Source: Ruminococcus flavefaciens AE3010 (GTDB lineage Bacteria; Bacillota; Clostridia; Oscillospirales; Ruminococcaceae). From it: a stretch of DNA of 64,000 bases. Location: positions 4,107 through 68,106 of the forward strand of contig NZ_JAGT01000003.1 of assembly GCF_000526795.1 (NCBI RefSeq). Reading direction: 5' to 3'. Below are positions 1 through 64,000 of the stretch, in pieces (position 1 is the stretch's first letter; each line of letters starts with the position of its first letter). The position numbers were made by a program, and so were the translations under genes. Below the pieces are notes generated by a model. That model saw only the letters and a list, made by a program, of their open reading frames with translations, searched no databases and was not told the origin of the DNA.

Positions 1-986
1 TCCTGAGTTTTGGCATTTTTGAACAGGGGGTGGTCGTCGTTGACCAAAGCCTGTGCGAAGGTGGCAAGGTCGCCGATAGTACCCGTTATTGAGCCGCAGG
101 GGTAGAGCTGGTCGTTGAAAAGGCAGGTGCCCTTGGACTTGAATTCTTCAATAATTCCTTCCTCTATTACTCCGTCTTCGTTTTCTTTATACCCGCCATG
201 GGTAGATAAATCATAGCAGATAGTTTTCAGACGCTGCTCTCTTACCCATGGGTTATCTGTAAGGTTAGGAGCTACTGCGGTGTGCTCCATACCGAGTGGC
301 TCGAAGATGTTCTTGTGAATGTAGTCAACGTAGTCCATGCCGCTTACCCGCTGAACGATAAGTCCTGCAAGTGAAGCAGCCCAGTTTGAGTAGGAAGCTA
401 CTTCACCGGGACGGTAGGTCTGGGCGGGCTCCACATTTTTGAGAGCTTCTTCAAGTGAGGGCATTTCAGCCATATCCTCTGAGGTGGAGTCGTAGAACTT
501 CTCGCACCAGCCGCCCTTGTGGTTCATGATGTCCATGAGTGTAATTGGATCGTCATATTTAAGGCGGCGGAAGAAGTCATCTGGGAGATATGTGCGGATA
601 TCCGCTTCAAGGTCTATCTTTTCCTGTTCCCAGAGCTGCATGATGCTGACCCATGTAAAGGTCTTGCTTATGCTTCCCCATTCAAATACGCTGTTCTCGT
701 CGGCAGGGGTGTGCTCCTCAATATTAGTGCAGCCGTAGTAGCGTGTATAAAGTATCTCGTCCCCGTGAAAAACAAGCTCCACATGAGCGCTGTCAGTCTT
801 GCTGTTTTTGATATTGGTGGGATGTGCGTTTAATTTTTTCTGACTGCTTATAAGTTTACTGACGGTTATTCCCGATGGACATTTCGGCTCGTCTTCATTT
901 TCTGCAAAAGCGCTGAATGGCTGAGTGCAGACTGTAAGCACTGCCGCAGCAATAAAAGCGGCAGTGCTGCGCAGAAATCCTTTCAT
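1..986 (-). CDS. Secreted serine hydrolase, beta-lactamase/PBP-like (3' end outside window)
   Basis: Read on the minus strand from ATG at 986, this gene runs off the window edge; its start is preceded by a GGAGGTGG site (992-999). It begins with a signal peptide ending in PFSAFA. The S-x-x-K nucleophile motif is SISK in the context EWGSISKTFTW, and a Y-x-N motif (YSNW) follows about 110 residues later, which is the class C beta-lactamase/DD-peptidase fold pattern. Family members hydrolyse beta-lactams, D-amino-acid peptides or esters outside the membrane; the substrate here cannot be told. It starts 14 bases after the stop of the ABC-2 membrane protein, so it is probably the last part of the GntR-controlled ABC operon. 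The third KTG-like motif lies outside the window. Confidence 0.85.
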   Translation of the reverse strand, partial: MKGFLRSTAAFIAAAVLTVCTQPFSAFAENEDEPKCPSGITVSKLISSQKKLNAHPTNIKNSKTDSAHVELVFHGDEILYTRYYGCTNIEEHTPADENSVFEWGSISKTFTWVSIMQLWEQEKIDLEADIRTYLPDDFFRRLKYDDPITLMDIMNHKGGWCEKFYDSTSEDMAEMPSLEEALKNVEPAQTYRPGEVASYSNWAASLAGLIVQRVSGMDYVDYIHKNIFEPLGMEHTAVAPNLTDNPWVREQRLKTICYDLSTHGGYKENEDGVIEEGIIEEFKSKGTCLFNDQLYPCGSITGTIGDLATFAQALVNDDHPLFKNAKTQ

Positions 987-1000
987 GTATATCCACCTCC

Positions 1001-1780
1001 TCAAAGCTCACGGGCTTCATAGTCCACTACCGAGCATACAAGCTGATAGAGTGTGAAGCCGAAGCCGATAAAGATAAGTACGATACTGAGCAGCAGTCCG
1101 TTCATGGGAGCTGCCAGCGCCATTATCATATTTAAAAGTACTATAAGTACAGGCTTGAGTATATCTACATTGAATATCAAGATAATGACAGCAGCTATGG
1201 CATAGAACAGAGCAATTCCGCCTAAGATTTTAAGGAAGCTTATCAGCAGGGAGTTGCTCTTGCTTGAAATGCCCTTTTTGAAATATCTTCTGTGCTGTCC
1301 TGCCATGACTATAAGGGTAACAGCGAAAACAAGCCAGAACATTGAGTTTTCCAGAGCCTTCATCTGTACACCTGTGCCGAAACCGTGTGATACTTCGTAT
1401 ACATCTCTTACGTCCTTGGAAATGGTTATTCCATGAAGCTCACTGAATTTTTCCATTATGAGGTACAGGATAAAAATAATTGCCGAAAATACGGTATATA
1501 TCCCCGTTGTGAGAGCAAAGCGTGAAATGACAATGCTTTTTCTGTCGGTGGGGATGACTGAGAATATTTTTCCTGCATTGTGAGTCTTTTCTGCCATTGT
1601 GATAAACGGCACGAGCATGACTCCCAGTACAACTATGCTGAATACCATGAATATGGCTTCCGTGAGCAGTCCCATGACCACAAACATTGCGGTAAGCAGG
1701 AGCATAACGAAGATTCTTGCCTTGTTTCTGCCCTTTGCCGATATGAGGTCCACTCGCATAAGGTCGATCATCTTTTTCAT
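1001..1780 (-). CDS. ABC-2 type transporter membrane subunit
   Basis: A 259-residue protein with about six hydrophobic segments (roughly residues 25-45, 48-66, 90-110, 145-162, 185-210 and 220-250) and a short basic N-terminus. No enzymatic motif is visible. Size, topology and position directly after another membrane protein and an ATPase fit an ABC-2 permease half. The N-terminal MRVDLISAKGRNKAR resembles that of the upstream neighbour (MIRFDLISVSR), so the two are probably diverged paralogues forming a heterodimeric pore. The start is 11 bases after the neighbour's stop. The transported substrate is unknown; peptide or lipid-active antibiotic export is typical for GntR/YtrA-linked systems. 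Confidence 0.75.
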   Translation of the reverse strand: MKKMIDLMRVDLISAKGRNKARIFVMLLLTAMFVVMGLLTEAIFMVFSIVVLGVMLVPFITMAEKTHNAGKIFSVIPTDRKSIVISRFALTTGIYTVFSAIIFILYLIMEKFSELHGITISKDVRDVYEVSHGFGTGVQMKALENSMFWLVFAVTLIVMAGQHRRYFKKGISSKSNSLLISFLKILGGIALFYAIAAVIILIFNVDILKPVLIVLLNMIMALAAPMNGLLLSIVLIFIGFGFTLYQLVCSVVDYEAREL

Positions 1781-1791
1781 ATTGTCCCTCC

Positions 1792-2505
1792 TTACAGCTC
1801 TTTTGCGGACGCCTTTTTAATAGTGACCGTGCAGAAAAGGTATGCCGCAGCTAAGGTAATTGCATTGAGTATAGCAATGGACAGCCATTTGCCTGCCGAA
1901 GTTGGCGGCATAATTATATCTCTTAAAGCGCGGAGCTTTCCGTTGTACATCATAACCGATATGAATGCTGTGACGGCTGCAAATACAGCAACTATTATCA
2001 TAAGCTCACGAATGGCTGTCTCCATGTTCTTTACCTCCGAGCGCATCTGGGCATAGCAGAGAACTATTGTTATGAAAGCAAATGCCGCAGCGGCGAGCAA
2101 ATATAATTTTTCAAATTTGTAATCGGGCATTGTAGGGAATCTCTCTGCGAAATGGGAAAGCTTTTCGGGGAGTATCTCATACAGAGAGGAGCACTTTACT
2201 ATTAGCAGACACAGAAAAGACAGCAGTTCTCCTATGAACATAGTAACAAATATTTCCGTGAAAAGTGCCTTTATTACAGCGCTCCTGCTGACAGGCAGTA
2301 TACCGTAGAGCTTCTTGCAGCTTGAATTGTTGATACCCTGCACGGGGGCGATTATCATTACAAAGCTTACAACACAAAGGATACCGATAGGTAGACTGAA
2401 CAGTGCCGCAATGATACTTACAATGCCAAATACAGCTACATAAGGAACAGTGAGCCTGCTGACAGAGATAAGGTCAAACCTTATCATTTTCATTATGTCG
2501 TTCAT
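1792..2505 (-). CDS. ABC-2 type transporter membrane subunit (paired)
   Basis: A 237-residue membrane protein. I chose the ATG at 2505 (MNDIMKMIRFDL) because an AGGAGGA site lies six bases upstream at about 2511-2517; a longer reading to 2565 has no such site. Hydrophobic stretches occur at about residues 20-60, 90-115, 140-165, 180-205 and 210-230. The start overlaps the end of the ATPase gene by 32 bases, which indicates translational coupling. It is probably the partner of the following membrane subunit. No sequence motif identifies the cargo. Confidence 0.75.
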   Translation of the reverse strand: MNDIMKMIRFDLISVSRLTVPYVAVFGIVSIIAALFSLPIGILCVVSFVMIIAPVQGINNSSCKKLYGILPVSRSAVIKALFTEIFVTMFIGELLSFLCLLIVKCSSLYEILPEKLSHFAERFPTMPDYKFEKLYLLAAAAFAFITIVLCYAQMRSEVKNMETAIRELMIIVAVFAAVTAFISVMMYNGKLRALRDIIMPPTSAGKWLSIAILNAITLAAAYLFCTVTIKKASAKEL

Positions 2506-3358
2506 GTCTGTCCTCCTTTGCAACATAGACCAGTATCTCGTCGATATTAGCCTTTTCGGTCTCAAGCCCGTCTGATACCTCGCCGAGATACTCAGTACTT
2601 AGAAGTGCGTCGAAGCCGTTTCTGTAGCCGTGGAAGCCTATGCATTTTTCGCGCAGGGCAGAGGAGATGTCCTCCTCGGCGCCTCTGAGGATAACGTATT
2701 TTTCGCTGAGCTCGTCCTTTGTTCCCGTGAACCACACTCTGCCGTTGTGGAGTATGGTAACGTAGTCGGCGATACGCTCCACATCAGATGTGATATGTGT
2801 GGAGAAAAGGACGCTTCTGTTTTCGTTCTCGATGTACTCCGCAAGTATATCAAGGAGCTCATCACGGGCAACAGGGTCAAGTCCGCTGGTAGGCTCGTCA
2901 AGTATCATGAAGTCAGCCTTGTGGGACAGTGCGATAGCTATCATGAATTTCATTTTCATGCCCTTTGAGAATTCTCCCACACGCTTGTTATCGGGAAGCC
3001 CGAAGGCTCTGAGCCTGCCTGCGAATTCCTTGCTGTCCCAGTCCTTATAGAAGGGTTTCAGCTGCTTTTCTATCTGTTTAGCGGTGAGGTGGTCTGCAAG
3101 GTAAAGGCTGTCAAACACCACGCCCAGCTTTTCCTTTATGGTGATAGTGTCTTTAACGCTGTCAAGACCGAAGACGCTTATCTTTCCGCTGTCTATATTT
3201 GCCATATTGAGTATGGAGCGGATAGTAGTGGTCTTGCCCGAGCCGTTTTCGCCTACGAAGCCCATGATATACCCTTTTGGCAGGGAAAAGGTGACGTCCT
3301 TCAGCGCGAAGCTGTCGTAAGACTTGTTAAGTCCGCTTATCTCAAGAATGTTCTCCAT
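2474..3358 (-). CDS. ABC transporter ATP-binding protein (YtrB/CcmA type)
   Basis: A 294-residue cytoplasmic ATPase. Walker A is GENGSGKTT (about residues 37-45), the signature region is EFSKGMKMK, where the usual LSGGQ is replaced by FSKGM as in the ABC-2 drug/YtrB branch. Walker B is FMILDEPTSGLDP and the switch histidine is in STHIT. About 70 residues follow the core and form a small accessory C-terminal domain seen in this branch. It should energise the two downstream membrane subunits. It starts three bases after the GntR gene stop, so it belongs to the same autoregulated transcript. Confidence 0.9.
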   Translation of the reverse strand: MENILEISGLNKSYDSFALKDVTFSLPKGYIMGFVGENGSGKTTTIRSILNMANIDSGKISVFGLDSVKDTITIKEKLGVVFDSLYLADHLTAKQIEKQLKPFYKDWDSKEFAGRLRAFGLPDNKRVGEFSKGMKMKFMIAIALSHKADFMILDEPTSGLDPVARDELLDILAEYIENENRSVLFSTHITSDVERIADYVTILHNGRVWFTGTKDELSEKYVILRGAEEDISSALREKCIGFHGYRNGFDALLSTEYLGEVSDGLETEKANIDEILVYVAKEDRHERHNENDKV

Positions 3359-3361
3359 AAA

Positions 3362-3733
3362 TCATTCCTCCAGAAATTTTTTTAGGGCGGCGATGATCTC
3401 GTCATCGGAAAGTCCCGCATTTCTGCCGTTAAGTACGGCTTTCTCGAAGCCCTCCTCCATTTCGCACAGCATACGCTCACGGAGGAGCTCATTGTTGCTT
3501 GGTGCAACGAAATAGCCCTTGCCTGTGACGGAGATGATAAATCCCTCCTCAGCAAGGTCGTTGTATACTCTTGTAGTTGTGATAACGCTTATCTTCAGAT
3601 CTCTGGCAAGCTGGCGGATAGACGGCAGCTGCTCGTCCTCTGCGACCTTGCCTTCAAGTATCTGAGCCTTTATCTGCTGCTCTATCTGTTCATAGATAGG
3701 CAGCTCGGATTTGTTTTTTATAACTATCTTCAT
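3362..3733 (-). CDS. GntR family transcriptional regulator, YtrA subfamily
   Basis: A 123-residue regulator. Residues 1-75 form the GntR winged helix, with the typical start PIYEQIEQQIKAQILEG, then LPSIRQLARDLKIS and the recognition helix TTRVYNDLAEEG. The remaining 45 residues are too short for a ligand-binding GntR domain and match the small helical dimerisation tail of the YtrA group. These proteins usually repress their own ABC transporter operon and are released by cell-envelope antibiotics. The gene is first in the operon and a 19-bp-arm palindrome lies immediately upstream. Confidence 0.9.
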   Translation of the reverse strand: MKIVIKNKSELPIYEQIEQQIKAQILEGKVAEDEQLPSIRQLARDLKISVITTTRVYNDLAEEGFIISVTGKGYFVAPSNNELLRERMLCEMEEGFEKAVLNGRNAGLSDDEIIAALKKFLEE

Positions 3734-3743
3734 AAGTGCACTC

Positions 3744-3787
3744 CTGTGTTATACTGTATATATCACTGTATATACAGTATAACACAG
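3744..3787 (-). promoter_or_regulatory. Palindromic operator of the GntR-ABC operon
   Basis: Two perfectly complementary 19-base arms (3744-3762, CTGTGTTATACTGTATATA, and 3769-3787) are separated by TCACTG. The palindrome sits 11 bases upstream of the GntR start codon and includes TATACTGTATA-type sequence that could also serve as the -10 region. Position and symmetry fit autorepression by the GntR protein; binding is inferred. Confidence 0.8.
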
Positions 3788-3873
3788 TTGTAGCAGTTTG
3801 TCAATACCATATCTGTAAATAATTTGTGTCCGTCCTGCAAATGGCGGTATACAGCATTTTTGCAGATGCATAA

Positions 3874-3907
3874 AACACGCAGTCGGCAAAACAGCCGGCT
3901 GCGTGTT
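3874..3907 (-). terminator. Terminator after the dockerin/LRR gene
   Basis: Stem AACACGCAG (3874-3882) pairs with CTGCGTGTT (3899-3907), extended inward by CGGC/GCCG. On the minus strand the stem is followed by a short T-rich run. It lies 29 bases past the stop of the gene ending at 3936. Confidence 0.7.
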
Positions 3908-3935
3908 CGTTTTATATAGTATTATATTGCCTGTT

Positions 3936-4643
3936 TTAAGCGGTAAGGTCTTTTTCCTTTTCAAGCAGAGCTTTCCTCATGAGACAAAGATCGAAAATAT
4001 CAAGGTGATCGTCCTCGCACAGATCAGCGGACTTTCTGTCAGCAAGCTCGGTATCGGGAACGGCAAGCAGCCATTTCTGAAAAAGGAGAAGATCTGAAAC
4101 GCTGAATTCTCCGTCACCGTTTACGTCGCCCTTTATCCTGACAGCCGTAACCTCTATCTCCTTGAATTTAAAGCCGTGCTTCTCTGCATAGGTCTGTGCA
4201 GCAGAGTCCTTGTAGCCGTGAATGACACCTGTGTATCGGATATTACTGATGATATCGCTGCCTGTTGGGTCTGCATTGTCAGGTGTTTCGCAGAATACAC
4301 ATTCGGGATCGAGCAGCGTTATATTTTCAAGCCCATATGGTGAATAGTCTACATATCCCAGTTTTTTGATACCTTCTCCTATGATAACATCTGTTATCCT
4401 GCAATGGCCGTATACCCTCCGATCATTTACCCATGACCAGTCAAGTATCTCTCCCGAGCCGTTTATTTTAAGTATCCCTGCATCATCGAGCTCCCAGCTG
4501 AAGCTTCCCCCGAACTCTCCCGAATCAATAGTCTCCGCAGAAGCTGTTATTGAATGCGGGAAAACATTATCGCTGCCGTAAGCGGCTGCGTTTCCGATGA
4601 TGCATGCTGCGAATAACGCAGCTGTTATTTTTTTTCCTTTCAT
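3936..4643 (-). CDS. Secreted LRR_5/BspA-like protein with C-terminal dockerin
   Basis: About 235 residues. ATG at 4643 is preferred over 4649 because GGGAG then lies eight bases upstream. A signal peptide (ALFAACIIGNAAAYG) is followed by one to two BspA-like repeats (SFSWELDDAGILKINGSGEI, then VIIGEGIKKLGY, and NIRYTGVIHGYKDSAAQTYAEKHG split over two parts), which also occur in the protein at 10132. The last 70 residues form a type I dockerin: first loop GDVNGDGEFSVSDLLLFQKW, second loop ADLCEDDHLDIFDLCLMRKALL, whose first part (ADLCEDDHL) lacks the usual N and G. It should be exported and held by a cohesin. The gene begins 17 bases after the FtsX permease stop, so it is probably transcribed with it. 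Confidence 0.8.
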   Translation of the reverse strand: MKGKKITAALFAACIIGNAAAYGSDNVFPHSITASAETIDSGEFGGSFSWELDDAGILKINGSGEILDWSWVNDRRVYGHCRITDVIIGEGIKKLGYVDYSPYGLENITLLDPECVFCETPDNADPTGSDIISNIRYTGVIHGYKDSAAQTYAEKHGFKFKEIEVTAVRIKGDVNGDGEFSVSDLLLFQKWLLAVPDTELADRKSADLCEDDHLDIFDLCLMRKALLEKEKDLTA

Positions 4644-4666
4644 GATCATATCTCCCTTTAAAAATC

Positions 4667-7006
4667 TTATTCCTGTATGAGCTTATAAGCCGACAGCTTC
4701 TTCATTCTGCCTGACATCACAAAGCAGAACACAAAAACCATGACTGTTACTGCAGCTGCTGTTATCAGTATCATAAGCGGCCGGAGCAGCAGATTTGCAT
4801 TTCGTATGCCGTAGCCGCCGAGTATAAGTGTGAACAGCGGATTCAGAAGAAGATAACCCAGTACCGAACCCGAAACAGCTGCTATTATAGTTGTCGGCAT
4901 GAGGGACAGCGACAGCTGGCAGCGAAGCTGAGTGCTCGTAAAGCCTACAGCCTTCTTTATGCCGAACTCCCGCTCTTTTTTGATGAATACGGTCTTGAGC
5001 AGAAGCCTTATGACAAACAGCACAGTTGCAACACTGAGTATTATCATTACCAGTACAATAAAGCCTACGGCATAAACAGGTGTATTCTCATTGCTTCTCA
5101 CATGCCTGTAGTAATTCTTAACGTCTGACACGCCGCAATCATCCATTTCTTTTATCGTGCTTAAAACAATATCTACCTTCTTGTCTGTAGCATCTGTTAC
5201 TCTTGCACGAAGGTAATCATAGGTTGTATTTACGCCTATTGCCTGTGCGCCCTTATCAGTAATATAGATCCTGTTGCTCAGCATAGACTGCTGAAGACCT
5301 GTTATAAGATAACGTCCGCTCTCATCTCCGTATTCAATAACTATCTCATCGCCTACCCCAACTCCGAGCCTTTCGGCAACAGTGCTTCCCACTACGACCT
5401 CATTGTCCCTGCGCATTATCTCTCCCTCATAAACGCCGCAGTACACATATTCAGGCTCCGTTACATATAAAAGATCAACATCGCCGCCTCCGACACTTGC
5501 TGTTGTCCAGCCCAGTCCGTACACCTGCGATATGCCGTTTACATTTTTTATTTTATCTATAGCTTTGTATGATGCCTCGAAAGAAGTGTCCTCAAGGTAG
5601 ATATAAGCATCGGGAGCATCTCCCTGTATCATTCGCTGAAAATTGGTTATATCCACCTTTGTATTGTAAAACAATAATCCCGAAAAGACCGCAACGAATG
5701 CCACAGCCGTTATAATAAAGAATACAGTGATGTTCTGCCCCATATTCTGCATTGAGCTTTTCAGCGCAAGTAGTATATTCAGCTCGCCTTTTGTCTCGCT
5801 GAGAGGGAAGTGGTTCTTTTTAAAGCTGTTGGATTTCAGTCCGAATCTGAGAGCTGTTGCAGGGTGGAGCTTCTTTATCTTTCGCGTTGAGAAATACGAC
5901 ACGCACATCATTACTGCAAGCATTCCAACCAGAACTCCCGGTGTTATTACGGGATAAAACCGCTTCTTCCACACGATGCCGCATATTTCCCGAATGAACA
6001 TCTTTTCAGCAGCAGGAAAGACCAGATAGGAAAGAGCTATTCCGACTGCCGACCCCACAGCTCCGATGATAACATATTCAGCAGTAAGTGCAGCCCTTAT
6101 CTGTCCCACGGTATACCCCACAGCCCTGAGTGCTCCGATATTGACTATATCCCTGCTGATATTGTTGTTTATGGTGAATATTATCATTATAATGCATATC
6201 GCCATGATTATCAGCGCGAACACTGCCATAAAGCCTGCAAGGATATTAACTATTACAGTATAGCTGTCTTTACAAAGCCTTACCGAAAATCCCTCCACAT
6301 ACACTTCTACATTGTTTTGAAGTGAATTCAGTACCTGCTGCATTGACTTATCAATATCTTCGCATTTATCAGCATTTATGTATGCGACCCGAATCGGTGT
6401 ACCGCCTGATCTTTGCTGAGCTTCACTCAGTTCGGCAAATGACTCATCATCTAAAAGTACTGATATATATGAATATGTGTTGCCCAGGAGCAGATGCTGA
6501 TATATTCCCGCAACTGTATATTCATACCTGCCAAATTCCGTATCAAGATACATTTTATCACCTGTACAAAGATCATTGCTTATAGCAGTATATGCGTTGA
6601 TGTATATCCGCCTGCCGCTTACACTGTCATCACGCTTCATAAAATCAAGCCTGTCATAGCCGATGTTATCTCCGAAACGCTGAATTATCCAGCTGGAATC
6701 TTTTTTCTCCTTTGAGCATTTGCTCGTAGTTAACTTCAAAGTGTTTAAATACACCAAGTCCTGAACGCTATACGAGTCAATATCATTTTTCGGAGATAGG
6801 ACACTTTCGATATCTTCAGCGTTTGCATTGGTCATGAACAAATAGTCTGCAATACCTCCGCTGCGTGCATATTCATCATAGAGCTTGGGATACATGGAGG
6901 CAAACAATCCTGAATGCAAAAGGAATGTGGCTATTATGATTATCATCAGAAAGACGGACATTATGGTCCTGTCCTTGTGGAAGCCCGACTTTATAAGCTT
7001 TACCAT
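4667..7006 (-). CDS. FtsX-family ABC transporter permease, two FtsX domains
   Basis: A 779-residue membrane protein. It has one N-terminal membrane helix (about 17-37), an extracytoplasmic region, three helices near 255-385 (first FtsX domain), another helix at about 425-450, a second outside region, and three helices at 650-770 (second FtsX domain with VFIKKEREFGIKKAVGF, the typical coupling segment). This ten-helix layout resembles MacB/BceB-like mechanotransmission or peptide-resistance permeases. The start (ATG after GGAGGG) overlaps the ATPase gene by seven bases. Substrate unknown; with the nearby two-component pair, sensing or removal of antimicrobial peptides is plausible. Confidence 0.88.
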   Translation of the reverse strand: MVKLIKSGFHKDRTIMSVFLMIIIIATFLLHSGLFASMYPKLYDEYARSGGIADYLFMTNANAEDIESVLSPKNDIDSYSVQDLVYLNTLKLTTSKCSKEKKDSSWIIQRFGDNIGYDRLDFMKRDDSVSGRRIYINAYTAISNDLCTGDKMYLDTEFGRYEYTVAGIYQHLLLGNTYSYISVLLDDESFAELSEAQQRSGGTPIRVAYINADKCEDIDKSMQQVLNSLQNNVEVYVEGFSVRLCKDSYTVIVNILAGFMAVFALIIMAICIIMIIFTINNNISRDIVNIGALRAVGYTVGQIRAALTAEYVIIGAVGSAVGIALSYLVFPAAEKMFIREICGIVWKKRFYPVITPGVLVGMLAVMMCVSYFSTRKIKKLHPATALRFGLKSNSFKKNHFPLSETKGELNILLALKSSMQNMGQNITVFFIITAVAFVAVFSGLLFYNTKVDITNFQRMIQGDAPDAYIYLEDTSFEASYKAIDKIKNVNGISQVYGLGWTTASVGGGDVDLLYVTEPEYVYCGVYEGEIMRRDNEVVVGSTVAERLGVGVGDEIVIEYGDESGRYLITGLQQSMLSNRIYITDKGAQAIGVNTTYDYLRARVTDATDKKVDIVLSTIKEMDDCGVSDVKNYYRHVRSNENTPVYAVGFIVLVMIILSVATVLFVIRLLLKTVFIKKEREFGIKKAVGFTSTQLRCQLSLSLMPTTIIAAVSGSVLGYLLLNPLFTLILGGYGIRNANLLLRPLMILITAAAVTVMVFVFCFVMSGRMKKLSAYKLIQE

Positions 7007-7764
7007 CCCATACCCTCCAGAAACTTCCTTACCTTTTCATGGCGCTGCTTGTCTCCGCTGACATACTTGCCCAGCTCACATTCTCCCATGATACCGCCGT
7101 CCTGTAAGTATATGATACGATTGCCGCGGCGGACTGACTTTATATCGTGGGTAACCATTACCACGGACTGTCCCGCATTATTGATATTTGTCAGCACATC
7201 AAGGACGGACTTTACTCCTGCGCTGTTGAGAGCGCCCGTAGGCTCGTCGGCAAATACGATATCGGGATCATTGATAAGAGCACGCACCATAGCCGAGCGC
7301 TGAGCCTCACCGCCTGACAGCTGAGCAGGGAATTTACGGGTGAGCTCCTCGGATATGCCCATTTTTTCAAAAAGCTCCATAGCCTTTGCTTTTAGCTCCT
7401 TCTGCTTCTGTCCTGTAAGCATGCCCGTGCTTATTACGTTATCCATGACACTCATGCTGTCAACAAGGTGTATCTGCTGAAATACAAAGCCGCAGTGCTT
7501 TCTGCGGAATACTGCAAGCTTGTCGTCGCACATATCCGTAATATCCTCGCCGCAGTAGTTTATCCTGCCCAAAGACGGCTTATCCATTCCCGAAAGCATA
7601 TACAGCAGGGTGGATTTGCCTGCTCCCGAGGAACCTACTATAACTGTAAAATCGCCCTTGTATATCTCAAGGTCGAGATTCTTTATTACGTGCTGCTGCT
7701 TCCCGCCCACTGAAAAGCTTTTGGAAAGCTTATCTGTTCTTACTATGACTTCCTTGTTTTCCAT
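7000..7764 (-). CDS. ABC transporter ATP-binding protein, LolD/MacB type
   Basis: A 254-residue ATPase if started at ATG 7764 (MENKEVIV), which has GGGGG five bases upstream; an ATG at 7776 has no clear ribosome site. Walker A is GSSGAGKST, Q-loop region FVFQQIHLVDSM, signature LSGGEAQRSAMVRAL, Walker B IVFADEPTGAL, and H-loop VTHD. These are the features of ATPases pairing with FtsX-type permeases. It powers the permease encoded directly downstream. Confidence 0.92.
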   Translation of the reverse strand: MENKEVIVRTDKLSKSFSVGGKQQHVIKNLDLEIYKGDFTVIVGSSGAGKSTLLYMLSGMDKPSLGRINYCGEDITDMCDDKLAVFRRKHCGFVFQQIHLVDSMSVMDNVISTGMLTGQKQKELKAKAMELFEKMGISEELTRKFPAQLSGGEAQRSAMVRALINDPDIVFADEPTGALNSAGVKSVLDVLTNINNAGQSVVMVTHDIKSVRRGNRIIYLQDGGIMGECELGKYVSGDKQRHEKVRKFLEGMGW

Positions 7765-7779
7765 AGCGACCCCCATAAA

Positions 7780-7819
7780 AATAAGATCATACAGCGCTGT
7801 TCTGTATGACCTTATTATA
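7780..7819 (-). terminator. Hairpin between sensor kinase and ABC ATPase, with a possible -10 box
   Basis: Arms 7780-7794 and 7802-7816 are complementary with one mismatch (AATAAG-a-TCATACAG). On the minus strand the hairpin is followed by TTTTT and then the ATPase gene. A TATAAT (minus strand) lies at 7814-7819, so this may end the kinase transcript, start the transporter transcript, or act as an attenuator. No good -35 box is visible, as expected for an activator-dependent promoter. Confidence 0.5.
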
Positions 7820-7863
7820 TCATATCTGATTTTGGAAATCTTTGTCTGTTCTTTAATTGTTTT

Positions 7864-9141
7864 TTAAACAAGTCTGAGCCGCAGTGATACCGTAAAGCCC
7901 TTGCCGTTGTTATAGCACATGAGCTCGCCGTTCATTTGCTCGATAAAGTATTTTGATATGTACAGTCCGATACCCGAGCCGTCCTTGCCTGCCGCATTTG
8001 AACCGCGGCAGAATTTTTCAGTAATGAGTTCAAGCTCCTCGTCGGGAACTCCGCCGCCCTTATCTGCGATCTCCAGTACAAAGAAGTTTTCCTCAAAGAA
8101 GCTCCTGATAGTTATGTCTGTGTCCGCATACTTGTACGAATTGGAAATGATATTGCCCACGGTCTGTTCAAGCCTGAGCTTATCCGCATATATGACACAG
8201 TCCTTTATATCGGCAGACTTTACCTTTTTAAGAGGATCGCTCTCAGCGATTATGCGTTGAAGCTCCCGTGACGGCAGCTCCTCGGGAGACACTTCAAGCT
8301 GTTCCAGCTCTTCAAGAGCGGCATGGAACATATTTGAGACCAGCTTGTCTATTTGGTCTGTCTTGCCGTTTATGGCAGCAAGGGTTTCTTTCTGCTCCGC
8401 ATTGTCGGACACAAGTTCAAGATAATCCACCATAGCCTTTATAGACGAAACAGGATTCCTTATATCGTGGGACAGCTCTGCAATGAGCTCCTTGCGGCTT
8501 TTTACAGCAGCTTCCTCACGCTTGCGCGAAGCCTTCAGCTCCTCGCGCATGATATCGAAGCTCTCAGTAAATGCGCCGAATATGTTGCCTCTGTCCATTT
8601 CAAGCGGAGTATCGAGGTCTCCTGCTGCAACTCTGACCGCAAAGTCTTTCAGTCTGCCAAATGGCGCTACTACACGTCGCCTGAGGAAAATAAAGTATCC
8701 CACAGAGACCAGAAGCATGATGCCTGCCATGCAGCCTATCATCTTTGTATTCCTGATATCGTCATTGCGTTTCTGTTCCGCATAATTGTTATGAACTATG
8801 AGCTTGCCCACAACATTATTATTGCAGACAATATCGCGGATAATGTCAAAATTCCCCGTAGCGGCAGAGACTGTATCGGATATGCCCGCCTTAGTATAAC
8901 AGAGCAGCCTGCTGTCATTGTCTATAACAGCATAGTCGAATTTTTCACTGCTGTCGGTCAGGACAGCATTTTCAGCGGAGATATCGTTCCAGTTCTCCTC
9001 TATACTTATGAGCAGGCGGTTTATCTCCGTCGTATACTGCGGCATGGCTGTTTTTTTGCCTGAATCGAGTATATAGGAGCACATCAGAAAGCTCAGCAGC
9101 GAGAAAAATAAAGCATATATTACAATAAAACGCCTTTTCAA
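7864..9141 (-). CDS. Sensor histidine kinase
   Basis: 425 residues. Two membrane helices (about 5-25 and 132-153) frame a roughly 105-residue outside domain, so this is not the short-loop BceS type. A HAMP linker (about 153-205) leads to the H-box ELSHDIRNPVSS with His225. The N-box is QTVGNIISNSYKYA, G1 EIADKGGGVPD, F-box LITEKFCRG, and G2 GSGIGLYIS, so all ATP-binding motifs are intact. The start overlaps the stop of the response regulator gene in ATGA. It should phosphorylate that regulator; the stimulus is unknown. Confidence 0.92.
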   Translation of the reverse strand: MKRRFIVIYALFFSLLSFLMCSYILDSGKKTAMPQYTTEINRLLISIEENWNDISAENAVLTDSSEKFDYAVIDNDSRLLCYTKAGISDTVSAATGNFDIIRDIVCNNNVVGKLIVHNNYAEQKRNDDIRNTKMIGCMAGIMLLVSVGYFIFLRRRVVAPFGRLKDFAVRVAAGDLDTPLEMDRGNIFGAFTESFDIMREELKASRKREEAAVKSRKELIAELSHDIRNPVSSIKAMVDYLELVSDNAEQKETLAAINGKTDQIDKLVSNMFHAALEELEQLEVSPEELPSRELQRIIAESDPLKKVKSADIKDCVIYADKLRLEQTVGNIISNSYKYADTDITIRSFFEENFFVLEIADKGGGVPDEELELITEKFCRGSNAAGKDGSGIGLYISKYFIEQMNGELMCYNNGKGFTVSLRLRLV

Positions 9142-9839
9142 TTGTTATCCTCCAGCATGAAGCCAACACCCCAGATAGTCTTGATGACAGTTGGATTTCC
9201 CGCGTCGTCTTCTATTTTCTCCCTGAGATGACGGATATGAACGTTCAGTGTTACATCGCTGACATAATCTGTTTCCCATACCTTTTCAAAGAACTCGTCC
9301 TTGGGGATAACACGGTTCTTGTTTTTCAGCATATACACAAGGAGCTTGAACTCCATAGCTTTCAAGCCGATACTGCTGCCGTTTTTGATAATAGCTGCTT
9401 TTCTCATGTCAAAATCAGCATTTCCGATATGTACTATGCCCTCATTGGCTACTCTTTCGTCCGAGCTTTGATTAGCCTCATACCTTTTGAGAGCAGCCTT
9501 TACCTTTGCGAGAAGAACTCCCAGAGAAAAGGGCTTGCATATATAATCATCGCCGCCTATACCGAGGGCGAGGAGCATATCGTCTTCCGCCGATCTCGCA
9601 CTTATAAAGAATATAGGCACGTCCATAGAATTGCGTATCTCCCTGCAAAGATCAAATCCCGAGTCATTTCCGAGATTTATATCAAGAAGTACAAGAGAAC
9701 AGGTATTTTCACTCAGGAAAGCAAGTGCGTCCTGTGCGTTAAGGACATACTGCGTCTCAACACCTGACATATTGAAGTATTTTGCCGTATATTCGGCAAG
9801 CTCACGCTCGTCGTCAATAACGAGTACACTTGTATGCAT
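9138..9839 (-). CDS. OmpR/PhoB-family response regulator
   Basis: 233 residues from ATG 9839 (MHTSVLVIDDE); a longer reading to 9899 is unlikely because it adds residues ahead of the receiver domain and AGAGGG lies before 9839. Receiver residues are D9-D10, phosphorylation site D53 (LVLLDINLG), the S/T position in FFISAR, and K102 (ICKPFS). The C-terminal winged helix carries VTLNVHIRHLREKIEDDAGNPTVIKT in pieces, ending IWGVGFML, typical of OmpR/PhoB. It is the partner of the overlapping kinase and probably controls the transporter genes downstream. Confidence 0.93.
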   Translation of the reverse strand: MHTSVLVIDDERELAEYTAKYFNMSGVETQYVLNAQDALAFLSENTCSLVLLDINLGNDSGFDLCREIRNSMDVPIFFISARSAEDDMLLALGIGGDDYICKPFSLGVLLAKVKAALKRYEANQSSDERVANEGIVHIGNADFDMRKAAIIKNGSSIGLKAMEFKLLVYMLKNKNRVIPKDEFFEKVWETDYVSDVTLNVHIRHLREKIEDDAGNPTVIKTIWGVGFMLEDNN

Positions 9840-9996
9840 GTACGCACCCTCTTTCACTGTATTTTGTAACATTATATCATAAGCGGAAGAATTTTTCAAG
9901 TGGACAGGATACGGTAATGCGCATTTTATGCTGCGATGCCTGAATGGGAGCGCAGATGCTTACACTCAGTTACGCTTTTCTCTTGAAAAAACAGCA

Positions 9997-10025
9997 TTGC
10001 GCTTTTTCGGGATATATGATATAAT
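9997..10025 (+). promoter_or_regulatory. Promoter of the LRR/dockerin gene at 10132
   Basis: TTGCGC (9997-10002), a 17-base spacer and TATAAT (10020-10025). The preceding AAAACAGCATTG is shared with the promoter at 11452. Transcription would begin around 10032. Confidence 0.7.
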
Positions 10026-10045
10026 GAATGAAAGCATTCATTCAT
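10024..10045. promoter_or_regulatory. Inverted repeat at the start site, candidate operator
   Basis: Perfect 9-base arms ATGAATGAA (10024-10032) and TTCATTCAT (10037-10045) around AGCA. It lies directly over the predicted transcription start of the downstream gene, where a repressor would block it. No partner protein is identified. Confidence 0.5.
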
Positions 10046-10131
10046 ATCAGAACATAAACTGACAGAACGGGCTTGAATGAACAAAGCTCTGCATAGCTGA
10101 GATCATTTATTAAGCATACAGGGGGTACATT

Positions 10132-11346
10132 ATGAATTGTAAAAGAATAATAGCAGCGCTGCTGTGTGCTGCGATACCGTTTGGGATAGCCGATCTTTCC
10201 GCTGCGGCGCCGATAGCTCTTTATGCTGAGGCAGCGACAGTAACCGCCGGCGGCACCTGCGGCAAGAATTTAACATGGCAGCTTGACAGCAGCGGTACTC
10301 TGACCGTGAGCGGTACTGGAAATATGGACGAAGCTCTTGATAGGACCCCGTGTCCGTGGAAGGACTTAAAGGACGATATAAAGAAAATAGTTATCGGCAA
10401 GGGCGTCACAAGTATCGGAATGGGTATGTTCAGCTACTGCAATAATCTTACCTCATTATCCCTTCCAAGCACGCTGAAAAACATAGATACTTATTCATTT
10501 GTGGGCTGTAAATCCCTTACATCAGTAGTTATCCCCAACGGAGTCACAAATATCGGTTCAAGTGCTTTTTTAAGGTGCGAAAAGCTGAGCAGTATTACCA
10601 TACCCAAGTCCGTAACATATATCGGTGCTCTTGCGTTTTTGGATACGCCGTGGTTTGAATCTCAGAAAAGTATTGATGATCCTTTCATAATAATAAACGG
10701 GCTGCTCGTTTATGTGGACTATGATCTTTCGGGAGATGTGGTCATCCACTCTTCTGTCAATAAGATATGCGAACAGGCAGCAGAAAGACGTTCAAAAATA
10801 ACCTCGCTGACCATTCCAGAAACCGTCACCGAGATAGGCTTTAACGCCTTTTTAAGCTGTTCCTCTCTTAAAACGGTGACAATACCTGCGTCAGTGAAGG
10901 AGATCAAACAGCAGGCTTTTTATAAGTGTGAGTCTCTTGAAGAGATATACATACTTAATCCCGAATGTAATATATGTGAACACTGGAACACGACCATTTC
11001 CAATGATGAGGAGGAATATTCTGGCGTTATCAGGGGCTATAAAGGCTCTACCGCCGAGAAATATGCCGAGAAATACGGTTATACCTTCAAAGCGCTTGCT
11101 CAGCTCGGAGATGTCAACTCTGATGATCATATCAATGCAGTTGATGCTTCTTCGGTGCTTTCATATTACGCCAGTATATCGACGAATAAAGACGGTGGAT
11201 TTGATTACGGGCAGAAGCTTGCGGCAGATGTTGACCGCAGCGGAGTGATCAATGCTGTAGATGCGTCGAATATTCTTGCTTATTATGCGTTCAATGCTAC
11301 GAGCAAGGACAAGATAAGCTTTGAAGAATACCTGGAAAATAATTGA
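10132..11346 (+). CDS. Secreted BspA-like LRR_5 protein with C-terminal dockerin
   Basis: 404 residues with a signal peptide (residues 1-33). Residues 40-320 hold BspA-type leucine-rich repeats (LRR_5), with recurring units such as VVIPNGVTNIGSSAFLRCEK, SITIPKSVTYIGALAF and LTIPETVTEIGFNAFLSC. The repeat region closes with GVIRGYKGSTAEKYAEKYG, also present in the dockerin protein at 3936. A dockerin occupies residues 325-395: GDVNSDDHINAVDASSVLSYYA and ADVDRSGVINAVDASNILAYYA carry two calcium-loop/helix repeats. LRR_5 proteins usually bind host, plant or other cell surfaces; here the module would be presented through a cohesin. It stands alone between a promoter and a terminator. Confidence 0.88.
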   Translation: MNCKRIIAALLCAAIPFGIADLSAAAPIALYAEAATVTAGGTCGKNLTWQLDSSGTLTVSGTGNMDEALDRTPCPWKDLKDDIKKIVIGKGVTSIGMGMFSYCNNLTSLSLPSTLKNIDTYSFVGCKSLTSVVIPNGVTNIGSSAFLRCEKLSSITIPKSVTYIGALAFLDTPWFESQKSIDDPFIIINGLLVYVDYDLSGDVVIHSSVNKICEQAAERRSKITSLTIPETVTEIGFNAFLSCSSLKTVTIPASVKEIKQQAFYKCESLEEIYILNPECNICEHWNTTISNDEEEYSGVIRGYKGSTAEKYAEKYGYTFKALAQLGDVNSDDHINAVDASSVLSYYASISTNKDGGFDYGQKLAADVDRSGVINAVDASNILAYYAFNATSKDKISFEEYLENN

Positions 11347-11352
11347 TTAACG

Positions 11353-11373
11353 AGGACGGCTTTATGCCGTCCT
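11353..11373 (+). terminator. Terminator of the gene at 10132
   Basis: Stem AGGACGGC (11353-11360), loop TTTAT, GCCGTCCT (11366-11373), then a T-rich tail. Confidence 0.85.
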
Positions 11374-11451
11374 TTATTTTTTATCGTATATGGCGATTAT
11401 CCGTATGACAAAAGAAGTACGGTTCCGCCTGCGACGCGAGTTAAAACAGCA

Positions 11452-11480
11452 TTGTGCTTTTGCGAGGGATATGATATAAT
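11452..11480 (+). promoter_or_regulatory. Promoter upstream of the flavodoxin region
   Basis: TTGTGC (11452-11457), 17 bases, TATAAT (11475-11480). Together with the preceding AAAACAGCATTG it is close to the promoter at 9997, which suggests that one is a copy of the other. Confidence 0.65.
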
Positions 11481-11552
11481 AAATACAGTTGCAGCGTCAC
11501 GTTCTGCTTAATCACATCTGATTGCTTAATCGCGATAAGGAGACCGCCGAAA

Positions 11553-11672
11553 ATGATCACAGTCAATCTTTACTACACAAAAAAACGTCAGAGCGATAGT
11601 ATTTGCCGCTGTTTGAAAAGGATATCGCTGAGATATTCGCCGCGTCATTATAAAGGAGGAACACTATTATGA
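11553..11672 (+). pseudogene. Short ORF, probable remnant of a quinol monooxygenase-like gene
   Basis: ATG at 11553 has AAGGAG ten bases upstream, and 39 codons end in TGA at 11670-11672, overlapping the flavodoxin start. The first residues, MITVNLYYT, resemble the start of small antibiotic-biosynthesis-monooxygenase (ABM) proteins often found beside flavodoxins in related bacteria. The remainder (KKRQSDSICRCLKR) does not continue the fold, so a deletion or frameshift after about ten codons is likely. It may persist as a leader that couples translation into the next gene. Confidence 0.4.
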
Positions 11673-12136
11673 GCAAAAAGTTAGTCGCATATTTCTCTGC
11701 AAGCGGAAACACCGCTGCCCTCGCAAAGAAGCTGGCAGCTGCCGCAGATGCCGATCTTTATGAGATCAAGCCCGCAGTACCATACACAGCTGCTGATCTG
11801 AACTGGCAGAACAAGCAGTCCAGAAGCAGTGTTGAAATGTGTGATCATAATTCAAGACCTGAAATTGCTGACGGAGATGCTGATATCGGAGCATACGACA
11901 CAGTATATATCGGTTTCCCCATATGGTGGTATATCGCACCAACGATAATCAACACTTTCCTTGAAAAATATGATCTCTCAGGGAAACGAATAATCCTGTT
12001 TGCCACATCAGGCGGCAGCAGATTCGGAAAAGCCGCAGATAACCTGAGAGTCAGCGCATTGGGTGCAGAGATCATTGAAGGTATCCAGCCATATCTGCAT
12101 TATCAAGAATACAGTTATCCTTCGGATGGTCCTTGA
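11669..12136 (+). CDS. Flavodoxin, C-terminus apparently replaced
   Basis: 155 residues with AGGAGG seven bases before the ATG. The FMN phosphate loop is [17 protein letters not shown] (residues 7-23), and the aromatic FMN-stacking segment [21 protein letters not shown], given here in part, is intact, as is [10 protein letters not shown]. After about residue 138 (AEIIEG) the expected final strand and helix are missing and an unrelated tail ([13 protein letters not shown]) takes their place, which suggests a recombination or deletion joint near 12082. It may be a poorly functional electron-transfer protein. Confidence 0.75.
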
Positions 12137-12235
12137 TATGCTGATATATTTCTATTGGACAGCAAAGGTGTATTTCGTTCAAGTGAGAATCGAGAAACTG
12201 TTCATAGCCTATACATTATAAAGGGGAGCAACCCA

Positions 12236-12646
12236 ATGTATCTTCTTCACTTTGAGACAATAGGCTTATACGTATATGCCAGTACAGAGACAATCATGAA
12301 GAAGGCGTTGAAACAGCTGGGACTTCATAAGTTTGAGAGTAAACGTATTGATACAGCAGAGGGAGATATTCTTCGCATCGACAGGAACGGTAAAATCGCA
12401 AGAACACAGTTTGAACCAAAGATCTATCGTTCCAAGTATAGTAGCTGGTTCGATTACGATACCTCTCCTTATTATAACATGCACGAAGAAATACTGCTTG
12501 CTTACTGCGGTTGCTATGGCGTTGATAGCTCTGACGTGGAGTTGCTTCTCGATTACGGATATACCTGTGATGAGATTGAGGAGATGCTCATGGATCAAAG
12601 CCTGCTCCGTGAAGCACTCAAAGACGTGAAGTTTATGTTACGGTGA
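12236..12646 (+). CDS. Hypothetical protein, mobile-element associated
   Basis: 136 residues from ATG 12236 (MYLLHFETIGLYVYAS), chosen because GGGGAG lies upstream; codons back to 12155 lack a ribosome site. No known motif is recognised. A mixed alpha/beta N-terminal half is followed by a helical, acidic C-terminus (LLLDYGYTCDEIEEMLMD). It lies between a broken flavodoxin and a serine recombinase, so it may have arrived with the recombinase. The function cannot be told from sequence. Confidence 0.6.
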   Translation: MYLLHFETIGLYVYASTETIMKKALKQLGLHKFESKRIDTAEGDILRIDRNGKIARTQFEPKIYRSKYSSWFDYDTSPYYNMHEEILLAYCGCYGVDSSDVELLLDYGYTCDEIEEMLMDQSLLREALKDVKFMLR

Positions 12647-12684
12647 AGATATCTATGAGGAGTGTTATGGAGGGGCATTTTGAA

Positions 12685-12765
12685 GTCTCAAAAAGTACAC
12701 TTTATTGCACACCTTGAAAACAGGCAAAAAAGTGTACATAAAAGTCCTGTTTTGACTTTTGAGAC
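12685..12765. repeat. Nested inverted repeats, candidate res site
   Basis: Outer arms GTCTCAAAAAGT (12685-12696) and ACTTTTGAGAC (12755-12765), an inner pair AAAACAGG/CCTGTTTT, and an AGTACACTT/AAGTGTAC pair lie in about 80 bases, ending 47 bases before the resolvase start. Multiple paired half-sites directly upstream of a resolvase gene are the usual layout of a res recombination site. Confidence 0.55.
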
Positions 12766-12811
12766 GTTCCGAAAGTAAGCACCACTTTTGGGGACAGTAA
12801 GGAGAAGAACT

Positions 12812-13384
12812 ATGGGCAGAATAGGATATATTAGGGTATCAACGGAACATCAGGAGACAGCTCGTCAGGAAGCTCTAATGAAGCAATATCAGGTCGAGCG
12901 TATCTTTGCCGAGAAGATGTCCGGTAAAAATGCTGACCGTCCCGAGTTGAAAGCAATGTTGGAATACGTCCGCGAGGGTGATACGTTATATATCGAAAGC
13001 ATCAGTAGGCTTGGAAGATCCACCAGAGATCTGCTCAACATAATCGATGTACTTCAGCGGAAACAGGTTACTCTTGTCAGCAGTAAGGAGAACATCGATA
13101 CCAACACTCCGCAGGGACGATTCGTTCTGTCGATATTTGCGGCGCTCTCAGAGCTTGAACGTGAACAAACCCTACAGAGACAGCGTGAAGGTATCGCTAT
13201 TGCAAGATCTCAGGGAAAGTACAAAGGTCGGCAGCCTCTACCTATCGACTGGATAAAGTTCGGGCAGCTGTATGAGCAGTGGAAGTCTGGTACTATTACG
13301 GCTGTATGGTTTCAGAAAGAGATGGGCCTGCGTGCCAACACATTTTACCGCAGGCTCAAAGAATACGAAAGAAAGTATACATAA
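12812..13384 (+). CDS. Serine recombinase (resolvase/invertase family)
   Basis: 190 residues from ATG 12812 (MGRIGYIRVST); AGGAG precedes it, and an upstream in-frame ATG at 12788 has no site. The catalytic serine lies in the YIRVST motif (S9 or so), with the conserved ISRLGRSTRDL arginines and a final region with SELEREQTLQRQREGIAIAR, followed by a short helix-turn-helix (TAVWFQKEMGLRANTFYRRLKEY). This is a small resolvase of the Tn3/plasmid type, not a large serine integrase. No transposase lies nearby, so it may be a remnant of a transposon or serve an element that is no longer complete. Confidence 0.92.
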   Translation: MGRIGYIRVSTEHQETARQEALMKQYQVERIFAEKMSGKNADRPELKAMLEYVREGDTLYIESISRLGRSTRDLLNIIDVLQRKQVTLVSSKENIDTNTPQGRFVLSIFAALSELEREQTLQRQREGIAIARSQGKYKGRQPLPIDWIKFGQLYEQWKSGTITAVWFQKEMGLRANTFYRRLKEYERKYT

Positions 13385-13391
13385 ATGAGAC

Positions 13392-13413
13392 GGAGCCGGT
13401 AATAACCGGCTCC
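13392..13413 (+). terminator. Terminator of the resolvase gene
   Basis: GGAGCCGGT (13392-13400), loop AATA, ACCGGCTCC (13405-13413). The following bases are only mildly T-rich. Confidence 0.6.
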
Positions 13414-13662
13414 AATCATCTTTCAATAAGGTGGCTGTTTTTATTGCAATATTTCAAAAGCCTAAAAACGACTTATATGACATGCTTTTTTTGTATTTCA
13501 ATAGACTATAGTCTATTGGCGCACCTGTAATCCGTTCCGCACAAGTCCAATCAGGCATTGTGGAGCATACCAAAATAACAGCATACCCTATTGAAACTGA
13601 ATAACAGATACAGCTCTCGATTCGTGTTGAGAGCTGTATTTTTTGATGAGAATTTCTGAAAA
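13414..13662. other. Intergenic stretch with a 20-bp palindrome and a hairpin
   Basis: No gene is visible. CAATAGACTATAGTCTATTG (13499-13518) is a perfect palindrome. A second hairpin (ATACAGCTCTC at 13608-13618, GAGAGCTGTAT at 13629-13639, followed by six Ts) looks like a plus-strand terminator for some lost upstream gene. Confidence 0.6.
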
Positions 13663-13695
13663 CATATTGACAAGCTTCAATATGTGTGATATAAT
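13663..13695 (+). promoter_or_regulatory. arsR promoter with overlapping ArsR-type operator
   Basis: TTGACA (13667-13672), 17 bases, TATAAT (13690-13695). The inverted repeat CATATTGA-N6-TCAATATG (13663-13670, 13677-13684) covers the -35 box, a placing typical of ArsR/SmtB autorepression. Binding is inferred. Confidence 0.75.
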
Positions 13696-13724
13696 ATAGA
13701 AAATCATCAATGTGAGGTGAGCAA

Positions 13725-14030
13725 ATGGAACTGACAAACAAGCAGATCACCGTGATTTTTAAGGCTCTGTGCGATGAGAACCGTGTGCAGATATTCAGGC
13801 TTCTGCAAAACGGTGAGAAATGTGCCTGCAAGCTGCTTGAAGCAATACAGTGTACCCAACCTACGCTTTCGCATCACATGAAGATACTCTGTGACAGCGG
13901 TCTTGTGGTCGGAAGAAAAGAGGGCAAGTGGATGTATTACTCCATTTCTCCAGAGGGTACGGAGATAGCCGTGAATGTTCTGCGTGAACTGACAAAAGTG
14001 TCTGACAGCGGAGAATGCTGCTGTAAATAA
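13725..14030 (+). CDS. arsR: ArsR/SmtB-family metalloregulator
   Basis: 101 residues. A winged helix-turn-helix is seen with FKALCDENRVQIFRLL, the As(III)-type cysteine pair in GEKCACKLLEAI (equivalent to ELCVCDL), the recognition helix TQPTLSHHMKIL, and wing GKWMYYSIS. The C-terminus ends in three cysteines (ECCCK), which might add a thiol ligand. Such repressors leave DNA when As(III) or Sb(III) binds. The gene starts 30 bases after its promoter/operator, and a terminator (14035-14050) follows, so downstream genes may need read-through or separate promoters. Confidence 0.88.
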   Translation: MELTNKQITVIFKALCDENRVQIFRLLQNGEKCACKLLEAIQCTQPTLSHHMKILCDSGLVVGRKEGKWMYYSISPEGTEIAVNVLRELTKVSDSGECCCK

Positions 14031-14034
14031 AATG

Positions 14035-14055
14035 TCCGTGGGAACACGGATTTTT
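14035..14055 (+). terminator. Terminator after arsR
   Basis: TCCGTG (14035-14040), GGAA, CACGGA (14045-14050), then TTTTTATTT. Confidence 0.7.
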
Positions 14056-14104
14056 ATTTGCAGTTCGTATAGATAAATTCAAATATATTTATTGGAGGTA
14101 AACT

Positions 14105-14542
14105 ATGAAACACACAGAAATTGCAAGTGAGCTTTTCTCAAAGCGGTATTACTGCTCTCAGGCGGTGCTTGCGGCATTTGCCGAGGAGCTTGGAATGACG
14201 AAGGAACAGGCATTGAAAGTCGGAGCTTGCTTCGGCGGCGGTATGTGCAAGGCTGAGGTCTGCGGAGCGTGTACGGGTGCGCTTATGGCTTTAGGGCTTA
14301 AATACGGTATGTGCGAAGACGGTGACTTAGAAAGCAAAGAGAGAGCAAACAGCTATGCCGTGCGTTTTCTTGATGAATTTGCGAAACAAAACGGCTCTTA
14401 TATCTGCCGTGAGCTGCTTGACTGCGATATTTCCACCGATGAGGGCAAGGCTTATGCAAGGACAAAGGGGCTGTTCGCAATGGAATGTCCGAAGATGATA
14501 GAGAGTGCTGTGCTGATCGCTGAAAAGCTGATAAACGAATAA
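14105..14542 (+). CDS. C_GCAxxG_C_C family redox/metal protein
   Basis: 145 residues with GGAGG before the ATG. The family signature is present as a Cys in YYCSQAVLAAF, then GACFGGGMCKAEVCGACTGA split over its glycine-rich turn, with later single Cys residues (ICRELL, MECPKM). The spacing C-x(n)-GC-x-x-G with two later Cys marks this widespread but poorly understood family of cytoplasmic redox proteins. Its place between ArsR and a metalloid-type permease suggests a role in thiol or arsenic handling, which is inference. It has its own downstream hairpin (14547-14565). Confidence 0.85.
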   Translation: MKHTEIASELFSKRYYCSQAVLAAFAEELGMTKEQALKVGACFGGGMCKAEVCGACTGALMALGLKYGMCEDGDLESKERANSYAVRFLDEFAKQNGSYICRELLDCDISTDEGKAYARTKGLFAMECPKMIESAVLIAEKLINE

Positions 14543-14546
14543 TTCT

Positions 14547-14570
14547 GCCGTATGAAAAATACGGCTTTTT
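14547..14570 (+). terminator. Terminator after the C_GCAxxG_C_C gene
   Basis: GCCGTAT (14547-14553), loop GAAAA, ATACGGC (14559-14565), followed by TTTTTAT. Confidence 0.7.
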
Positions 14571-14622
14571 ATCCCGTGAATAAATCGACTGATTTCAATT
14601 TATCTATGGAAGGAGGTGCTTT

Positions 14623-15624
14623 ATGGGAATTTGGGACTTCATACAAGACGAGATTCTCGGTATGAAATGGCTGAACAGGCTTATCGGCTCGTTGCTGAAT
14701 GCTTGTGGTCTTGATACAAGCGGAAAAATCGGTGGAAGTGTGCAGTTTTTCATTTATGATGTTATCAAGATCATGGTTCTGCTCGGTGTGCTGATATTTC
14801 TTATATCCTACATTCAGAGCTACTTTCCGCCTGAGAGGACAAAGAAGATACTTGGCAGGTTTCACGGTATCGGCGCAAACTGTATCGCAGCACTGCTCGG
14901 CACGGTCACACCGTTCTGTTCATGCTCGTCCATACCGTTATTCATGGGATTCACAAGTGCAGGACTTCCACTTGGAGTAACATTCTCGTTCCTTATCTCA
15001 TCGCCAATGGTTGACCTCGGCTCCCTTATTCTTCTGATGAGCATATTCGGCTGGAAGGTCGCTGTGGTGTATGTGATCGTCGGACTTGTCATAGCTGTGG
15101 TCGGCGGTACGCTGATCGAAAAGCTGCACCTTGAAAGTGAGGTCGAGGAGTTTATCCGCAACGGCAAGAGTATTGACACTCCGCAGAACGAGCTGACAAA
15201 GCGTGACAGGCTGAAATACTCATGGAAACAGGTCACGGGAACTGTGAAAAAGGTCTTTACCTATGTCATATTGGGTGTAGGTATCGGTGCAGTTATCCAT
15301 AACTGGATACCCGAAGAATGGGTGATAAAGCTGCTCGGCACAGGAAATCCGTTCGGCGTTATCATAGCAACTGTCTGCGGAATACCGATGTATGCGGATA
15401 TATTCGGCTGTATCCCCATAGCTGAAGCTCTGCTTGCAAAGGGTGCAAGGCTTGGAGTGGTACTCAGTTTTATGATGGGAGTCACCACGCTTTCGCTGCC
15501 GTCGATGATCATGCTGAAAAAAGCGATCAAGCCAAAGCTGTTAGGCATTTTCATCGCTATCTGTACGGTTGGAATTATCCTTGTTGGGTATTTCTTCAAT
15601 ATCATTCAAATCTATATCATTTAG
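14623..15624 (+). CDS. ArsP/YraQ-family permease (DUF318)
   Basis: 333 residues with AAGGAGG before the ATG. About eight membrane segments are visible (roughly 45-65, 85-105, 110-130, 135-160, 210-228, 240-262, 275-298, 310-330). The first core repeat contains VTPFCSCSSIPLFMGF and the second CGIPMYADIFGCIPIAEALL, the two internally symmetric halves of this permease family. Family members include ArsP, which exports trivalent organoarsenicals. The linked ArsR and thioredoxin support a metalloid role. It begins the pair permease-thioredoxin (11-base gap), a common co-transcribed arrangement. Confidence 0.85.
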   Translation: MGIWDFIQDEILGMKWLNRLIGSLLNACGLDTSGKIGGSVQFFIYDVIKIMVLLGVLIFLISYIQSYFPPERTKKILGRFHGIGANCIAALLGTVTPFCSCSSIPLFMGFTSAGLPLGVTFSFLISSPMVDLGSLILLMSIFGWKVAVVYVIVGLVIAVVGGTLIEKLHLESEVEEFIRNGKSIDTPQNELTKRDRLKYSWKQVTGTVKKVFTYVILGVGIGAVIHNWIPEEWVIKLLGTGNPFGVIIATVCGIPMYADIFGCIPIAEALLAKGARLGVVLSFMMGVTTLSLPSMIMLKKAIKPKLLGIFIAICTVGIILVGYFFNIIQIYII

Positions 15625-15635
15625 GAGGAAACTAT

Positions 15636-16007
15636 ATGGCTCTGTTTGGAAAGAAAAAGGAAGAAATAAAAGCTGAAACATCCTGCTGTTGTGGCTGTGG
15701 GCAGTCTGCCAGTGAGGTCACATCGACCTGTTGCGGAGAAAAGGTCAAGGGTATCTGCTGTATCAAAGTCCTCGGTTCGGGCTGTAAGTCCTGTCATCAG
15801 CTATATGAAAACACTCTGAAAGCTGTGGAAGAGTTGGGAATCGAGGTCGAGTACATCACCGATATGCAAAAGATCATGGAGTACGGCGCAATGTCAATGC
15901 CTGCGCTTGTAATCAATGAGAAGGTCGTGTCGGTGGGCAGAGTTTTGAAGCCTGCGGAGATCTCTGCTCTGGTAAGCGATATGACAGGTAAGTCGGGGTG
16001 TAAATGA
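15636..16007 (+). CDS. Thioredoxin-fold protein, Cys-rich N-terminus (small redox disulfide type)
   Basis: 123 residues with TAGGAGG before ATG. Residues 1-45 hold about ten cysteines (SCCCGCGQS, TCCGEKV, GICCIK), suggesting a metal or metalloid-binding tail. The rest is a thioredoxin fold with active site GCKSC (CxxC) and the cis-proline in SMPALVINE, as in the TM0996/MTH895 small disulfide group. It follows the permease with an 11-base gap, a conserved pairing in many anaerobes. A role as thiol donor or metalloid carrier for the permease is inference. Confidence 0.88.
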   Translation: MALFGKKKEEIKAETSCCCGCGQSASEVTSTCCGEKVKGICCIKVLGSGCKSCHQLYENTLKAVEELGIEVEYITDMQKIMEYGAMSMPALVINEKVVSVGRVLKPAEISALVSDMTGKSGCK

Positions 16008-16111
16008 TGAACAAGCCAAAGGTCGCATTTATGGCAGCGAGAATACCGATGAAAAGGAGCAAGACTGCTTCGCTAAGGCGTTATTCCGCTAGCAACGGTA
16101 ACATTCATTAA
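16004..16111 (+). pseudogene. arsC: Truncated arsC (arsenate reductase) start
   Basis: ATG at 16004 or 16007 overlaps the thioredoxin stop as ATGATGA. The first codons give MNKPKVAF, the usual opening of LMW-phosphatase-type arsenate reductases, but the catalytic loop that should follow (C-x5-R) is absent and the frame continues into an unrelated sequence ending at 16111. It seems an arsC gene joined to foreign DNA after eight codons. Confidence 0.55.
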
Positions 16112-16145
16112 AAGTTTTTGTTAATGAATATTATTATATAGAAAT

Positions 16146-16167
16146 CAGCTCCCGTGTGAGGGAGCTG
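16146..16167 (+). terminator. Terminator ending the arsenic segment
   Basis: CAGCTCCC (16146-16153), loop GTGTGA, GGGAGCTG (16160-16167), then a T-rich tail. An ATTCATTAA/TTAATGAAT hairpin lies a little upstream (about 16102-16128). Confidence 0.6.
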
Positions 16168-16198
16168 CTTCTTTCATAACATTATATCGCCTTTTCTT

Positions 16199-16250
16199 CG
16201 TGTGAATTTCGTGTGAAAACGTGTGAAAAATAACTTTTTTTTCTCACACG
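16199..16250. repeat. CGTGTGAA direct repeats, possible recombinase arm sites
   Basis: CGTGTGAA occurs at 16199-16206, 16210-16217 and 16220-16227, with an inverted TCACACG at 16244-16250. Short direct repeats about 100-150 bases from a tRNA 3' end look like arm-type binding sites of a tyrosine integrase attachment region. No integrase gene is left in the window. Confidence 0.4.
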
Positions 16251-16294
16251 GAGCTGCAAAAATGCAGTTGAAACTGCTTCAGATAGATAAGAGA

Positions 16295-16334
16295 AAAGCC
16301 TGTATTTCGGTGCTTTCCTCGAAATACAGGCTTT
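16295..16334 (-). terminator. Terminator of tRNA-Trp
   Basis: A perfect 15-base stem (16295-16309 with 16320-16334) sits 12 bases past the tRNA 3' end; on the minus strand it is followed by TTTTCTCTT. Confidence 0.75.
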
Positions 16335-16345
16335 AGTAATTTGGC

Positions 16346-16417
16346 AGGGGCAGAAGGACTTGAACCCTCGGCACGCGGTTTTGGAGACCGCTGCTCTACC
16401 AACTGAGCTATACCCCT
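16346..16417 (-). tRNA. tRNA-Trp (anticodon CCA)
   Basis: On the minus strand 72 bases fold as a full cloverleaf: acceptor AGGGGTA/TGCCCCT, D-arm GCTC...GAGC, anticodon arm GCGGT-CTCCAAA-ACCGC with anticodon CCA, and T-arm GAGGG-TTCAAGT-CCTTC. CCA is not encoded at the 3' end. The 3' end faces the transferred-looking arsenic segment. Confidence 0.95.
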
Positions 16418-16572
16418 ATGTTATCAAGTGTTATGAGCTAATCACAACATAATAATTATATCAGAAACGATGATAGCTGTCAAGAGATTTCAGAAAAAAT
16501 TATTTTTTAATTAAATTAAGAGCAGAGCTCACAACTGATCGGCAGGGGATAGTGTTTGAGAGAATATAAATA

Positions 16573-16608
16573 AGCCCGAAAGTGATTCATGAAGAATCCT
16601 TTCGGGCT
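16573..16608 (-). terminator. Terminator after the CotH/dockerin gene
   Basis: AGCCCGAAAG (16573-16582) pairs with CTTTCGGGCT (16599-16608). On the minus strand a T-rich stretch follows. Confidence 0.75.
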
Positions 16609-16641
16609 GTATTTATGGTGTGATACTTGGACCTTTAATGA

Positions 16642-19632
16642 TTATGCTTTAAGAGTGCTGTTGATTACTTCAAAGCGCTTGAGGAGGAAGTCGATAACGG
16701 AGACGCTGTTGCTTCCGAACATTCCTCCGCCGCCACCGCCGCCGTTCCAATTGAAACCGCCGCCGAAGCCGCCCTCGAATGCCCAGCTCTGGTCGAATTC
16801 AGCATCTGCATCGGGCTCGTCGGAATTGAACTGGAAGTTCCACTGACCGCCGTTATTGCCGCCGTTCCAGTTGAAGCCGCCATTATTGCCGCCGTTGTTA
16901 TCGCCGTTCCAGTTGAAGCCGCCGTTGTTGCCGCCATTGTTATTTCCGCCGTTATTGTTGCCGCCGTTCCAGTTAAAGCCGCCATTACCGCCGTTGCCGC
17001 CAACTTGGAGACCGTTTGCGCTCTTGGTAGTAGATGTTACGAACTGGTCAACAGAGAATGCGAAGCGGGGATCAGCTTCAACGTGTGGACGGATCATCTG
17101 AGCATAATTTGAAACGTACTGCTCGGGGTTCTTGTAGTAATTCATGATCTCCTTAACATAGCCTGCGTACATATCATAGTACTCGGGGATCTGGAGGAGC
17201 TTTGCAAAAGGACGGTTGTCTACAGTTGCATTGTAGAGGCTTGTATTGATGTCTGAGTTTACAGAGCTTGCGCCGTCCATGAATATACCTAAGCAGAGGT
17301 TGTAGTCCCAGCCTACGAAGTAGTGCTTGCCGCCTGTATAGATAAGGTAGTAGTTATGAGCAAGTGAGCCGTTGTAGCTGTCGTAGTTGCACATTACAGA
17401 GTTTACAGCGAATCCCTTGAGGAAGCTTGGAACGTCCATGATGTCCTCGATGAACTTATAGTTGGAAGTAGTCATCTTGTTGATAGCTGTCTTGAGCTCT
17501 TCAAGGTGTGTGAGCTGCTCGTCGTTGCCGAACTTGAGGTCAAGGTTGCTGACGGGCATCTTCTCGGTGAATGTGCTGTAGCTGTCGCCGCCGCCGAAGC
17601 CGCCCCACATACCGCCGCCGCCTGCCTGATTGCTTCTCTCGGTAGCCTTGTAGAGGTTGGAGTCGTCATCGATAGCATAGCGCTCAGCAAGTGTTGTACC
17701 GGGCTGCTCCAGTGCGAAATAGAAGCTGTAGAGCTTGCCGTTTACGTACATATCGGTGTAGCTGCTTTTTGGAGCAACACCGTCAATTGTATACATAGCG
17801 TCGTAGCAGATAAGGTCTCTCATGCATGAAGCGTCTGAGTAGAAGTTGTTTACACAGAATTCTGTGAGACCGCGGTAGTTATTGAGCTTTTCGTACTTGT
17901 CAAGCTTGAAGCGGAAGCTGTACTTGCCGTTGCTTACCATCATACGTGAACTGTTGCCCTTGGTTCTGATACCGACGTTCTTGATCTCCTCGCCGTCGAT
18001 AACAAGGTCACATGGGTACCACTCTTCGTTCTGTGCAGGTGCGCCCATGAATGTGCTCCAGTCGTTATCGGGCATTTTAACTTCGATCTTGTGGATCTGC
18101 TTGAGATCGAAGAAGCTGCCGTAGAGCTGCTCCTCGTTCTCCATGTCGTTGTTTACGTCCTTGTATGCAGCAGGCTTGCCGCCCTTGAAGGTGCTGCCGC
18201 TGCTGTGCTTCATCTTGATGCCGCCTGCGAAGAGCTTATACTCACCGCTGCCGATCTCGGGAGATGAAACGATAGCGTACTTATACTTCTTTGGTGTATT
18301 ATGGTCAAAGATGATATTGTTTGAAGAATCGGTAACTGCTATCGGATTATTCTTTGTCCACTCCTTTGTGAAGTCAAGCATAAGAGTGTTCTGCTCTGTG
18401 GAAGTGAGGTTCTCGCACTGGTTATCGGTAGCTGTAGCGAGGAGCTCGCCGCCTGTGATACCGATAGTGCCTGCGCTTGTGAGACCCTTGTCACCGAATG
18501 CGCCGATCTTACCGCCTGAGATATTGATAGCTGTCTCAGCCTGGATAGCGTCCTTGCCGCACTTGATGTTTACTTCGCCGTCTTCGATATCAACGTTGCC
18601 CTTTGAGGACTTGATACCGTCGCCCTCGGACTTGATATTGAGCTGACCGCCCTTGACTGTAACGGAAACCTTGCCCTTTACAGCGTCGTTAGCCTCAGTC
18701 TCGTTGAGTGTATCAATATTTGTTGTACCGCCTGTGAACTTGATATCGTTGTTGCAGACGATAGCAGGCTGAACGTTAGCGGTGATATTGAGGATACCTG
18801 TACCTGCGTCGCCGCCCTTGATGGTAAGGTCGTCCTTAGCCTCAATAACGGCATCGGTCTGATTGTCACCTGCATAAGGTGAAGTGCCGTCTGAAAGTGT
18901 ATTCTCGGTGCCGTCAGCAAGAGTGATAGAGGTCTTGTCTGCGTTCTTGACAAGTACAGCAGGAGCGTTCTTGCCTGTGATGTTAACGCCGTTGAATACG
19001 AGCTTTACTGTGTCGGGATCAGCATTTGCATCGGGAACCTCAACGTAGATCTGTCCGTCATCGAGAGTACCGTCGATGGTATAGCTTCCCGAGTGTGAGA
19101 TAGTTACCTTTGAGCCGTTAGCCTCGGCGTATTTACCCTCAACAGTGATAGAGCTGCCCTTGAGGTGGATCTTTGTGTCAACGTCCTCCTTGGGGAGTGT
19201 TGTCACTGTGGGCTCGGGAGCTGTAGTTGTAATAACGGTTGTAGTAGCATTATTTGTAACAGTTGTAGTTGCAGTCGTAGTTGTGCTGCCCGCAGTGCTG
19301 CTGTAGCTCTCGGGAAGTTCCTTTATAATGCCGAGAAGATAACGCTGTATTGAAAGAGCGTCGTTTGATGTAAGTCCGTTGCCGCGTTCGGAAACGTCAG
19401 CCATGTCTGTTCCTTCGGGAGTGATGTGCTTCTCGTATGTGCCTGTGGTGCCGTACTTTGAAGGATTAGCCAGAGACTGCATTATGAGTACGCAGTCGGA
19501 CATATCCACAGCTCCGTCAAGATTGGCGTCGCCGTACAGCTTGTCGGCAGCTGAACCGCTGAGCGTAAGGGCTGCTGCGGAGCCGACTATACAGGCAGAA
19601 AGTATGCCTGCGATTAAGCTTTTCTTCTTCAT
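16642..19632 (-). CDS. Dockerin + carbohydrate-binding-like (DUF4353) + CotH surface protein
   Basis: 996 residues with AGGAGG before the ATG. Signal peptide (1-30); an N-terminal dockerin (about 33-108: GDANLDGAVDMSDCVLIMQ and ADVSERGNGLTSNDALSIQ); a Thr-rich linker (about 110-145); a right-handed beta-rich region (about 155-480) like DUF4353 carbohydrate-binding proteins, with VKLVFNGVNITGKNAPAVLV in parts; then a CotH domain (about 505-850) with GIRTKGNSS, the kinase-like SFRFKLDKY and the GWDYNLCLG segment. The tail is Gly/Asn/Trp-rich (about 895-970, units NNGGFNWNG). CotH-type domains are atypical protein kinases in spore coats and are also found in secreted ruminococcal proteins. It is exported and may sit on a cohesin. 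Confidence 0.88.
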   Translation of the reverse strand: MKKKSLIAGILSACIVGSAAALTLSGSAADKLYGDANLDGAVDMSDCVLIMQSLANPSKYGTTGTYEKHITPEGTDMADVSERGNGLTSNDALSIQRYLLGIIKELPESYSSTAGSTTTTATTTVTNNATTTVITTTAPEPTVTTLPKEDVDTKIHLKGSSITVEGKYAEANGSKVTISHSGSYTIDGTLDDGQIYVEVPDANADPDTVKLVFNGVNITGKNAPAVLVKNADKTSITLADGTENTLSDGTSPYAGDNQTDAVIEAKDDLTIKGGDAGTGILNITANVQPAIVCNNDIKFTGGTTNIDTLNETEANDAVKGKVSVTVKGGQLNIKSEGDGIKSSKGNVDIEDGEVNIKCGKDAIQAETAINISGGKIGAFGDKGLTSAGTIGITGGELLATATDNQCENLTSTEQNTLMLDFTKEWTKNNPIAVTDSSNNIIFDHNTPKKYKYAIVSSPEIGSGEYKLFAGGIKMKHSSGSTFKGGKPAAYKDVNNDMENEEQLYGSFFDLKQIHKIEVKMPDNDWSTFMGAPAQNEEWYPCDLVIDGEEIKNVGIRTKGNSSRMMVSNGKYSFRFKLDKYEKLNNYRGLTEFCVNNFYSDASCMRDLICYDAMYTIDGVAPKSSYTDMYVNGKLYSFYFALEQPGTTLAERYAIDDDSNLYKATERSNQAGGGGMWGGFGGGDSYSTFTEKMPVSNLDLKFGNDEQLTHLEELKTAINKMTTSNYKFIEDIMDVPSFLKGFAVNSVMCNYDSYNGSLAHNYYLIYTGGKHYFVGWDYNLCLGIFMDGASSVNSDINTSLYNATVDNRPFAKLLQIPEYYDMYAGYVKEIMNYYKNPEQYVSNYAQMIRPHVEADPRFAFSVDQFVTSTTKSANGLQVGGNGGNGGFNWNGGNNNGGNNNGGNNGGFNWNGDNNGGNNGGFNWNGGNNGGQWNFQFNSDEPDADAEFDQSWAFEGGFGGGFNWNGGGGGGGMFGSNSVSVIDFLLKRFEVINSTLKA

Positions 19633-19701
19633 TTTTGATTCCTCCTAAAAGTGTTATCGTGAAGTCATCGTTAATATATGATTACATAATAATGAATAAA
19701 T

Positions 19702-19729
19702 CTTAAAATAATCTTAAACTTACCTTAAA
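19702..19729 (-). promoter_or_regulatory. Triple 11-bp-spaced repeat, OmpR/PhoB-type box
   Basis: CTTAAA occurs at 19702-19707, 19713-19718 and 19724-19729, exactly 11 bases apart (TTTAAG on the gene strand). It lies 70-97 bases upstream of the CotH/dockerin start. Direct repeats with an 11-base period are the usual binding pattern of OmpR/PhoB-family regulators. Confidence 0.6.
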
Positions 19730-19813
19730 AATACCTCTTTTTACAGCATTTTGTTCAGAAAAAACGAAAAAAGTGCATCTCCTATATACAAATAGCTGTT
19801 CGTTAAAAGATAA

Positions 19814-19837
19814 GCGCAGCAGACATAACTGCTGCGC
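19814..19837 (-). terminator. Terminator of the EAL gene
   Basis: GCGCAGCAG (19814-19822), loop ACATAA, CTGCTGCGC (19829-19837). On the minus strand it precedes TTATCTTTTAA. Confidence 0.75.
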
Positions 19838-19853
19838 CAAACTTTGTAAATAT

Positions 19854-21533
19854 TCAAAACTGAAAATATTCGGGGTGTTCACGAACAAAAAGCTCCGCTG
19901 CTTTGTGAGCCTGTTCGGACATTGTCTCTATAGAGAAGATGTACACGTCGTTCTCACCCATGAGTACTTTTATCAGCTTGGTGTCCATTATTTCATATTC
20001 GCCGCTTTTGGTCTTATAGTGGAAGGGCTGCTGGAAGAACCTTCTGCCTGATCTTGCCATTCGGTCGCGCAGACTTGAGGGCTCCATGCTGCGGATAAAC
20101 CTCTCCCTGTCATATTCGGCTACCTCGTTTTCGGCGAACATCTTTATAGCATCGTCCAGCGGCATTTCGGGATATTTGTCATTGAAGCCCAGCTTTGAAT
20201 ACAGCCTTGTTATGACGATATTGTTTGTGGGATCGATTACCGAGATGTGGTCATAGGTGTCTATGAGCAGGCGGCTGTACTTCTCGAAGAGGTCGTTTGT
20301 GGACTTGTCCACGTCGCCGCCGTAGGTCTGTATGCTTGCGGCAAGCATTACCTTTCCGTTGCCCTCTGCGATACACTTGGTAAGGTAGCTGAAGTATATA
20401 CCATTAATGAGGTGATCCTCCTTGATGACCTGTCCCGTCTTGATAGAGGTGTACACCTGCTCGTTCATGTTGGGGTAGTAGGCTGCCTCGGTATTGTTTA
20501 TGGTGAATATCATGTCGTCAACGGAGTTGAAGCCTATGCGCTTCAAGCCCTTTACGTATGCCTCGTTGCAGTAGAGCAGCTCCACGTGCTTGCCTGTCTG
20601 CTCGATAAGGGCGAGAGGTGTGGAGTTCTCGCGGATAAAACCGTAATCGCCGCTTTCAAGCTGCTCGTTGGTGAGATCGTACAGCGGATCGGGGCTCAGG
20701 AAGTTTATCTGACCGACGGAGTTCCAGTAGTGATTCTCGGCAGGGTCCTCAACGCCCAGCTTTGAGTCGGAGAGGTACTTTACGTAGAGATCGCCGTCCA
20801 TGGGCTTTGCGTAGTAGAAGCCCTGTAACATCTCACAGCCGATATTGCGCAGGAACGTCATCTGCTCCTTGGTCTCGACGCCCTCGGCAAGTGTGTGCAT
20901 GCCGATAGCCTTAGCCATGTTCATGACGGAAGCCAGTATCTTCTTGGAGCGTATACCGATATCGCTGAGAAAGCGCATATCAATTTTCAGTACGTCGAAG
21001 CTGTAGTCCTTCAGCACGTTCAGCGAGGAGTAGCCGCTGCCGAAATCGTCCATGAAGATAGCAAAGCCCGCGTCGTGGAAGCTGTCGAAGATACGGCGGA
21101 AATACGCGGTATTGTCAAGCATGACACTCTCGGTAATTTCAATATGTATAGCCGTAGAGGGCACATTGTGCTTCTCGAGAATTTTTGAAATGGCGTCCAG
21201 CATATCTATCTCGTCGAAGTCCAGACGGGACAGGTTAATGGAAAAGGGGTGCAGAGCCAGTCCCAGCTCTTTCATCTTATTATATGTAACGCAGATATTA
21301 TCGAGGATAGCCAGATCGAGCTTATGGATAAGGTGGTATTTCTCCAGTACATTAATAAATAGGAAAGGGGAGAGGAGCCCCACAACGGGGTCCTGCCAGC
21401 GGGCGAGAGCCTCAACGCTGCATATCCTTTCGGTGAGAGTACGGATAACGGGCTGATAGTAAGCCTTGACGAAGCCTTGTTCCAGGGCGGATTCAAAGTT
21501 GCTTACAATATATTGTTCATCGATATGCTGCAT
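19854..21533 (-). CDS. EAL-domain cyclic-di-GMP phosphodiesterase with C-terminal PAS-like regions
   Basis: 559 residues from ATG 21533 (MQHIDEQY), seven bases after GGAG; an ATG at 21539 is too near that site. The EAL domain (about 10-255) keeps its key residues: SVEALARW, N in INLSR, ITES, DDFGSGYSS, the Lys in DVLKID, AEGVET and Q in MLQGFYY. It is therefore expected to hydrolyse c-di-GMP to pGpG. The C-terminal 300 residues look like two PAS-type sensor modules (about 280-400 and 420-555), an unusual order since sensors commonly precede EAL. No membrane segment is seen, so it is cytoplasmic. Confidence 0.9.
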   Translation of the reverse strand: MQHIDEQYIVSNFESALEQGFVKAYYQPVIRTLTERICSVEALARWQDPVVGLLSPFLFINVLEKYHLIHKLDLAILDNICVTYNKMKELGLALHPFSINLSRLDFDEIDMLDAISKILEKHNVPSTAIHIEITESVMLDNTAYFRRIFDSFHDAGFAIFMDDFGSGYSSLNVLKDYSFDVLKIDMRFLSDIGIRSKKILASVMNMAKAIGMHTLAEGVETKEQMTFLRNIGCEMLQGFYYAKPMDGDLYVKYLSDSKLGVEDPAENHYWNSVGQINFLSPDPLYDLTNEQLESGDYGFIRENSTPLALIEQTGKHVELLYCNEAYVKGLKRIGFNSVDDMIFTINNTEAAYYPNMNEQVYTSIKTGQVIKEDHLINGIYFSYLTKCIAEGNGKVMLAASIQTYGGDVDKSTNDLFEKYSRLLIDTYDHISVIDPTNNIVITRLYSKLGFNDKYPEMPLDDAIKMFAENEVAEYDRERFIRSMEPSSLRDRMARSGRRFFQQPFHYKTKSGEYEIMDTKLIKVLMGENDVYIFSIETMSEQAHKAAELFVREHPEYFQF

Positions 21534-22209
21534 AACCATTCTCCTTTGCTGTCCGCACAGCGAGGTGCAGAAGAATTGCGAAATATTTTACAAAATTATT
21601 CCGATAACTTATTATATCATAAAAGCAAAGCGTTATGATATAATTGTCCGATTGTAGGGAGCAAATCTCTGATTTGCGCATCTGCAAGGACATTAAAATA
21701 AAATTATAATGAACGCCTGCATTCATTATAACATATGGTACAGAAAAAATCAATATTTTACCTAAAATTTATGAATTGTTCACTTTTGCGGCGCGTTGCG
21801 CCGAGTGAGTAGAAAGTAGAAAGTAGTAGGGGCGGGCGTCCCCGACCGCCCGTTTGGGTTACGTTGCAATGTGGGATAACCGTAAAAACGTGTAGGGGCG
21901 GCGTTTCGCCGCCCGTGTTGGAAATGCCCATTATGTTTGCGGGTGCGGAATTTGCGCGACGGGGATATTTGCGTTATGTTGCAGGTGTGGAAATATGCGG
22001 GCGGCGGGACGCCGCCCCTACAGGTACTAAATTACAATTTGTATACAATCCTGAATTTTTTACATTTTTTGGCAATTACTGATTGCAAAGCAAAATATAT
22101 ATTTATACCGTGTGTAAACTGCTGATTGCAATAGAAGTGCAGAAAAACTACTTTTCATTGTGAAATCTGCTGAATTATATGAAAAATTATGAATTTTTCA
22201 AAAAAGCCG
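21534..22209. other. Long intergenic region with palindromes and GC-rich repeat
   Basis: No gene is supported here; short readings across the GC-rich repeat are spurious. A 12-base-arm inverted repeat (21611-21622, 21633-21644) carries TATAAT on both strands. Further perfect repeats are GCAAATC-tct-GATTTGC (21661-21677) and TTATAATGAA/TTCATTATAA (21704-21713, 21722-21731). A MITE/REP-like element follows at 21826-22021. Confidence 0.6.
21826..22021. repeat. GC-rich REP/MITE-like element
   Basis: GTAGGGGCGG starts the element (21826) and recurs at 21892, and its complement CCGCCCCTAC ends at 22021, so the element has inverted termini and an internal third copy. GC content is much higher than in the surrounding AT-rich bases. 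This GTAGGGGCGG family is common as dispersed intergenic repeat in Ruminococcaceae genomes; I know that from general experience and cannot count copies here. Confidence 0.65.
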
Positions 22210-22238
22210 TTGACAAATAGTAGAAAATACGCTATAAT
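22210..22238 (+). promoter_or_regulatory. Consensus promoter of the first YAWF gene
   Basis: TTGACA (22210-22215), 17 bases, TATAAT (22233-22238): a perfect sigma-A consensus. The roughly 95-base leader contains a CCGAG-cctta-CTCGG type hairpin (about 22294-22309). Confidence 0.85.
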
Positions 22239-22337
22239 GTGATTGTAAACAAAAAGTATAAACCCTAAGGCAAAACAAAAGAGGCAAGAGGCAGCCGAGC
22301 CTTTACTCGGTAATTTATTATGAAAGGAAAATGACCT

Positions 22338-23384
22338 ATGATGAAAACTAATGCTAAAAGAAAGAACAGCGCGATGAAGAAGCTCGTTCCGGCTGCTGGA
22401 ATGCTTGCCCTTTCGGCTTCTATGCTCGCAACATCCACCTACGCGTGGTTCACAATGAACAAGACCGTTAACGTTACTGGAATGGAAGTTAGAACAAAGG
22501 TTGGCGACAACTTGCTTATCTCTCATGTTACAGGAAATGGTGTAGCAAAGAATGCAGAAAATACATTTATTACTACGGATAATACGTCAATCAAAGCATG
22601 GCTTCAGCCTGTATCTACGAACACTGCAGCAGCTAATAATTTCTGGTATACTTTAGATGCTAAGGCAGATGGCTCAAAGTTGACTGCAGCTACAAATTAT
22701 TTGGATTATGACAGTGTTGGATTAGGTGCTGCAACTGACGCTACCAACTTTGCAAATAAGTTTTCACAGGATTATGGTGTAACGAAGAGTGAAGTTACAG
22801 GTTTTGGTGCAACTACTTCTCCAAACAACGCAGCGGTTGGATATGTGGATTATACATTCCAGTTGAAAGCTGTTAATACAAACAGCAGTGCACAGGAAAT
22901 CCATCTGACACAGTTGGATCTTCTCTATGATGGAACAGAGGCGCCAGTTGAGAACGCTTTTAGAGTAGCAGTATTCTGTGAGCCTGAAGCAACAACACAT
23001 ACCGATGATTCTGATTATTTTGCAGCTGGCGGTACATCATTAAAGAAGATGTACAAGACTACATCTGCTACATACTTTACAGCTAAGTCGGGTGCGAGCG
23101 CAGCAGATGGAGTTACTGCTATCACAACTTTTGCAGATGAAACTTCTTCTGATAACAAGTTGGCTTCTGTACCTGGAGATACAACAGCTTATTACAATGT
23201 AGTTGTTAGACTTTGGATTGAAGGCGAAGATACTAGCTGTAATTCTACGACATTCGCTGAACTGACCAACAAGTGGAGCTTGAATCTGAGAGTTGATCTT
23301 GGAACTCCTACTTCTGGAGAGGTTAATGGTAACGCAATTGTTAATAACCTTACAATTGACCACGATAGCACAGATAATTCTTAA
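22338..23384 (+). CDS. Exported protein with SipW-type TYAWF signal (candidate fibre subunit)
   Basis: 348 residues with GAAAGGA before the ATG. A basic N-terminus (TNAKRKNSAMKK) leads into a hydrophobic stretch (about 17-34) ending in TSTYAWFTMNKTV (W37). That motif marks the SipW-dependent signal class (TasA/camelysin-like proteins in Firmicutes). The mature part is rich in Thr, Asn, Ala and Asp, predicted beta-strand, and the ending NNLTIDHDSTDNS has no anchor. Residues 38-60 align with the proteins at 23838 and 25168 (N-x-T...GM-x-V-x-T). The strongest promoter in the region precedes it and a hairpin follows, which suits a heavily produced subunit. Fibre formation is inference. Confidence 0.75.
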   Translation: MMKTNAKRKNSAMKKLVPAAGMLALSASMLATSTYAWFTMNKTVNVTGMEVRTKVGDNLLISHVTGNGVAKNAENTFITTDNTSIKAWLQPVSTNTAAANNFWYTLDAKADGSKLTAATNYLDYDSVGLGAATDATNFANKFSQDYGVTKSEVTGFGATTSPNNAAVGYVDYTFQLKAVNTNSSAQEIHLTQLDLLYDGTEAPVENAFRVAVFCEPEATTHTDDSDYFAAGGTSLKKMYKTTSATYFTAKSGASAADGVTAITTFADETSSDNKLASVPGDTTAYYNVVVRLWIEGEDTSCNSTTFAELTNKWSLNLRVDLGTPTSGEVNGNAIVNNLTIDHDSTDNS

Positions 23385-23469
23385 CTCTACAGGCGCACAT
23401 AAATCATAAAAATCCCCTCTCATTGTAATTCCTCCATAAACGGGTTTTATAGACCTATTCGATCAGCTT

Positions 23470-23498
23470 AAAGCCCGTCGGCAATAGTCGGCGGGTTT
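23470..23498 (+). terminator. Hairpin after the first YAWF gene
   Basis: AAAGCCCG and CGGGTTT pair around GTCGGCAATAGTCGG, followed by an A/T-rich stretch. It could end the transcript of the 348-aa protein. Confidence 0.5.
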
Positions 23499-23555
23499 GC
23501 ATAAAAAATTTAAGTCATCGTAGGTTCCTAAAGCCTCTATAACATGATGTCCCTC

Positions 23556-23590
23556 TCCGAGTTTTCAAGGAGGGGGACATTGTATTTGTG
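23556..23590. repeat. Second hairpin in the 22338-23838 interval
   Basis: ATGTCCC-t-CTCC pairs with GGAG-g-GGGACAT around a ten-base loop. It lies about 150 bases upstream of the next promoter; it may be a terminator or an RNA processing site. Confidence 0.4.
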
Positions 23591-23737
23591 GGATATGTTT
23601 TTCTATATGTCACCAAAATTTTATTGTTAGTATAGATGTGTCGGAATATACATTATGTAATTGATTTGTGCCTTGAAGCTCCCTTTTTTTGCACAAACAA
23701 TACAAATAGTAAAGGGTATTATTAGCAATTATGTCCA

Positions 23738-23766
23738 TTGAAAATGATATATGAAAATGATATAAT
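23738..23766 (+). promoter_or_regulatory. Promoter of the giant-protein operon
   Basis: TTGAAA (23738-23743), 17 bases, TATAAT (23761-23766). No terminator is seen between the following four genes, so this may drive more than 14 kb of transcript. Confidence 0.7.
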
Positions 23767-23837
23767 AAAGTAGAGATACTATGCGCTAATAGGCTAACTA
23801 TGCCCTTTAGCAGTTCGATAAAAAGGTGGTGATCACG

Positions 23838-25142
23838 GTGAGCGCTAAAGCTTTTGAAGCATTGTCAAAGTCCTCGGAGTCAGAGCTTTCTCCACAGACT
23901 GCACATAGTCAGGATAAGTCCGACAAAGAGAATAATGAAAAGATCGTCGCTGCACGCAAAAACCTCATACGCTTCGGCTCCCTCGCCGTCCTAGCCTTTG
24001 TTGTCTGGCTCTTTGCGACGATAGCTTGGTTTTCAAGCAACCGCACAACTACAGCTGGCGGTATGTCTGTTACTACTTCGGATATGCCTTTTGAGATCGC
24101 GGCAAAAGGCGATACTATCAGGAATTCTGATGTTTTCGATTCGCTCTGCACCGATTATGCGGAAGGCGCTGCCATGTATGTTACAGATAGCGAGTCAGTC
24201 ACACAAACCTATTACAAGACATCTTCGACCATAGACAAGATCAAACTAAGATTCGATCTTATTGAAGATGATCCTGAAACGCTTAACATTAACGAGGATA
24301 ATAATAAAAGCATAGGCCCCGGAAGCTGCGGAGTTCTGGAGCTGTATGTCATTCCCAAAAAAGACGGCTCAGTTTCCGCTAATATAGAAATGAATGTTGT
24401 TGGGTATGTAAATGTCGAAGTTGATGAAACAGTTGTTGATGAAGTAACAAACGAAGAAACAACTACTACTGTGAAAAAGCTCATGAAGGTTTCCGAGCTT
24501 ACTACTTTAAATAGTGGGCTCACACAAGAGGAAATTGACAATATCAAACAGGCGGAAAAATTCTTGCAGGGACACATAATGTTTTTCAACGAAGAAAACA
24601 CTGTTACAACTGCTGCTGTTACAGCGGTAAATGGTACAACAACTACTGCCACTGTTGCGTACAGCTACAGATCGCCCTGCATAAACAGAACGACTGTATA
24701 TAACGGAACAGATCTGACCGCGAATACGCCCTACTACAAGCCGATCTACTGGATGTGGCCTAATACTCTGGGTCAGATAGCTGTTAAGGATAATAGTGCA
24801 AAAAGGCGTGTGGGTACTCCTGTTGTTGAGGAGACAACTGTCATGCAGACTGAATCAGGTCCCACTGATAAGGGGCTTGTCCTGCAATACATGAAAGAAA
24901 ACAAGACTGATGTTTTCAAAAATCTTGAAAACGTTGCAGCTCTTACAGAGCAGCAAACAACAGGAAAGACTGATGAGGAGATATCTGCCTTGATCAATTC
25001 TACAATTGATACCCGTATAGATAATGCTTCGGATGAGGAAAACTTTAGAAAGCTGAGCACAGGATATAACTCAGCCGACTCTGACATCGGAACTATGATA
25101 GACTATTTTGTTATAGAAGTCACCGTAACAAGCGGAACGTGA
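23838..25142 (+). CDS. Exported protein with IAWF motif, second paralogue
   Basis: 434 residues if started at GTG 23838 (VSAKAFEAL) after AAGGTGG; GTG codons at 23826 and 23829 lie within that site. It has a long hydrophilic N-tail (about 45 residues, many Ser, Lys, Glu) before a single hydrophobic helix (about 46-63) ending FATIAWFSSNRTTTAGGM, which is the same [YI]-A-W-F-[ST]-x-N pattern as in the 348-aa protein. The rest has Thr-rich and acidic beta-type stretches (for example VTNEETTTTVKK). There is no other recognised domain. The long cytoplasmic tail suggests a membrane-tethered subunit, perhaps an assembly base. Confidence 0.7.
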   Translation: MSAKAFEALSKSSESELSPQTAHSQDKSDKENNEKIVAARKNLIRFGSLAVLAFVVWLFATIAWFSSNRTTTAGGMSVTTSDMPFEIAAKGDTIRNSDVFDSLCTDYAEGAAMYVTDSESVTQTYYKTSSTIDKIKLRFDLIEDDPETLNINEDNNKSIGPGSCGVLELYVIPKKDGSVSANIEMNVVGYVNVEVDETVVDEVTNEETTTTVKKLMKVSELTTLNSGLTQEEIDNIKQAEKFLQGHIMFFNEENTVTTAAVTAVNGTTTTATVAYSYRSPCINRTTVYNGTDLTANTPYYKPIYWMWPNTLGQIAVKDNSAKRRVGTPVVEETTVMQTESGPTDKGLVLQYMKENKTDVFKNLENVAALTEQQTTGKTDEEISALINSTIDTRIDNASDEENFRKLSTGYNSADSDIGTMIDYFVIEVTVTSGT

Positions 25143-25167
25143 GCCATTAAGGAAAGGGATGCCGTTT

Positions 25168-26109
25168 ATGAAGAAAATAAAAGATGTAATACGGGCGATC
25201 CCGTTAAAGCGAAAGATCGAAGCCGTTTCAGCTGTGGTATTGACTGTAGCTGTATTCGGAACAGTCCGTACTTACTCATGGTTCAGCAACCAGAAAAAGG
25301 CAGCGGAAATGTTCAAGATAAAATATCCTGATTCCCTGTATATCAATGCTGCACACCGTGAGGATCAGGTTAACTTCGATCTTGGTCAGATAAGTATGGA
25401 CGAATATTTGGTCAGCAATGGCGAATTTGTAATCGATAACGAAACGAATCAGCCTATCAAGGTCACGAACAAACGTTATATCTTTTCCATTTCCGGCACA
25501 AATACATATGAATACATCTTACAGCTTGCCCATACTAACAATAATATGTTCACATATACTATATATGAAGCAAAAGAGTATATGCATCCAAAGGGAATGA
25601 CTGCAACAGAACAAAACGGCTTTGACGCCGAACGAATCGTTCCTTCTTCAGCAATCGATGATAATATTATCACATTCAGCCCAAGTGCTGACAAACATAC
25701 TGAAAACAGCTTGCTGCTGTCTGCCGACACTTATATATCAAGCAAGAGCATAAATACGCTATATTATGTTAAGGACGATGATCCACTTGTCTTAGACTAC
25801 AAGAACCCCTCGGTTGCCACAGTTACAGACGGAGAAGGCGCAACGTCTGCTGTTACTACAACAGGAATGCTTGCAAAAAAAGATACAAACGATAATTATT
25901 ATCCATACGGTACAAATACAAATGTCGAGGAACATGCTGTACCATCATATAAACAAAAGAACATCCCACTGGATGAGAACACCGATATAGACAGTAACAA
26001 ACAATTCTGTAAATACTACATCCTTGAAGTAACATGGGGTGATCGTCCGAGCGAAACTAAAAACAAGGAAACCGATCTTGTTTACATTTCTGTAGAAAGA
26101 GTCAGGTAG
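25168..26109 (+). CDS. Exported protein with YSWF motif, third paralogue
   Basis: 313 residues; ATG 25168 (MKKIKDVIRAIPLK) is nine bases past an AAAGGG site, whereas the ATG at 25159 touches that site. A basic start and one hydrophobic stretch (about 20-35) end in VRTYSWFSNQKKAAEMF. Its alignment with the two upstream proteins is only around this motif and the YIN...A region after it. The mature portion is beta-rich and has no enzyme motif. It follows the previous gene after 25 bases and precedes the next by 32, so it is in the same operon. It is likely another minor subunit or chaperone of the surface structure. Confidence 0.7.
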   Translation: MKKIKDVIRAIPLKRKIEAVSAVVLTVAVFGTVRTYSWFSNQKKAAEMFKIKYPDSLYINAAHREDQVNFDLGQISMDEYLVSNGEFVIDNETNQPIKVTNKRYIFSISGTNTYEYILQLAHTNNNMFTYTIYEAKEYMHPKGMTATEQNGFDAERIVPSSAIDDNIITFSPSADKHTENSLLLSADTYISSKSINTLYYVKDDDPLVLDYKNPSVATVTDGEGATSAVTTTGMLAKKDTNDNYYPYGTNTNVEEHAVPSYKQKNIPLDENTDIDSNKQFCKYYILEVTWGDRPSETKNKETDLVYISVERVR

Positions 26110-26141
26110 TCCATATTCTTTACAGAAAGGAGCTGCTGTAA

Positions 26142-27293
26142 ATGAAAAAAGATTTATTAACTTTCTTAAAAGACCAGTGGCTCCGTGTATGGATAGCTTT
26201 TATGACATTGTCACTCTTTTCATTTTCTGTTTCTGCGGAATATCAGCCTCAGAGCAATATTATGAAACGCGTTGTCGTATCTGCGTCTGAGCCGATATAT
26301 AAGTTTTCATCTGACGTGCTTTCAAGTGGAAGCGTAAAAACTTATGTGCCGCAGTATATGGGGGCTTTTGGTGAAGATGCTGATCCGAACTATTATGAGG
26401 TACCGATTCACATTCGTAATTACAGCACGAAAGCCAGCGCTTCATGGTATGATGAAAAAATAGATTACAAAGTAAGTTTTTTATTCACGGACATTATGGG
26501 CAATGCGATCACATTATCCGAGGGCGACACAAGGACTGTTGAAATATATAAAAATAACGGCTCTGACCCTATAGCTATTCTTAGCGCAAGTACCTTGCAA
26601 GCTCTTAATATCTCTGAAGAGCTTGCAAGTGATTCGGCACATAATTCGCAGGATACGTACTATCTACGATTCAGCTCGGATTGGAATTTGACTGAGGATG
26701 AAAATATCTGCGTACAAATGAAAGCCGAGCCTGACAGAACCGGCGGCAAATATAACGATCTCAGAAACCTTGGAGCTGTTATAGGTCTGAAACAGTCAAA
26801 CGGAGATACCGACAGCGGTTGGCATGCATTTCTTGATGAAGAAAATGCTGTTAACGAAAGCAATCCTCCTTCTGTATTTGATGGCTACAACCTCATCGTC
26901 ACAGGTTCGGGTAAAGCAACTATAACAATCACATGGGATACAAGATATTTTGAACTAAATAAACACTTCTATGATAATTCAAGTGGGCATATAAACAGTT
27001 TTACATTTAATGCTACTTCCAATCCTGATACAGGAGAAGCAATAACACCTGCATTCAATGAAATTACTAAAACTGATACTACATTGGGTGAAGAGCCTGA
27101 TACTTATATACAGTCGACAATCACTATCAATGCCGATTCCGGTAGTTCTTTTACCAATCACAGGACACGTTATAACATTCAGGTGTACAACACCGGTTTA
27201 AGAACATATAATGATTTTGGTTTCTTTGCAGTAAATGGTGACTCTAATTTTAATACTGCAACAATAAAAGTCACCATTAATCAGGCTGAATAA
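26142..27293 (+). CDS. Exported beta-rich protein of the giant-protein operon
   Basis: 383 residues with AAAGGAG before the ATG. An N-terminal helix (about 13-33, WIAFMTLSLFSFSVSA) looks like an ordinary signal peptide with a cleavage site near SVSA-EY. No YAWF motif is present, unlike its three neighbours. The remainder is made of beta-strand type segments with many Asn, Ser and Thr (YNIQVYNTGLRTYNDFGFFA) and ends NQAE without anchor. I do not recognise a family. Position suggests a secreted partner of the giant protein. Confidence 0.65.
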   Translation: MKKDLLTFLKDQWLRVWIAFMTLSLFSFSVSAEYQPQSNIMKRVVVSASEPIYKFSSDVLSSGSVKTYVPQYMGAFGEDADPNYYEVPIHIRNYSTKASASWYDEKIDYKVSFLFTDIMGNAITLSEGDTRTVEIYKNNGSDPIAILSASTLQALNISEELASDSAHNSQDTYYLRFSSDWNLTEDENICVQMKAEPDRTGGKYNDLRNLGAVIGLKQSNGDTDSGWHAFLDEENAVNESNPPSVFDGYNLIVTGSGKATITITWDTRYFELNKHFYDNSSGHINSFTFNATSNPDTGEAITPAFNEITKTDTTLGEEPDTYIQSTITINADSGSSFTNHRTRYNIQVYNTGLRTYNDFGFFAVNGDSNFNTATIKVTINQAE

Positions 27294-27356
27294 TGATCGC
27301 CTCATTACACACATACGGCAGATATTAATCGTCAGACTTTTAGGAGTATGATGCAT

Positions 27357-30300
27357 ATGAATAAATACATAAAAAAAATAATTAAAAGTAAAACTTCAAA
27401 GCGAATCATAAGTGGCTTTACTGCTCTTGTAATATTGTCAGGTGTCACGCCGCTAAGTGAAATAAGCGACGAATTAAGTAAACTCAGTATAAGTCCCATT
27501 CATGTTTTTGCCGACGATACGCCTGAGTTCACACAGGATAGTAATCATGAAATAAGTATTTTTATTGATGAACTTGTACGTTACTCAGAAGACTGCGAAA
27601 AATTCCGCGATTACCATAAAAATGATAATCTAAGAATAACGGTCAACTCTCAAACCGAGGTATTGGCAAATGGCTTTAAAGGACTCGGCAGTGACAGCTG
27701 TCCGTTTGAGGGTTCAGTCTCCATAGAAGCCAACAGCAGTCTTGTGCTTTTCCTTGATGCACCTCTGTTTAACGCTGTTTATGATAACGTAAGCATAAAT
27801 TCAACTACTGAGAACGTACTCATCAAGAGAGGCTATGACAGCGGAAGAGATGAGAATTACAAAAAAACACCTCTTCTTGCAAAGAATGTCTATCATGGAA
27901 GCGGAACGGCTGCCACATGGCGAGTGACTTTGTCCGGAACCAGTGACGAATCCTTTGGTGGGCTTATCGGAACTATGGTGAAGGATAGTGAACACGGAAA
28001 CGCTGATCTTTCTGTCGAGCTGACAATGCCATATTCGGCAACAGATGTTCCTATAAAAGGAACTGGCAATGTTGGCTTTATCTGTGGAACAATGATGGAG
28101 GATACAACGCTGAATTGCTCGCTGACTTGTCTGACGGAAAGTGAAGAAAGCACGTCGATTCGCAAAGTCGGTAATATTGAGACGGACAGCGGTAATGTCG
28201 GCGGACTGATCGGTGAGCTTCAGCACGGGGCAACTCTTAATTATACAGGTTTTGTTCCTCAGACTTCCGGTGCGGAAATAAAAACAGATGCAAATGGTTA
28301 CGCCGGCGGACTCGTGGGCAAGAATCTGGACGGAACCATGAATCTATATTCCGCTACGGATACCCTTTATAGTTCAAGCAATAAGTATACTATCAGTCAG
28401 CATATGACAGGCTCAAGCGGAGCAGGCGGACTCTATGGCTACTTTGAGCCTCAGAGTGCAGCCTCTGCTTCAATATCTCCAAGCACATATACAATAGACT
28501 GCCAGGTAAATGGCAGTGGCAATACAGGCGGACTTATCGGTGAGCTGGTAAGTGCAAATAATGTTTCGCTTAGCGGAACGGATAAAATAACTTCATCGCA
28601 TGCGTCAGGAACAGCTTCAACATACGGAGGTCTTATAGGACAATATATGACCTCGAATAATTCAAGCATTTCTGTCACTTCAATGGAGGTTGATACTTCA
28701 TGCGGCGGTACAGCCGCTATTTACGGCGGAGCGATAGGCTGTATAGTTGATTCCAAGACCATTACAGAGAATGATGTCACGACCACGGTAGATACTAACA
28801 TACACGCAGCGTTTACTTCATTTACTGTAACATCAGCAAATGCAGGTACGCTGACATATGGCGGACTTGTCGCATCTGCGAAAAAAGCATACATTGATGT
28901 TACAGGCACATCCTCGGCTAAAACCAAGATCACAGCAACCGGCGGCTTCAAGGGCGGTGGACTGGTCGGCGATCTCGGCGACGGCGTTCTTGTTATGGAC
29001 GGTCATATTGATCTGTCAGCCGCAACACCAACAGCTGACGGACATTCTGTCGGCAAGGTAGTCGGTGTGCGTGATAATGCACTGGTTATAAAAAAAGAAT
29101 CTGCTTCACTTGATCTGCCATCAACAGCAGTTGATAATATCGGTTCATGGGGCGATGTTATAGCCTTTGATGATCTGTTCAATATCACAAGTGGAACAAG
29201 TATAGAAATCAAGACACCCTCTGATCCAACAGATCACTATAAGAAGATAACAAATGAGGCGGACTACGCAAAAACTGCGCTCTGCTTCCAGATAGACGCA
29301 AGCCAGAACCCTTATGTCAGCTTTGCGGACACAACATATAACTACGCAACGATAGCTGCACAGAATATCTCAATAGTTCTTCCTTCAGGTACAACAGTTC
29401 TTAACCTTTCGGGCAAGGGCTTCGGAGGACTTACAAGAGACAACGACATAGGTACAAGCGGAGAGAAGTGTACATATTCGGGTATATTCAACGGTAATAG
29501 CAATACATTGAATTTAGGTATCGGTCCTGTTTACCGTCATTCCTATAATGGACTTTTTGCGATAGCAAACAATTCGACCATACAGGATGTGACTTTTGGC
29601 GGCACTATTAATGTCAATGCACTTGCTGATATGTATGTCGGTGCAGCTGCTGCAAAGGCAACATGCAGCTTTACAGTCAAGAACGTTACTGTTAATTCGC
29701 ATTTTACTCATGCTTGCAGCAGCGAAAGCAAGCTTGTGCTCGGTGGAATAGTCGGTGAATCTGACGGTGCAGGTACATTGACCATCGGTGACAGCACAGG
29801 TTCAGCAGGCAATGTTACTGTAAATGCAAATATCACTTCTTCCGGAAGCGGTTCTGCAGGCGACGTTTACCTTGGCGGCGTTATAGGCAGGATAACTCAT
29901 TCTGCAAACGAAGCCAAAACGTGGGAATTCAACAAAGTTAATGTCACAGGTACTATCAAGAACAGCGCTGCTCAGACGTATAACCGTGTAGGCGGTCTTG
30001 TAGCGTTTATTTCAAATACGACTTCGGGTGATGCAAGCAGCGCAAATGTGCGTTCCTTAAATCTTAAAACTGTCAATATCAAAGGTCTCTCAATAGAGGT
30101 AAATGCTTCTGAAAACGGAGCAGTGGGAGGCTTGCTTGGTTATGCCTGGAGAAATGTGAATGTTGACTTTAACGGTGTCACCGTTGATGTTAACGGAAGC
30201 ACACCTTGCTCGATAAAGAATACAGGTTCAGAAGCAGGCATTGATTTTGCAGGTCTTGTATATAACGGTACAGGTTACTGGAAGGCTGATACTGCAAATG

Positions 30301-33300
30301 ATATAAAGATAGATTCGTTTGCCCTCAGCTCAGATAATGCCGCTTCATTCGGCATGATAGTCAACAAGGGCTGGTATGCCGATACAGATAAGACCATGAG
30401 TGACGGTTCGGCTTCGGCAATTTATCTTGAACTTGGTAATACAGGTGCTTATTCGCTGACAACAGGAGCGACCTTCAAGCAGAAAACCAATACAAGTGCT
30501 GATATGTCTATCCCCACATTTGACGAGCTTGTGGCATATACTGCTTATTACACAGGCAGCGGCGCTTCAAAGGTCGGCTACAAGGATAACGAAGATGACC
30601 TCTACATCATCAAGAATGGTCAGGGTATCGTTTCCATAAAGACCTCCATAACCAATGGTCTTACAATGGACAGTACTTCTGCAAGCGGTTCGTATACGCC
30701 TAAAACATCTTTCGGACAGCAGATGAATCCGTATTCGAGATATTATTATAACCTCTCGGATTTCAGAACATTACCTGCAAATGACGAGCAGAAGCTCATG
30801 TCGTGGGGCGCACGCTGGTATGCACATTCAAGCATTAAGAAACTGTTTACGGATAACAGCTGGGGAAGTACTGTTCCAGTTCCTTCAACAGCTCCTACGC
30901 AAGCAGAAATTGATGCCGGAAAAGTGTCTACAGTCAGAGATTATGACATGGTGGGCTACAGCTGGTATCCTCTCAATATAGACAATGCTTCTGTCACTAT
31001 AACAGGAACGTTCAAGCTCTATAACAAGGAGTTTGAGGACAGTGAGATAAAAGCACATAGAATCGTTGATCCAGACACAAACGATGTTACTGCTGATTAT
31101 TCTCGTTCTTCTCTCTACAAAAGTGGGCCATCTCAGCATTTCCTTATGCAGAGTGCGCTTTTCTATGATGTCAACCATAATCTGACTGTTAATAATGTAA
31201 CTCTTCAGGGTAGTATCCCGCAGATCAATACTATAAGAACAGTCGGCACAGGTGAGGATGCACATTCTGTTGGCGATAAATACTCGGGTGTTCTCATTCT
31301 GGATAAAGTCAAGGGTACAGGTGTTACCGAGAGTACAAAATCTGTAGTTAAGCTCAGCAACGTAACACTTGACGGCATTTATGTGCATAATTTCAGTATA
31401 TTTAATGATAATGATAATACTTACGCAGATGATTATGCACCCCTGCTTATTAACAAGACCGGCAGTTATTCAACTCTGACGGTGAATGGTATCAGCAATA
31501 ATGAGTACCCTTCATCGTTCCCGCGTGGTAGATGTGCAACTTATACAGATTCAAGCTCCAATACAGTATATTGCCCGAAGGTAGCAACAAGCCTTATAGG
31601 CAATGTCGGAGACACAAATGACAGCAACGTCAATATCGAGTTTTCTAATATTACTCTTGACGGCAGAAGCAATAATCTTGACCTCACAGCACTTGATACT
31701 GCTTATAAAACGAGAATATCTCTCTTCACAAAAGCAACTCTGCTGAACAGACTTTCTTTCAGCTCAGGTAAGGGTAGCTATTCATACCAGTGGGCTGAGG
31801 ACTGGACTTTCTCTCAGCATCATGTTACATACGGTAAGGAAGTTGGATACACAGTTGAAAATTCACCTGTTCCGAATCAGTATCCAGATATGGAACGCTG
31901 CTATGCTGACTATAATACCGCTGAACGTACTTTTAAATATACCAATCCAACAACATCTGATGGAACAGATAATTATGCACAAAATTTCATAGACAATTAT
32001 CTTCCGTATGTTGCTGTTGCATATAATCCTGAAAACAGGTATTATCAGCTTGAAGTTAACCATGCAACATCAAAATTCGGCGGCTGCGGTACATATAACG
32101 ATCCATATACTATAACATCCGGAGGCGATTTTGTTACTATTTCAAAGATTCTTGCAGGCAACTGTGAGGATGCTGAAATTTATCTTCCGATGAAATCAGC
32201 GAATCAGGCTGATCTTTCATTAACATGGCACGGATCAAGTGGCTGTGGAAAATATTATTATAAATCGGGTGATGACTCACATAGTGAAGGTTTTTATTTA
32301 GACGATGATTACAGCAAAGAATGCAAAGCCGTTGACGATGTCCGCACATATGTTGCAGGAGCATATTTCAAGCTCGCACCTAAGAACAATGCAGACGGAA
32401 GCACATCAAGAGAAATTACGATAAGTAGCGGAAGCGGATTTACTGGCTTGGGCAATACAGATGATGCGAAGGCTCAGTTCAGAGGCGTTATCGTAGGCAA
32501 TAAAAATCAGACTGTTGTAAATGAAACAGACTATCCTCTTATCGCAATAAGCAACGGCAGCGTTGTAAAGGACTTTGAAATAATCGTTGGTTCGGAAACA
32601 GTTGATAATGATATTACTCTTTCGCAGGGTAGCGCTAAGAGTTTCAGTGCTACTGGTGAAAATAGAGGACAAAGCTATGGCACGGTTATGGGTATCGTTC
32701 TCGGCGGCGATAACATCATCGATAACGTACCTGTGCAGTTCCGTAATACTACTATTATTCTTTCAGGAACTCACGCACAGCTCATACCAGTCGGCGGATA
32801 TGTTGGCGTTGTTGAAAAAGGCGGCGTGATCTTCCGTGGAATGGAAGGAAAGGACGGTATATCAGGACTTCCTGCTACAGGTGAGGTTGTGCAATACAAT
32901 AACGGTACTTCAATATCAGAGACAACTCTTATCAAAAAGCCATTATATGAGAATGAATATGATCTTACCGAGATTACAGGCTATGCAGACAATATGCGCT
33001 GGCTCTATGTCAATCCGATAATCGGCAGAGTCATTAACGGTTATGTTGTTACCGAGGCAAGTGCATACCGCCCGTTTGAGGACGGAACGCGTACTTACGG
33101 CGACGGTACTGTTGAATACTGGCAAACCAGCGGAGCTCCTGTTTCTAAGACTAAGGCTGAACTTGATGCTATGACCGATGAGCAGAAAGACTTGCTCAAA
33201 AACAGTGCTGTCGGCGTGACAATGCGCAATGGCAATAAGCATTATTCTATTGCGGATATCAGTTCGTCAGAGGCAAAATTGAATACGAAAGGATCAAATT

Positions 33301-36300
33301 CTGTCATAGAAGTCCCGAACGGTCAGGCATTTTTCATTATGTCTCTTGCTGTAAATAGCGGTATGTCACAAAAACAACTTGGCTATAATCAGGCATATCA
33401 GGTTTCACGCATAGCGGATTATAGCAATGTTGAAAAGAACTTGTCAGCTGCTCAAAACTCTGTACCTGATTATAATAATAAAGCTAAAAATGATATACTT
33501 AATTCATCAAATGAAGCCGCAAATAGAGGTTACCTGTGGCAGAGCTATACTTTAAATAACACTCGGATTACAAATGCAGATAAATCATTGAAGCTAACAA
33601 CACAAGATGGAAAATACTATCTCCCCGACGGTTATAAAGGAATTGGTAATATATTCCAAAATTCTGATTATTATCGTATAAAGCTGACCTCTTTTAATGG
33701 TAACGGTGCAACTATTTCGCAGAATACTTATTATTACTTTTATGATAGCTTAGAAACAAAATATCCTCCGTATGAGAATTTGCAAAGCGGACTTGGATTG
33801 ATTAATTATTATACCGCTGGCAGCAATGGCACATTCAGAGATTTTTATTTGAACGGAAATGTAAAGGCTGATTTAATAAACACATCAGACGGAAATCCTA
33901 TTCTGACTAAGACTGCGAAGGATTTGGACACCGGAGGTACAAATGCTGCAAATTCAAAATATTTAAGTGTTGGAATGTTGTGCGGCACAATGGCTAAAGG
34001 TCTTACAGTTAAAAATGTTTCTTTGCAGAATGTTGATGTTTTAGGACTTAGAGCAACAGGAGGATTGATAGGATATATTCCTGATCAGACTTTGACATAT
34101 GAAATTGAAAGTACCGTAGCTGCAACCGCTTATAATTCAAACGAAATTAAAGTTCATGGACGAGCAAGCACAGGCGGTTTGGTTGGTAAAATTCGTGCGG
34201 GTTATGCAAAAGTTGATATGAACAATCATACATTTAATCTTTCCGAAGTTGTCTGCGAATGTCAAGACAGAGGTGGAGATTATTGGGATTATGGTGTTGG
34301 CGGTTTTGTTGGTATGATGAGAGCAGGACAAAGTTCTTTAGATACAACTGCAAACTCGTTTAAAAACATTATCATTGGAACAGAAGAAAAAGCACAGAAT
34401 GTTAAATGCGAGAAAGCTGAGATTTTCACCGCTGGTGTCGTAGGCATAATGAATAAGTGCAAAGGTATAACTATTGAAAAGTGTAAATTTTATAATTTGT
34501 CGGTAAAAGCTAAGTTTGCGGCTGCAGGACTGGTTGCATTTCCAACTACCTATACCCCTGCGGTAGTTACCAATACTCATTTGTATAGTCCTTTAGGCTC
34601 TACAATAGAGAGCACTACAGATTATGCCGGCGGATTGATCGGAAGTTCTGACCCTCGACGGGACATTAGCAACGGAAGCCAAAATTTTACATTCGATGGT
34701 TGTTCGGTGGACAATTATACTATTTCCGGCAAAAAAGGAGCAGGAGGTGTTATTGGTTTCAGAGGAGCTTATGAAGATAGCATTAAACTTTGTGTTAACA
34801 ATAGCAGTGTTACGAACTGTACAATAAAAAGTGACGCTGCAGCGGGGGGATTGATCGGTGAGATGATCTCTCCTGTGGTTGGCTATAATTTGTTGGCACA
34901 GAATATTGCTATAGACGGATATTCAAATGATGCCCCCACATATGCAGGCTACATATGTGGCTCTATTACAGATAACAGTGCAAATGTAACATATAATACA
35001 ACTGGAAATTATAAACCGGGTAGTTATATGAAAACCAATCAAGAAACAGGAAGAAACCCATTTATTAAGATAGCCGGTTTCAGCCGACAGGCAGATGATC
35101 AGAGCACCATGAAAGCGGATTTAGTTGGTGCTTGTAACTACGGAACAGGCTATGGCACCGGCGGCTATGTCATCTTCGCTGATTACAACGGCACAACAAG
35201 CAACCAAACCGCTTCAAGCGTAAATCTATCAACAGGCTATGAGGGCACTGCTCCTTATGTTACAGTCAATCCAAAAATGCTCATCAACAATGATAACTCG
35301 TCGAATCCGCTGTTCTTTACAGGCGACGGCGTAAGTGCGGTCAATTATGCAGATTCAGCATTCAAGGCAATTACTGACGCCAGAACGGCTGGTACTGATC
35401 CAAAGGCTTATACCTTCTATAAGAACGGTAACAATACTGATATCTCAGAAGCCGATATCGCAGCTATAATGGAGAACTATTCGACCTCATACATTGCATA
35501 CAGCAACCGTGCAGGCGTAAGAGGTTTCCCGCTGCTTGTCATTGACGATACCGATGCGGACAAAACAACAGCTCTTATCAACAATTATATCAATGTCCTT
35601 GCCAATACGAACTACAACTACGCTGATACAAGTAGTCCCGCCAAGGAAATATATGAAGTTAAATTCAAAAGGTATACGTTCAACGGAACTGATTTTACCT
35701 TTGACAGCTCTGCTCCTGCAAGTATGTCCACAGCAGGAAGCAAATTCAAAATGGATCCGGATCACGTTGATACATCATCAACTCCGAAGTTCACACTTAT
35801 GGACGTTCAGTTCAAGGATCCGTCCTCAACAGGCAATGTTGCATATCATCTGTATATCCCACTGTATGTCAAGCAGCTGTTAAGATTCGAGTTCAACGCC
35901 ACAGTTGCTTCGGATACAAACTATTATCCAAGTGCTTATACTGACGGAAGAACATGGGAATTTGAAAACTATGGAAACCCCGTTACAATAATGCTGGAAT
36001 ATAAGTATGTCCGAACTCCTTCCCAATGGGCCGAGGCTATCAATAGTGGCGACAGCGTTCTTAATAATTACTACAAGTCATTGATCCTTTCAAATCTGAT
36101 TACGGCAAGTGCATATCCCACTGACTATAATACTACTGCACTTCCGCCCGACAGCAGATTGGTCCTTGTAGACGCAAACAATAACGACAAAGCGTATTAC
36201 CTCGACAGTGTACCTGCTACGGGAGAAATAAACTTTTATAGTTTTACTTCTGACGGCACCTCTGGTGGCACACATTATACGCCTGCACCATTCCAAAATC

Positions 36301-38189
36301 TTATGAGTATAAGAGTGGAAGAATGTGATGGTGGAACGCTTGTTGCTACAGCGGAAAACACTGCTACAAATGCAATTGTAAAATATAACAATACATATTA
36401 TCGCAGTGCTGTTGACGGCGATACTGGTCAGAGATACCGCGCATTTGCAGAGTTAGCTGTTCAGGAAGATAATGTTAACGGAACTCTTGTGGTAGCTACA
36501 ACGGAAGAAAAAATTCAAGCAACTGTATATAATAATGGGATCTACTATCGTTCTGCAACCGATGAAGAATTAGCAGATGCAGAAACAAAAAAGTATAAGA
36601 CAGCGGATAGAGTGCAAACAGAAAGATATTATCTGAGTATTTTTACAAAGGAAAGCGATAGCACAAACATTTACCATTCAACTATTCAGTCCGCCGAGGC
36701 TTTTGCAGAGAAATCCGAGACTGTAGTTAATAATGTTCCTGAATGGAACGTTGAAAAATGGAGACCTAATAACATACATGGTTCCAATACTTCGATACAT
36801 CTGTTTTATGGTAATCTGTTTGAAAACTATGTAGATATGGACGTATCATCTTCCAATGACTCAACGTTGATGAATGATGAAAACAATTACCTCAAAGTTG
36901 AATTGTTCGCAAATGTAAGATTAAGTGAAAGTGCAAAAAACAAAAACTTAGCGTCAAATCTATATAATCGAACCGAAGGTCAAGCAGGTGTTTATCAAAC
37001 ATTCCTTCTAAGATATGATATGAAGGACGAAACTGCAAGCAGCTTTGGCGTTGTCAAAAAAGCTGGTGTTATGGTTGTAGACAATGTCGGTGATAACGGA
37101 TATTATATTCAACCGGGTTCAATCACTAAAGTCGAAGAAGGAAATACCATTATCGACAAAACTCGGTTTAACAGTACATCAAAGGTTTCTGCTTCAACAT
37201 ATATCACCAGCTCATCAAGCTACATTGAGTTAAGAAATAATGTTAACATCGTAAAAATGCTTGGTAATGAAGCTAATAACTATTCTGTCGCCTTTAAGGT
37301 GAAAGCTGACCTGTTGTATGCTGCAAATGCACTGAATTATCAGTTCCCGTCAGGAAACGGTGATGGAACAACCGGTTCAAAGGTAATCGGATATTCAAAT
37401 ATATCCGGTTCACCGGAAAATGCAGCATACAGTACGTTCACCCAAAAGGTCGAAGATACTTCTCGTTACTACACCAAGAATGAGACTAAGGCAAAGCTCG
37501 GTTATGAGGTTATCGAAACTCCTGATCCCGATGCGCTGCTTGATCCTGATTCGCCTAATCCGTTCATCGGACCATATGGTGGAGATTACAGTTATCTCGG
37601 TATAAATGCTTACGAGATCAAAGACGGTCAAAACAGGCAATATGTTGATAGCTATGCTACATATGACCTTAGCAGTATTTATCCGAGCGGCAGTAATCAG
37701 GCGACCGACTATATAAGACTTACATTGAGTCTTTCTAAGAAAGGAAGCTATCTATCACCGACAGTTGATTCTGAACATGCCGGCGGAACTGCATTGACAA
37801 TAGCTAACTACATTGAAAACATAACTTTATTGGGAGCTGACGGCAGCGACGAGGATACCGATGATGATGAGCTTTACAGCAACGGCTCACTGGCATCGGG
37901 AATCACGCTTGGCAGCGACAGCGACAGCACAATGCTGGTTCTTATTGTTCCTAAAAACAGACTGAAAAAGAATCAGGAGGAAACTGAATACTATTTCCCG
38001 ATAAGCTATAAAGTCAAAACGGGATCAGCTGCTAATTTCGATAATAGTCACAGCGATATGACTTATTCCAACTACATGGTATCGCTTACAGCAGAGGAAT
38101 GCAGTGCAAGCGGTGAGACGATTACCACGACATTTGCAACAGACTATCTCATATACACCAATGCAATACTGGATCCGACAATAAAATAA
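27357..38189 (+). CDS. Giant secreted protein (about 3,610 aa) with GLUG-like repeats
   Basis: ATG 27357 (MNKYIKKIIKSKTSKR) is taken as the start since AGGAG is ten bases upstream; ATGs at 27348 and 27351 are nearer. The signal peptide is long, with a hydrophobic part at about 18-33 and likely cut at VFA-DD. Glycine motifs of GG[LVFA][IV]G type (GGLIGELQHG, GGLVGK, GGLIGQ, LGGIVGES, VGGLLGYAW, ATGGLIGYI, VGGFVGMM, GAGGVIGFRG) recur about 20 times in residues 250-950 and 2230-2510; they resemble GLUG motifs of surface adhesins and predict beta-solenoid blades. The last 1,000 residues look beta-rich with YYRSA repeats. There is no LPXTG, SLH, choline-binding or dockerin at the C-terminus (ends ILDPTIK). 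It is the last gene of the operon. Confidence 0.85.
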   Translation: MNKYIKKIIKSKTSKRIISGFTALVILSGVTPLSEISDELSKLSISPIHVFADDTPEFTQDSNHEISIFIDELVRYSEDCEKFRDYHKNDNLRITVNSQTEVLANGFKGLGSDSCPFEGSVSIEANSSLVLFLDAPLFNAVYDNVSINSTTENVLIKRGYDSGRDENYKKTPLLAKNVYHGSGTAATWRVTLSGTSDESFGGLIGTMVKDSEHGNADLSVELTMPYSATDVPIKGTGNVGFICGTMMEDTTLNCSLTCLTESEESTSIRKVGNIETDSGNVGGLIGELQHGATLNYTGFVPQTSGAEIKTDANGYAGGLVGKNLDGTMNLYSATDTLYSSSNKYTISQHMTGSSGAGGLYGYFEPQSAASASISPSTYTIDCQVNGSGNTGGLIGELVSANNVSLSGTDKITSSHASGTASTYGGLIGQYMTSNNSSISVTSMEVDTSCGGTAAIYGGAIGCIVDSKTITENDVTTTVDTNIHAAFTSFTVTSANAGTLTYGGLVASAKKAYIDVTGTSSAKTKITATGGFKGGGLVGDLGDGVLVMDGHIDLSAATPTADGHSVGKVVGVRDNALVIKKESASLDLPSTAVDNIGSWGDVIAFDDLFNITSGTSIEIKTPSDPTDHYKKITNEADYAKTALCFQIDASQNPYVSFADTTYNYATIAAQNISIVLPSGTTVLNLSGKGFGGLTRDNDIGTSGEKCTYSGIFNGNSNTLNLGIGPVYRHSYNGLFAIANNSTIQDVTFGGTINVNALADMYVGAAAAKATCSFTVKNVTVNSHFTHACSSESKLVLGGIVGESDGAGTLTIGDSTGSAGNVTVNANITSSGSGSAGDVYLGGVIGRITHSANEAKTWEFNKVNVTGTIKNSAAQTYNRVGGLVAFISNTTSGDASSANVRSLNLKTVNIKGLSIEVNASENGAVGGLLGYAWRNVNVDFNGVTVDVNGSTPCSIKNTGSEAGIDFAGLVYNGTGYWKADTANDIKIDSFALSSDNAASFGMIVNKGWYADTDKTMSDGSASAIYLELGNTGAYSLTTGATFKQKTNTSADMSIPTFDELVAYTAYYTGSGASKVGYKDNEDDLYIIKNGQGIVSIKTSITNGLTMDSTSASGSYTPKTSFGQQMNPYSRYYYNLSDFRTLPANDEQKLMSWGARWYAHSSIKKLFTDNSWGSTVPVPSTAPTQAEIDAGKVSTVRDYDMVGYSWYPLNIDNASVTITGTFKLYNKEFEDSEIKAHRIVDPDTNDVTADYSRSSLYKSGPSQHFLMQSALFYDVNHNLTVNNVTLQGSIPQINTIRTVGTGEDAHSVGDKYSGVLILDKVKGTGVTESTKSVVKLSNVTLDGIYVHNFSIFNDNDNTYADDYAPLLINKTGSYSTLTVNGISNNEYPSSFPRGRCATYTDSSSNTVYCPKVATSLIGNVGDTNDSNVNIEFSNITLDGRSNNLDLTALDTAYKTRISLFTKATLLNRLSFSSGKGSYSYQWAEDWTFSQHHVTYGKEVGYTVENSPVPNQYPDMERCYADYNTAERTFKYTNPTTSDGTDNYAQNFIDNYLPYVAVAYNPENRYYQLEVNHATSKFGGCGTYNDPYTITSGGDFVTISKILAGNCEDAEIYLPMKSANQADLSLTWHGSSGCGKYYYKSGDDSHSEGFYLDDDYSKECKAVDDVRTYVAGAYFKLAPKNNADGSTSREITISSGSGFTGLGNTDDAKAQFRGVIVGNKNQTVVNETDYPLIAISNGSVVKDFEIIVGSETVDNDITLSQGSAKSFSATGENRGQSYGTVMGIVLGGDNIIDNVPVQFRNTTIILSGTHAQLIPVGGYVGVVEKGGVIFRGMEGKDGISGLPATGEVVQYNNGTSISETTLIKKPLYENEYDLTEITGYADNMRWLYVNPIIGRVINGYVVTEASAYRPFEDGTRTYGDGTVEYWQTSGAPVSKTKAELDAMTDEQKDLLKNSAVGVTMRNGNKHYSIADISSSEAKLNTKGSNSVIEVPNGQAFFIMSLAVNSGMSQKQLGYNQAYQVSRIADYSNVEKNLSAAQNSVPDYNNKAKNDILNSSNEAANRGYLWQSYTLNNTRITNADKSLKLTTQDGKYYLPDGYKGIGNIFQNSDYYRIKLTSFNGNGATISQNTYYYFYDSLETKYPPYENLQSGLGLINYYTAGSNGTFRDFYLNGNVKADLINTSDGNPILTKTAKDLDTGGTNAANSKYLSVGMLCGTMAKGLTVKNVSLQNVDVLGLRATGGLIGYIPDQTLTYEIESTVAATAYNSNEIKVHGRASTGGLVGKIRAGYAKVDMNNHTFNLSEVVCECQDRGGDYWDYGVGGFVGMMRAGQSSLDTTANSFKNIIIGTEEKAQNVKCEKAEIFTAGVVGIMNKCKGITIEKCKFYNLSVKAKFAAAGLVAFPTTYTPAVVTNTHLYSPLGSTIESTTDYAGGLIGSSDPRRDISNGSQNFTFDGCSVDNYTISGKKGAGGVIGFRGAYEDSIKLCVNNSSVTNCTIKSDAAAGGLIGEMISPVVGYNLLAQNIAIDGYSNDAPTYAGYICGSITDNSANVTYNTTGNYKPGSYMKTNQETGRNPFIKIAGFSRQADDQSTMKADLVGACNYGTGYGTGGYVIFADYNGTTSNQTASSVNLSTGYEGTAPYVTVNPKMLINNDNSSNPLFFTGDGVSAVNYADSAFKAITDARTAGTDPKAYTFYKNGNNTDISEADIAAIMENYSTSYIAYSNRAGVRGFPLLVIDDTDADKTTALINNYINVLANTNYNYADTSSPAKEIYEVKFKRYTFNGTDFTFDSSAPASMSTAGSKFKMDPDHVDTSSTPKFTLMDVQFKDPSSTGNVAYHLYIPLYVKQLLRFEFNATVASDTNYYPSAYTDGRTWEFENYGNPVTIMLEYKYVRTPSQWAEAINSGDSVLNNYYKSLILSNLITASAYPTDYNTTALPPDSRLVLVDANNNDKAYYLDSVPATGEINFYSFTSDGTSGGTHYTPAPFQNLMSIRVEECDGGTLVATAENTATNAIVKYNNTYYRSAVDGDTGQRYRAFAELAVQEDNVNGTLVVATTEEKIQATVYNNGIYYRSATDEELADAETKKYKTADRVQTERYYLSIFTKESDSTNIYHSTIQSAEAFAEKSETVVNNVPEWNVEKWRPNNIHGSNTSIHLFYGNLFENYVDMDVSSSNDSTLMNDENNYLKVELFANVRLSESAKNKNLASNLYNRTEGQAGVYQTFLLRYDMKDETASSFGVVKKAGVMVVDNVGDNGYYIQPGSITKVEEGNTIIDKTRFNSTSKVSASTYITSSSSYIELRNNVNIVKMLGNEANNYSVAFKVKADLLYAANALNYQFPSGNGDGTTGSKVIGYSNISGSPENAAYSTFTQKVEDTSRYYTKNETKAKLGYEVIETPDPDALLDPDSPNPFIGPYGGDYSYLGINAYEIKDGQNRQYVDSYATYDLSSIYPSGSNQATDYIRLTLSLSKKGSYLSPTVDSEHAGGTALTIANYIENITLLGADGSDEDTDDDELYSNGSLASGITLGSDSDSTMLVLIVPKNRLKKNQEETEYYFPISYKVKTGSAANFDNSHSDMTYSNYMVSLTAEECSASGETITTTFATDYLIYTNAILDPTIK

Positions 38190-38198
38190 CCAAATCCA

Positions 38199-38225
38199 AG
38201 AGTCGGGAGTTTATCTCCCGACTCT
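38199..38225 (+). terminator. Terminator of the giant-protein operon
   Basis: AGAGTCGGGAG (38199-38209), loop TTTAT, CTCCCGACTCT (38215-38225), then TTTTC. Confidence 0.9.
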
Positions 38226-38339
38226 TTTCTGCTATTCCGCAGGCATGATTTGCTGTACAAATCAAACAAAGCTGCTGCTTTCGGTTTGTGTTGAATTACG
38301 ATTTTTAGGTGGATCACAGCCTATATGACCGAAGTCTGA

Positions 38340-38368
38340 TTGACACACTCCATTATTTGTGATATGAT
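38340..38368 (+). promoter_or_regulatory. Promoter of the LRR-SLH-dockerin gene
   Basis: TTGACA (38340-38345), 17 bases, TATGAT (38363-38368), giving a leader of about 170 bases. No gene lies between the upstream terminator and this promoter. Confidence 0.65.
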
Positions 38369-38545
38369 AAAAACAGATTCCTTTCAATATAATAAATTTG
38401 ATAAGGCAGTTATAAATGAACAAGCAGGCATAATGAATACATCAATGGATACTTTTATCGTTATATGAAACTGTAAATGTAAAAATCAAGTATGAGTTAT
38501 TCAAAAAACACGCCGATTAACGGCATAGGAAGGGAAGAATGAAAA

Positions 38546-40624
38546 ATGAATAAAACAAGAAGTAAGATATGCAAAACCATTGCAGGCTGCATGGCGGCAA
38601 TAATGACTATTGCAAGCGGAGGACTAAAGCCTGATACAAAGGCTGAAGCTTTACAGTTTCCGTTTAAATATGAGTCTGTGAGCATAAATGCCACAACTTT
38701 TCCTGACCCTAATTTCAGAGCTGTTGTTTCAAGTGATTTTGACAGAGACAAAAATGGTATTCTTGATTCGGACGAGATCATTCTGGCAAGAAATGTATGG
38801 TGTATAGGCAAGGGTATCAAGTCTATGAAGGGTATCGAATATCTTAAAGAAATGCGCGGTATCTACTGCATGGACAATGAGATCGAGACATGGGATCTCA
38901 GTCAGAATCAGCAGATCACAGGAATATGGTGCTCGGGCAATAAGTTCAAGTCACTGGACTTTTCTGTTATACCGACCCTTGAGTGGGTGTATTGTTATGA
39001 CTGTCAGCTCACTTCTCTGAATGTGTCTAAGAATCCGAAGATGGCATTTATCGAATGCAACACCAACCCATTGAAGGAACTTGATGTAAGCCACAACCCT
39101 GTACTGGAGCATCTCATGTGCGGATCCTGTGAGATTACAGAGCTTGACCTGAGTCACAATCCTAATTTGCAGCATCTTGACGCTTTCAGAAACAAATTAA
39201 CTACACTTGATGTTACCTGCTGTCCAAAGATGAAGCGCCTTGACGTCTGGGATAATCGTGGGCTGGGAAGTATCGACGTCAGCAAATGCCCGGGACTTCA
39301 GTACTATAACTGTGCACATAACGACGCGACCAGTGTAGATGTGAGCCATAACCCCGAGCTCACAAAGCTCATTTGCTCCTATAATTATCTGGAGAGCTTA
39401 GATGTGTCCAACAATCCCAAGCTTGCTTATCTTGACTGTTTGCAGAACCAGCTGAAGAGCCTCGATATTTCGCACAACCCGAATCTGCACTTTTTACAGG
39501 CGTTTATCAATGATTTTACAGAGCTTGATATCGGCTACAATCCATTCCTTATAAAGACTCATAATGAGGGAAAAGATGAAGATATCTGGGGCTATGGAAA
39601 ATTCCACTCATGGAAGATAGACTTCGGCGGAAGAACTTCAACGGGCGGAGATAACGTATTCTTCATCGCCTATGACAATAAAGTAAAGCTTGAAAAAACA
39701 CAGAAGCAGCCGTTCCCGTCGGAATATCCTGATGATGAGACCATAACAGATACAAGTCAGCTCATAACCCGTGAGGCAGCTGTACAGACCCTGTACGAAA
39801 TGGCAGGAAAGCCTTCTGTCAGCGGCTTGAAGTCAAGATTTACCGATGTGGAGAAGGGCTCGTGGTATGAGGACGCGCTGCTATGGGGCGAGAAGAATGC
39901 CCTTTGTCTTGGCTATCCTTATGTAATTGCCGATACCTTTGGTGTGGGCAAATGGGTAACAAGAGAAGATGTTGCTCTCATGCTCATGAGATACTCTGAA
40001 TTTATGAACTATGAGAGAGAGATCGACTTCGGCAGAAGCGATGATTTTATTGATTATTTCGATGTGGACTTCGACCACTGGGAGGCTATATGCTGGGCTT
40101 GCACATGGCATATCATTGACGGAAAGGGCGAAGAGGGCGCACCAAAGTCGGAGCGCATTATAGATCCTCACGGAAAGGCTACCCGTGAAGAGTTTACAGA
40201 GATGATAAACACCATGCTTGAAGTTAACAAAAAGACCGCAGAGTTCCATATCCCGGAGAATCCTCAGACTACTACTACAACATCGTCCACATCAACTACA
40301 ACAACTACTGTAACTACTGTAACTGCAACAACGACGACAAGACCTGTAAAGCCTGAGATCACCGAGGATTATTCGCTTGGCGACGTAAACAACGACAAGT
40401 CAATAAATGCCATAGATGCTTCGGCTATCCTCACATATTATGCAAAGACGTCAACAAAGGAGGACGGCGGATTCAGCGATAAGCAGGAGAAGTCGGCTGA
40501 CGTAAACAACGACGGTCTGATAAATGCCGTGGACGCATCGGGTATCCTTGCTTATTACGCATATGTTTCCACTGCTACGGCAAAAATAATGACGATGGCT
40601 GATTTTATGAAGCAGGAAGCATAA
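38546..40624 (+). CDS. Secreted LRR + SLH + dockerin protein
   Basis: 692 residues. Signal peptide (1-37); leucine-rich repeats (about 60-350) of the form LDVSHNP-x-L-xx-L-xC, alternating L-x-x-LDVS; an SLH-type wall-binding region (about 400-570) with ITREAAVQTLYEMAG, FTDVEKGSWYEDALLWGEK, WVTREDVALMLMRY and ATREEFTEMINTMLE, seen as at least two to three units; a Thr/Ser linker (about 575-605); and a dockerin (about 618-680) with NNDKSINAIDASAILTYYA and NNDGLINAVDASGILAYYA. Carrying both an SLH region and a dockerin means it could tether a cohesin protein to the wall. It has its own promoter and terminator. Confidence 0.85.
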   Translation: MNKTRSKICKTIAGCMAAIMTIASGGLKPDTKAEALQFPFKYESVSINATTFPDPNFRAVVSSDFDRDKNGILDSDEIILARNVWCIGKGIKSMKGIEYLKEMRGIYCMDNEIETWDLSQNQQITGIWCSGNKFKSLDFSVIPTLEWVYCYDCQLTSLNVSKNPKMAFIECNTNPLKELDVSHNPVLEHLMCGSCEITELDLSHNPNLQHLDAFRNKLTTLDVTCCPKMKRLDVWDNRGLGSIDVSKCPGLQYYNCAHNDATSVDVSHNPELTKLICSYNYLESLDVSNNPKLAYLDCLQNQLKSLDISHNPNLHFLQAFINDFTELDIGYNPFLIKTHNEGKDEDIWGYGKFHSWKIDFGGRTSTGGDNVFFIAYDNKVKLEKTQKQPFPSEYPDDETITDTSQLITREAAVQTLYEMAGKPSVSGLKSRFTDVEKGSWYEDALLWGEKNALCLGYPYVIADTFGVGKWVTREDVALMLMRYSEFMNYEREIDFGRSDDFIDYFDVDFDHWEAICWACTWHIIDGKGEEGAPKSERIIDPHGKATREEFTEMINTMLEVNKKTAEFHIPENPQTTTTTSSTSTTTTTVTTVTATTTTRPVKPEITEDYSLGDVNNDKSINAIDASAILTYYAKTSTKEDGGFSDKQEKSADVNNDGLINAVDASGILAYYAYVSTATAKIMTMADFMKQEA

Positions 40625-40643
40625 TATAATAAAAATATAAAAT

Positions 40644-40679
40644 ATAAGGAGTGCGCTCATATTCGGGCGAACTCCTTAT
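40644..40679 (+). terminator. Terminator of the LRR-SLH-dockerin gene
   Basis: ATAAGGAGT (40644-40652) pairs with ACTCCTTAT (40671-40679), with a short inner CGC/GCG helix. Confidence 0.75.
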
Positions 40680-40730
40680 TATTATAATATATATAGCAGG
40701 GAAGAAATAACTCAGCTAAAGTTCAAAAGC

Positions 40731-40759
40731 TTGACAAAAGCTGCTGTAAAGTGTATAAT
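40731..40759 (+). promoter_or_regulatory. Promoter of the VanZ-like gene
   Basis: TTGACA (40731-40736), 17 bases, TATAAT (40754-40759), a perfect consensus. Confidence 0.85.
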
Positions 40760-40808
40760 TAATTCAATATTGCTCGGCAAATAATGCTTTTTTTCGGGAG
40801 GAATAGGT

Positions 40809-41231
40809 ATTTTAAAAAAATTATTGCTGATATTACTGAGACTTATCACGATACCTTATATGTACTTAGTACTGGTCATAACGCTTCTTAGCAGAAAGCC
40901 GACTCATACTCACAACATAAAGCCGCCATTCTGGGAAATAACGGAGCTGATCAAGGGGAATGAAAATATGCTCTTTGATATTATAGCTAATACGATAATG
41001 CTTTTTCCTTTGGGGATCCTTGTGCCGCTCTGTATCAGAAAGGCTGACAGCGTGAAAAAAGTCGCTTTAACAGGATTTTTTGTCTCTTTGGCGATTGAGA
41101 TCACACAGCTGATAACTACGCGCGGTTATTTTGAGCTTGACGATATGTTCCATAATACGCTGGGAGCTTTTCTCGGCGGACTTATAGGCTGCCTACTGGC
41201 AAGGCGGATATATTCGGAAAACAAGAATTAA
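40809..41231 (+). CDS. VanZ-family membrane protein, probable ATT start
   Basis: About 140 residues. No ATG or GTG start fits; TTG 40824 lies too far from the ribosome site. GGAGG at 40797-40801 is seven bases before ATT at 40809, which gives an N-terminus ILKKLLLILLRLITIPYMYL, a good first membrane helix with two Lys. VanZ features follow: a cytoplasmic/outside loop with NIIAN-like FDIIANTIMLFPLGIL, then GFFVSLAIEITQLI and DDMFHNTLGAFLGGLIG. VanZ-like proteins sit in the membrane and sometimes give teicoplanin tolerance; for most the role is unknown. The gene is single, between its own promoter and terminator. Confidence 0.8.
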   Translation: MLKKLLLILLRLITIPYMYLVLVITLLSRKPTHTHNIKPPFWEITELIKGNENMLFDIIANTIMLFPLGILVPLCIRKADSVKKVALTGFFVSLAIEITQLITTRGYFELDDMFHNTLGAFLGGLIGCLLARRIYSENKN

Positions 41232-41245
41232 AGGAAACAATAAAA

Positions 41246-41288
41246 AGGCTTACTTTTGCGGAACACACAAAAGTAAGCCTGTTTTTTT
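41246..41288. terminator. Bidirectional terminator between convergent genes
   Basis: AGGCTTACTTTTG (41246-41258) and CAAAAGTAAGCCT (41268-41280) pair perfectly, with Ts on the plus side (41282-41288) and As on the other side, so it can end both the VanZ-like gene and the minus-strand gene. Confidence 0.9.
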
Positions 41289-41289
41289 A

Positions 41290-41628
41290 TCAGCCGTAAA
41301 CACTCATATATTCTAATTCGTAGGAATTATCGTAAGAAACAGTCTCGTCAGGCTTGTCGATATCGCCCAGCACATCTCTAAGCATTTCTTCAAGATTGTC
41401 AAAATACTGTTCCATAAAGAAGTTGATGATCCTTTCGGGATCTTCAAAGCCATTATTCCTTATAAACTCCTGAACTTCCGCATCGCTTTCAAAACTTGGG
41501 ATATTGAGATAATCCTCATTGTCAAAAACGTCATCGGGAAGAGAAGAAAGCGCTAAATAAATAGTTTTTTCAGGCAGGAATTTGCGCAGCTCTGCAAGAA
41601 AAGCTCTAACCTTCATATTATCATTCAT
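41290..41628 (-). CDS. Small acidic hypothetical protein
   Basis: 112 residues from ATG 41628 (MNDNMKVRAFLAELRKFL), six bases after GAGGTGAT; a GTG a few codons upstream lies inside that site. It is acidic and mostly helical, with no membrane segment, Cys or known motif (for example EDPERIINFFMEQYFDNLEEMLRDVL, in parts). It stands alone and converges on the VanZ-like gene. I do not recognise a family. Confidence 0.6.
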   Translation of the reverse strand: MNDNMKVRAFLAELRKFLPEKTIYLALSSLPDDVFDNEDYLNIPSFESDAEVQEFIRNNGFEDPERIINFFMEQYFDNLEEMLRDVLGDIDKPDETVSYDNSYELEYMSVYG

Positions 41629-42343
41629 AAATATCACCTCAGTAAGAAAAAATTGATAATTTCTATTTATCCATCATAAAAATATATAATGCGATATATA
41701 ATAGAATAAGGTGTAAAAAAGCGATAAAAAATTACAATTAGGAATAATTAGCTTATGGAATAGCTTTTGAACTTTATATCGATATTATACCACTCAGATT
41801 CGGAAAAATCAATAAAAACTATTCTTTTTTAATAAAAAATCGGCTTTTTCACAAGAAAGCCATACGCTGATTGTATAATTTGAATAATGAGATGAAGCAT
41901 TAAAATATACAAAGCGTAAAAAGAAATTGCTGTATAATATTTTGTATTATAAAACCGCTGTTTACGGAGCTGTTCAAAATACCTGTCAACAGTCTTCAAG
42001 GGGAGCTTTGAGAGATGTGTTTTATGTAACGGAAAGCTGTATGCGCTGTGTGGGATCGGTCAAAAGATGATAAAATAGCACAAATGGTCATATAAAAAAT
42101 ATATATACGCATCATGGAGAGATAATTAAAAGATGATACATGCTATCGGTGATTTGATAAAAATACATGGGGGATAATTGCAAATTCAAAGACTTATTCA
42201 CACTGTCACAATTATTGGTGGCATTATGTAAGAAAGAAGCAATATTTGGTCATATGAAAACTGTCAGTTTAAACAATTTGAATACTGTGAACTATACATC
42301 TTATATAATAATTGGGTAATATTACAAATAGTCGTTTCAGCTA
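41629..42343. other. AT-rich intergenic region
   Basis: No gene with a supported start is seen in roughly 700 bases. It is very AT-rich with scattered TATAAT-like words; no clear repeat or hairpin stands out. It separates the small hypothetical gene from the polysaccharide operon promoter. Confidence 0.55.
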
Positions 42344-42372
42344 TTGACAGACCTATATAAATATGATATAAT
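42344..42372 (+). promoter_or_regulatory. Promoter of the polysaccharide operon
   Basis: TTGACA (42344-42349), 17 bases, TATAAT (42367-42372), giving a leader of about 120 bases. No other promoter of this quality is seen before 55.1 kb. Confidence 0.85.
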
Positions 42373-42498
42373 AACACGAAAAATACGAATCGTAACTAAT
42401 TATCTATATTATACTCTTGGTTATCATTTCGCTTTGGGATTAGATCATAAGAAGAATCGTTGTCTGGATTTTTAAATACTTTTTGGAGGGAATATTTT

Positions 42499-43701
42499 AT
42501 GAAGGTTTCATTTTCACCACCCGATATTTCGTTCCTCGAAATACATGAAGTCTGTGAGGCTCTGAAGTCAGGCTGGATAACAACAGGACCGATGACCAAA
42601 CGCTTTGAGGCAAACATTGCAAAGATGATCGGTGTGGATAAGGCTTGCTGCCTTAATTCACAGACTGCCTGCGCTGAAATGGCGCTGAGACTGCTGGGTA
42701 TCGGCGAGGGCGACGAGGTCATCACTACTGCTTATACATACACAGCAACAGCTGCTGTAGTATGCCACGTTGGTGCAAAGCTTGTACTTGTAGATACGAT
42801 GCCCAACAGCTTTGAGATCAACTATGACGAGGTCGAAAAGGCTATCACGGAAAACACTAAGGTCATCATACCTGTTGATCTGGGCGGTGTTCCTTGTAAT
42901 TATGCAAGACTTTTTCAGATAGTAGAAAACAAAAAGTCTCTTTTCAGACCCAAGAACAAGATCCAGGAAGCTATCGGACGCATCAGCATAAACGCTGATA
43001 CAGCTCATGCTTTCGGAGCAAAGTGGCGCAACATGAACGTGGGCAATATAGCCGACTTCTCAAGCTTCAGCTTCCATGCTGTTAAAAATCTCACAACCGC
43101 TGAGGGCGGCGCTCTTACATGGCGTCCTATCAATGGAATCTCGGACGAGGAGATATACCATCAGCTCCAGCTCTTCAGCCTCCACGGTCAGAGCAAGGAC
43201 GCTCTTGCAAAGACACAGCTCGGTGCATGGGAGTATGATGTTGTGGGAACATGGTATAAGTGTAACATGACAGATGTGGCTGCTGCTATCGGACTCAAGC
43301 AGCTTGAGAGATACCCGCGTATGCTTGAATTCAGACATCAGATAATCAATTATTATGATGAGGCTCTTCACGAGTATGGCATAGAGACTCTCCCGCATTA
43401 CACAAACGAGCATTCGTCTTCGGGACACCTCTACATAACAAGAGTTCCCAATATCACTTTAGAGGAAAGAAACGAGATCATCACACGTATGGCAGAGCAG
43501 GGAATTGCTACAAACGTTCACTACAAGCCTCTTCCCATGCATACGGCATACAAGAATCTCGGATTCGACATTGCTGATTTCCCAAATGCTTATGCTCATT
43601 TTGAAAACGAGATAACACTTCCGCTTCACACCTGTCTTACCGGTGAAATGGAAAATTATGTAGTAAGCAACTACATCGATATAGTAAAGGATTACCTTTG
43701 A
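42499..43701 (+). CDS. DegT/DnrJ/EryC1-family sugar aminotransferase
   Basis: 400 residues from ATG 42499 (MKVSFSPPDISF), eight bases after GGAGGG; the 13 extra upstream codons are not needed. A PLP-dependent fold type I enzyme: Asp in NADTAHAFGA (about D167) and the PLP lysine in SFSFHAVKNLTTAEGGA (K196). These enzymes transfer an amino group to 3- or 4-keto nucleotide sugars. As first gene before an initiating transferase and an acetyltransferase, it probably supplies the first sugar of the repeating unit, bacillosamine-like. Which keto-sugar it uses is not clear because no dehydratase is in the window. Confidence 0.9.
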   Translation: MKVSFSPPDISFLEIHEVCEALKSGWITTGPMTKRFEANIAKMIGVDKACCLNSQTACAEMALRLLGIGEGDEVITTAYTYTATAAVVCHVGAKLVLVDTMPNSFEINYDEVEKAITENTKVIIPVDLGGVPCNYARLFQIVENKKSLFRPKNKIQEAIGRISINADTAHAFGAKWRNMNVGNIADFSSFSFHAVKNLTTAEGGALTWRPINGISDEEIYHQLQLFSLHGQSKDALAKTQLGAWEYDVVGTWYKCNMTDVAAAIGLKQLERYPRMLEFRHQIINYYDEALHEYGIETLPHYTNEHSSSGHLYITRVPNITLEERNEIITRMAEQGIATNVHYKPLPMHTAYKNLGFDIADFPNAYAHFENEITLPLHTCLTGEMENYVVSNYIDIVKDYL

Positions 43702-44396
43702 TACTGCGCCGCTGGGAAGATCTCCCTTCATTTATGAAAACGGAAGAGGTAAGACCGTATTGGGAGATATTATGGAAAAAGCGCAGACATCTTGCTGTAA
43801 AGAGAGCATTTGACATCGTTACTGCGTCGGTGCTCCTTATGATCGCTGCTGTCCCCATGATAGTGATAGCAGTGATGATAAAGCTTGATTCAAAAGGCCC
43901 TGTGCTTTACCGCCAGGAAAGAGTAACTACATACGGAAAGCGGTTCCGTATACATAAATTCCGCACTATGGTACAGAATGCCGATCGGGTCGGATCTGCC
44001 GTTACTGTCAGCAATGACAGCAGGATCACCCGCGTCGGTTCTTTGCTGCGCGGATTAAGACTTGATGAACTGCCTCAGCTCATAGATGTGCTTCAGGGAA
44101 CTATGAGCTTTGTCGGCACACGTCCCGAAGCGTCAAAGTACGTGAAAAGATACCGTCCCGAATTCTTTGCCACACTGCTTATGCCCGCAGGCATCACCAG
44201 TGAGGCTTCTATCAGGTATAAGGACGAGTACAAGCTTTTAAGCGCTTCCGAGGATGTTGATGATACCTACATAGAGCAGGTGCTTCCGGGAAAAATGGTA
44301 TGGAATCTTAATTCCATCGAGCGTTTTTCATTTTTCCGTGAGCTTCTGACCATGGTCAGAACAGTTCTTGCTGTATTGGGAAAAGAATACGATTGA
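43698..44396 (+). CDS. Initiating sugar-1-phosphate transferase (PglC/WcaJ-like)
   Basis: 232 residues; TTG at 43698 with AAAGGA six bases upstream overlaps the previous stop (TTGA), a sign of coupling. One membrane helix (about 42-66) is followed by the catalytic block: LYRQERVTTYGKRFRIHKFRTM, shown in pieces, LLRGLRLDELPQLIDVLQG and GTRPEASKYVKRY. Such enzymes move a phosphosugar to undecaprenyl phosphate at the inner leaflet, the first step of lipid-linked glycan synthesis. The short size and single helix resemble PglC rather than the five-helix WbaP. Confidence 0.9.
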   Translation: MILRRWEDLPSFMKTEEVRPYWEILWKKRRHLAVKRAFDIVTASVLLMIAAVPMIVIAVMIKLDSKGPVLYRQERVTTYGKRFRIHKFRTMVQNADRVGSAVTVSNDSRITRVGSLLRGLRLDELPQLIDVLQGTMSFVGTRPEASKYVKRYRPEFFATLLMPAGITSEASIRYKDEYKLLSASEDVDDTYIEQVLPGKMVWNLNSIERFSFFRELLTMVRTVLAVLGKEYD

Positions 44397-44406
44397 GGAG
44401 TTTAAT

Positions 44407-45012
44407 ATGGTCACCATCAGAAATATGACTGCTTCAGAGCAGGCAAGCATAAGGAAGCTGTCACGGCTCCACACCCGTGCTTTTCCTGATTTTTTCCTTA
44501 CACAGCTTGGTGTGGGCTTCCTTGATGCTCTGTATAAAGGGTATCTCGAGGATGAAAGGTCGGGTATAATAGTTGCCGAGGATAACGGCAGACTTGCAGG
44601 CTTTATCGCTTATTCCTATGATTATCCGAATTTCTACAAGGGACTGATAAAGCATCATCTTTTGAAGTTTGCATTATGCTCCGCGGGAGCTGCTATAAGA
44701 CACCCTTCATTTATAAAGAGACTTCTGGGAGCTTTCAAGAAAAGCGATTCTGTAGTCAAGAACGAAAAGTATGTTGAACTTGCATCCATATGCGTTGAAC
44801 CCAAAATGGGCAAGAAGGGCATAGGCTCAAAGCTCATAGACCACCTTAAAGGCATGGTTGACTTTGAGAAGTACGCATACATCAATCTTGAGACAGATGC
44901 CGTAAACAATGATCCTGTAAACAGGTTTTATGTAAAGAATGGCTTCAAGCTGGCAGGAAGCTATTATTCTGCCGAGGGGAGAAAGATGAACGAGTACAGA
45001 TTCGGGGGCTGA
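44407..45012 (+). CDS. GNAT-family N-acetyltransferase
   Basis: 201 residues from ATG 44407 (MVTIRNMTASEQ), six bases after GAGGAG. The acetyl-CoA binding motif is SICVEPKMGKKGIGSKLI and the C-terminal strand pattern YVKNGFKLAGSYYSAEG is intact. Located between the initiating transferase and the first glycosyltransferase, it likely acetylates the amino sugar made by the upstream aminotransferase. Acetylation of a protein instead cannot be excluded. Confidence 0.82.
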   Translation: MVTIRNMTASEQASIRKLSRLHTRAFPDFFLTQLGVGFLDALYKGYLEDERSGIIVAEDNGRLAGFIAYSYDYPNFYKGLIKHHLLKFALCSAGAAIRHPSFIKRLLGAFKKSDSVVKNEKYVELASICVEPKMGKKGIGSKLIDHLKGMVDFEKYAYINLETDAVNNDPVNRFYVKNGFKLAGSYYSAEGRKMNEYRFGG

Positions 45013-45013
45013 T

Positions 45014-46138
45014 ATGTCAGTGAAAATGCTATACATTCTCAACGTTGCGGAAAAAGTGAATAACTTCTCATATTCCGCAATGGTCGCTGCACAGAATCTT
45101 GGCATAGAGTTTTCCATAGCAGGAAACTGGAATTATCCCAATGACGCAGCAAGAAAAGCAGACGAAAAAAAATACGGTATAAAGATCTATCAGGTCGATT
45201 TTATTCGTGCTCCATATGATCCGCGCAACTGCAAGGCTTATCGTCAGATAAAGGCGATCGTGGAGCAGGAAAAATTCGACCTGATACACTGTAATACACC
45301 TATCGGCGGCATAATCGGAAGATTAGCCGCAAAAAAATGCGGCGTGAAAAAGGTGATATATCAGGCACACGGCTTCCATTTTTACAAGGGAGCGCCTTTC
45401 ATAAACCGCGCACTTTTCTATCCTATAGAAAAGCACTTTGCAAAGTATACCGATGTTCTTGTTACTATAAATAATGAGGACCTTGAAGCTGCTAAGGCTT
45501 TCAAGCTGAAAAAGGGCGGCAGGCTCCGCTATGTTCACGGCGTTGGCATTGACCTTTCGGTATACGACGGCATAGCTGAGCAGAGGGATAAAAAGCGTGC
45601 AGAGCTGGGGCTCGGCAGCGACGATGTTGCTGTTATCTCAGTGGGCGAGCTCAACAAAAACAAGAACAATATCACCATAGTACAGGCTATGGCTGAGATA
45701 AAGAATAAGTCCCTGCAATATTTCCTGTGCGGAGTGGGTCCTGAGCAGGAAGCTATAAAAAGCTTTGCTGCCGAACACGGACTGACTGAGAATCTCCACT
45801 TCCTCGGATACAGGAACGATATCAAGGAGCTTTTATCAGCCTGCGATATATTTGTAATGCCTTCATTCAGAGAGGGACTGTCACGTTCCCTCATGGAAGC
45901 TATGGCTTGCGGACTGCCCTGTGTAGTTTCAGATATAAGAGGCAACACCGACCTCATACAGAAAGGCGGCGGACATCTTTGCTCTCCCTCTTCGTCAGCA
46001 GAGTTTGCAGACGGCATCAGGGCATGCCTTTCATCGGACAGAAAGGCTATGGGAGCAGTCAATGTTCAGTCTGTAAAAAAATATGATCTCGGCATAGTCA
46101 TTGCTGAGTGGGAAAAGATATATAAGGATGTTTTATAA
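45014..46138 (+). CDS. Glycosyltransferase family 4
   Basis: 374 residues; it begins one base after the previous stop. N-terminal acceptor domain (about 1-175), with HCNTPIGGIIGRLAAKK and AHGFHFYKGAP; the C-terminal GT-B domain has SVGELNKNKNN and the E-x7-E motif in EGLSRSLMEAMACGLPCV. It should transfer a nucleotide-activated sugar to the lipid-linked unit at the inner leaflet. Donor and acceptor are unknown. Confidence 0.88.
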   Translation: MSVKMLYILNVAEKVNNFSYSAMVAAQNLGIEFSIAGNWNYPNDAARKADEKKYGIKIYQVDFIRAPYDPRNCKAYRQIKAIVEQEKFDLIHCNTPIGGIIGRLAAKKCGVKKVIYQAHGFHFYKGAPFINRALFYPIEKHFAKYTDVLVTINNEDLEAAKAFKLKKGGRLRYVHGVGIDLSVYDGIAEQRDKKRAELGLGSDDVAVISVGELNKNKNNITIVQAMAEIKNKSLQYFLCGVGPEQEAIKSFAAEHGLTENLHFLGYRNDIKELLSACDIFVMPSFREGLSRSLMEAMACGLPCVVSDIRGNTDLIQKGGGHLCSPSSSAEFADGIRACLSSDRKAMGAVNVQSVKKYDLGIVIAEWEKIYKDVL

Positions 46139-46150
46139 GGGATTGTTGTT

Positions 46151-47308
46151 ATGACCAGAACGGATAACAATGTATCATTTGGCTTGTCGGCGATAAGCTT
46201 TCTGATATATTTTCTATTAAAGCCGTTTTATCTTTTTGGTAGCGGTACTTTGCAGCTGGGCGACTTCTTCCTGCTGCTGTCCTTTGCATTTCTTGTATAC
46301 GAAAGAAAAAAAGGACTCAGAAACGATGATTACATATTCGGCGCATTTCTCATCTGCGTGATGATCATCAATTTTACTTATTTCTTCATATACCGCGGCA
46401 GCGATTTCCTGAAATCCTGTCTTTATTATGTATTCAATTATATAGTTATCCTGTGCTTCAGGGAATTTATGTACGACAGGACATTCCAAAAGGGACTGGC
46501 GATAGTCTGCAAAATGAACCTCCTGTTACAGCTGGCAGTATTCCTGCTTCATAAGGGCGCCTACTTGGATTACAGATACATGGGAACCTACACCGACCCT
46601 AACCAGATGGGATTTGCGGTAGTATCCACATTGTCCATACTCTTTCTGCTGCAAGACAAATGGAAATACCTGTATGTACTTGTAGCTGCATTTCTTATCT
46701 TACAGACGTCATCAGGCGGTATGCTCATGGCACTTTGTATACTGATATCTCTCGACTGCCTGATAATGCTGAAAAAAGCCATGGACGACGGCGGTATATC
46801 CTATACCCTGCTGTTCCTTATCATACTGGGTGTGGGAGCAGGTGTTATCCTGATACTCTCTGATGTGATACATATCGACTGGGATCACTTCCGTATCGCC
46901 GACAAGTTCGGCGGTGAAAAATCAGCGCTCCAGAGCTTTATAGATGACCGAGCACTCAATGTGGCTCAGGAGCACCCCGAGTATTTCCTTTTCGGATACG
47001 GCGAGGGCTTCCAGTTCCCGAGATACGGATACCAGATAGAGCTTCATTCAACATGGATATCCCTGTGCTATTATTACGGAGTTATCCCGTTCTGCATACT
47101 TCTTGCATGGATATACTCCAATATAAGGCACGTCAAGCTTAATATGATACCTGTATACTGTGCAATATTCATTGAGGCTTTCACTCTTGCACATCAGAGA
47201 CAGGCGTCTTTCTGGATGATAATACTGCTTGCAAATATCTGCTGTCAGGACGACAGTGATTATGAATACACCGACGAAATAGAGATTGAGGAGATAAAAA
47301 GTGCATAA
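46151..47308 (+). CDS. O-antigen/capsule polymerase (Wzy-like)
   Basis: 385 residues with about 10-11 membrane segments (between 10 and 350) and a long outside loop near 220-300, a layout typical of Wzy polymerases. The motif GYGEGFQFPRYGYQIELHS in parts and the loop DPNQMGFAVVSTLS resemble family features. Wzy joins repeat units outside the membrane. Low primary conservation means the call rests on topology and on its position beside the flippase and chain-length regulator. Confidence 0.8.
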   Translation: MTRTDNNVSFGLSAISFLIYFLLKPFYLFGSGTLQLGDFFLLLSFAFLVYERKKGLRNDDYIFGAFLICVMIINFTYFFIYRGSDFLKSCLYYVFNYIVILCFREFMYDRTFQKGLAIVCKMNLLLQLAVFLLHKGAYLDYRYMGTYTDPNQMGFAVVSTLSILFLLQDKWKYLYVLVAAFLILQTSSGGMLMALCILISLDCLIMLKKAMDDGGISYTLLFLIILGVGAGVILILSDVIHIDWDHFRIADKFGGEKSALQSFIDDRALNVAQEHPEYFLFGYGEGFQFPRYGYQIELHSTWISLCYYYGVIPFCILLAWIYSNIRHVKLNMIPVYCAIFIEAFTLAHQRQASFWMIILLANICCQDDSDYEYTDEIEIEEIKSA

Positions 47309-48239
47309 TTGTTTAGTGACGGTATGTTGTCTCGCATACAACCATGAGAAATATATCAGATCTACTTTGGAAGGTTTTATCAGGCAAAAGACGACATTCA
47401 GATTCAAGGTCATAGTACACGATGATGCGTCCACAGATAATACCCGCAATATAATCAAGGAGTATGCCGAAAAGTACCCTGATATTTTTGAGACCATTCT
47501 CCAGGATGAGAACAGGTATCAGAAGGGGATAGATGTTGAGGATGAGTATATTTTCCCGAAGGTGGAAGGAAAATATGTAGCTGCCTGTGAGGGCGATGAT
47601 TACTGGACTGATGAGAACAAGCTTCAGCTCCAGGTGGAGTATATGGAAAAGCACCCTGACTGTACTCTTTGTGTCCACAACACAGAGAAGATATTTGAAA
47701 ACGGCGACCGGATGAAAAAGAACATCAATGTATGCCGCAGGGAAAGAGACTATTCCTTTGAAGATCTGGCACTGGCTGAGCCCGGTTCGTATTTCCATTT
47801 CAGTTCTTTCATGTGGCGGTACGACAAGATGAAAATAAAGAACCCTGCCTTTGAAATGGAGGGCATCGGCGACTATCCCATGGCGCTGTATCTTGCTTCT
47901 GTCGGATATATCCACTATATCCCGAGAGTGATGTCAAGGTACAGAATGAATTCAGTCGGTTCATGGTCCTGTTCAATGAATTCCGATCACAGTAAAAAGA
48001 TAGCTCAGCACAGGAATATCATCAAGGGCTTCAGGCTGATAGATAAAGAGACTGACAACAGATATTCTCCCGTTATCAAAAAAGCCATTGCCCGTGAGGA
48101 AGCTAAAATAATGGCTATGGAAAAGAATTATTCCGCACTCCTGAAATCACCGCGGCGTTTTGCTGCATTATGCAGGACCCTGACCCATAAAGCTGTCAGG
48201 GGAGTCTGCGATAAAGTTCAGGCGGTTCGGTGCAGATGA
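47301..48239 (+). CDS. Glycosyltransferase family 2
   Basis: 312 residues with GTG start at 47301, seven bases after GAGGAG and overlapping the polymerase gene by eight bases. GT-A fold motifs: VCCLAYNHEKYIRST, VHDDASTDNTRNII (N-terminal D) and CEGDDYW (the DXD-like metal site). It adds a sugar to the growing unit on the cytoplasmic side. The final 60 residues are basic and may bind the membrane. Confidence 0.88.
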   Translation: MHNCLVTVCCLAYNHEKYIRSTLEGFIRQKTTFRFKVIVHDDASTDNTRNIIKEYAEKYPDIFETILQDENRYQKGIDVEDEYIFPKVEGKYVAACEGDDYWTDENKLQLQVEYMEKHPDCTLCVHNTEKIFENGDRMKKNINVCRRERDYSFEDLALAEPGSYFHFSSFMWRYDKMKIKNPAFEMEGIGDYPMALYLASVGYIHYIPRVMSRYRMNSVGSWSCSMNSDHSKKIAQHRNIIKGFRLIDKETDNRYSPVIKKAIAREEAKIMAMEKNYSALLKSPRRFAALCRTLTHKAVRGVCDKVQAVRCR

Positions 48240-49687
48240 AAAGAGATACAGTAGTAAAGAATCTTATCTGGCGTCTCGGTGAACGCTTCGGAGCAAAGAT
48301 GGTACAGTTCACTGTACAGATGGTCCTTGCGAAGCTGATAGCGCCGAAGCACTGGGGAACGATAAGCCTGATACTCATATTTATCGAGATATTGCAGGTG
48401 TTCATCGAAAGCGGACTTGGAAATGCCCTCATACAGAAGAAGGATGCGGACGATCTTGATTTTTCCACTGTCTTTTACTTCAACTGCGTGGTGTGCGGAG
48501 CAGCCTATCTGCTCATGTTTTTCAGTGCACCGCTGATAGCTCGTTTCTACTCCAAGCCCGAGCTTATCCCTGTTATAAGAGTAATGAGCCTTGTGCTCAT
48601 AGTTTCGGGCATGAAGAACGTACAGCAGGCATATGTCAGCAGAAATATGCTGTTCAAGAGATTCTTCTTTGCTACATTGACAGGCACTGTCACAGCTGCT
48701 GTTGTGGGCATCGCAATGGCTGTCATGGGCATGGGATTATGGGCTATCGCAGCTCAGAACCTTGTTAATATCACCATAGATACGCTGATACTCTGGCTGA
48801 CAGTTAAATGGCGTCCTAAAAAATGCTTTTCGTTTCAGCGTTTAAAGGTGTTGTATTCCTTTGGCTGGAAGCTGTTTGCCTCTTCAATGATGGAAGTGAT
48901 ATACCTCAAGCTGAGAGGACTTATAATAGGAAAGAAATACTCGGAGGACGACCTCGCTTTTTATACCTACGGTGAGTACTTCCCGCAGTTCATAACGAGT
49001 ATACTCAATTCGTCAATAGACAGTGTACTGCTGCCGTCTATGTCAAGCGTTCAGGATTCGCGTGAGAATGTTAAAAACATGACAAGGCGCGCAATAAAGC
49101 TGGGTACATACATACTGATGCCGTTCATGGTGGGGATCATGGTATGTGCAGCACCTGTTGTCAGGATCGTTCTGACCAAGGAATGGCTGCCTGTAGTTCC
49201 TTACCTCAGGATACTCTGTATTTCCTATGCATTCATGCCCATACATACGGCAAATCTCAACGCCATAAAGGCTATCGGAAGAAGCGATATTTACCTCAAG
49301 CTCGAAATAATAAAGAAATTCGTGGATTTCGCTTCCATACTTGCAACGATGTTCATATCCGTCAAGGCTATAGTATACGGTGTGCTCGCGGCGTCGATCA
49401 TAAGTCAGGTCATAAACGCATGGCCGAATAAAAAGCTGCTGGGCTACAGCTATCCGGAGCAGGTTGCGGATATGATACCGCAGATGATCGCATCAGCAAT
49501 AATGGGCGGCATCATATATCTTATAAACCTTATAGATATGCATTATATACTTATGCTGGCCATTCAGGTGCCCTTAGGTGTTATAATATATATCATCTGT
49601 TCAAAACTCATGCATATTGACAGCTTTGAATATCTTCTGGATATTGTAAAAAGTCTCTTAAACCGAAAGAAGGGTAAAAATATATGA
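48236..49687 (+). CDS. Polysaccharide flippase (Wzx/MATE-type)
   Basis: 483 residues from ATG 48236, which overlaps the previous stop by four bases (ATGA); GTG 48230 is an alternative. About 12-14 helices and the conserved early segment IAPKHWGTISLILIFIEILQ mark a Wzx-like lipid-linked oligosaccharide flippase of the MOP superfamily. It moves repeat units across the membrane for polymerisation by the Wzy-like protein. Confidence 0.88.
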   Translation: MKRDTVVKNLIWRLGERFGAKMVQFTVQMVLAKLIAPKHWGTISLILIFIEILQVFIESGLGNALIQKKDADDLDFSTVFYFNCVVCGAAYLLMFFSAPLIARFYSKPELIPVIRVMSLVLIVSGMKNVQQAYVSRNMLFKRFFFATLTGTVTAAVVGIAMAVMGMGLWAIAAQNLVNITIDTLILWLTVKWRPKKCFSFQRLKVLYSFGWKLFASSMMEVIYLKLRGLIIGKKYSEDDLAFYTYGEYFPQFITSILNSSIDSVLLPSMSSVQDSRENVKNMTRRAIKLGTYILMPFMVGIMVCAAPVVRIVLTKEWLPVVPYLRILCISYAFMPIHTANLNAIKAIGRSDIYLKLEIIKKFVDFASILATMFISVKAIVYGVLAASIISQVINAWPNKKLLGYSYPEQVADMIPQMIASAIMGGIIYLINLIDMHYILMLAIQVPLGVIIYIICSKLMHIDSFEYLLDIVKSLLNRKKGKNI

Positions 49688-50901
49688 AAAAACTTATGAT
49701 ACTGGGCGGATCGTCTTTTATAGTTCCCGTCATAGAAAAAGCACATGAGCTTGGCTGCTATGTAATTACCTGCGATTATCTTCCCGATAATATTGCGCAT
49801 AAGTATTCCGATGAATACTGCAACGTAAGCGTTATTGATAAAGAGGCTGTTCTTGAAGCTGCAAGGAAGCATAAAATAGACGGCATCATCTCTTTTGCCT
49901 GCGACCCGGGAGTTGTATCTGCTGCTTATACAGCTGAGAAAATGGGACTTCCTTTTCAGGGACCCTATGAGTCTGTAAGGATACTTCAGGACAAGGGACT
50001 CTTCCGTAAATTCCTTACCGATAACGGCTTCAACTGTCCTCACGCAAAGAGCTATGACGATAAGAAGGCTCCGTTTGATGATATTGACTTCTTTAACTGG
50101 CCTGTTATCGTAAAGCCTGTTGACTCGGCAGGAAGCAAGGGCGTTACAAGAGTTGATGATCCCGCAAAGCTTTCCGAGGCTATCGAGATCGCTCTGGACG
50201 CAGGTCATAACGGACGGTTCATCATAGAGGACTTTCTCACATTCAAGGGCTCCCATTCGGGCGGCGACTTCTTTACCATTGACGGAAAGATCGTATTCGG
50301 TGCCCTGGAGGATCAGCTTTTTGACAAGAATTCTTCCAATCCCTATACTCCCGCAATGCTTATCTGGCCCACATCAATGGATAAAGAAGATGACAAGGCG
50401 CTCCACGAAGAACTTCAGAGACTTATGTATGCTCTGAATATGAAAACAGGCATATACAATATCGAAGGCTGCATCGGTGCAGACGGCAAGCCCTACATCA
50501 TGGAGGTATCACCCCGCGGAGGCGGCTGCCGAATGGCTGAGATACAGCATATGGCTTACGGTGAGAATGCAGACCTTATCGGGAATGAGATAAGAATGGC
50601 TGTAGGACTTCCTCTTACAAAGATCGAGGAGGGCAAGTGCGACGGTTACTGGGTACAGTTCGATATCCATTCGCATACAGAACGCGACCGTGTGCTTAAA
50701 TCGCTCCGAATAGAGCCGACGATCGAGAAGAAGTACGTAAAGTATTCCATGATAATCGCTAAGCCCGGTGATATAGTAAAGCCTTTTACGGGCGCAAACA
50801 TGACACTTGGCGACGTATTCATGAGATTTGATACCCGTGAGGAGATTGCCGAAGTAATGAGCCGTTCCGAGGAATGGGTGCTTCTTGATTACGAAGACTG
50901 A
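49684..50901 (+). CDS. ATP-grasp ligase of the carbamoyl-phosphate-synthase-like type
   Basis: 405 residues, ATGA overlap with the flippase gene. N-terminal Rossmann-type pre-domain (GGSSFIVPVIEKAHELG), then ATP-grasp: VIVKPVDSAGSKGVTRV, FIIEDFLTFKGSHSGGD and the metal-binding YIMEVSPRGGGCRMAE. Such enzymes form an amide or peptide-type bond using an acyl phosphate. In a glycan operon with aminotransferases and acetyltransferases it may attach an amino acid or acid to a sugar amine; this is inference. Confidence 0.88.
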   Translation: MKKLMILGGSSFIVPVIEKAHELGCYVITCDYLPDNIAHKYSDEYCNVSVIDKEAVLEAARKHKIDGIISFACDPGVVSAAYTAEKMGLPFQGPYESVRILQDKGLFRKFLTDNGFNCPHAKSYDDKKAPFDDIDFFNWPVIVKPVDSAGSKGVTRVDDPAKLSEAIEIALDAGHNGRFIIEDFLTFKGSHSGGDFFTIDGKIVFGALEDQLFDKNSSNPYTPAMLIWPTSMDKEDDKALHEELQRLMYALNMKTGIYNIEGCIGADGKPYIMEVSPRGGGCRMAEIQHMAYGENADLIGNEIRMAVGLPLTKIEEGKCDGYWVQFDIHSHTERDRVLKSLRIEPTIEKKYVKYSMIIAKPGDIVKPFTGANMTLGDVFMRFDTREEIAEVMSRSEEWVLLDYED

Positions 50902-50913
50902 TAATTTGTAATT

Positions 50914-51858
50914 ATGAAAGAGATCGGCGGATACATTGAATTTGAAACATTCCGCTCCAAAATGCTGTATGACGACGGTATAAAGCTGAACTGCGGAAGA
51001 AATGCTTTCGCATATCTTATCGAGACCGAAAATATCAAAAAAGTATGTTTCCCGAAAATGATGTGCGATTCTGATGATAAGGTGCTCGGTGACTACGGTG
51101 TGGAGGTAAGGTATTACTCCATAGACAGGGAACTGAAAATGGAGGATATCGTTCTTGAGGACGATGAGTGGCTGTATGTGGTGAATTACTACGGACAGCT
51201 CACAGATGAATATATCAAGTCGCTGAAGAAAAAATACGGCAGGATAATACTTGACAATGCACAGGCTTATTTCCAAAGACCTGTTGCAGGAATAGATACT
51301 GTTTATACCTGCCGCAAGTTCTTCGGAGTCCCCGACGGAGCAGTGCTTTACACCGATACGAGACTTGACAGGGAGCTTCCTGTGGACGAATCATTCAGCA
51401 GGATAAATTTCCTTGTGGGAAGATTTGAGAGAACAGCCTCGGAGTTTTACTGCGAATATGCTGCAAACAATGATCTGTTCTTTAATGAGCCGATCAAAAG
51501 AATGTCAAGGCTGACGGAGAATCTTCTACGCAGTATCGACTATGATTTTATAGAGAACAGAAGAACAGAAAACTTCACACATTATAATGAAGAGCTGGCT
51601 TCTGTGAACAAGCTCCGTCTGATCGTACCGAGAGGAGCGTTCATGTATCCATTTTATACCGAAAACGGCAATGAGGCAAGAGCAATACTGAAGGATATGA
51701 AGATATATATCCCTACACTCTGGCCGAATGTGTTTGATAAATGCACTGAAAACGATGCTGAGTACGATCTGGCTGAAAACATACTTCCGCTGCCGTGTGA
51801 TCAGAGGTATTCATATGATGAGATTAAATATGTGATCGAGGTGATAAAAAATGTTTAG
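50914..51858 (+). CDS. Short DegT-like PLP aminotransferase
   Basis: 314 residues, shorter than the typical 370-400. Asp in IILDNAQAYF (about D114) and a probable PLP lysine in TCRKFFGVPDGA (K135) match the DegT pattern with a compact N-terminus. It ends overlapping the next acetyltransferase by eight bases. The reduced length and weak GG motif suggest a divergent role, perhaps a transaminase for an unusual substrate. The ATG at 50914 lacks a strong ribosome site. Confidence 0.7.
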   Translation: MKEIGGYIEFETFRSKMLYDDGIKLNCGRNAFAYLIETENIKKVCFPKMMCDSDDKVLGDYGVEVRYYSIDRELKMEDIVLEDDEWLYVVNYYGQLTDEYIKSLKKKYGRIILDNAQAYFQRPVAGIDTVYTCRKFFGVPDGAVLYTDTRLDRELPVDESFSRINFLVGRFERTASEFYCEYAANNDLFFNEPIKRMSRLTENLLRSIDYDFIENRRTENFTHYNEELASVNKLRLIVPRGAFMYPFYTENGNEARAILKDMKIYIPTLWPNVFDKCTENDAEYDLAENILPLPCDQRYSYDEIKYVIEVIKNV

Positions 51859-52378
51859 ACTCCGCGAACTGGAAAGCAGGGATATTGCTGAGATAAATTC
51901 ATGGAGAAACGACCCCGAGCTGATAAGTCACCTCGGTGCACCTTACAGATATATTAACCTCAGAGTTGATGAGGAATGGTTTGAGAATTATATGAGTTCG
52001 CGTTCGAGAAATGTAAGATGCTCCATTGTAGATGAAAATGATGAATTATACGGACTTGTCAGTCTGACAAATATAGATCAGCTGAATCAGTGTGCCGAGC
52101 TACATTTAATGATCGGTGACACTGCAAGGCGTGGCAAGGGTGCAGGCACCTTTGCGGTCAGGGAAATGATACGTCATTCATTCGATGATCTTAATCTTCA
52201 CAGGATAGAGCTTGAATGTCTTGCAGCAAATGAGACAGCTGCAAAGCTGTATGAAAAATGCGGCTTTAAAAAAGAGGGCGTCAAGCGCGGGAGCGTATTC
52301 AAAAACGGGGAATACTCCGATGTTTGTATGTATTCTATCCTTAGAGAAGAGTATATGGAGGTGAAAGGAAATGAATGA
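51851..52378 (+). CDS. GNAT-family acetyltransferase (RimJ/L-like)
   Basis: 175 residues overlapping both neighbours by eight bases. Early motif RLRELESRDIAEINSWRND, acetyl-CoA loop ARRGKGAGTFAVREMI and C-terminal LAANETAAKLYEKCGFKKEG fit the RimJ/RimL-type acetyltransferases that include sugar N-acetyltransferases such as PseH. Placed between two DegT-type genes, it probably acetylates a sugar amine. Confidence 0.85.
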   Translation: MFRLRELESRDIAEINSWRNDPELISHLGAPYRYINLRVDEEWFENYMSSRSRNVRCSIVDENDELYGLVSLTNIDQLNQCAELHLMIGDTARRGKGAGTFAVREMIRHSFDDLNLHRIELECLAANETAAKLYEKCGFKKEGVKRGSVFKNGEYSDVCMYSILREEYMEVKGNE

Positions 52379-53489
52379 GGAGATCTTAGTTACCAGATCC
52401 TCTATGCCTGATTTTGAGGAATACTGCAATGAGATAAAGGATATGTGGGACACCCACTGGCTCACAAATATGGGCGATAAGCACAAGCAGCTGCAGGAGG
52501 AGCTTGAGAAGAGGTTCGATGTTCCTCATGTTACTCTTTATACCAACGGACATCTGGCTCTTGAAAATATCATCGCCGCCATGAATCTTCCGAAGCACGG
52601 CGAGGTAATAACCACACCGTATACATTTGCTTCGACCACTCATGCTATCGTAAGAAACGGGCTCAATCCTGTTTTCTGCGACATCAATGATGAGGATTTC
52701 ACCATAGATGCCGATAAGATCGAAAGACTTATCACAGACAAAACCTGCGCCATAGTTCCCGTTCATGTATACGGAAATGTGTGCGACGTGGAAAAGATAC
52801 AGAAGATAGCTGATAAATACGGCTTAAAGGTAATATATGACGCAGCTCATGCTTTTGGCGTGACTTATAATGGCGAAAGCGTTGCCCACTTCGGAAATGC
52901 TTCTATGTTCAGCTTCCATGCTACAAAGGTATTCAATACAATAGAGGGCGGTGCCCTCTGCTACAGTGACGACAGCCTTGTGCAGAAGCTGTACGATATG
53001 AAGAATTTCGGGATACACGGTCCCGAGGACGTTGCATATGTAGGCGGAAATGCCAAGATGAATGAATTTCAGGCTGCCATGGGCATATGCAATCTGAGAC
53101 ATATCGATGACGAGATCGAAAAAAGACGAATAGTCACAGAGCATTACAGAAGCCGTCTTGAAAATGTAAGCGGTATAGTACTCTGTAAGCCGCAGAAGGA
53201 CGTAAAGCCAAATTACGGTTATTTCCCTGTGGTATTCAACGAAAAGCTCTTCGGCGCAACAAGAAATGACGTGTTCATGGCGCTTGCTGATAACAACATA
53301 AATGCAAGAAAGTATTTCTACCCTATATCAAATACCTTTGAATGCTTCCACGGCAGGTATGATGTAAGCGAGACCCCTGTGGCGCTCCATGTAAGCAAGC
53401 GTGTGCTGACACTTCCGCTTTATGCGGATCTCAGTGAAGAGATCGTTGACAAGATCTGCGATATAATCCTTGCATTGAGAAAAAAATGA
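52371..53489 (+). CDS. DegT/DnrJ/EryC1-family sugar aminotransferase
   Basis: 372 residues overlapping the acetyltransferase gene by eight bases. PLP site: Asp in YDAAHAFGVTY (about D157) and lysine in SFHATKVFNTIEGGA (K186); the start of the substrate pocket, TNGHLALENIIAAM, is intact. It resembles TDP-4-keto-6-deoxyhexose aminotransferases such as FdtB or VioA. With the preceding acetyltransferase it could form an N-acetyl-4-amino-dideoxy sugar; the keto-sugar must come from genes elsewhere. Confidence 0.9.
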   Translation: MNEEILVTRSSMPDFEEYCNEIKDMWDTHWLTNMGDKHKQLQEELEKRFDVPHVTLYTNGHLALENIIAAMNLPKHGEVITTPYTFASTTHAIVRNGLNPVFCDINDEDFTIDADKIERLITDKTCAIVPVHVYGNVCDVEKIQKIADKYGLKVIYDAAHAFGVTYNGESVAHFGNASMFSFHATKVFNTIEGGALCYSDDSLVQKLYDMKNFGIHGPEDVAYVGGNAKMNEFQAAMGICNLRHIDDEIEKRRIVTEHYRSRLENVSGIVLCKPQKDVKPNYGYFPVVFNEKLFGATRNDVFMALADNNINARKYFYPISNTFECFHGRYDVSETPVALHVSKRVLTLPLYADLSEEIVDKICDIILALRKK

Positions 53490-53527
53490 CCCAACGTCCA
53501 TAATAAATTTGAGAAAGGCTGAAACCG

Positions 53528-55069
53528 ATGAGGAATGATGAAAGAAACGTAATTAATTTTAAGGAGATTTTTTCTCTTATTTTCAGGAGATTATGGCTCA
53601 TAATCTTATTCGCACTGTGCGGCGGCATAATTGCTTTCTGCGTATCAAAGTATATCATTACACCAAGATATGAGGCACATCTTAATCTGTATGTACAGAG
53701 CAGTGCTGCTCTAAGCAATAAAGGAAACGACAAAAGCGATAACAAGAACGATGTCAATAATCTTAAACAGCTCACCAATACATATATCGAGGTACTCAAT
53801 GACGATCTCGTAATGCATGATATCGGCAGCGAGCTTGTGAAAAGATTCGGTGAGCCCATAATGAAGAATGTTTTCGTTCTTGATAAGGACAATAATATCG
53901 ATGCAGACGAGCTCCGCAGCTCTATATTTATTGAAAGTGTACCTGATACACTTGTTCTGAAGCTGAAGGTCATAACAAAGGACCCCGAGGTATCTGTAGC
54001 TATATGCAACTACTTTGCGGTCTATTCCGACCAGTATCTCCAGAAGGCGATCGGAAGCGACTGTATAGCAAAGTACATGACATGGGCAAAGTACAATGAT
54101 GATCCTGTATCACCCAACAAGGTAAAGAATACCGCTCTCGGTATCGTTGCAGGAATACTCCTTTCACTGCTTATCATATTCCTTATTGACTTCTTTGACG
54201 ATTCTGTAAGAAACGTTAATACACTCAGCAACAGATACGATACAGCTGTCATCGGTGAAGTAGGACACTTCAAGAGCAAGTTCAAGAGCGGCGACAGAAA
54301 GAGCAGATTTGTAAGTCTGTTCAATAAGTATGTACCGTTTACAGTAGTTGAAAACTACAAGGCGATCCGTACAAGTATAATCTATTCTCTTTCATCATAT
54401 GAAAACAAGGTCATCTCTGTTTCATCAGCAGAGCCCTTTGAGGGAAAATCCATTACTGCTGCCAACATCGCTATCACTCTTGCACAGGGCGGCAATAAGG
54501 TCCTCCTTATCGATGCAGACCTGAGATATCCTGTTCAGCATGAGATATTCCGCATCAGCGAGAAAAAGGGACTTTCAAACGCTCTTACAGATATTTCCGA
54601 TCTGGACAAATGCATAAAGAAGACATTTATGGAAAAGCTTGATATTATCTCCGCAGGTGATGCGGTAGCTAATCCGTCAGAGCTGGTAGCGTCTGAGAAT
54701 ATGGATAAGATAATCGAAAAGCTTGAGGAAAAGTACACTTATATCATCATCGATACACCTGCTGTAAACTTCTTTACAGATGCTGTTGAGATAGCTAAGA
54801 AGGTATCAGGCATGATAATGGTCGTAAGATACAACGAGACATCGTCTTCTGATATCGATTCGGCTATGAGCAGGATAGAATTCTTTGAAGCTAATATGCT
54901 TGGATTCATTATCAATGATGTTAAGTCAAATAAGAAGTACAACAAGGTAACAGCTTCCAACAGAAGCATTGCTCCACTCAAGAAAATGACAGACGCTCAG
55001 AAGATAAGCAAAAACAACTCGGCCAGCAGCAAAAACAGAAGCACAGGCAATAATAAAGCGAAAAAATAA
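53528..55069 (+). CDS. Fused Wzz chain-length regulator and BY-kinase (CpsC-CpsD type)
   Basis: 513 residues. Wzz half: first helix (22-39), periplasm-side domain (about 40-200), second helix (203-223). BY-kinase half: Walker A AEPFEGKSITAAN (K307), Walker A' LLIDADLRYP (about 326-335) and Walker B IIIDTPAVNF. In many Firmicutes these are two proteins; here they are one. The tail is Lys/Asn/Ser-rich (SASSKNRSTGNNKAKK) and has no tyrosine cluster, the usual autophosphorylation region. It probably controls length and export of the polymer. Confidence 0.88.
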   Translation: MRNDERNVINFKEIFSLIFRRLWLIILFALCGGIIAFCVSKYIITPRYEAHLNLYVQSSAALSNKGNDKSDNKNDVNNLKQLTNTYIEVLNDDLVMHDIGSELVKRFGEPIMKNVFVLDKDNNIDADELRSSIFIESVPDTLVLKLKVITKDPEVSVAICNYFAVYSDQYLQKAIGSDCIAKYMTWAKYNDDPVSPNKVKNTALGIVAGILLSLLIIFLIDFFDDSVRNVNTLSNRYDTAVIGEVGHFKSKFKSGDRKSRFVSLFNKYVPFTVVENYKAIRTSIIYSLSSYENKVISVSSAEPFEGKSITAANIAITLAQGGNKVLLIDADLRYPVQHEIFRISEKKGLSNALTDISDLDKCIKKTFMEKLDIISAGDAVANPSELVASENMDKIIEKLEEKYTYIIIDTPAVNFFTDAVEIAKKVSGMIMVVRYNETSSSDIDSAMSRIEFFEANMLGFIINDVKSNKKYNKVTASNRSIAPLKKMTDAQKISKNNSASSKNRSTGNNKAKK

Positions 55070-55077
55070 AACAGCAG

Positions 55078-55118
55078 ACAGCGATACATCAAAAAGTTGG
55101 TGTATCGCTGTTTTTTTA
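55078..55118 (+). terminator. Terminator of the polysaccharide operon
   Basis: ACAGCGATACA (55078-55088) and TGTATCGCTGT (55101-55111) pair perfectly, followed by a run of seven T's or more. Confidence 0.92.
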
Positions 55119-55167
55119 CGGTCATACGTACCTGAACGGACAGACAGGTCTTTTTTCGGAAAGGATA

Positions 55168-55196
55168 TTGATTTTTTCACATTCATCTGCTATACT
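55168..55196 (+). promoter_or_regulatory. Promoter of the duplicated-module dockerin gene
   Basis: TTGATT (55168-55173), 17 bases, TATACT (55191-55196), about 70 bases before the ribosome site. Confidence 0.65.
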
Positions 55197-55272
55197 GATT
55201 ATATAAATAGCGTGATACACATCTCACATTCGGTATAGTCGGTATAGATCTCAGTAAAAAGGAGCTGATATT

Positions 55273-57684
55273 ATGAAAAAGAAAATAATGGCAGCTGTGC
55301 TTGCGGCAATGTGCTTTGCAAGTGCTGTGCATGTTGGCGTTATGGGCGGAGCTGCTGCTGAAAGCACCGCCGTATCCGAACAGACAACAAGGGCTATGAC
55401 TCTCAATGATGTTGTGGAGCTCTCGAAAAAGGGCAAGAAAGTGGACTGGTCCGATTTTGACGGATTTGACATTAATTGGCGGAGTTCTGCGGCATTTTCC
55501 AGATTCTGCAAGGTGGATTTTGGCAATGAGCTTTTCCTGATCGTCGGAGGTGAGCCGAATTTCCGGCCCGATGCAGTATGGCTGTGCTATTCCGATACGG
55601 AGACTTACGTCGATGTCAAAACAGGCGATGTCAAGGCGTTTATAGACAAATATGCGAAAAGCGATATTGTCACAACAACTGCTGCAACTACGACAAAGGC
55701 GACCACTGTGGCCACAACTGCTGCAACTACGACAAAGGCAACTACTGTGACCACTACTGCCGCAGCAACAAAGACCACAGCTGTCACCACCAGAACTACA
55801 GAACTTCCCGAATTATATAAATTTACGGTCATAGTCCTGAGCGTAAGTGATACGACCCTGCTGGTAAAGCCTGATAAGGAATATGAAGCTCTGAAAGGCT
55901 ACGACGAATTTGTAATGGGCATAAATCAGCTGAACAATGATATTAAGCCGACTGTGGGCATGAAGCTTGAGATTTCTTCTTTAGGTGTCGGCTTCATTGA
56001 CACTAACCCTGCCCGTATCGGCACAGTTGTAAATGTTACGGTAGTTTCGGACGCTCCCATAGCCACAAAGGAAATGACTCTTGATGACGTTGTGGAGCTT
56101 TCCAAAAAGGGTGATGCCCTTGGCTGGTCGGACTTCGAGCCATACAAGGCTAATGACGCAAGCACATGTATCCAATGCTGGGAGTACGATCTCGGAAACG
56201 GCTTTCACCTTAAAGTCGGCGGTCCCCCTGACGGTAAGCCTGATTTTATCCTTTTAGGGTATTACAGCTTCAAAGACTGTGACGTCAGAACAGAAGATGT
56301 TTCGGCATTTATAGATTTTATTACAGCAACATATATCATCATAAAGGGCGACGCCAACTTCGACCGCTATGTGGATATGTCGGACGTTGTGCTTGTTATG
56401 CAGGCTCTGGCAAATCCCAATAAGTACGGCTTGAACGGTACAGACGTGAAGCACCTCACTGAACAGGGCATGAAAAACGCCGACATGGACGGCAATGGTC
56501 TGACTGTTGGCGATGCTCAGGCTATCCAGAGAAAGCTGCTGCACATAAGCGATATTGACAGATCTGTTATAGCAGGCAAGACATTTGTATACGAAAAAGA
56601 GGGCTTCGGAAGCGATTTTGAGATAACCTTCAATGAAGACGGTACATATATTTATTCCCCCGGTATTCTCAGCAGCTATTTAGGCAGCGGAACATGGGAA
56701 ATAGAAGATGAATATGTTTATATGGCAGAGAATACTTCCGATAACGTCAATTATCTGAAAATAAACGGCAGCGCCCTTGTATACAGAGGAGCAGGCTCGG
56801 ATAATTTCTATGGCTTCAAGGTAAAAGACGGTGAGGTTTTCTACTTAAAGGCTGAAGAAAAGCAGCCTGCACTCAGCGATATCTTGACCATAAAGACTGA
56901 CTACGATCCTGTAATGAGCGACTGGTCGGGAATAGGCATACTGCTTGAATTTGCTTCTCCCGAATACGCTATCACTCTGGAAGCAGACGACGGTCAGTTT
57001 GTGGAATGGGACACGATAAAGGGCAGCGGACCTGTCACGAATGCAGGCAAGACATATGAGATCGGCGAAAGCGGCTCTATATTCTGGGATCCCGACGATA
57101 CGTGCTATACCGACGGATTTGTGGCTGAGATAACAGTCAAGGGCACAAACGGCGACAAGCAGGTCGAGCTTGGCAAGATATACATTACACACAACGACAG
57201 GCTCGTTTTTACTGCGTCACCGGAAAAGCCCGAAATCTCTGCCCTTGATAATATCAGAAAGCAGCTGTCCGAATTTTTTGCCGCAGAAAAGATAGACTAT
57301 ACTGTTATCCCAAAGAGCAAAATGCCAGAGCAGTTCAAGGATAAGTATGTATTTATAAAGGTCAATACCGCTGACACAAGCTATGCTGTACGTTATGGTG
57401 CGTTTCTGAAAGAAAATAACATTGACAACAGCCTAATAAAGTCTATCCCATATAAAATAGACAGTGATACGGAGCTCAACAAGATAAGAGCCCTGCTGTA
57501 CTGCTATATACTTGAAAACAATATCAATGCAAGCGTTGACCCTACCGATGAAGAAGCAGACCTGAAAAACAAGACTGTTCTTGTGAAATACGCTGATTCC
57601 GCAAATATACGCACTCAGCTGGAAAGCTTCCTCAAAGAAAAGAACATTGACCTTAAATTAGTTGAATTTCTCGCAGTTGAATAA
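55273..57684 (+). CDS. Secreted dockerin protein with a duplicated N-terminal module
   Basis: 803 residues with AAGGAG before the ATG. Signal peptide (1-30, cut near AAA-ES). Module 1 (about 42-133, MTLNDVVELSKKG...WSDF) and module 2 (about 270-350, MTLDDVVELSKKG...WSDFEPY) are clear copies. A Thr-rich 13-residue tandem repeat (about 133-175) links module 1 to a small beta-type region. A dockerin (about 357-432, GDANFDRYVDMSDVVLVMQ and ADMDGNGLTVGDAQAIQ) lies in the middle. Later regions contain a lipocalin-like strand section (about 435-520) and unclassified sequence ending with a two-fold similar segment (YVFIKV...FLKENNIDNSLIK and TVLVKY...FLKEKNIDLKLVE). No catalytic motif was recognised. 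Confidence 0.85.
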   Translation: MKKKIMAAVLAAMCFASAVHVGVMGGAAAESTAVSEQTTRAMTLNDVVELSKKGKKVDWSDFDGFDINWRSSAAFSRFCKVDFGNELFLIVGGEPNFRPDAVWLCYSDTETYVDVKTGDVKAFIDKYAKSDIVTTTAATTTKATTVATTAATTTKATTVTTTAAATKTTAVTTRTTELPELYKFTVIVLSVSDTTLLVKPDKEYEALKGYDEFVMGINQLNNDIKPTVGMKLEISSLGVGFIDTNPARIGTVVNVTVVSDAPIATKEMTLDDVVELSKKGDALGWSDFEPYKANDASTCIQCWEYDLGNGFHLKVGGPPDGKPDFILLGYYSFKDCDVRTEDVSAFIDFITATYIIIKGDANFDRYVDMSDVVLVMQALANPNKYGLNGTDVKHLTEQGMKNADMDGNGLTVGDAQAIQRKLLHISDIDRSVIAGKTFVYEKEGFGSDFEITFNEDGTYIYSPGILSSYLGSGTWEIEDEYVYMAENTSDNVNYLKINGSALVYRGAGSDNFYGFKVKDGEVFYLKAEEKQPALSDILTIKTDYDPVMSDWSGIGILLEFASPEYAITLEADDGQFVEWDTIKGSGPVTNAGKTYEIGESGSIFWDPDDTCYTDGFVAEITVKGTNGDKQVELGKIYITHNDRLVFTASPEKPEISALDNIRKQLSEFFAAEKIDYTVIPKSKMPEQFKDKYVFIKVNTADTSYAVRYGAFLKENNIDNSLIKSIPYKIDSDTELNKIRALLYCYILENNINASVDPTDEEADLKNKTVLVKYADSANIRTQLESFLKEKNIDLKLVEFLAVE
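55669..55782 (+). repeat. 39-base tandem repeat coding Thr-rich linker
   Basis: Units start at 55669, 55708 and 55747; the first two are nearly identical over 39 bases, the third is degenerate. Each encodes a 13-residue unit of the type VTTTAATTTKATT. Confidence 0.8.
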
Positions 57685-57689
57685 ATAAT

Positions 57690-57713
57690 AAAGCTCCGCC
57701 TGCGCGGAGCTTT
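57690..57713 (+). terminator. Terminator of the dockerin gene
   Basis: AAAGCTCCGC (57690-57699), loop CTGC, GCGGAGCTTT (57704-57713), then ATTTAT. Confidence 0.85.
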
Positions 57714-57819
57714 ATTTATGACATTTAACTGTACATGATCAATGACAGTGCCGTAATCGAGTCTGCAAGCATCAGCGCAGAAGCTTGCGGCGATCCACCG
57801 CTCGGGTATACCGCTTACG

Positions 57820-58911
57820 TTACTTTCTTTTTCGTCTGTCCTTACCCGTCCTTTCATAAAACTGTTTCTTATCCTTATATAACATTGCATCGGCAAGCTG
57901 GTAGAGCTTATCGATCGTACTGTCTTCGGTTTTCATGGCATAACCGATAGAACAGGTATAAGGAGTTTTGGCTAATTCCTGTCGGATGCGTTCTATCAAT
58001 GATAGGACTTCGTCTTCCGTAGTATCGATGCATAAGATCATATACTCATCGCCGCCGATACGATAAACACGCTGTCCGTGGTGTGCGGCTTTCCAGAAGC
58101 AGTCTGCAAGTACCTGAAGTGCAGTATCTCCTGCTATATGCCCTTCACGGTCGTTGATTTCTTTTAAGCCGTTCATATCCATTGCGACGACTGCTGTAAT
58201 GTCATTTGAATATCTTTCAGCGTCGGTATAATAGCTTTGACGGTTCAGAAGATTCGTAAGGGGATCGTGCTTTGTGGATTTCTGGAGCAGGAACACATAG
58301 TAGAGCATAACATTTACCGCAATTGTCATATTGAACCAGTGCGATGTTGAGTCGCTTGCAAATAACGGTAGTATCAGGCACATGATAGAAGTTAGCGAAA
58401 TATACAGTATCAAACGGAATTCTTCTTTTTGTGATCTGCTGTTTCTGAACAAGCTGATTATGAAATAAAGCAGATACAGAGCGTTGATAAAATATGGAAG
58501 ATAACCGAGTGTTCCGCGGAAAAAATGATTATCTTCCGAGATGAAAAACACTATTTTCGTCGGGACAGAAATAAAGCACAGAACAGTATTCATTACAGCA
58601 GGGAAGAAAAGATACCTCTTTTGATTAGGAAACATTATCATTATGACCGTTACAAGTATAAAGGTTATCAGACTGTAATTGAAAGCGCTCAGTATCGGTC
58701 TGAGCAGTGTGTATTCAGTCTGGTTCCCGAGGTATGTTTCTGCATAGCAGGAAATGGAATACAAAAACATCAGAACATTTGCTATGGCGATACGTCGGAT
58801 CATTTTCTGTTCCAGATGAACATCTGAATACAAAACTATCCCCATACCAAGCAGTAAAACCAATATAGCCCAATGCTCCTGCAAATAACCGAGGATTGTC
58901 AGTTTAACCAC
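57820..58911 (-). CDS. Membrane GGDEF protein with GGDEY site
   Basis: About 363 residues. Six to seven membrane helices (about 8-210) precede a GGDEF domain (about 213-355) with MDMNGLKEINDREGHIAGD and the A-site YRIGGDEYMIL. The canonical final Phe is Tyr, so activity as a diguanylate cyclase is uncertain. The start is unusual: GTG 58911 touches the ribosome site GGGAG, and a CTG at 58902 is better spaced. It begins 73 bases after the HD-GYP stop and may share its transcript. Confidence 0.85.
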   Translation of the reverse strand: MVKLTILGYLQEHWAILVLLLGMGIVLYSDVHLEQKMIRRIAIANVLMFLYSISCYAETYLGNQTEYTLLRPILSAFNYSLITFILVTVIMIMFPNQKRYLFFPAVMNTVLCFISVPTKIVFFISEDNHFFRGTLGYLPYFINALYLLYFIISLFRNSRSQKEEFRLILYISLTSIMCLILPLFASDSTSHWFNMTIAVNVMLYYVFLLQKSTKHDPLTNLLNRQSYYTDAERYSNDITAVVAMDMNGLKEINDREGHIAGDTALQVLADCFWKAAHHGQRVYRIGGDEYMILCIDTTEDEVLSLIERIRQELAKTPYTCSIGYAMKTEDSTIDKLYQLADAMLYKDKKQFYERTGKDRRKRK

Positions 58912-58984
58912 CTCCCATTATTGTCTTTATCTGTCAGAACAGCAAATATATCACCGTTAATGTGATAAGTGTTGTCCTTTGGAA

Positions 58985-61390
58985 TTATCTTTTGATGCGA
59001 ATATTGGTGATTGCACATTGATCGCCTGTAAGAGCTGCATACAGCTTTGGTACAGCATCGGTCACGTTGGTAACAGAGTGTATTGAAAGTCCGCAGAACT
59101 CCGTGGAAATATCTATCTGTCCTTTATTTAAGCGGAACAACAGCTCGCAGTCCTGACCTGCCTTGTTTTGTGCCTTGAAGTCGTTCCAGTTAGTGAAGCT
59201 GTCAAGCTTGTTTACCAGCACATGGTTATCTGCAAGGTCATCTTCCTCCCAGCCTTCACCGTCAAGACGGACTACCGTAAGCTCACGGTAATCCTTGCCG
59301 TTTACCTGTCCGTCGGAGGAGGTATAGATCACAGCAAAGGGACAATGCCATACCAGTCTTGCTGTCGGCAGGCTCATAGAATGGAATGAGATGCGCATTC
59401 CGTCGGTAAGCTCTACGCCCTCAGATGATTCCGAGCGCCAGCCGTCCACCTGTACATTGGGGATATCTCCCTGCGGTGAATCAATATAGGTTATCTCCTC
59501 GGCAATACGGGGAATATAACCGTTACCGATGGTCTCGCCTGTCTTTGATACCTCAACATCATCGATGATACAGTCTTTACCCGTAAGAGCTAAATAGCAG
59601 AATCTTGTACTGTCAGGCAGAGCTATGATCACCTCATGAAAGCGGAAGCGATTCGATATCCTTACCAGTGCATGATCCTTATACCGCATAGCCTCTATAT
59701 CGAAATCCACCTTTTCGCCTCGGAGCATTGTCTTTTTTTCTGCTGCCGCACCTGCGGTCTCGTTGGTCTTTGTACGTATATTCCTGACTCCTGCCTTCTC
59801 AACAATACCGTCAGCGTGTATAGTAGCGTATTCGTGATATAAGAGATCTCTGCGCTTGCGTTCGCTGTCATGCATTCTTCCGTCCAGTGAATCGAACAGA
59901 ACAAAGCTTGGTATGTTTTCCTCATTGCGTTCATCAGTCATCTGACAGGTCAGGTGGATATGGACAATGCCATTGTTGAGCAGTATACCGTCCGAGCGTG
60001 TGGTGCGGTATGGTCCGCAGAGCAGTGTTCCTATTGCCTCGCCCTCAGAGGCGTCCTCACTTTCCCTCATCATATATTCAGAGTCAAGGTCGATAAGATG
60101 AAGCATTATTTTTCCGTAATTGGGATCGAACTGCGTTCCCAGACCCTTTACGAACTCCTCACGAACGAGCTGCTGTGGGATAGGATCACGGTAGCTTCGC
60201 TTTGAAGTCATAGCATCATAAGCATCTGCAACAGCAATAATGCGTGCAATATCGGGGATATCCTCTCCCTTGAGACCTGCGGGATAGCCGTGACCGTCAT
60301 AACGTTCATGATGATAGTGAGCGCCGATGCTAAGATAAGGTGACTGGCTGATACTTGAAAGTATCTGCATTCCGATGACAGGGTGAGTTTTTATTGCGCC
60401 GTACTCCTCATCAGTGAGCTTGCCCTCCTTGTTGATGATACTGTCCTTTATGCCTATTTTTCCAACATCGTGCAGAAGTGCAGCAAAGTATATCTCTTCG
60501 CATTCCTTTTCCTTCATGCCTGCACTTCTTGCAATTTTTACCGAATATTTTGCAACTCTCCGTGAATGACCGTGAGTGTATTTGTCCTTAGCGTCTATGG
60601 CGTTTGCAAGAGCAGTTGCAGTCTGTTCAAACAGCTTGTGCATATTTTTCTGCTCCTGATGTGCGATATCCAGTTCCAGCTTATTGGTGCGCTCGATCAT
60701 TTTGTTGGTGTCAAGCAGAGAAAAGATATAAAGAAGCACAACAAGTCCGACGAGCGTGATATTCGTCAGTGATACTCCGTATGTAAATATCTGTAAAATG
60801 GAAGCAATCATCGGTACGATCGTAAACAGCAGCAGCGAAGCACGCATGAGTTTACCAACTCGCTTTATGTTTTCGAGGATCACCGACATGTCAAGTACCA
60901 GTATTATCAGCGGAAACAAATAGCATACTGCAAACCAGTTTGTACGCTTGTAGCAGTTCATCTCATCGAAGGTATAATAGAGACCTGTGAACTGAGATAT
61001 TATGAGCATTATCAGTGCCAGTCCGCAAAGGATATACGAAAGCTTTAACCTGAATGGTGTTTTTTCATAACCGCCCTCATGTACCAAAAGATCCGTAAGA
61101 TATAAAGTGAAGAAAAAGATTATAGCAAGAGTCAGTGTAAATACCATAAAATTGCTTATCCTGACCATCCAGAATCCCAGATCACTTGTATCACCGCGGA
61201 AATTATATGCCTTTCGGTCAAAAAGGAGCAGCAACATAGCCGAAAGCTCCAATGACAGCAATATATATTTACGTGACGGTCTCAGCGTTTTTGTGATAAG
61301 AACAAAAATCGCCAGCATACCGCATATACATATTAACGTGAACATTATATTCAATTGATATGCTTTCAAAAAATCAATAACAGCCTGCAT
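58985..61390 (-). CDS. HD-GYP phosphodiesterase with C-terminal beta-sandwich region
   Basis: 801 residues with AAGGGGAA before the ATG. About seven membrane helices (10-230), a short coiled linker (235-255), then the HD-GYP domain (about 258-425): HSRRV, LLHDVGKIG (HD), the HHERYDGHGYP motif and AVADAYDAMTSKRSY. It should break c-di-GMP down to GMP. The remaining 370 residues appear beta-rich and contain a two-fold motif, CYLALTGKDCIIDDVEVSK and LYAALTGDQCAITNIRIKR, suggesting tandem jelly-roll/LamG-type domains in the cytoplasm. Such a C-terminal extension is not a typical HD-GYP partner. Confidence 0.88.
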   Translation of the reverse strand: MQAVIDFLKAYQLNIMFTLICICGMLAIFVLITKTLRPSRKYILLSLELSAMLLLLFDRKAYNFRGDTSDLGFWMVRISNFMVFTLTLAIIFFFTLYLTDLLVHEGGYEKTPFRLKLSYILCGLALIMLIISQFTGLYYTFDEMNCYKRTNWFAVCYLFPLIILVLDMSVILENIKRVGKLMRASLLLFTIVPMIASILQIFTYGVSLTNITLVGLVVLLYIFSLLDTNKMIERTNKLELDIAHQEQKNMHKLFEQTATALANAIDAKDKYTHGHSRRVAKYSVKIARSAGMKEKECEEIYFAALLHDVGKIGIKDSIINKEGKLTDEEYGAIKTHPVIGMQILSSISQSPYLSIGAHYHHERYDGHGYPAGLKGEDIPDIARIIAVADAYDAMTSKRSYRDPIPQQLVREEFVKGLGTQFDPNYGKIMLHLIDLDSEYMMRESEDASEGEAIGTLLCGPYRTTRSDGILLNNGIVHIHLTCQMTDERNEENIPSFVLFDSLDGRMHDSERKRRDLLYHEYATIHADGIVEKAGVRNIRTKTNETAGAAAEKKTMLRGEKVDFDIEAMRYKDHALVRISNRFRFHEVIIALPDSTRFCYLALTGKDCIIDDVEVSKTGETIGNGYIPRIAEEITYIDSPQGDIPNVQVDGWRSESSEGVELTDGMRISFHSMSLPTARLVWHCPFAVIYTSSDGQVNGKDYRELTVVRLDGEGWEEDDLADNHVLVNKLDSFTNWNDFKAQNKAGQDCELLFRLNKGQIDISTEFCGLSIHSVTNVTDAVPKLYAALTGDQCAITNIRIKR

Positions 61391-61688
61391 AATATTTCCC
61401 CTTTTATTATTAAACAGATTGTAGAAAATTAGATATTTATGCCAAAATGTTTTTGCATATTTATTTTATATATGTATATTATAACACATAATTGCTATAA
61501 TAGCAATATTGAAAACATAATCAATTTTTAATTTTTTATTAATTTCCTTTGAGATAAACGAATAGGAACGGGAATAGCCGCAGGAGAGAGGGGACTGAGG
61601 CTTAAATTTTGGCTGCGTAATAACAAACTATAACTTGTGTGTCCCATTATCTGTTACCAAGGTAGGAATAGTGAAAAACAAAAGAAAA
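61391..61688. other. Intergenic region with the HD-GYP promoter
   Basis: No gene is seen. The HD-GYP promoter lies at 61478-61506, and AT-rich sequence fills the remainder. The minus-strand terminator of the GAF-GGDEF gene follows at 61688. Confidence 0.6.
61478..61507 (-). promoter_or_regulatory. HD-GYP promoter with overlapping palindrome
   Basis: On the minus strand TTGCTA (61501-61506), 17 bases, TATAAT (61478-61483). ATTGCTA-taa-TAGCAAT (61491-61507) is a perfect inverted repeat over the -35 box, a candidate repressor site. The leader is about 80 bases. Confidence 0.65.
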
Positions 61689-61709
61689 AAGCCCGAATGA
61701 TCGGGCTTT
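61688..61709 (-). terminator. Terminator of the GAF-GGDEF gene
   Basis: AAAGCCCGA (61688-61696), loop ATGA, TCGGGCTTT (61701-61709). On the minus strand a TTTTTTCTTTT run follows. Confidence 0.85.
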
Positions 61710-61718
61710 ATGTCTGTA

Positions 61719-63110
61719 TTATCTGTATTTGCGCTCGGGATGCTGCTCATAGTATGCATTCTTATCGGCGTACATACGCTCATCGGCAATGTGCATTGCG
61801 CTGCGGATATCATCACCTTTATTGACAGCACACGTACCTACGGCAAAATGCACGTTTCTTGTATTGGCAGCCTGATCAATGAGCTGTTTTACTCTTGCTT
61901 CAATTTCTGTTTCGTCAAGTCCGTCAGCCAGTACCATGAATTCATCACCGCCTGCACGGTACACTTCACCGTCATAGAAAACTCCCCGAAGTATAGCCGC
62001 CGCATTTTTCAGCAGCTGATCACCTGCAATATGACCTTCTTCATCGTTCACACGCTTGAGTCCGTTAAGATCGGCAAATACCACTGAGTAAGGAAATTTC
62101 ATTTTCCTTTTGCCCTCAACTATCTCATCGACATTATTATTCATGGTGTTGCGGTTATTTACTCCCGTCAGCATATCCACCGAGCTCAGCATCTCAAGCT
62201 TCTTCATAAGCTGATAGTTTGCTATCTCCGAAGCAAGGAAGAATGTGGTCAGCTCCAGCGTTTCTTTTATTTTTACCGTATTTTCAATATTAAAGTTCAA
62301 AGACCAGATATATCCGATAGTTCTGCCGTTATATCTAAGCGGGAAGAGTACGATGCTCTTTATACCTGTATTTACAAGTAAATCATGCCATACAGGATTT
62401 ATTGATCTGAGCCAATCCATATCCTGCTGATCCTTTATTATAATGCAGGTACTGTCACCCAGAGTGTCATCACATGTCTGTACGATCTCAAAGAATTCTT
62501 CATCAAGATAACGATCCATAGGAAGCATTCCGCAGCCGTACTTTATTGCTTCACAGAAATTTTCACAGCTGCGCTCTTCCTTATTGAACAGAAGTATGCA
62601 GCAATGGTCAGAATCACATATCTTACGTATATCCTCTATAACTTCATTGAATGTATTATGCAGGTCATCTGCGCCGCGAAGCTTGATACATGTCTTTATC
62701 ACAGCCGAAGATGTATCGGCAGACAGACTTGCTCTCTGCTCCAGATCAACATTGGGCGTTACATCATATGAGTATATGCAGTAGCCCTTGTTTGGCTCAT
62801 CCGATTCAAGGGGCAGCAGGAACATATTCAGCCACAATCCCATTTGCGGAAGTCTGACATATGAATGAAGGAGCTGTCCCATAAAAGCGCTGCGGTAACA
62901 GAAGTCCTCGAAGTTCTTATTTTCAGGGAAGTACTCCTCATAGGGCGAATCAGGTATGAAAGGACGATGCATAGTATTCATCATGTCCGCACAGTGAGCC
63001 ATGTTGCCTGCGGCTATGCGTATATTGCCGTAGGTACCGTCAGGAAATCTTTCTACGGACATTACACAGGTCTTTGCACTGTATCCATTGATAAGCTTGC
63101 TAAAATCCAT
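61719..63110 (-). CDS. GGDEF diguanylate cyclase with PAS- and GAF-like sensor regions
   Basis: 463 residues with AAGGAGG before the ATG. A PAS-like N-terminus (about 1-130) and a GAF-like region (about 150-295, DHCCILLFN) precede the GGDEF domain (about 305-463): SVVFADLNGLKRVNDEEGHIAGD, and the intact VYRAGGDEFMVLADGL. It is cytoplasmic and expected to make c-di-GMP, modulated by small ligands. It opposes the HD-GYP and EAL enzymes encoded nearby. Confidence 0.9.
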   Translation of the reverse strand: MDFSKLINGYSAKTCVMSVERFPDGTYGNIRIAAGNMAHCADMMNTMHRPFIPDSPYEEYFPENKNFEDFCYRSAFMGQLLHSYVRLPQMGLWLNMFLLPLESDEPNKGYCIYSYDVTPNVDLEQRASLSADTSSAVIKTCIKLRGADDLHNTFNEVIEDIRKICDSDHCCILLFNKEERSCENFCEAIKYGCGMLPMDRYLDEEFFEIVQTCDDTLGDSTCIIIKDQQDMDWLRSINPVWHDLLVNTGIKSIVLFPLRYNGRTIGYIWSLNFNIENTVKIKETLELTTFFLASEIANYQLMKKLEMLSSVDMLTGVNNRNTMNNNVDEIVEGKRKMKFPYSVVFADLNGLKRVNDEEGHIAGDQLLKNAAAILRGVFYDGEVYRAGGDEFMVLADGLDETEIEARVKQLIDQAANTRNVHFAVGTCAVNKGDDIRSAMHIADERMYADKNAYYEQHPERKYR

Positions 63111-63153
63111 ATTCAGTCCTCCTTACACAAAATATTTTTTGTCTATATTGCAT

Positions 63154-63182
63154 ATTATATCATTTTGCGAGTTAAAAGTCAA
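63154..63182 (-). promoter_or_regulatory. Promoter of the GAF-GGDEF gene
   Basis: On the minus strand TTGACT (63177-63182), 17 bases, TATAAT (63154-63159). Confidence 0.75.
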
Positions 63183-63350
63183 TTGGGGATATTACCAAAT
63201 TTGTCTGCTTATTCTTATCAAGCTGATATGTTTTACTGCCTTGTCAGATACAGCTTTGCTTTAAGTTCTGCAGCTTTTTTCTTTCACTTTTGGAGCTGAG
63301 TGTGATCATACAAAGCAGGTAATATTTGACTCGGCTTGGTGATGAGGATT

Positions 63351-63785
63351 TTATTTGCTCTGATATGGCTTCCAGATAAATAACCCTTCAGATTCTGCCA
63401 AATCCCGAGTCATTTCAGTCAAATTATCACTTGGATCATATAAAGTGATGTGCGTATCGTCCATTGTGATCATAACCATAGATCCTTCTATGAAGATCTG
63501 CAGCTCATACTTATTTGATATGATCCATTCATCAAGCAGCTCAGGTTCAGGATTTGTGAGGGTCTCACCCGTTGAGATATTGAAAACCTCTATCCCATAG
63601 TAGCAGTAAAGCTTCAGTATGATATTCGAGAACTTTCTTCGCAGTTCTGATTTACGAGTCCCTTGAAGAAATAAATTCTCAACAGCGAAGAACTGCCCAT
63701 TGCTTTCAGCAGGAACTTGCTGAGGCAGAAGATCCACGACTATATATTCTTTTTTCAGTAACTGTTCTATCCTACTTTTCTTCAT
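63351..63785 (-). CDS. Hypothetical protein
   Basis: 144 residues with GGAGTAATATAAC before the ATG. No motif is recognised; it is a mixed alpha/beta, soluble, single-domain protein, with MKKSRIEQLLKKEYIVVDLLPQQV at the start, broken here, and a beta-type middle (GSMVMITMDDTHITLYD). The opening KKEYIVVDLLPQQVP resembles an immunity-type or small cytoplasmic protein, but I cannot assign a family. The gene follows the dockerin gene on the same strand after about 80 bases. Confidence 0.6.
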   Translation of the reverse strand: MKKSRIEQLLKKEYIVVDLLPQQVPAESNGQFFAVENLFLQGTRKSELRRKFSNIILKLYCYYGIEVFNISTGETLTNPEPELLDEWIISNKYELQIFIEGSMVMITMDDTHITLYDPSDNLTEMTRDLAESEGLFIWKPYQSK

Positions 63786-63864
63786 GTTATATTACTCCGT
63801 CAAGCTCTCGGATGTAGCTTGGTATGTATCATTTGATGAGATCAGGCTCGATACTCCTTTGTTC

Positions 63865-64000
63865 TCATTCTATACCCAGCCCTAACAGCATTTTCTGTAT
63901 AGCCTGAGCATCACCTACAGTAATACCGTCACCGTTCATATCGCCGTTTATATTGCCCTGTTCGGTAAGATGACTCTCTGCGGTGCCATCTAATCCGTAT
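63865..64000 (-). CDS. Dockerin-containing protein, C-terminal end only
   Basis: Reading the minus strand from the window edge gives YGLDGTAESHLTEQG, then NGDMNGDGITVGDAQAIQKM and a TGA at 63865-63867. It is nearly the same as the dockerin second half in the protein at 55273 (KYGLNGTDVKHLTEQG, DMDGNGLTVGDAQAIQ). The calcium-loop D-x-N-x-D-G is intact. The start and main domains lie outside the window. Confidence 0.85.
   Translation of the reverse strand, partial: YGLDGTAESHLTEQGNINGDMNGDGITVGDAQAIQKMLLGLGIE

Follow-up and report, generated by a model that had tools for sequence, protein, structure and literature searches.

Five exported-protein genes of Ruminococcus flavefaciens AE3010 as the candidate cargo of a McrBC-like SipW operon

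What might the products of five neighbouring genes, one of them coding for a giant of 3,610 residues, build outside the cell, and which machinery would process and assemble them? The genes lie in the window, by which we mean the whole stretch of 64,000 nucleotides analysed here (positions 4107-68106 of contig C3, which has 68,106 bases, in a genome of 3.7 Mb on three contigs). A preliminary description had claimed three proteins with YAWF-type signals, a secreted partner and the giant, and all five open reading frames are present. They are given below with the sites and the divergent gene to which we refer.

19854-21539, minus strand: EAL-domain protein, divergent from YAWF1, with EALAR and DDFG motifs (Pfam EAL E 1.2e-60)
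22210-22238, plus strand: predicted YAWF1 promoter, TTGACA-17-TATAAT, sigma-70 type 12/12, consensus match only
22338-23384, plus strand: YAWF1, 348 aa, putative main subunit; presumed cleavage between STYA and WFTMNK; mature part from about 22446
23547-23580, plus strand: 12-bp hairpin 3' of YAWF1, a possible end of the YAWF1 transcript, read by eye; its loop is beyond the limit of the terminator scan
23738-23766, plus strand: promoter-like site upstream of the YAWF2-giant operon, TTGAAA-17-TATAAT, 11/12, with TG before the second hexamer, consensus match only
23838-25142, plus strand: YAWF2, GTG start (longest ORF from 23826); SipW-like signal IAWF, then an N-terminal segment in common with YAWF1
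25168-26109, plus strand: YAWF3 (longest ORF from 25159); SipW-like signal YSWF; mature part mostly beta by prediction
26142-27293, plus strand: partner, the fourth protein with a SipW-like signal (A-E-Y), then a KRVV motif
27357-38189, plus strand: giant, 3,610 aa (longest ORF 3,613 aa from 27348); ordinary-looking signal by eye

YAWF1 is a separate unit, and YAWF2, YAWF3, the partner and the giant are closely spaced 3' of the second promoter-like site (23738). That YAWF1 has the strongest promoter, as had been claimed, agrees with its 12/12 sigma-70 match against 11/12 for YAWF2, although the region is rich in promoter-like sites (30 against 17.3 ± 4.0 in shuffles). The hairpin assigned to YAWF1 is also there as a 12-bp stem when read by eye, though the terminator scan listed none 3' of this gene; a small hairpin lies in the YAWF1 leader (22294-22311).

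All five window proteins have export-type N-termini. Searched against Pfam and NCBIfam they gave no family match over cut-off; neither Gram-positive anchors nor the pilin domains of sortase-assembled pili were found in them (both databases, E<=1), and no nuclease or toxin family was matched. For the giant itself Pfam gave no hit at E<=1 over the whole length, and the sole hit at E<=10 among four pieces of it and one relative was a weak one to an unrelated DUF. The GLUG repeats formerly ascribed to it are not supported, as no Pfam GLUG domain appeared in the whole giant (E<=1), the four pieces or the relative (E<=10); it does have 16 GGL[IV]G-like motifs. Nor was an anchor found by Pfam in the giant, whole or in pieces. 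Its signal, read by eye, ends between VFA and DD. The eleven giants that were aligned, window copy included, range from 3,340 to 3,935 aa and all keep a C-terminal YTxA (11/11). With residues 1400-2000 as the query, 1,322 proteins match (E<=0.001); the 120 of them that were listed contain no Pfam domain.

The signals of the smaller proteins point to a particular kind of peptidase. The hydrophobic stretch ends in YAWFT in YAWF1, IAWFS in YAWF2 and YSWFS in YAWF3, which is the [Y/I]-[A/S]-W-F-[S/T] pattern first described, and it is kept among homologues: a W followed by F or L closes the stretch in 12/12 homologues of YAWF1, 38/39 of YAWF2 and 38/38 of YAWF3 (88/89 in total, L replacing F in 4-8%). 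Judged from these alignments, the conserved W[FL] end is no chance feature. The partner had been taken as merely secreted and does have an export-type N-terminus, but this needs correcting in that it has a SipW-like signal as well (SAEY in the window copy, mostly YAAY or YAEY types in relatives). In YAWF1-3 and the partner alike the stretch is ended by A or S and then two residues, the second aromatic, so that predicted cleavage fits a signal peptidase of SipW type and not an ordinary one. SipW substrates have an aromatic residue at P2' of the cleavage site according to the part of PMC10269814 available to us, and the presumed sites in the window (cleavage predicted from sequence) read WF, WF, WF and EY. 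Four of the five window proteins (YAWF1, YAWF2, YAWF3 and the partner) thus look like SipW substrates by their signals.

The three YAWF proteins were also said to align immediately after the motif, and this is true of YAWF1 and YAWF2 (profile score 21.8 against -7.1 ± 5.1 for column shuffles, 0/2000 of which reach it) but not of YAWF3, whose alignment is no better than chance (696/2000 shuffles reach the score). The common segment, WFTMNKxVxxxGMxV, occupies the first 16 or so residues past the presumed cleavage point; similarity ends after about 24 residues, the bodies differ, and between the mature proteins YAWF1, YAWF2 and YAWF3 as wholes no homology was detectable. In the structural model of YAWF1 (mean pLDDT 86.8) residues 1-9 of the presumed mature protein fall below 50 though several of them are among the most conserved. 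The YAWF1 profile found no chain in the PDB at E<=1, those of TasA included, and the window proteins have no match to the BsaA model TIGR04090 at E<=1; neither a TasA nor a pilin fold could be established by fold searches.

The four genes of the cargo block, YAWF2-YAWF3-partner-giant, stay together in relatives. YAWF3 was found in 12/99 relatives, own genome included, and the neighbourhoods of the positive relatives repeat the four genes. A profile of the partner found 13/99 genomes and 30 loci in named genomes (six of the 30 on contigs from the YAWF3 search), and by their own profiles YAWF2, YAWF3 and the partner keep their order in 30/30 loci and the giant comes next in 29/30, which bears out the expected co-occurrence of the giant with YAWF proteins. 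The giant is not reached in R. albus 8 (L088), where the contig end comes first; at some loci it is clipped by the analysed stretch, and in L074 it is in two frames. Among the genomes with these loci are R. flavefaciens ATCC 19208, R. albus 8, Eubacterium ruminantium ATCC 17233 and many rumen MAGs, and identity to the window copies of YAWF2, YAWF3 and the partner is only 20-31%, indicating fast divergence. A match to the YAWF1 profile occurs in 13/13 partner-positive genomes (in G087 over the signal region only). Within the genus the partner is patchy (11/60 genomes, own included), which counts against the explanation that we favour below.

No SipW-type peptidase is encoded in the window, as had been noted, and the homologue that might exist elsewhere in the genome exists several times over: eight matches to TIGR02228 (E<=1), four of them over cut-off, are all on contig C1 and none on C3. 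Two of the four SipW genes are in a second locus, locus B (L015:4284-17820; G000:C1 about 1504283-1517819, i.e. about 1.504-1.518 Mb of C1), which is of a known kind: it codes for a class B sortase-like protein, for a protein of 2,630 aa that carries a Fibro_Slime domain, and for three matches to TIGR04090, of which one passes the cut-off and two fall short of it. The NCBI SipW-signal model TIGR04088 matches a BsaA-like protein of locus B and none of the window proteins (E<=1).

The other two SipW genes belong to operon A (C1:1.127-1.134 Mb), whose six genes code for a degenerate EAL protein, p237, SipW, p523, p984 and p150. Its SipW matches have E values of 7.1e-30 and 5.3e-29 to TIGR02228, and one of them is fused to a DUF2357 protein. 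The EAL family of this operon keeps neither catalytic motif (0/16), and p150 is a small protein with one hydrophobic stretch. p237 is a membrane protein related to mature YAWF1 (hhalign probability 96.4, E 1.3e-9) and is without the WF segment; the hydrophobic stretch of our own copy ends in SYFYD. We take it that p237 keeps this membrane stretch, though with such an end it might be cleaved and would then be no anchor. p523 is a membrane-bound McrB-like NxD GTPase with a strong hydrophobic segment near residue 60 and, by eye, a heptad-like stretch after it. PDB profile matches to its AAA+ domain at E<=0.01 are all McrB (best 9.1e-6), and the NxD motif is followed by D in 13/13 rows of the p523 alignment and reads GTANNDD or GTINNDD in 20/20 frames (NxD in 14/14 of the wider set). 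p984 has DUF2357 (PF09823, E 9.6e-7, 28.7 bits against a cut-off of 23.3), a long charged stretch that takes all 10 PDB profile matches at E<=1, and the second SipW; no nuclease domain was found in it. DUF2357 is the domain by which McrC drives McrB in the account given by the part of PMC11090510 at hand. The DUF2357 protein and SipW are separate frames in L077, L098, L121, L075, L080 and G057 and are fused in the other whole Ruminococcus operons. A second class of p523 relatives (frames of 871-1135 aa, 26-35% identity, mainly over the AAA+ part) occurs in G037:C30, G038, G050, G051 and other genomes.

From its gene content the machine is probably a CoCoPALM-type McrBC-SipW operon. A 2024 eLife paper introduces the CoCoPALM clade in a single paragraph and defers it, and that portion of the paper describes no cargo; in the literature searched, the name occurred in that paper and its preprint, and no account was found of what CoCoPALM systems assemble. 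The features of the clade include an FtsB-like transmembrane plus coiled-coil part fused to the GTPase and a coiled coil in the McrC homologue, to which in operon A the hydrophobic segment and heptad-like stretch of p523 and the charged stretch of p984 may correspond. Such a gene family raises the thought that the locus serves phage defence or delivers a secreted effector, which would be the giant: McrB and McrC relatives are mostly restriction systems (PMC11090510, in the part seen), the PADLOC candidate-defence model PDC-M26A matches p523 (L013:14314-15885, E 5.5e-39), and the distribution in the genus (11/60) is patchy. We nevertheless consider this very improbable, since all five proteins begin with export-type N-termini and match no nuclease or toxin family.

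Operon A and the cargo block are on different contigs in our own genome (G000) and in G010, G062 and G087, but they go together. Strong p523 matches (E<1e-100) are present in 12/13 partner-positive and 10/86 partner-negative genomes (Fisher p 8e-9 with kinship ignored; the genomes compared are related, so that the counts are not independent), and in 8 of the 12 genomes that have both (G008, G009, G015, G019, G037, G040, G049 and G057) the two are on one contig within 20 kb. A single gene run, EAL-p237-SipW-p523-DUF2357-SipW-p150-YAWF2-YAWF3-partner-giant, is found in L077, L098 and L121, and in L075 (E. ruminantium) and in L080 the cargo is preceded by the latter half of operon A. Many relatives thus show operon A and the cargo block in physical linkage. 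At 26 of the 30 named loci there is no machine gene within the flanks (<=10 kb a side, some limited by contig ends), three of these (L072, L084 and L091) having the machine further out on the same contig, and G007 has a cargo locus in a genome with no p523 match at all; these exceptions, the placing on different contigs and the ten partner-negative genomes with the machine weigh against the favoured explanation. In G049 a second YAWF2-like frame (L103:5083-6408), which has a match to a portion of the giant profile as well, lies directly 5' of operon A and is possibly the relic of a second cargo block.

The association was also followed in a wider sample of the class (243 genomes, 12 of them, own included, with p523 at E<=1e-60), in which 13 stretches were taken around all 14 other p523 hits and compared with 13 control stretches. 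A protein with the strict signal [STN][YF][AT]W[FLY] is present in 9/13 p523 stretches and 1/13 controls, the strict motif having been adopted after a loose one gave 11/13 against 7/13; the lone positive control itself contains p237, YAWF1 and SipW matches, and among stretches with both p523 and a SipW-domain protein the strict signal is found in 9/11. Relatives of YAWF1 and p237 are often inside or adjoining these operons and the giant block is present in 1/13 (L121), so that YAWF1 and p237 look general and YAWF2-YAWF3-partner-giant look like a special cargo.

These counts bear on the plainest reading of the locus, a matrix-fibre locus of the TasA or BsaA type in which any SipW cleaves the YAWF proteins, these assemble by themselves, and the McrBC-like genes are unrelated neighbours, for instance for phage defence. 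Neither the tapA-sipW-tasA operon of B. subtilis (PMC9674648) nor the sipW-bsaABCRSD operon of C. perfringens (PMC7395162) contains such GTPases as described in the parts of those papers available to us, locus B with its SipW, BsaA and sortase B-like proteins could supply a peptidase, and the PADLOC match to p523 would suit a defence gene. Set against this are the position of the GTPase and DUF2357 genes between, or fused to, SipW genes, the strong co-occurrence of p523 with the cargo, the recurrence of p523 beside YAWF-type proteins in other families (9/13 stretches) and the lack of a detected nuclease domain in the McrC-like protein, and we regard this reading as unlikely.

We favour instead, with a probability of roughly two in three, the explanation that the window holds the structural cargo of a CoCoPALM/SipW surface system of rumen-type Clostridia, in which the McrBC-like pair would gate the SipW peptidases and YAWF1 would form a donor-strand fibre with the giant; the product may be a fibre like that of TasA with a giant adhesin on it. 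The fibre or giant-adhesin assembly first suggested is in this way partly supported, by the conserved block and the SipW-GTPase operon linked to it; the fold searches speak neither for nor against it. Starting from the machinery and its linkage, both observed, we infer the order of assembly, the donor strand, the tip and the role of the GTPase as follows. Tethered to the membrane, p523 and the DUF2357 protein would together act as a McrBC-like motor or switch, governing both SipW peptidases from inside. Cleaved YAWF1 would then polymerize, each subunit giving its conserved N-terminal segment to a groove of the next; in TasA, according to the accessible portion of PMC9674648, residues 28-38 serve as the donor strand linking one subunit to the next, and TapA is similar to TasA in this part. 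The fibre would start on p237 as its candidate base, a protein whose body is like that of YAWF1 but which has no WF segment, with YAWF1 as the shaft and YAWF2, which has the same N-terminal segment on another body, capping or adapting it; this arrangement is proposed because of the relation of YAWF1 to p237, the segment common to YAWF1 and YAWF2 and the parallel with the TasA donor strand. YAWF2, YAWF3 and the partner would retain the giant, and the degenerate EAL protein could make the system responsive to c-di-GMP. In this full form, a tethered motor gating two SipW peptidases and a donor-strand fibre raised on a membrane-held relative with the giant adhesin at its tip, the scheme is tentative and its chances are somewhat below even.

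A different architecture for the same machine and cargo is that the giant is retained by a base near the membrane or wall, made up of YAWF2, YAWF3 and the partner, and that YAWF1 makes a separate fibre. As this shares the machine-and-cargo part of the favoured explanation, the odds of the two overlap; we see it as a real possibility that is nonetheless doubtful. It would suit a giant in which no anchor was found and which is preceded by the same three genes in 29/30 loci, as well as a YAWF1 gene with a promoter match and hairpin of its own whose relatives adjoin the cargo in some loci only and accompany the machine in places where no giant was detected. The presence of a YAWF1-profile match in 13/13 partner-positive genomes speaks for a closer tie, and the N-terminal segment common to YAWF1 and YAWF2 suggests that the two are joined.

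The surroundings of the cargo in the window offer further observations. The EAL-domain protein at 19854 is placed divergently beside YAWF1 in L039, L041 and L045 also, and from this neighbourhood it may belong to the system. Together with operon A's degenerate EAL protein, an HD-domain (HD_5) protein (58985-61390) and a GAF-GGDEF protein (61719-63110, both on the minus strand), it hints at control by c-di-GMP. The protein of 996 aa encoded at 16642-19632 (minus strand) has a Cthe_2159 carbohydrate-binding domain and a CotH kinase domain. On the 3' side of the giant (38546-40624) is a leucine-rich-repeat protein with a type I dockerin, for which we saw by eye no counterpart in the relatives' neighbourhoods, and 42460-55069 is an apparent surface polysaccharide cluster (DegT aminotransferases, a sugar transferase, a glycosyltransferase, a polysaccharide export protein and a Wzz/AAA_31 protein).

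CoCoPALM was named from gene neighbourhood, and the candidate cargo described here comprises subunits that can be recognised, a possible base and a giant protein of the cell surface. If the full scheme of motor, donor-strand fibre and tip is true, Gram-positive bacteria would have a further, new means of making surface fibres, and whether a restriction-family AAA+ machine can drive work outside the membrane would become a testable question; the system may bear on the hold of rumen bacteria on plant fibre or on each other. The match of PDC-M26A to p523 indicates that defence-system callers may flag surface-assembly operons of this kind.

Among known systems, operon A is like CoCoPALM, so far as the paragraph on that clade goes, in having an McrB-like GTPase with an NxD motif and a membrane part at its N-terminus, a DUF2357 protein and partners of the signal-peptidase family, and it goes beyond that description in the YAWF and giant cargo, p237, the degenerate EAL protein and a DUF2357-SipW fusion. 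With McrBC restriction it shares a DUF2357, as in McrC, and an AAA+ domain whose nearest solved structure is McrB, but it has NxD rather than NxxD, a membrane segment and a fused-in SipW, and a nuclease domain was not found. To TasA-TapA-SipW, as the part of the literature at hand presents it, the likeness is in SipW, the aromatic P2' residues of the substrates, the conserved mature N-terminus and a second subunit with the same segment; the differences are the two SipW domains, the McrBC-like GTPase pair, the membrane relative of the subunit and the giant, and further that no TasA chain matched the YAWF1 profile and that the Bacillus operon is described there with tapA, sipW and tasA only. The BsaA/SipW pellicle system, from the part of its description available, and locus B resemble the cargo in the SipW-dependent export of a polymerizing subunit and, in locus B, in a large protein (2,630 aa), whereas locus B differs from the window in matching the BsaA model TIGR04090 and in its sortase B-like protein. 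The system stands at the meeting of two known kinds, to which the DUF2357-SipW fusion, p237, the degenerate EAL protein and the cargo are the additions made here.
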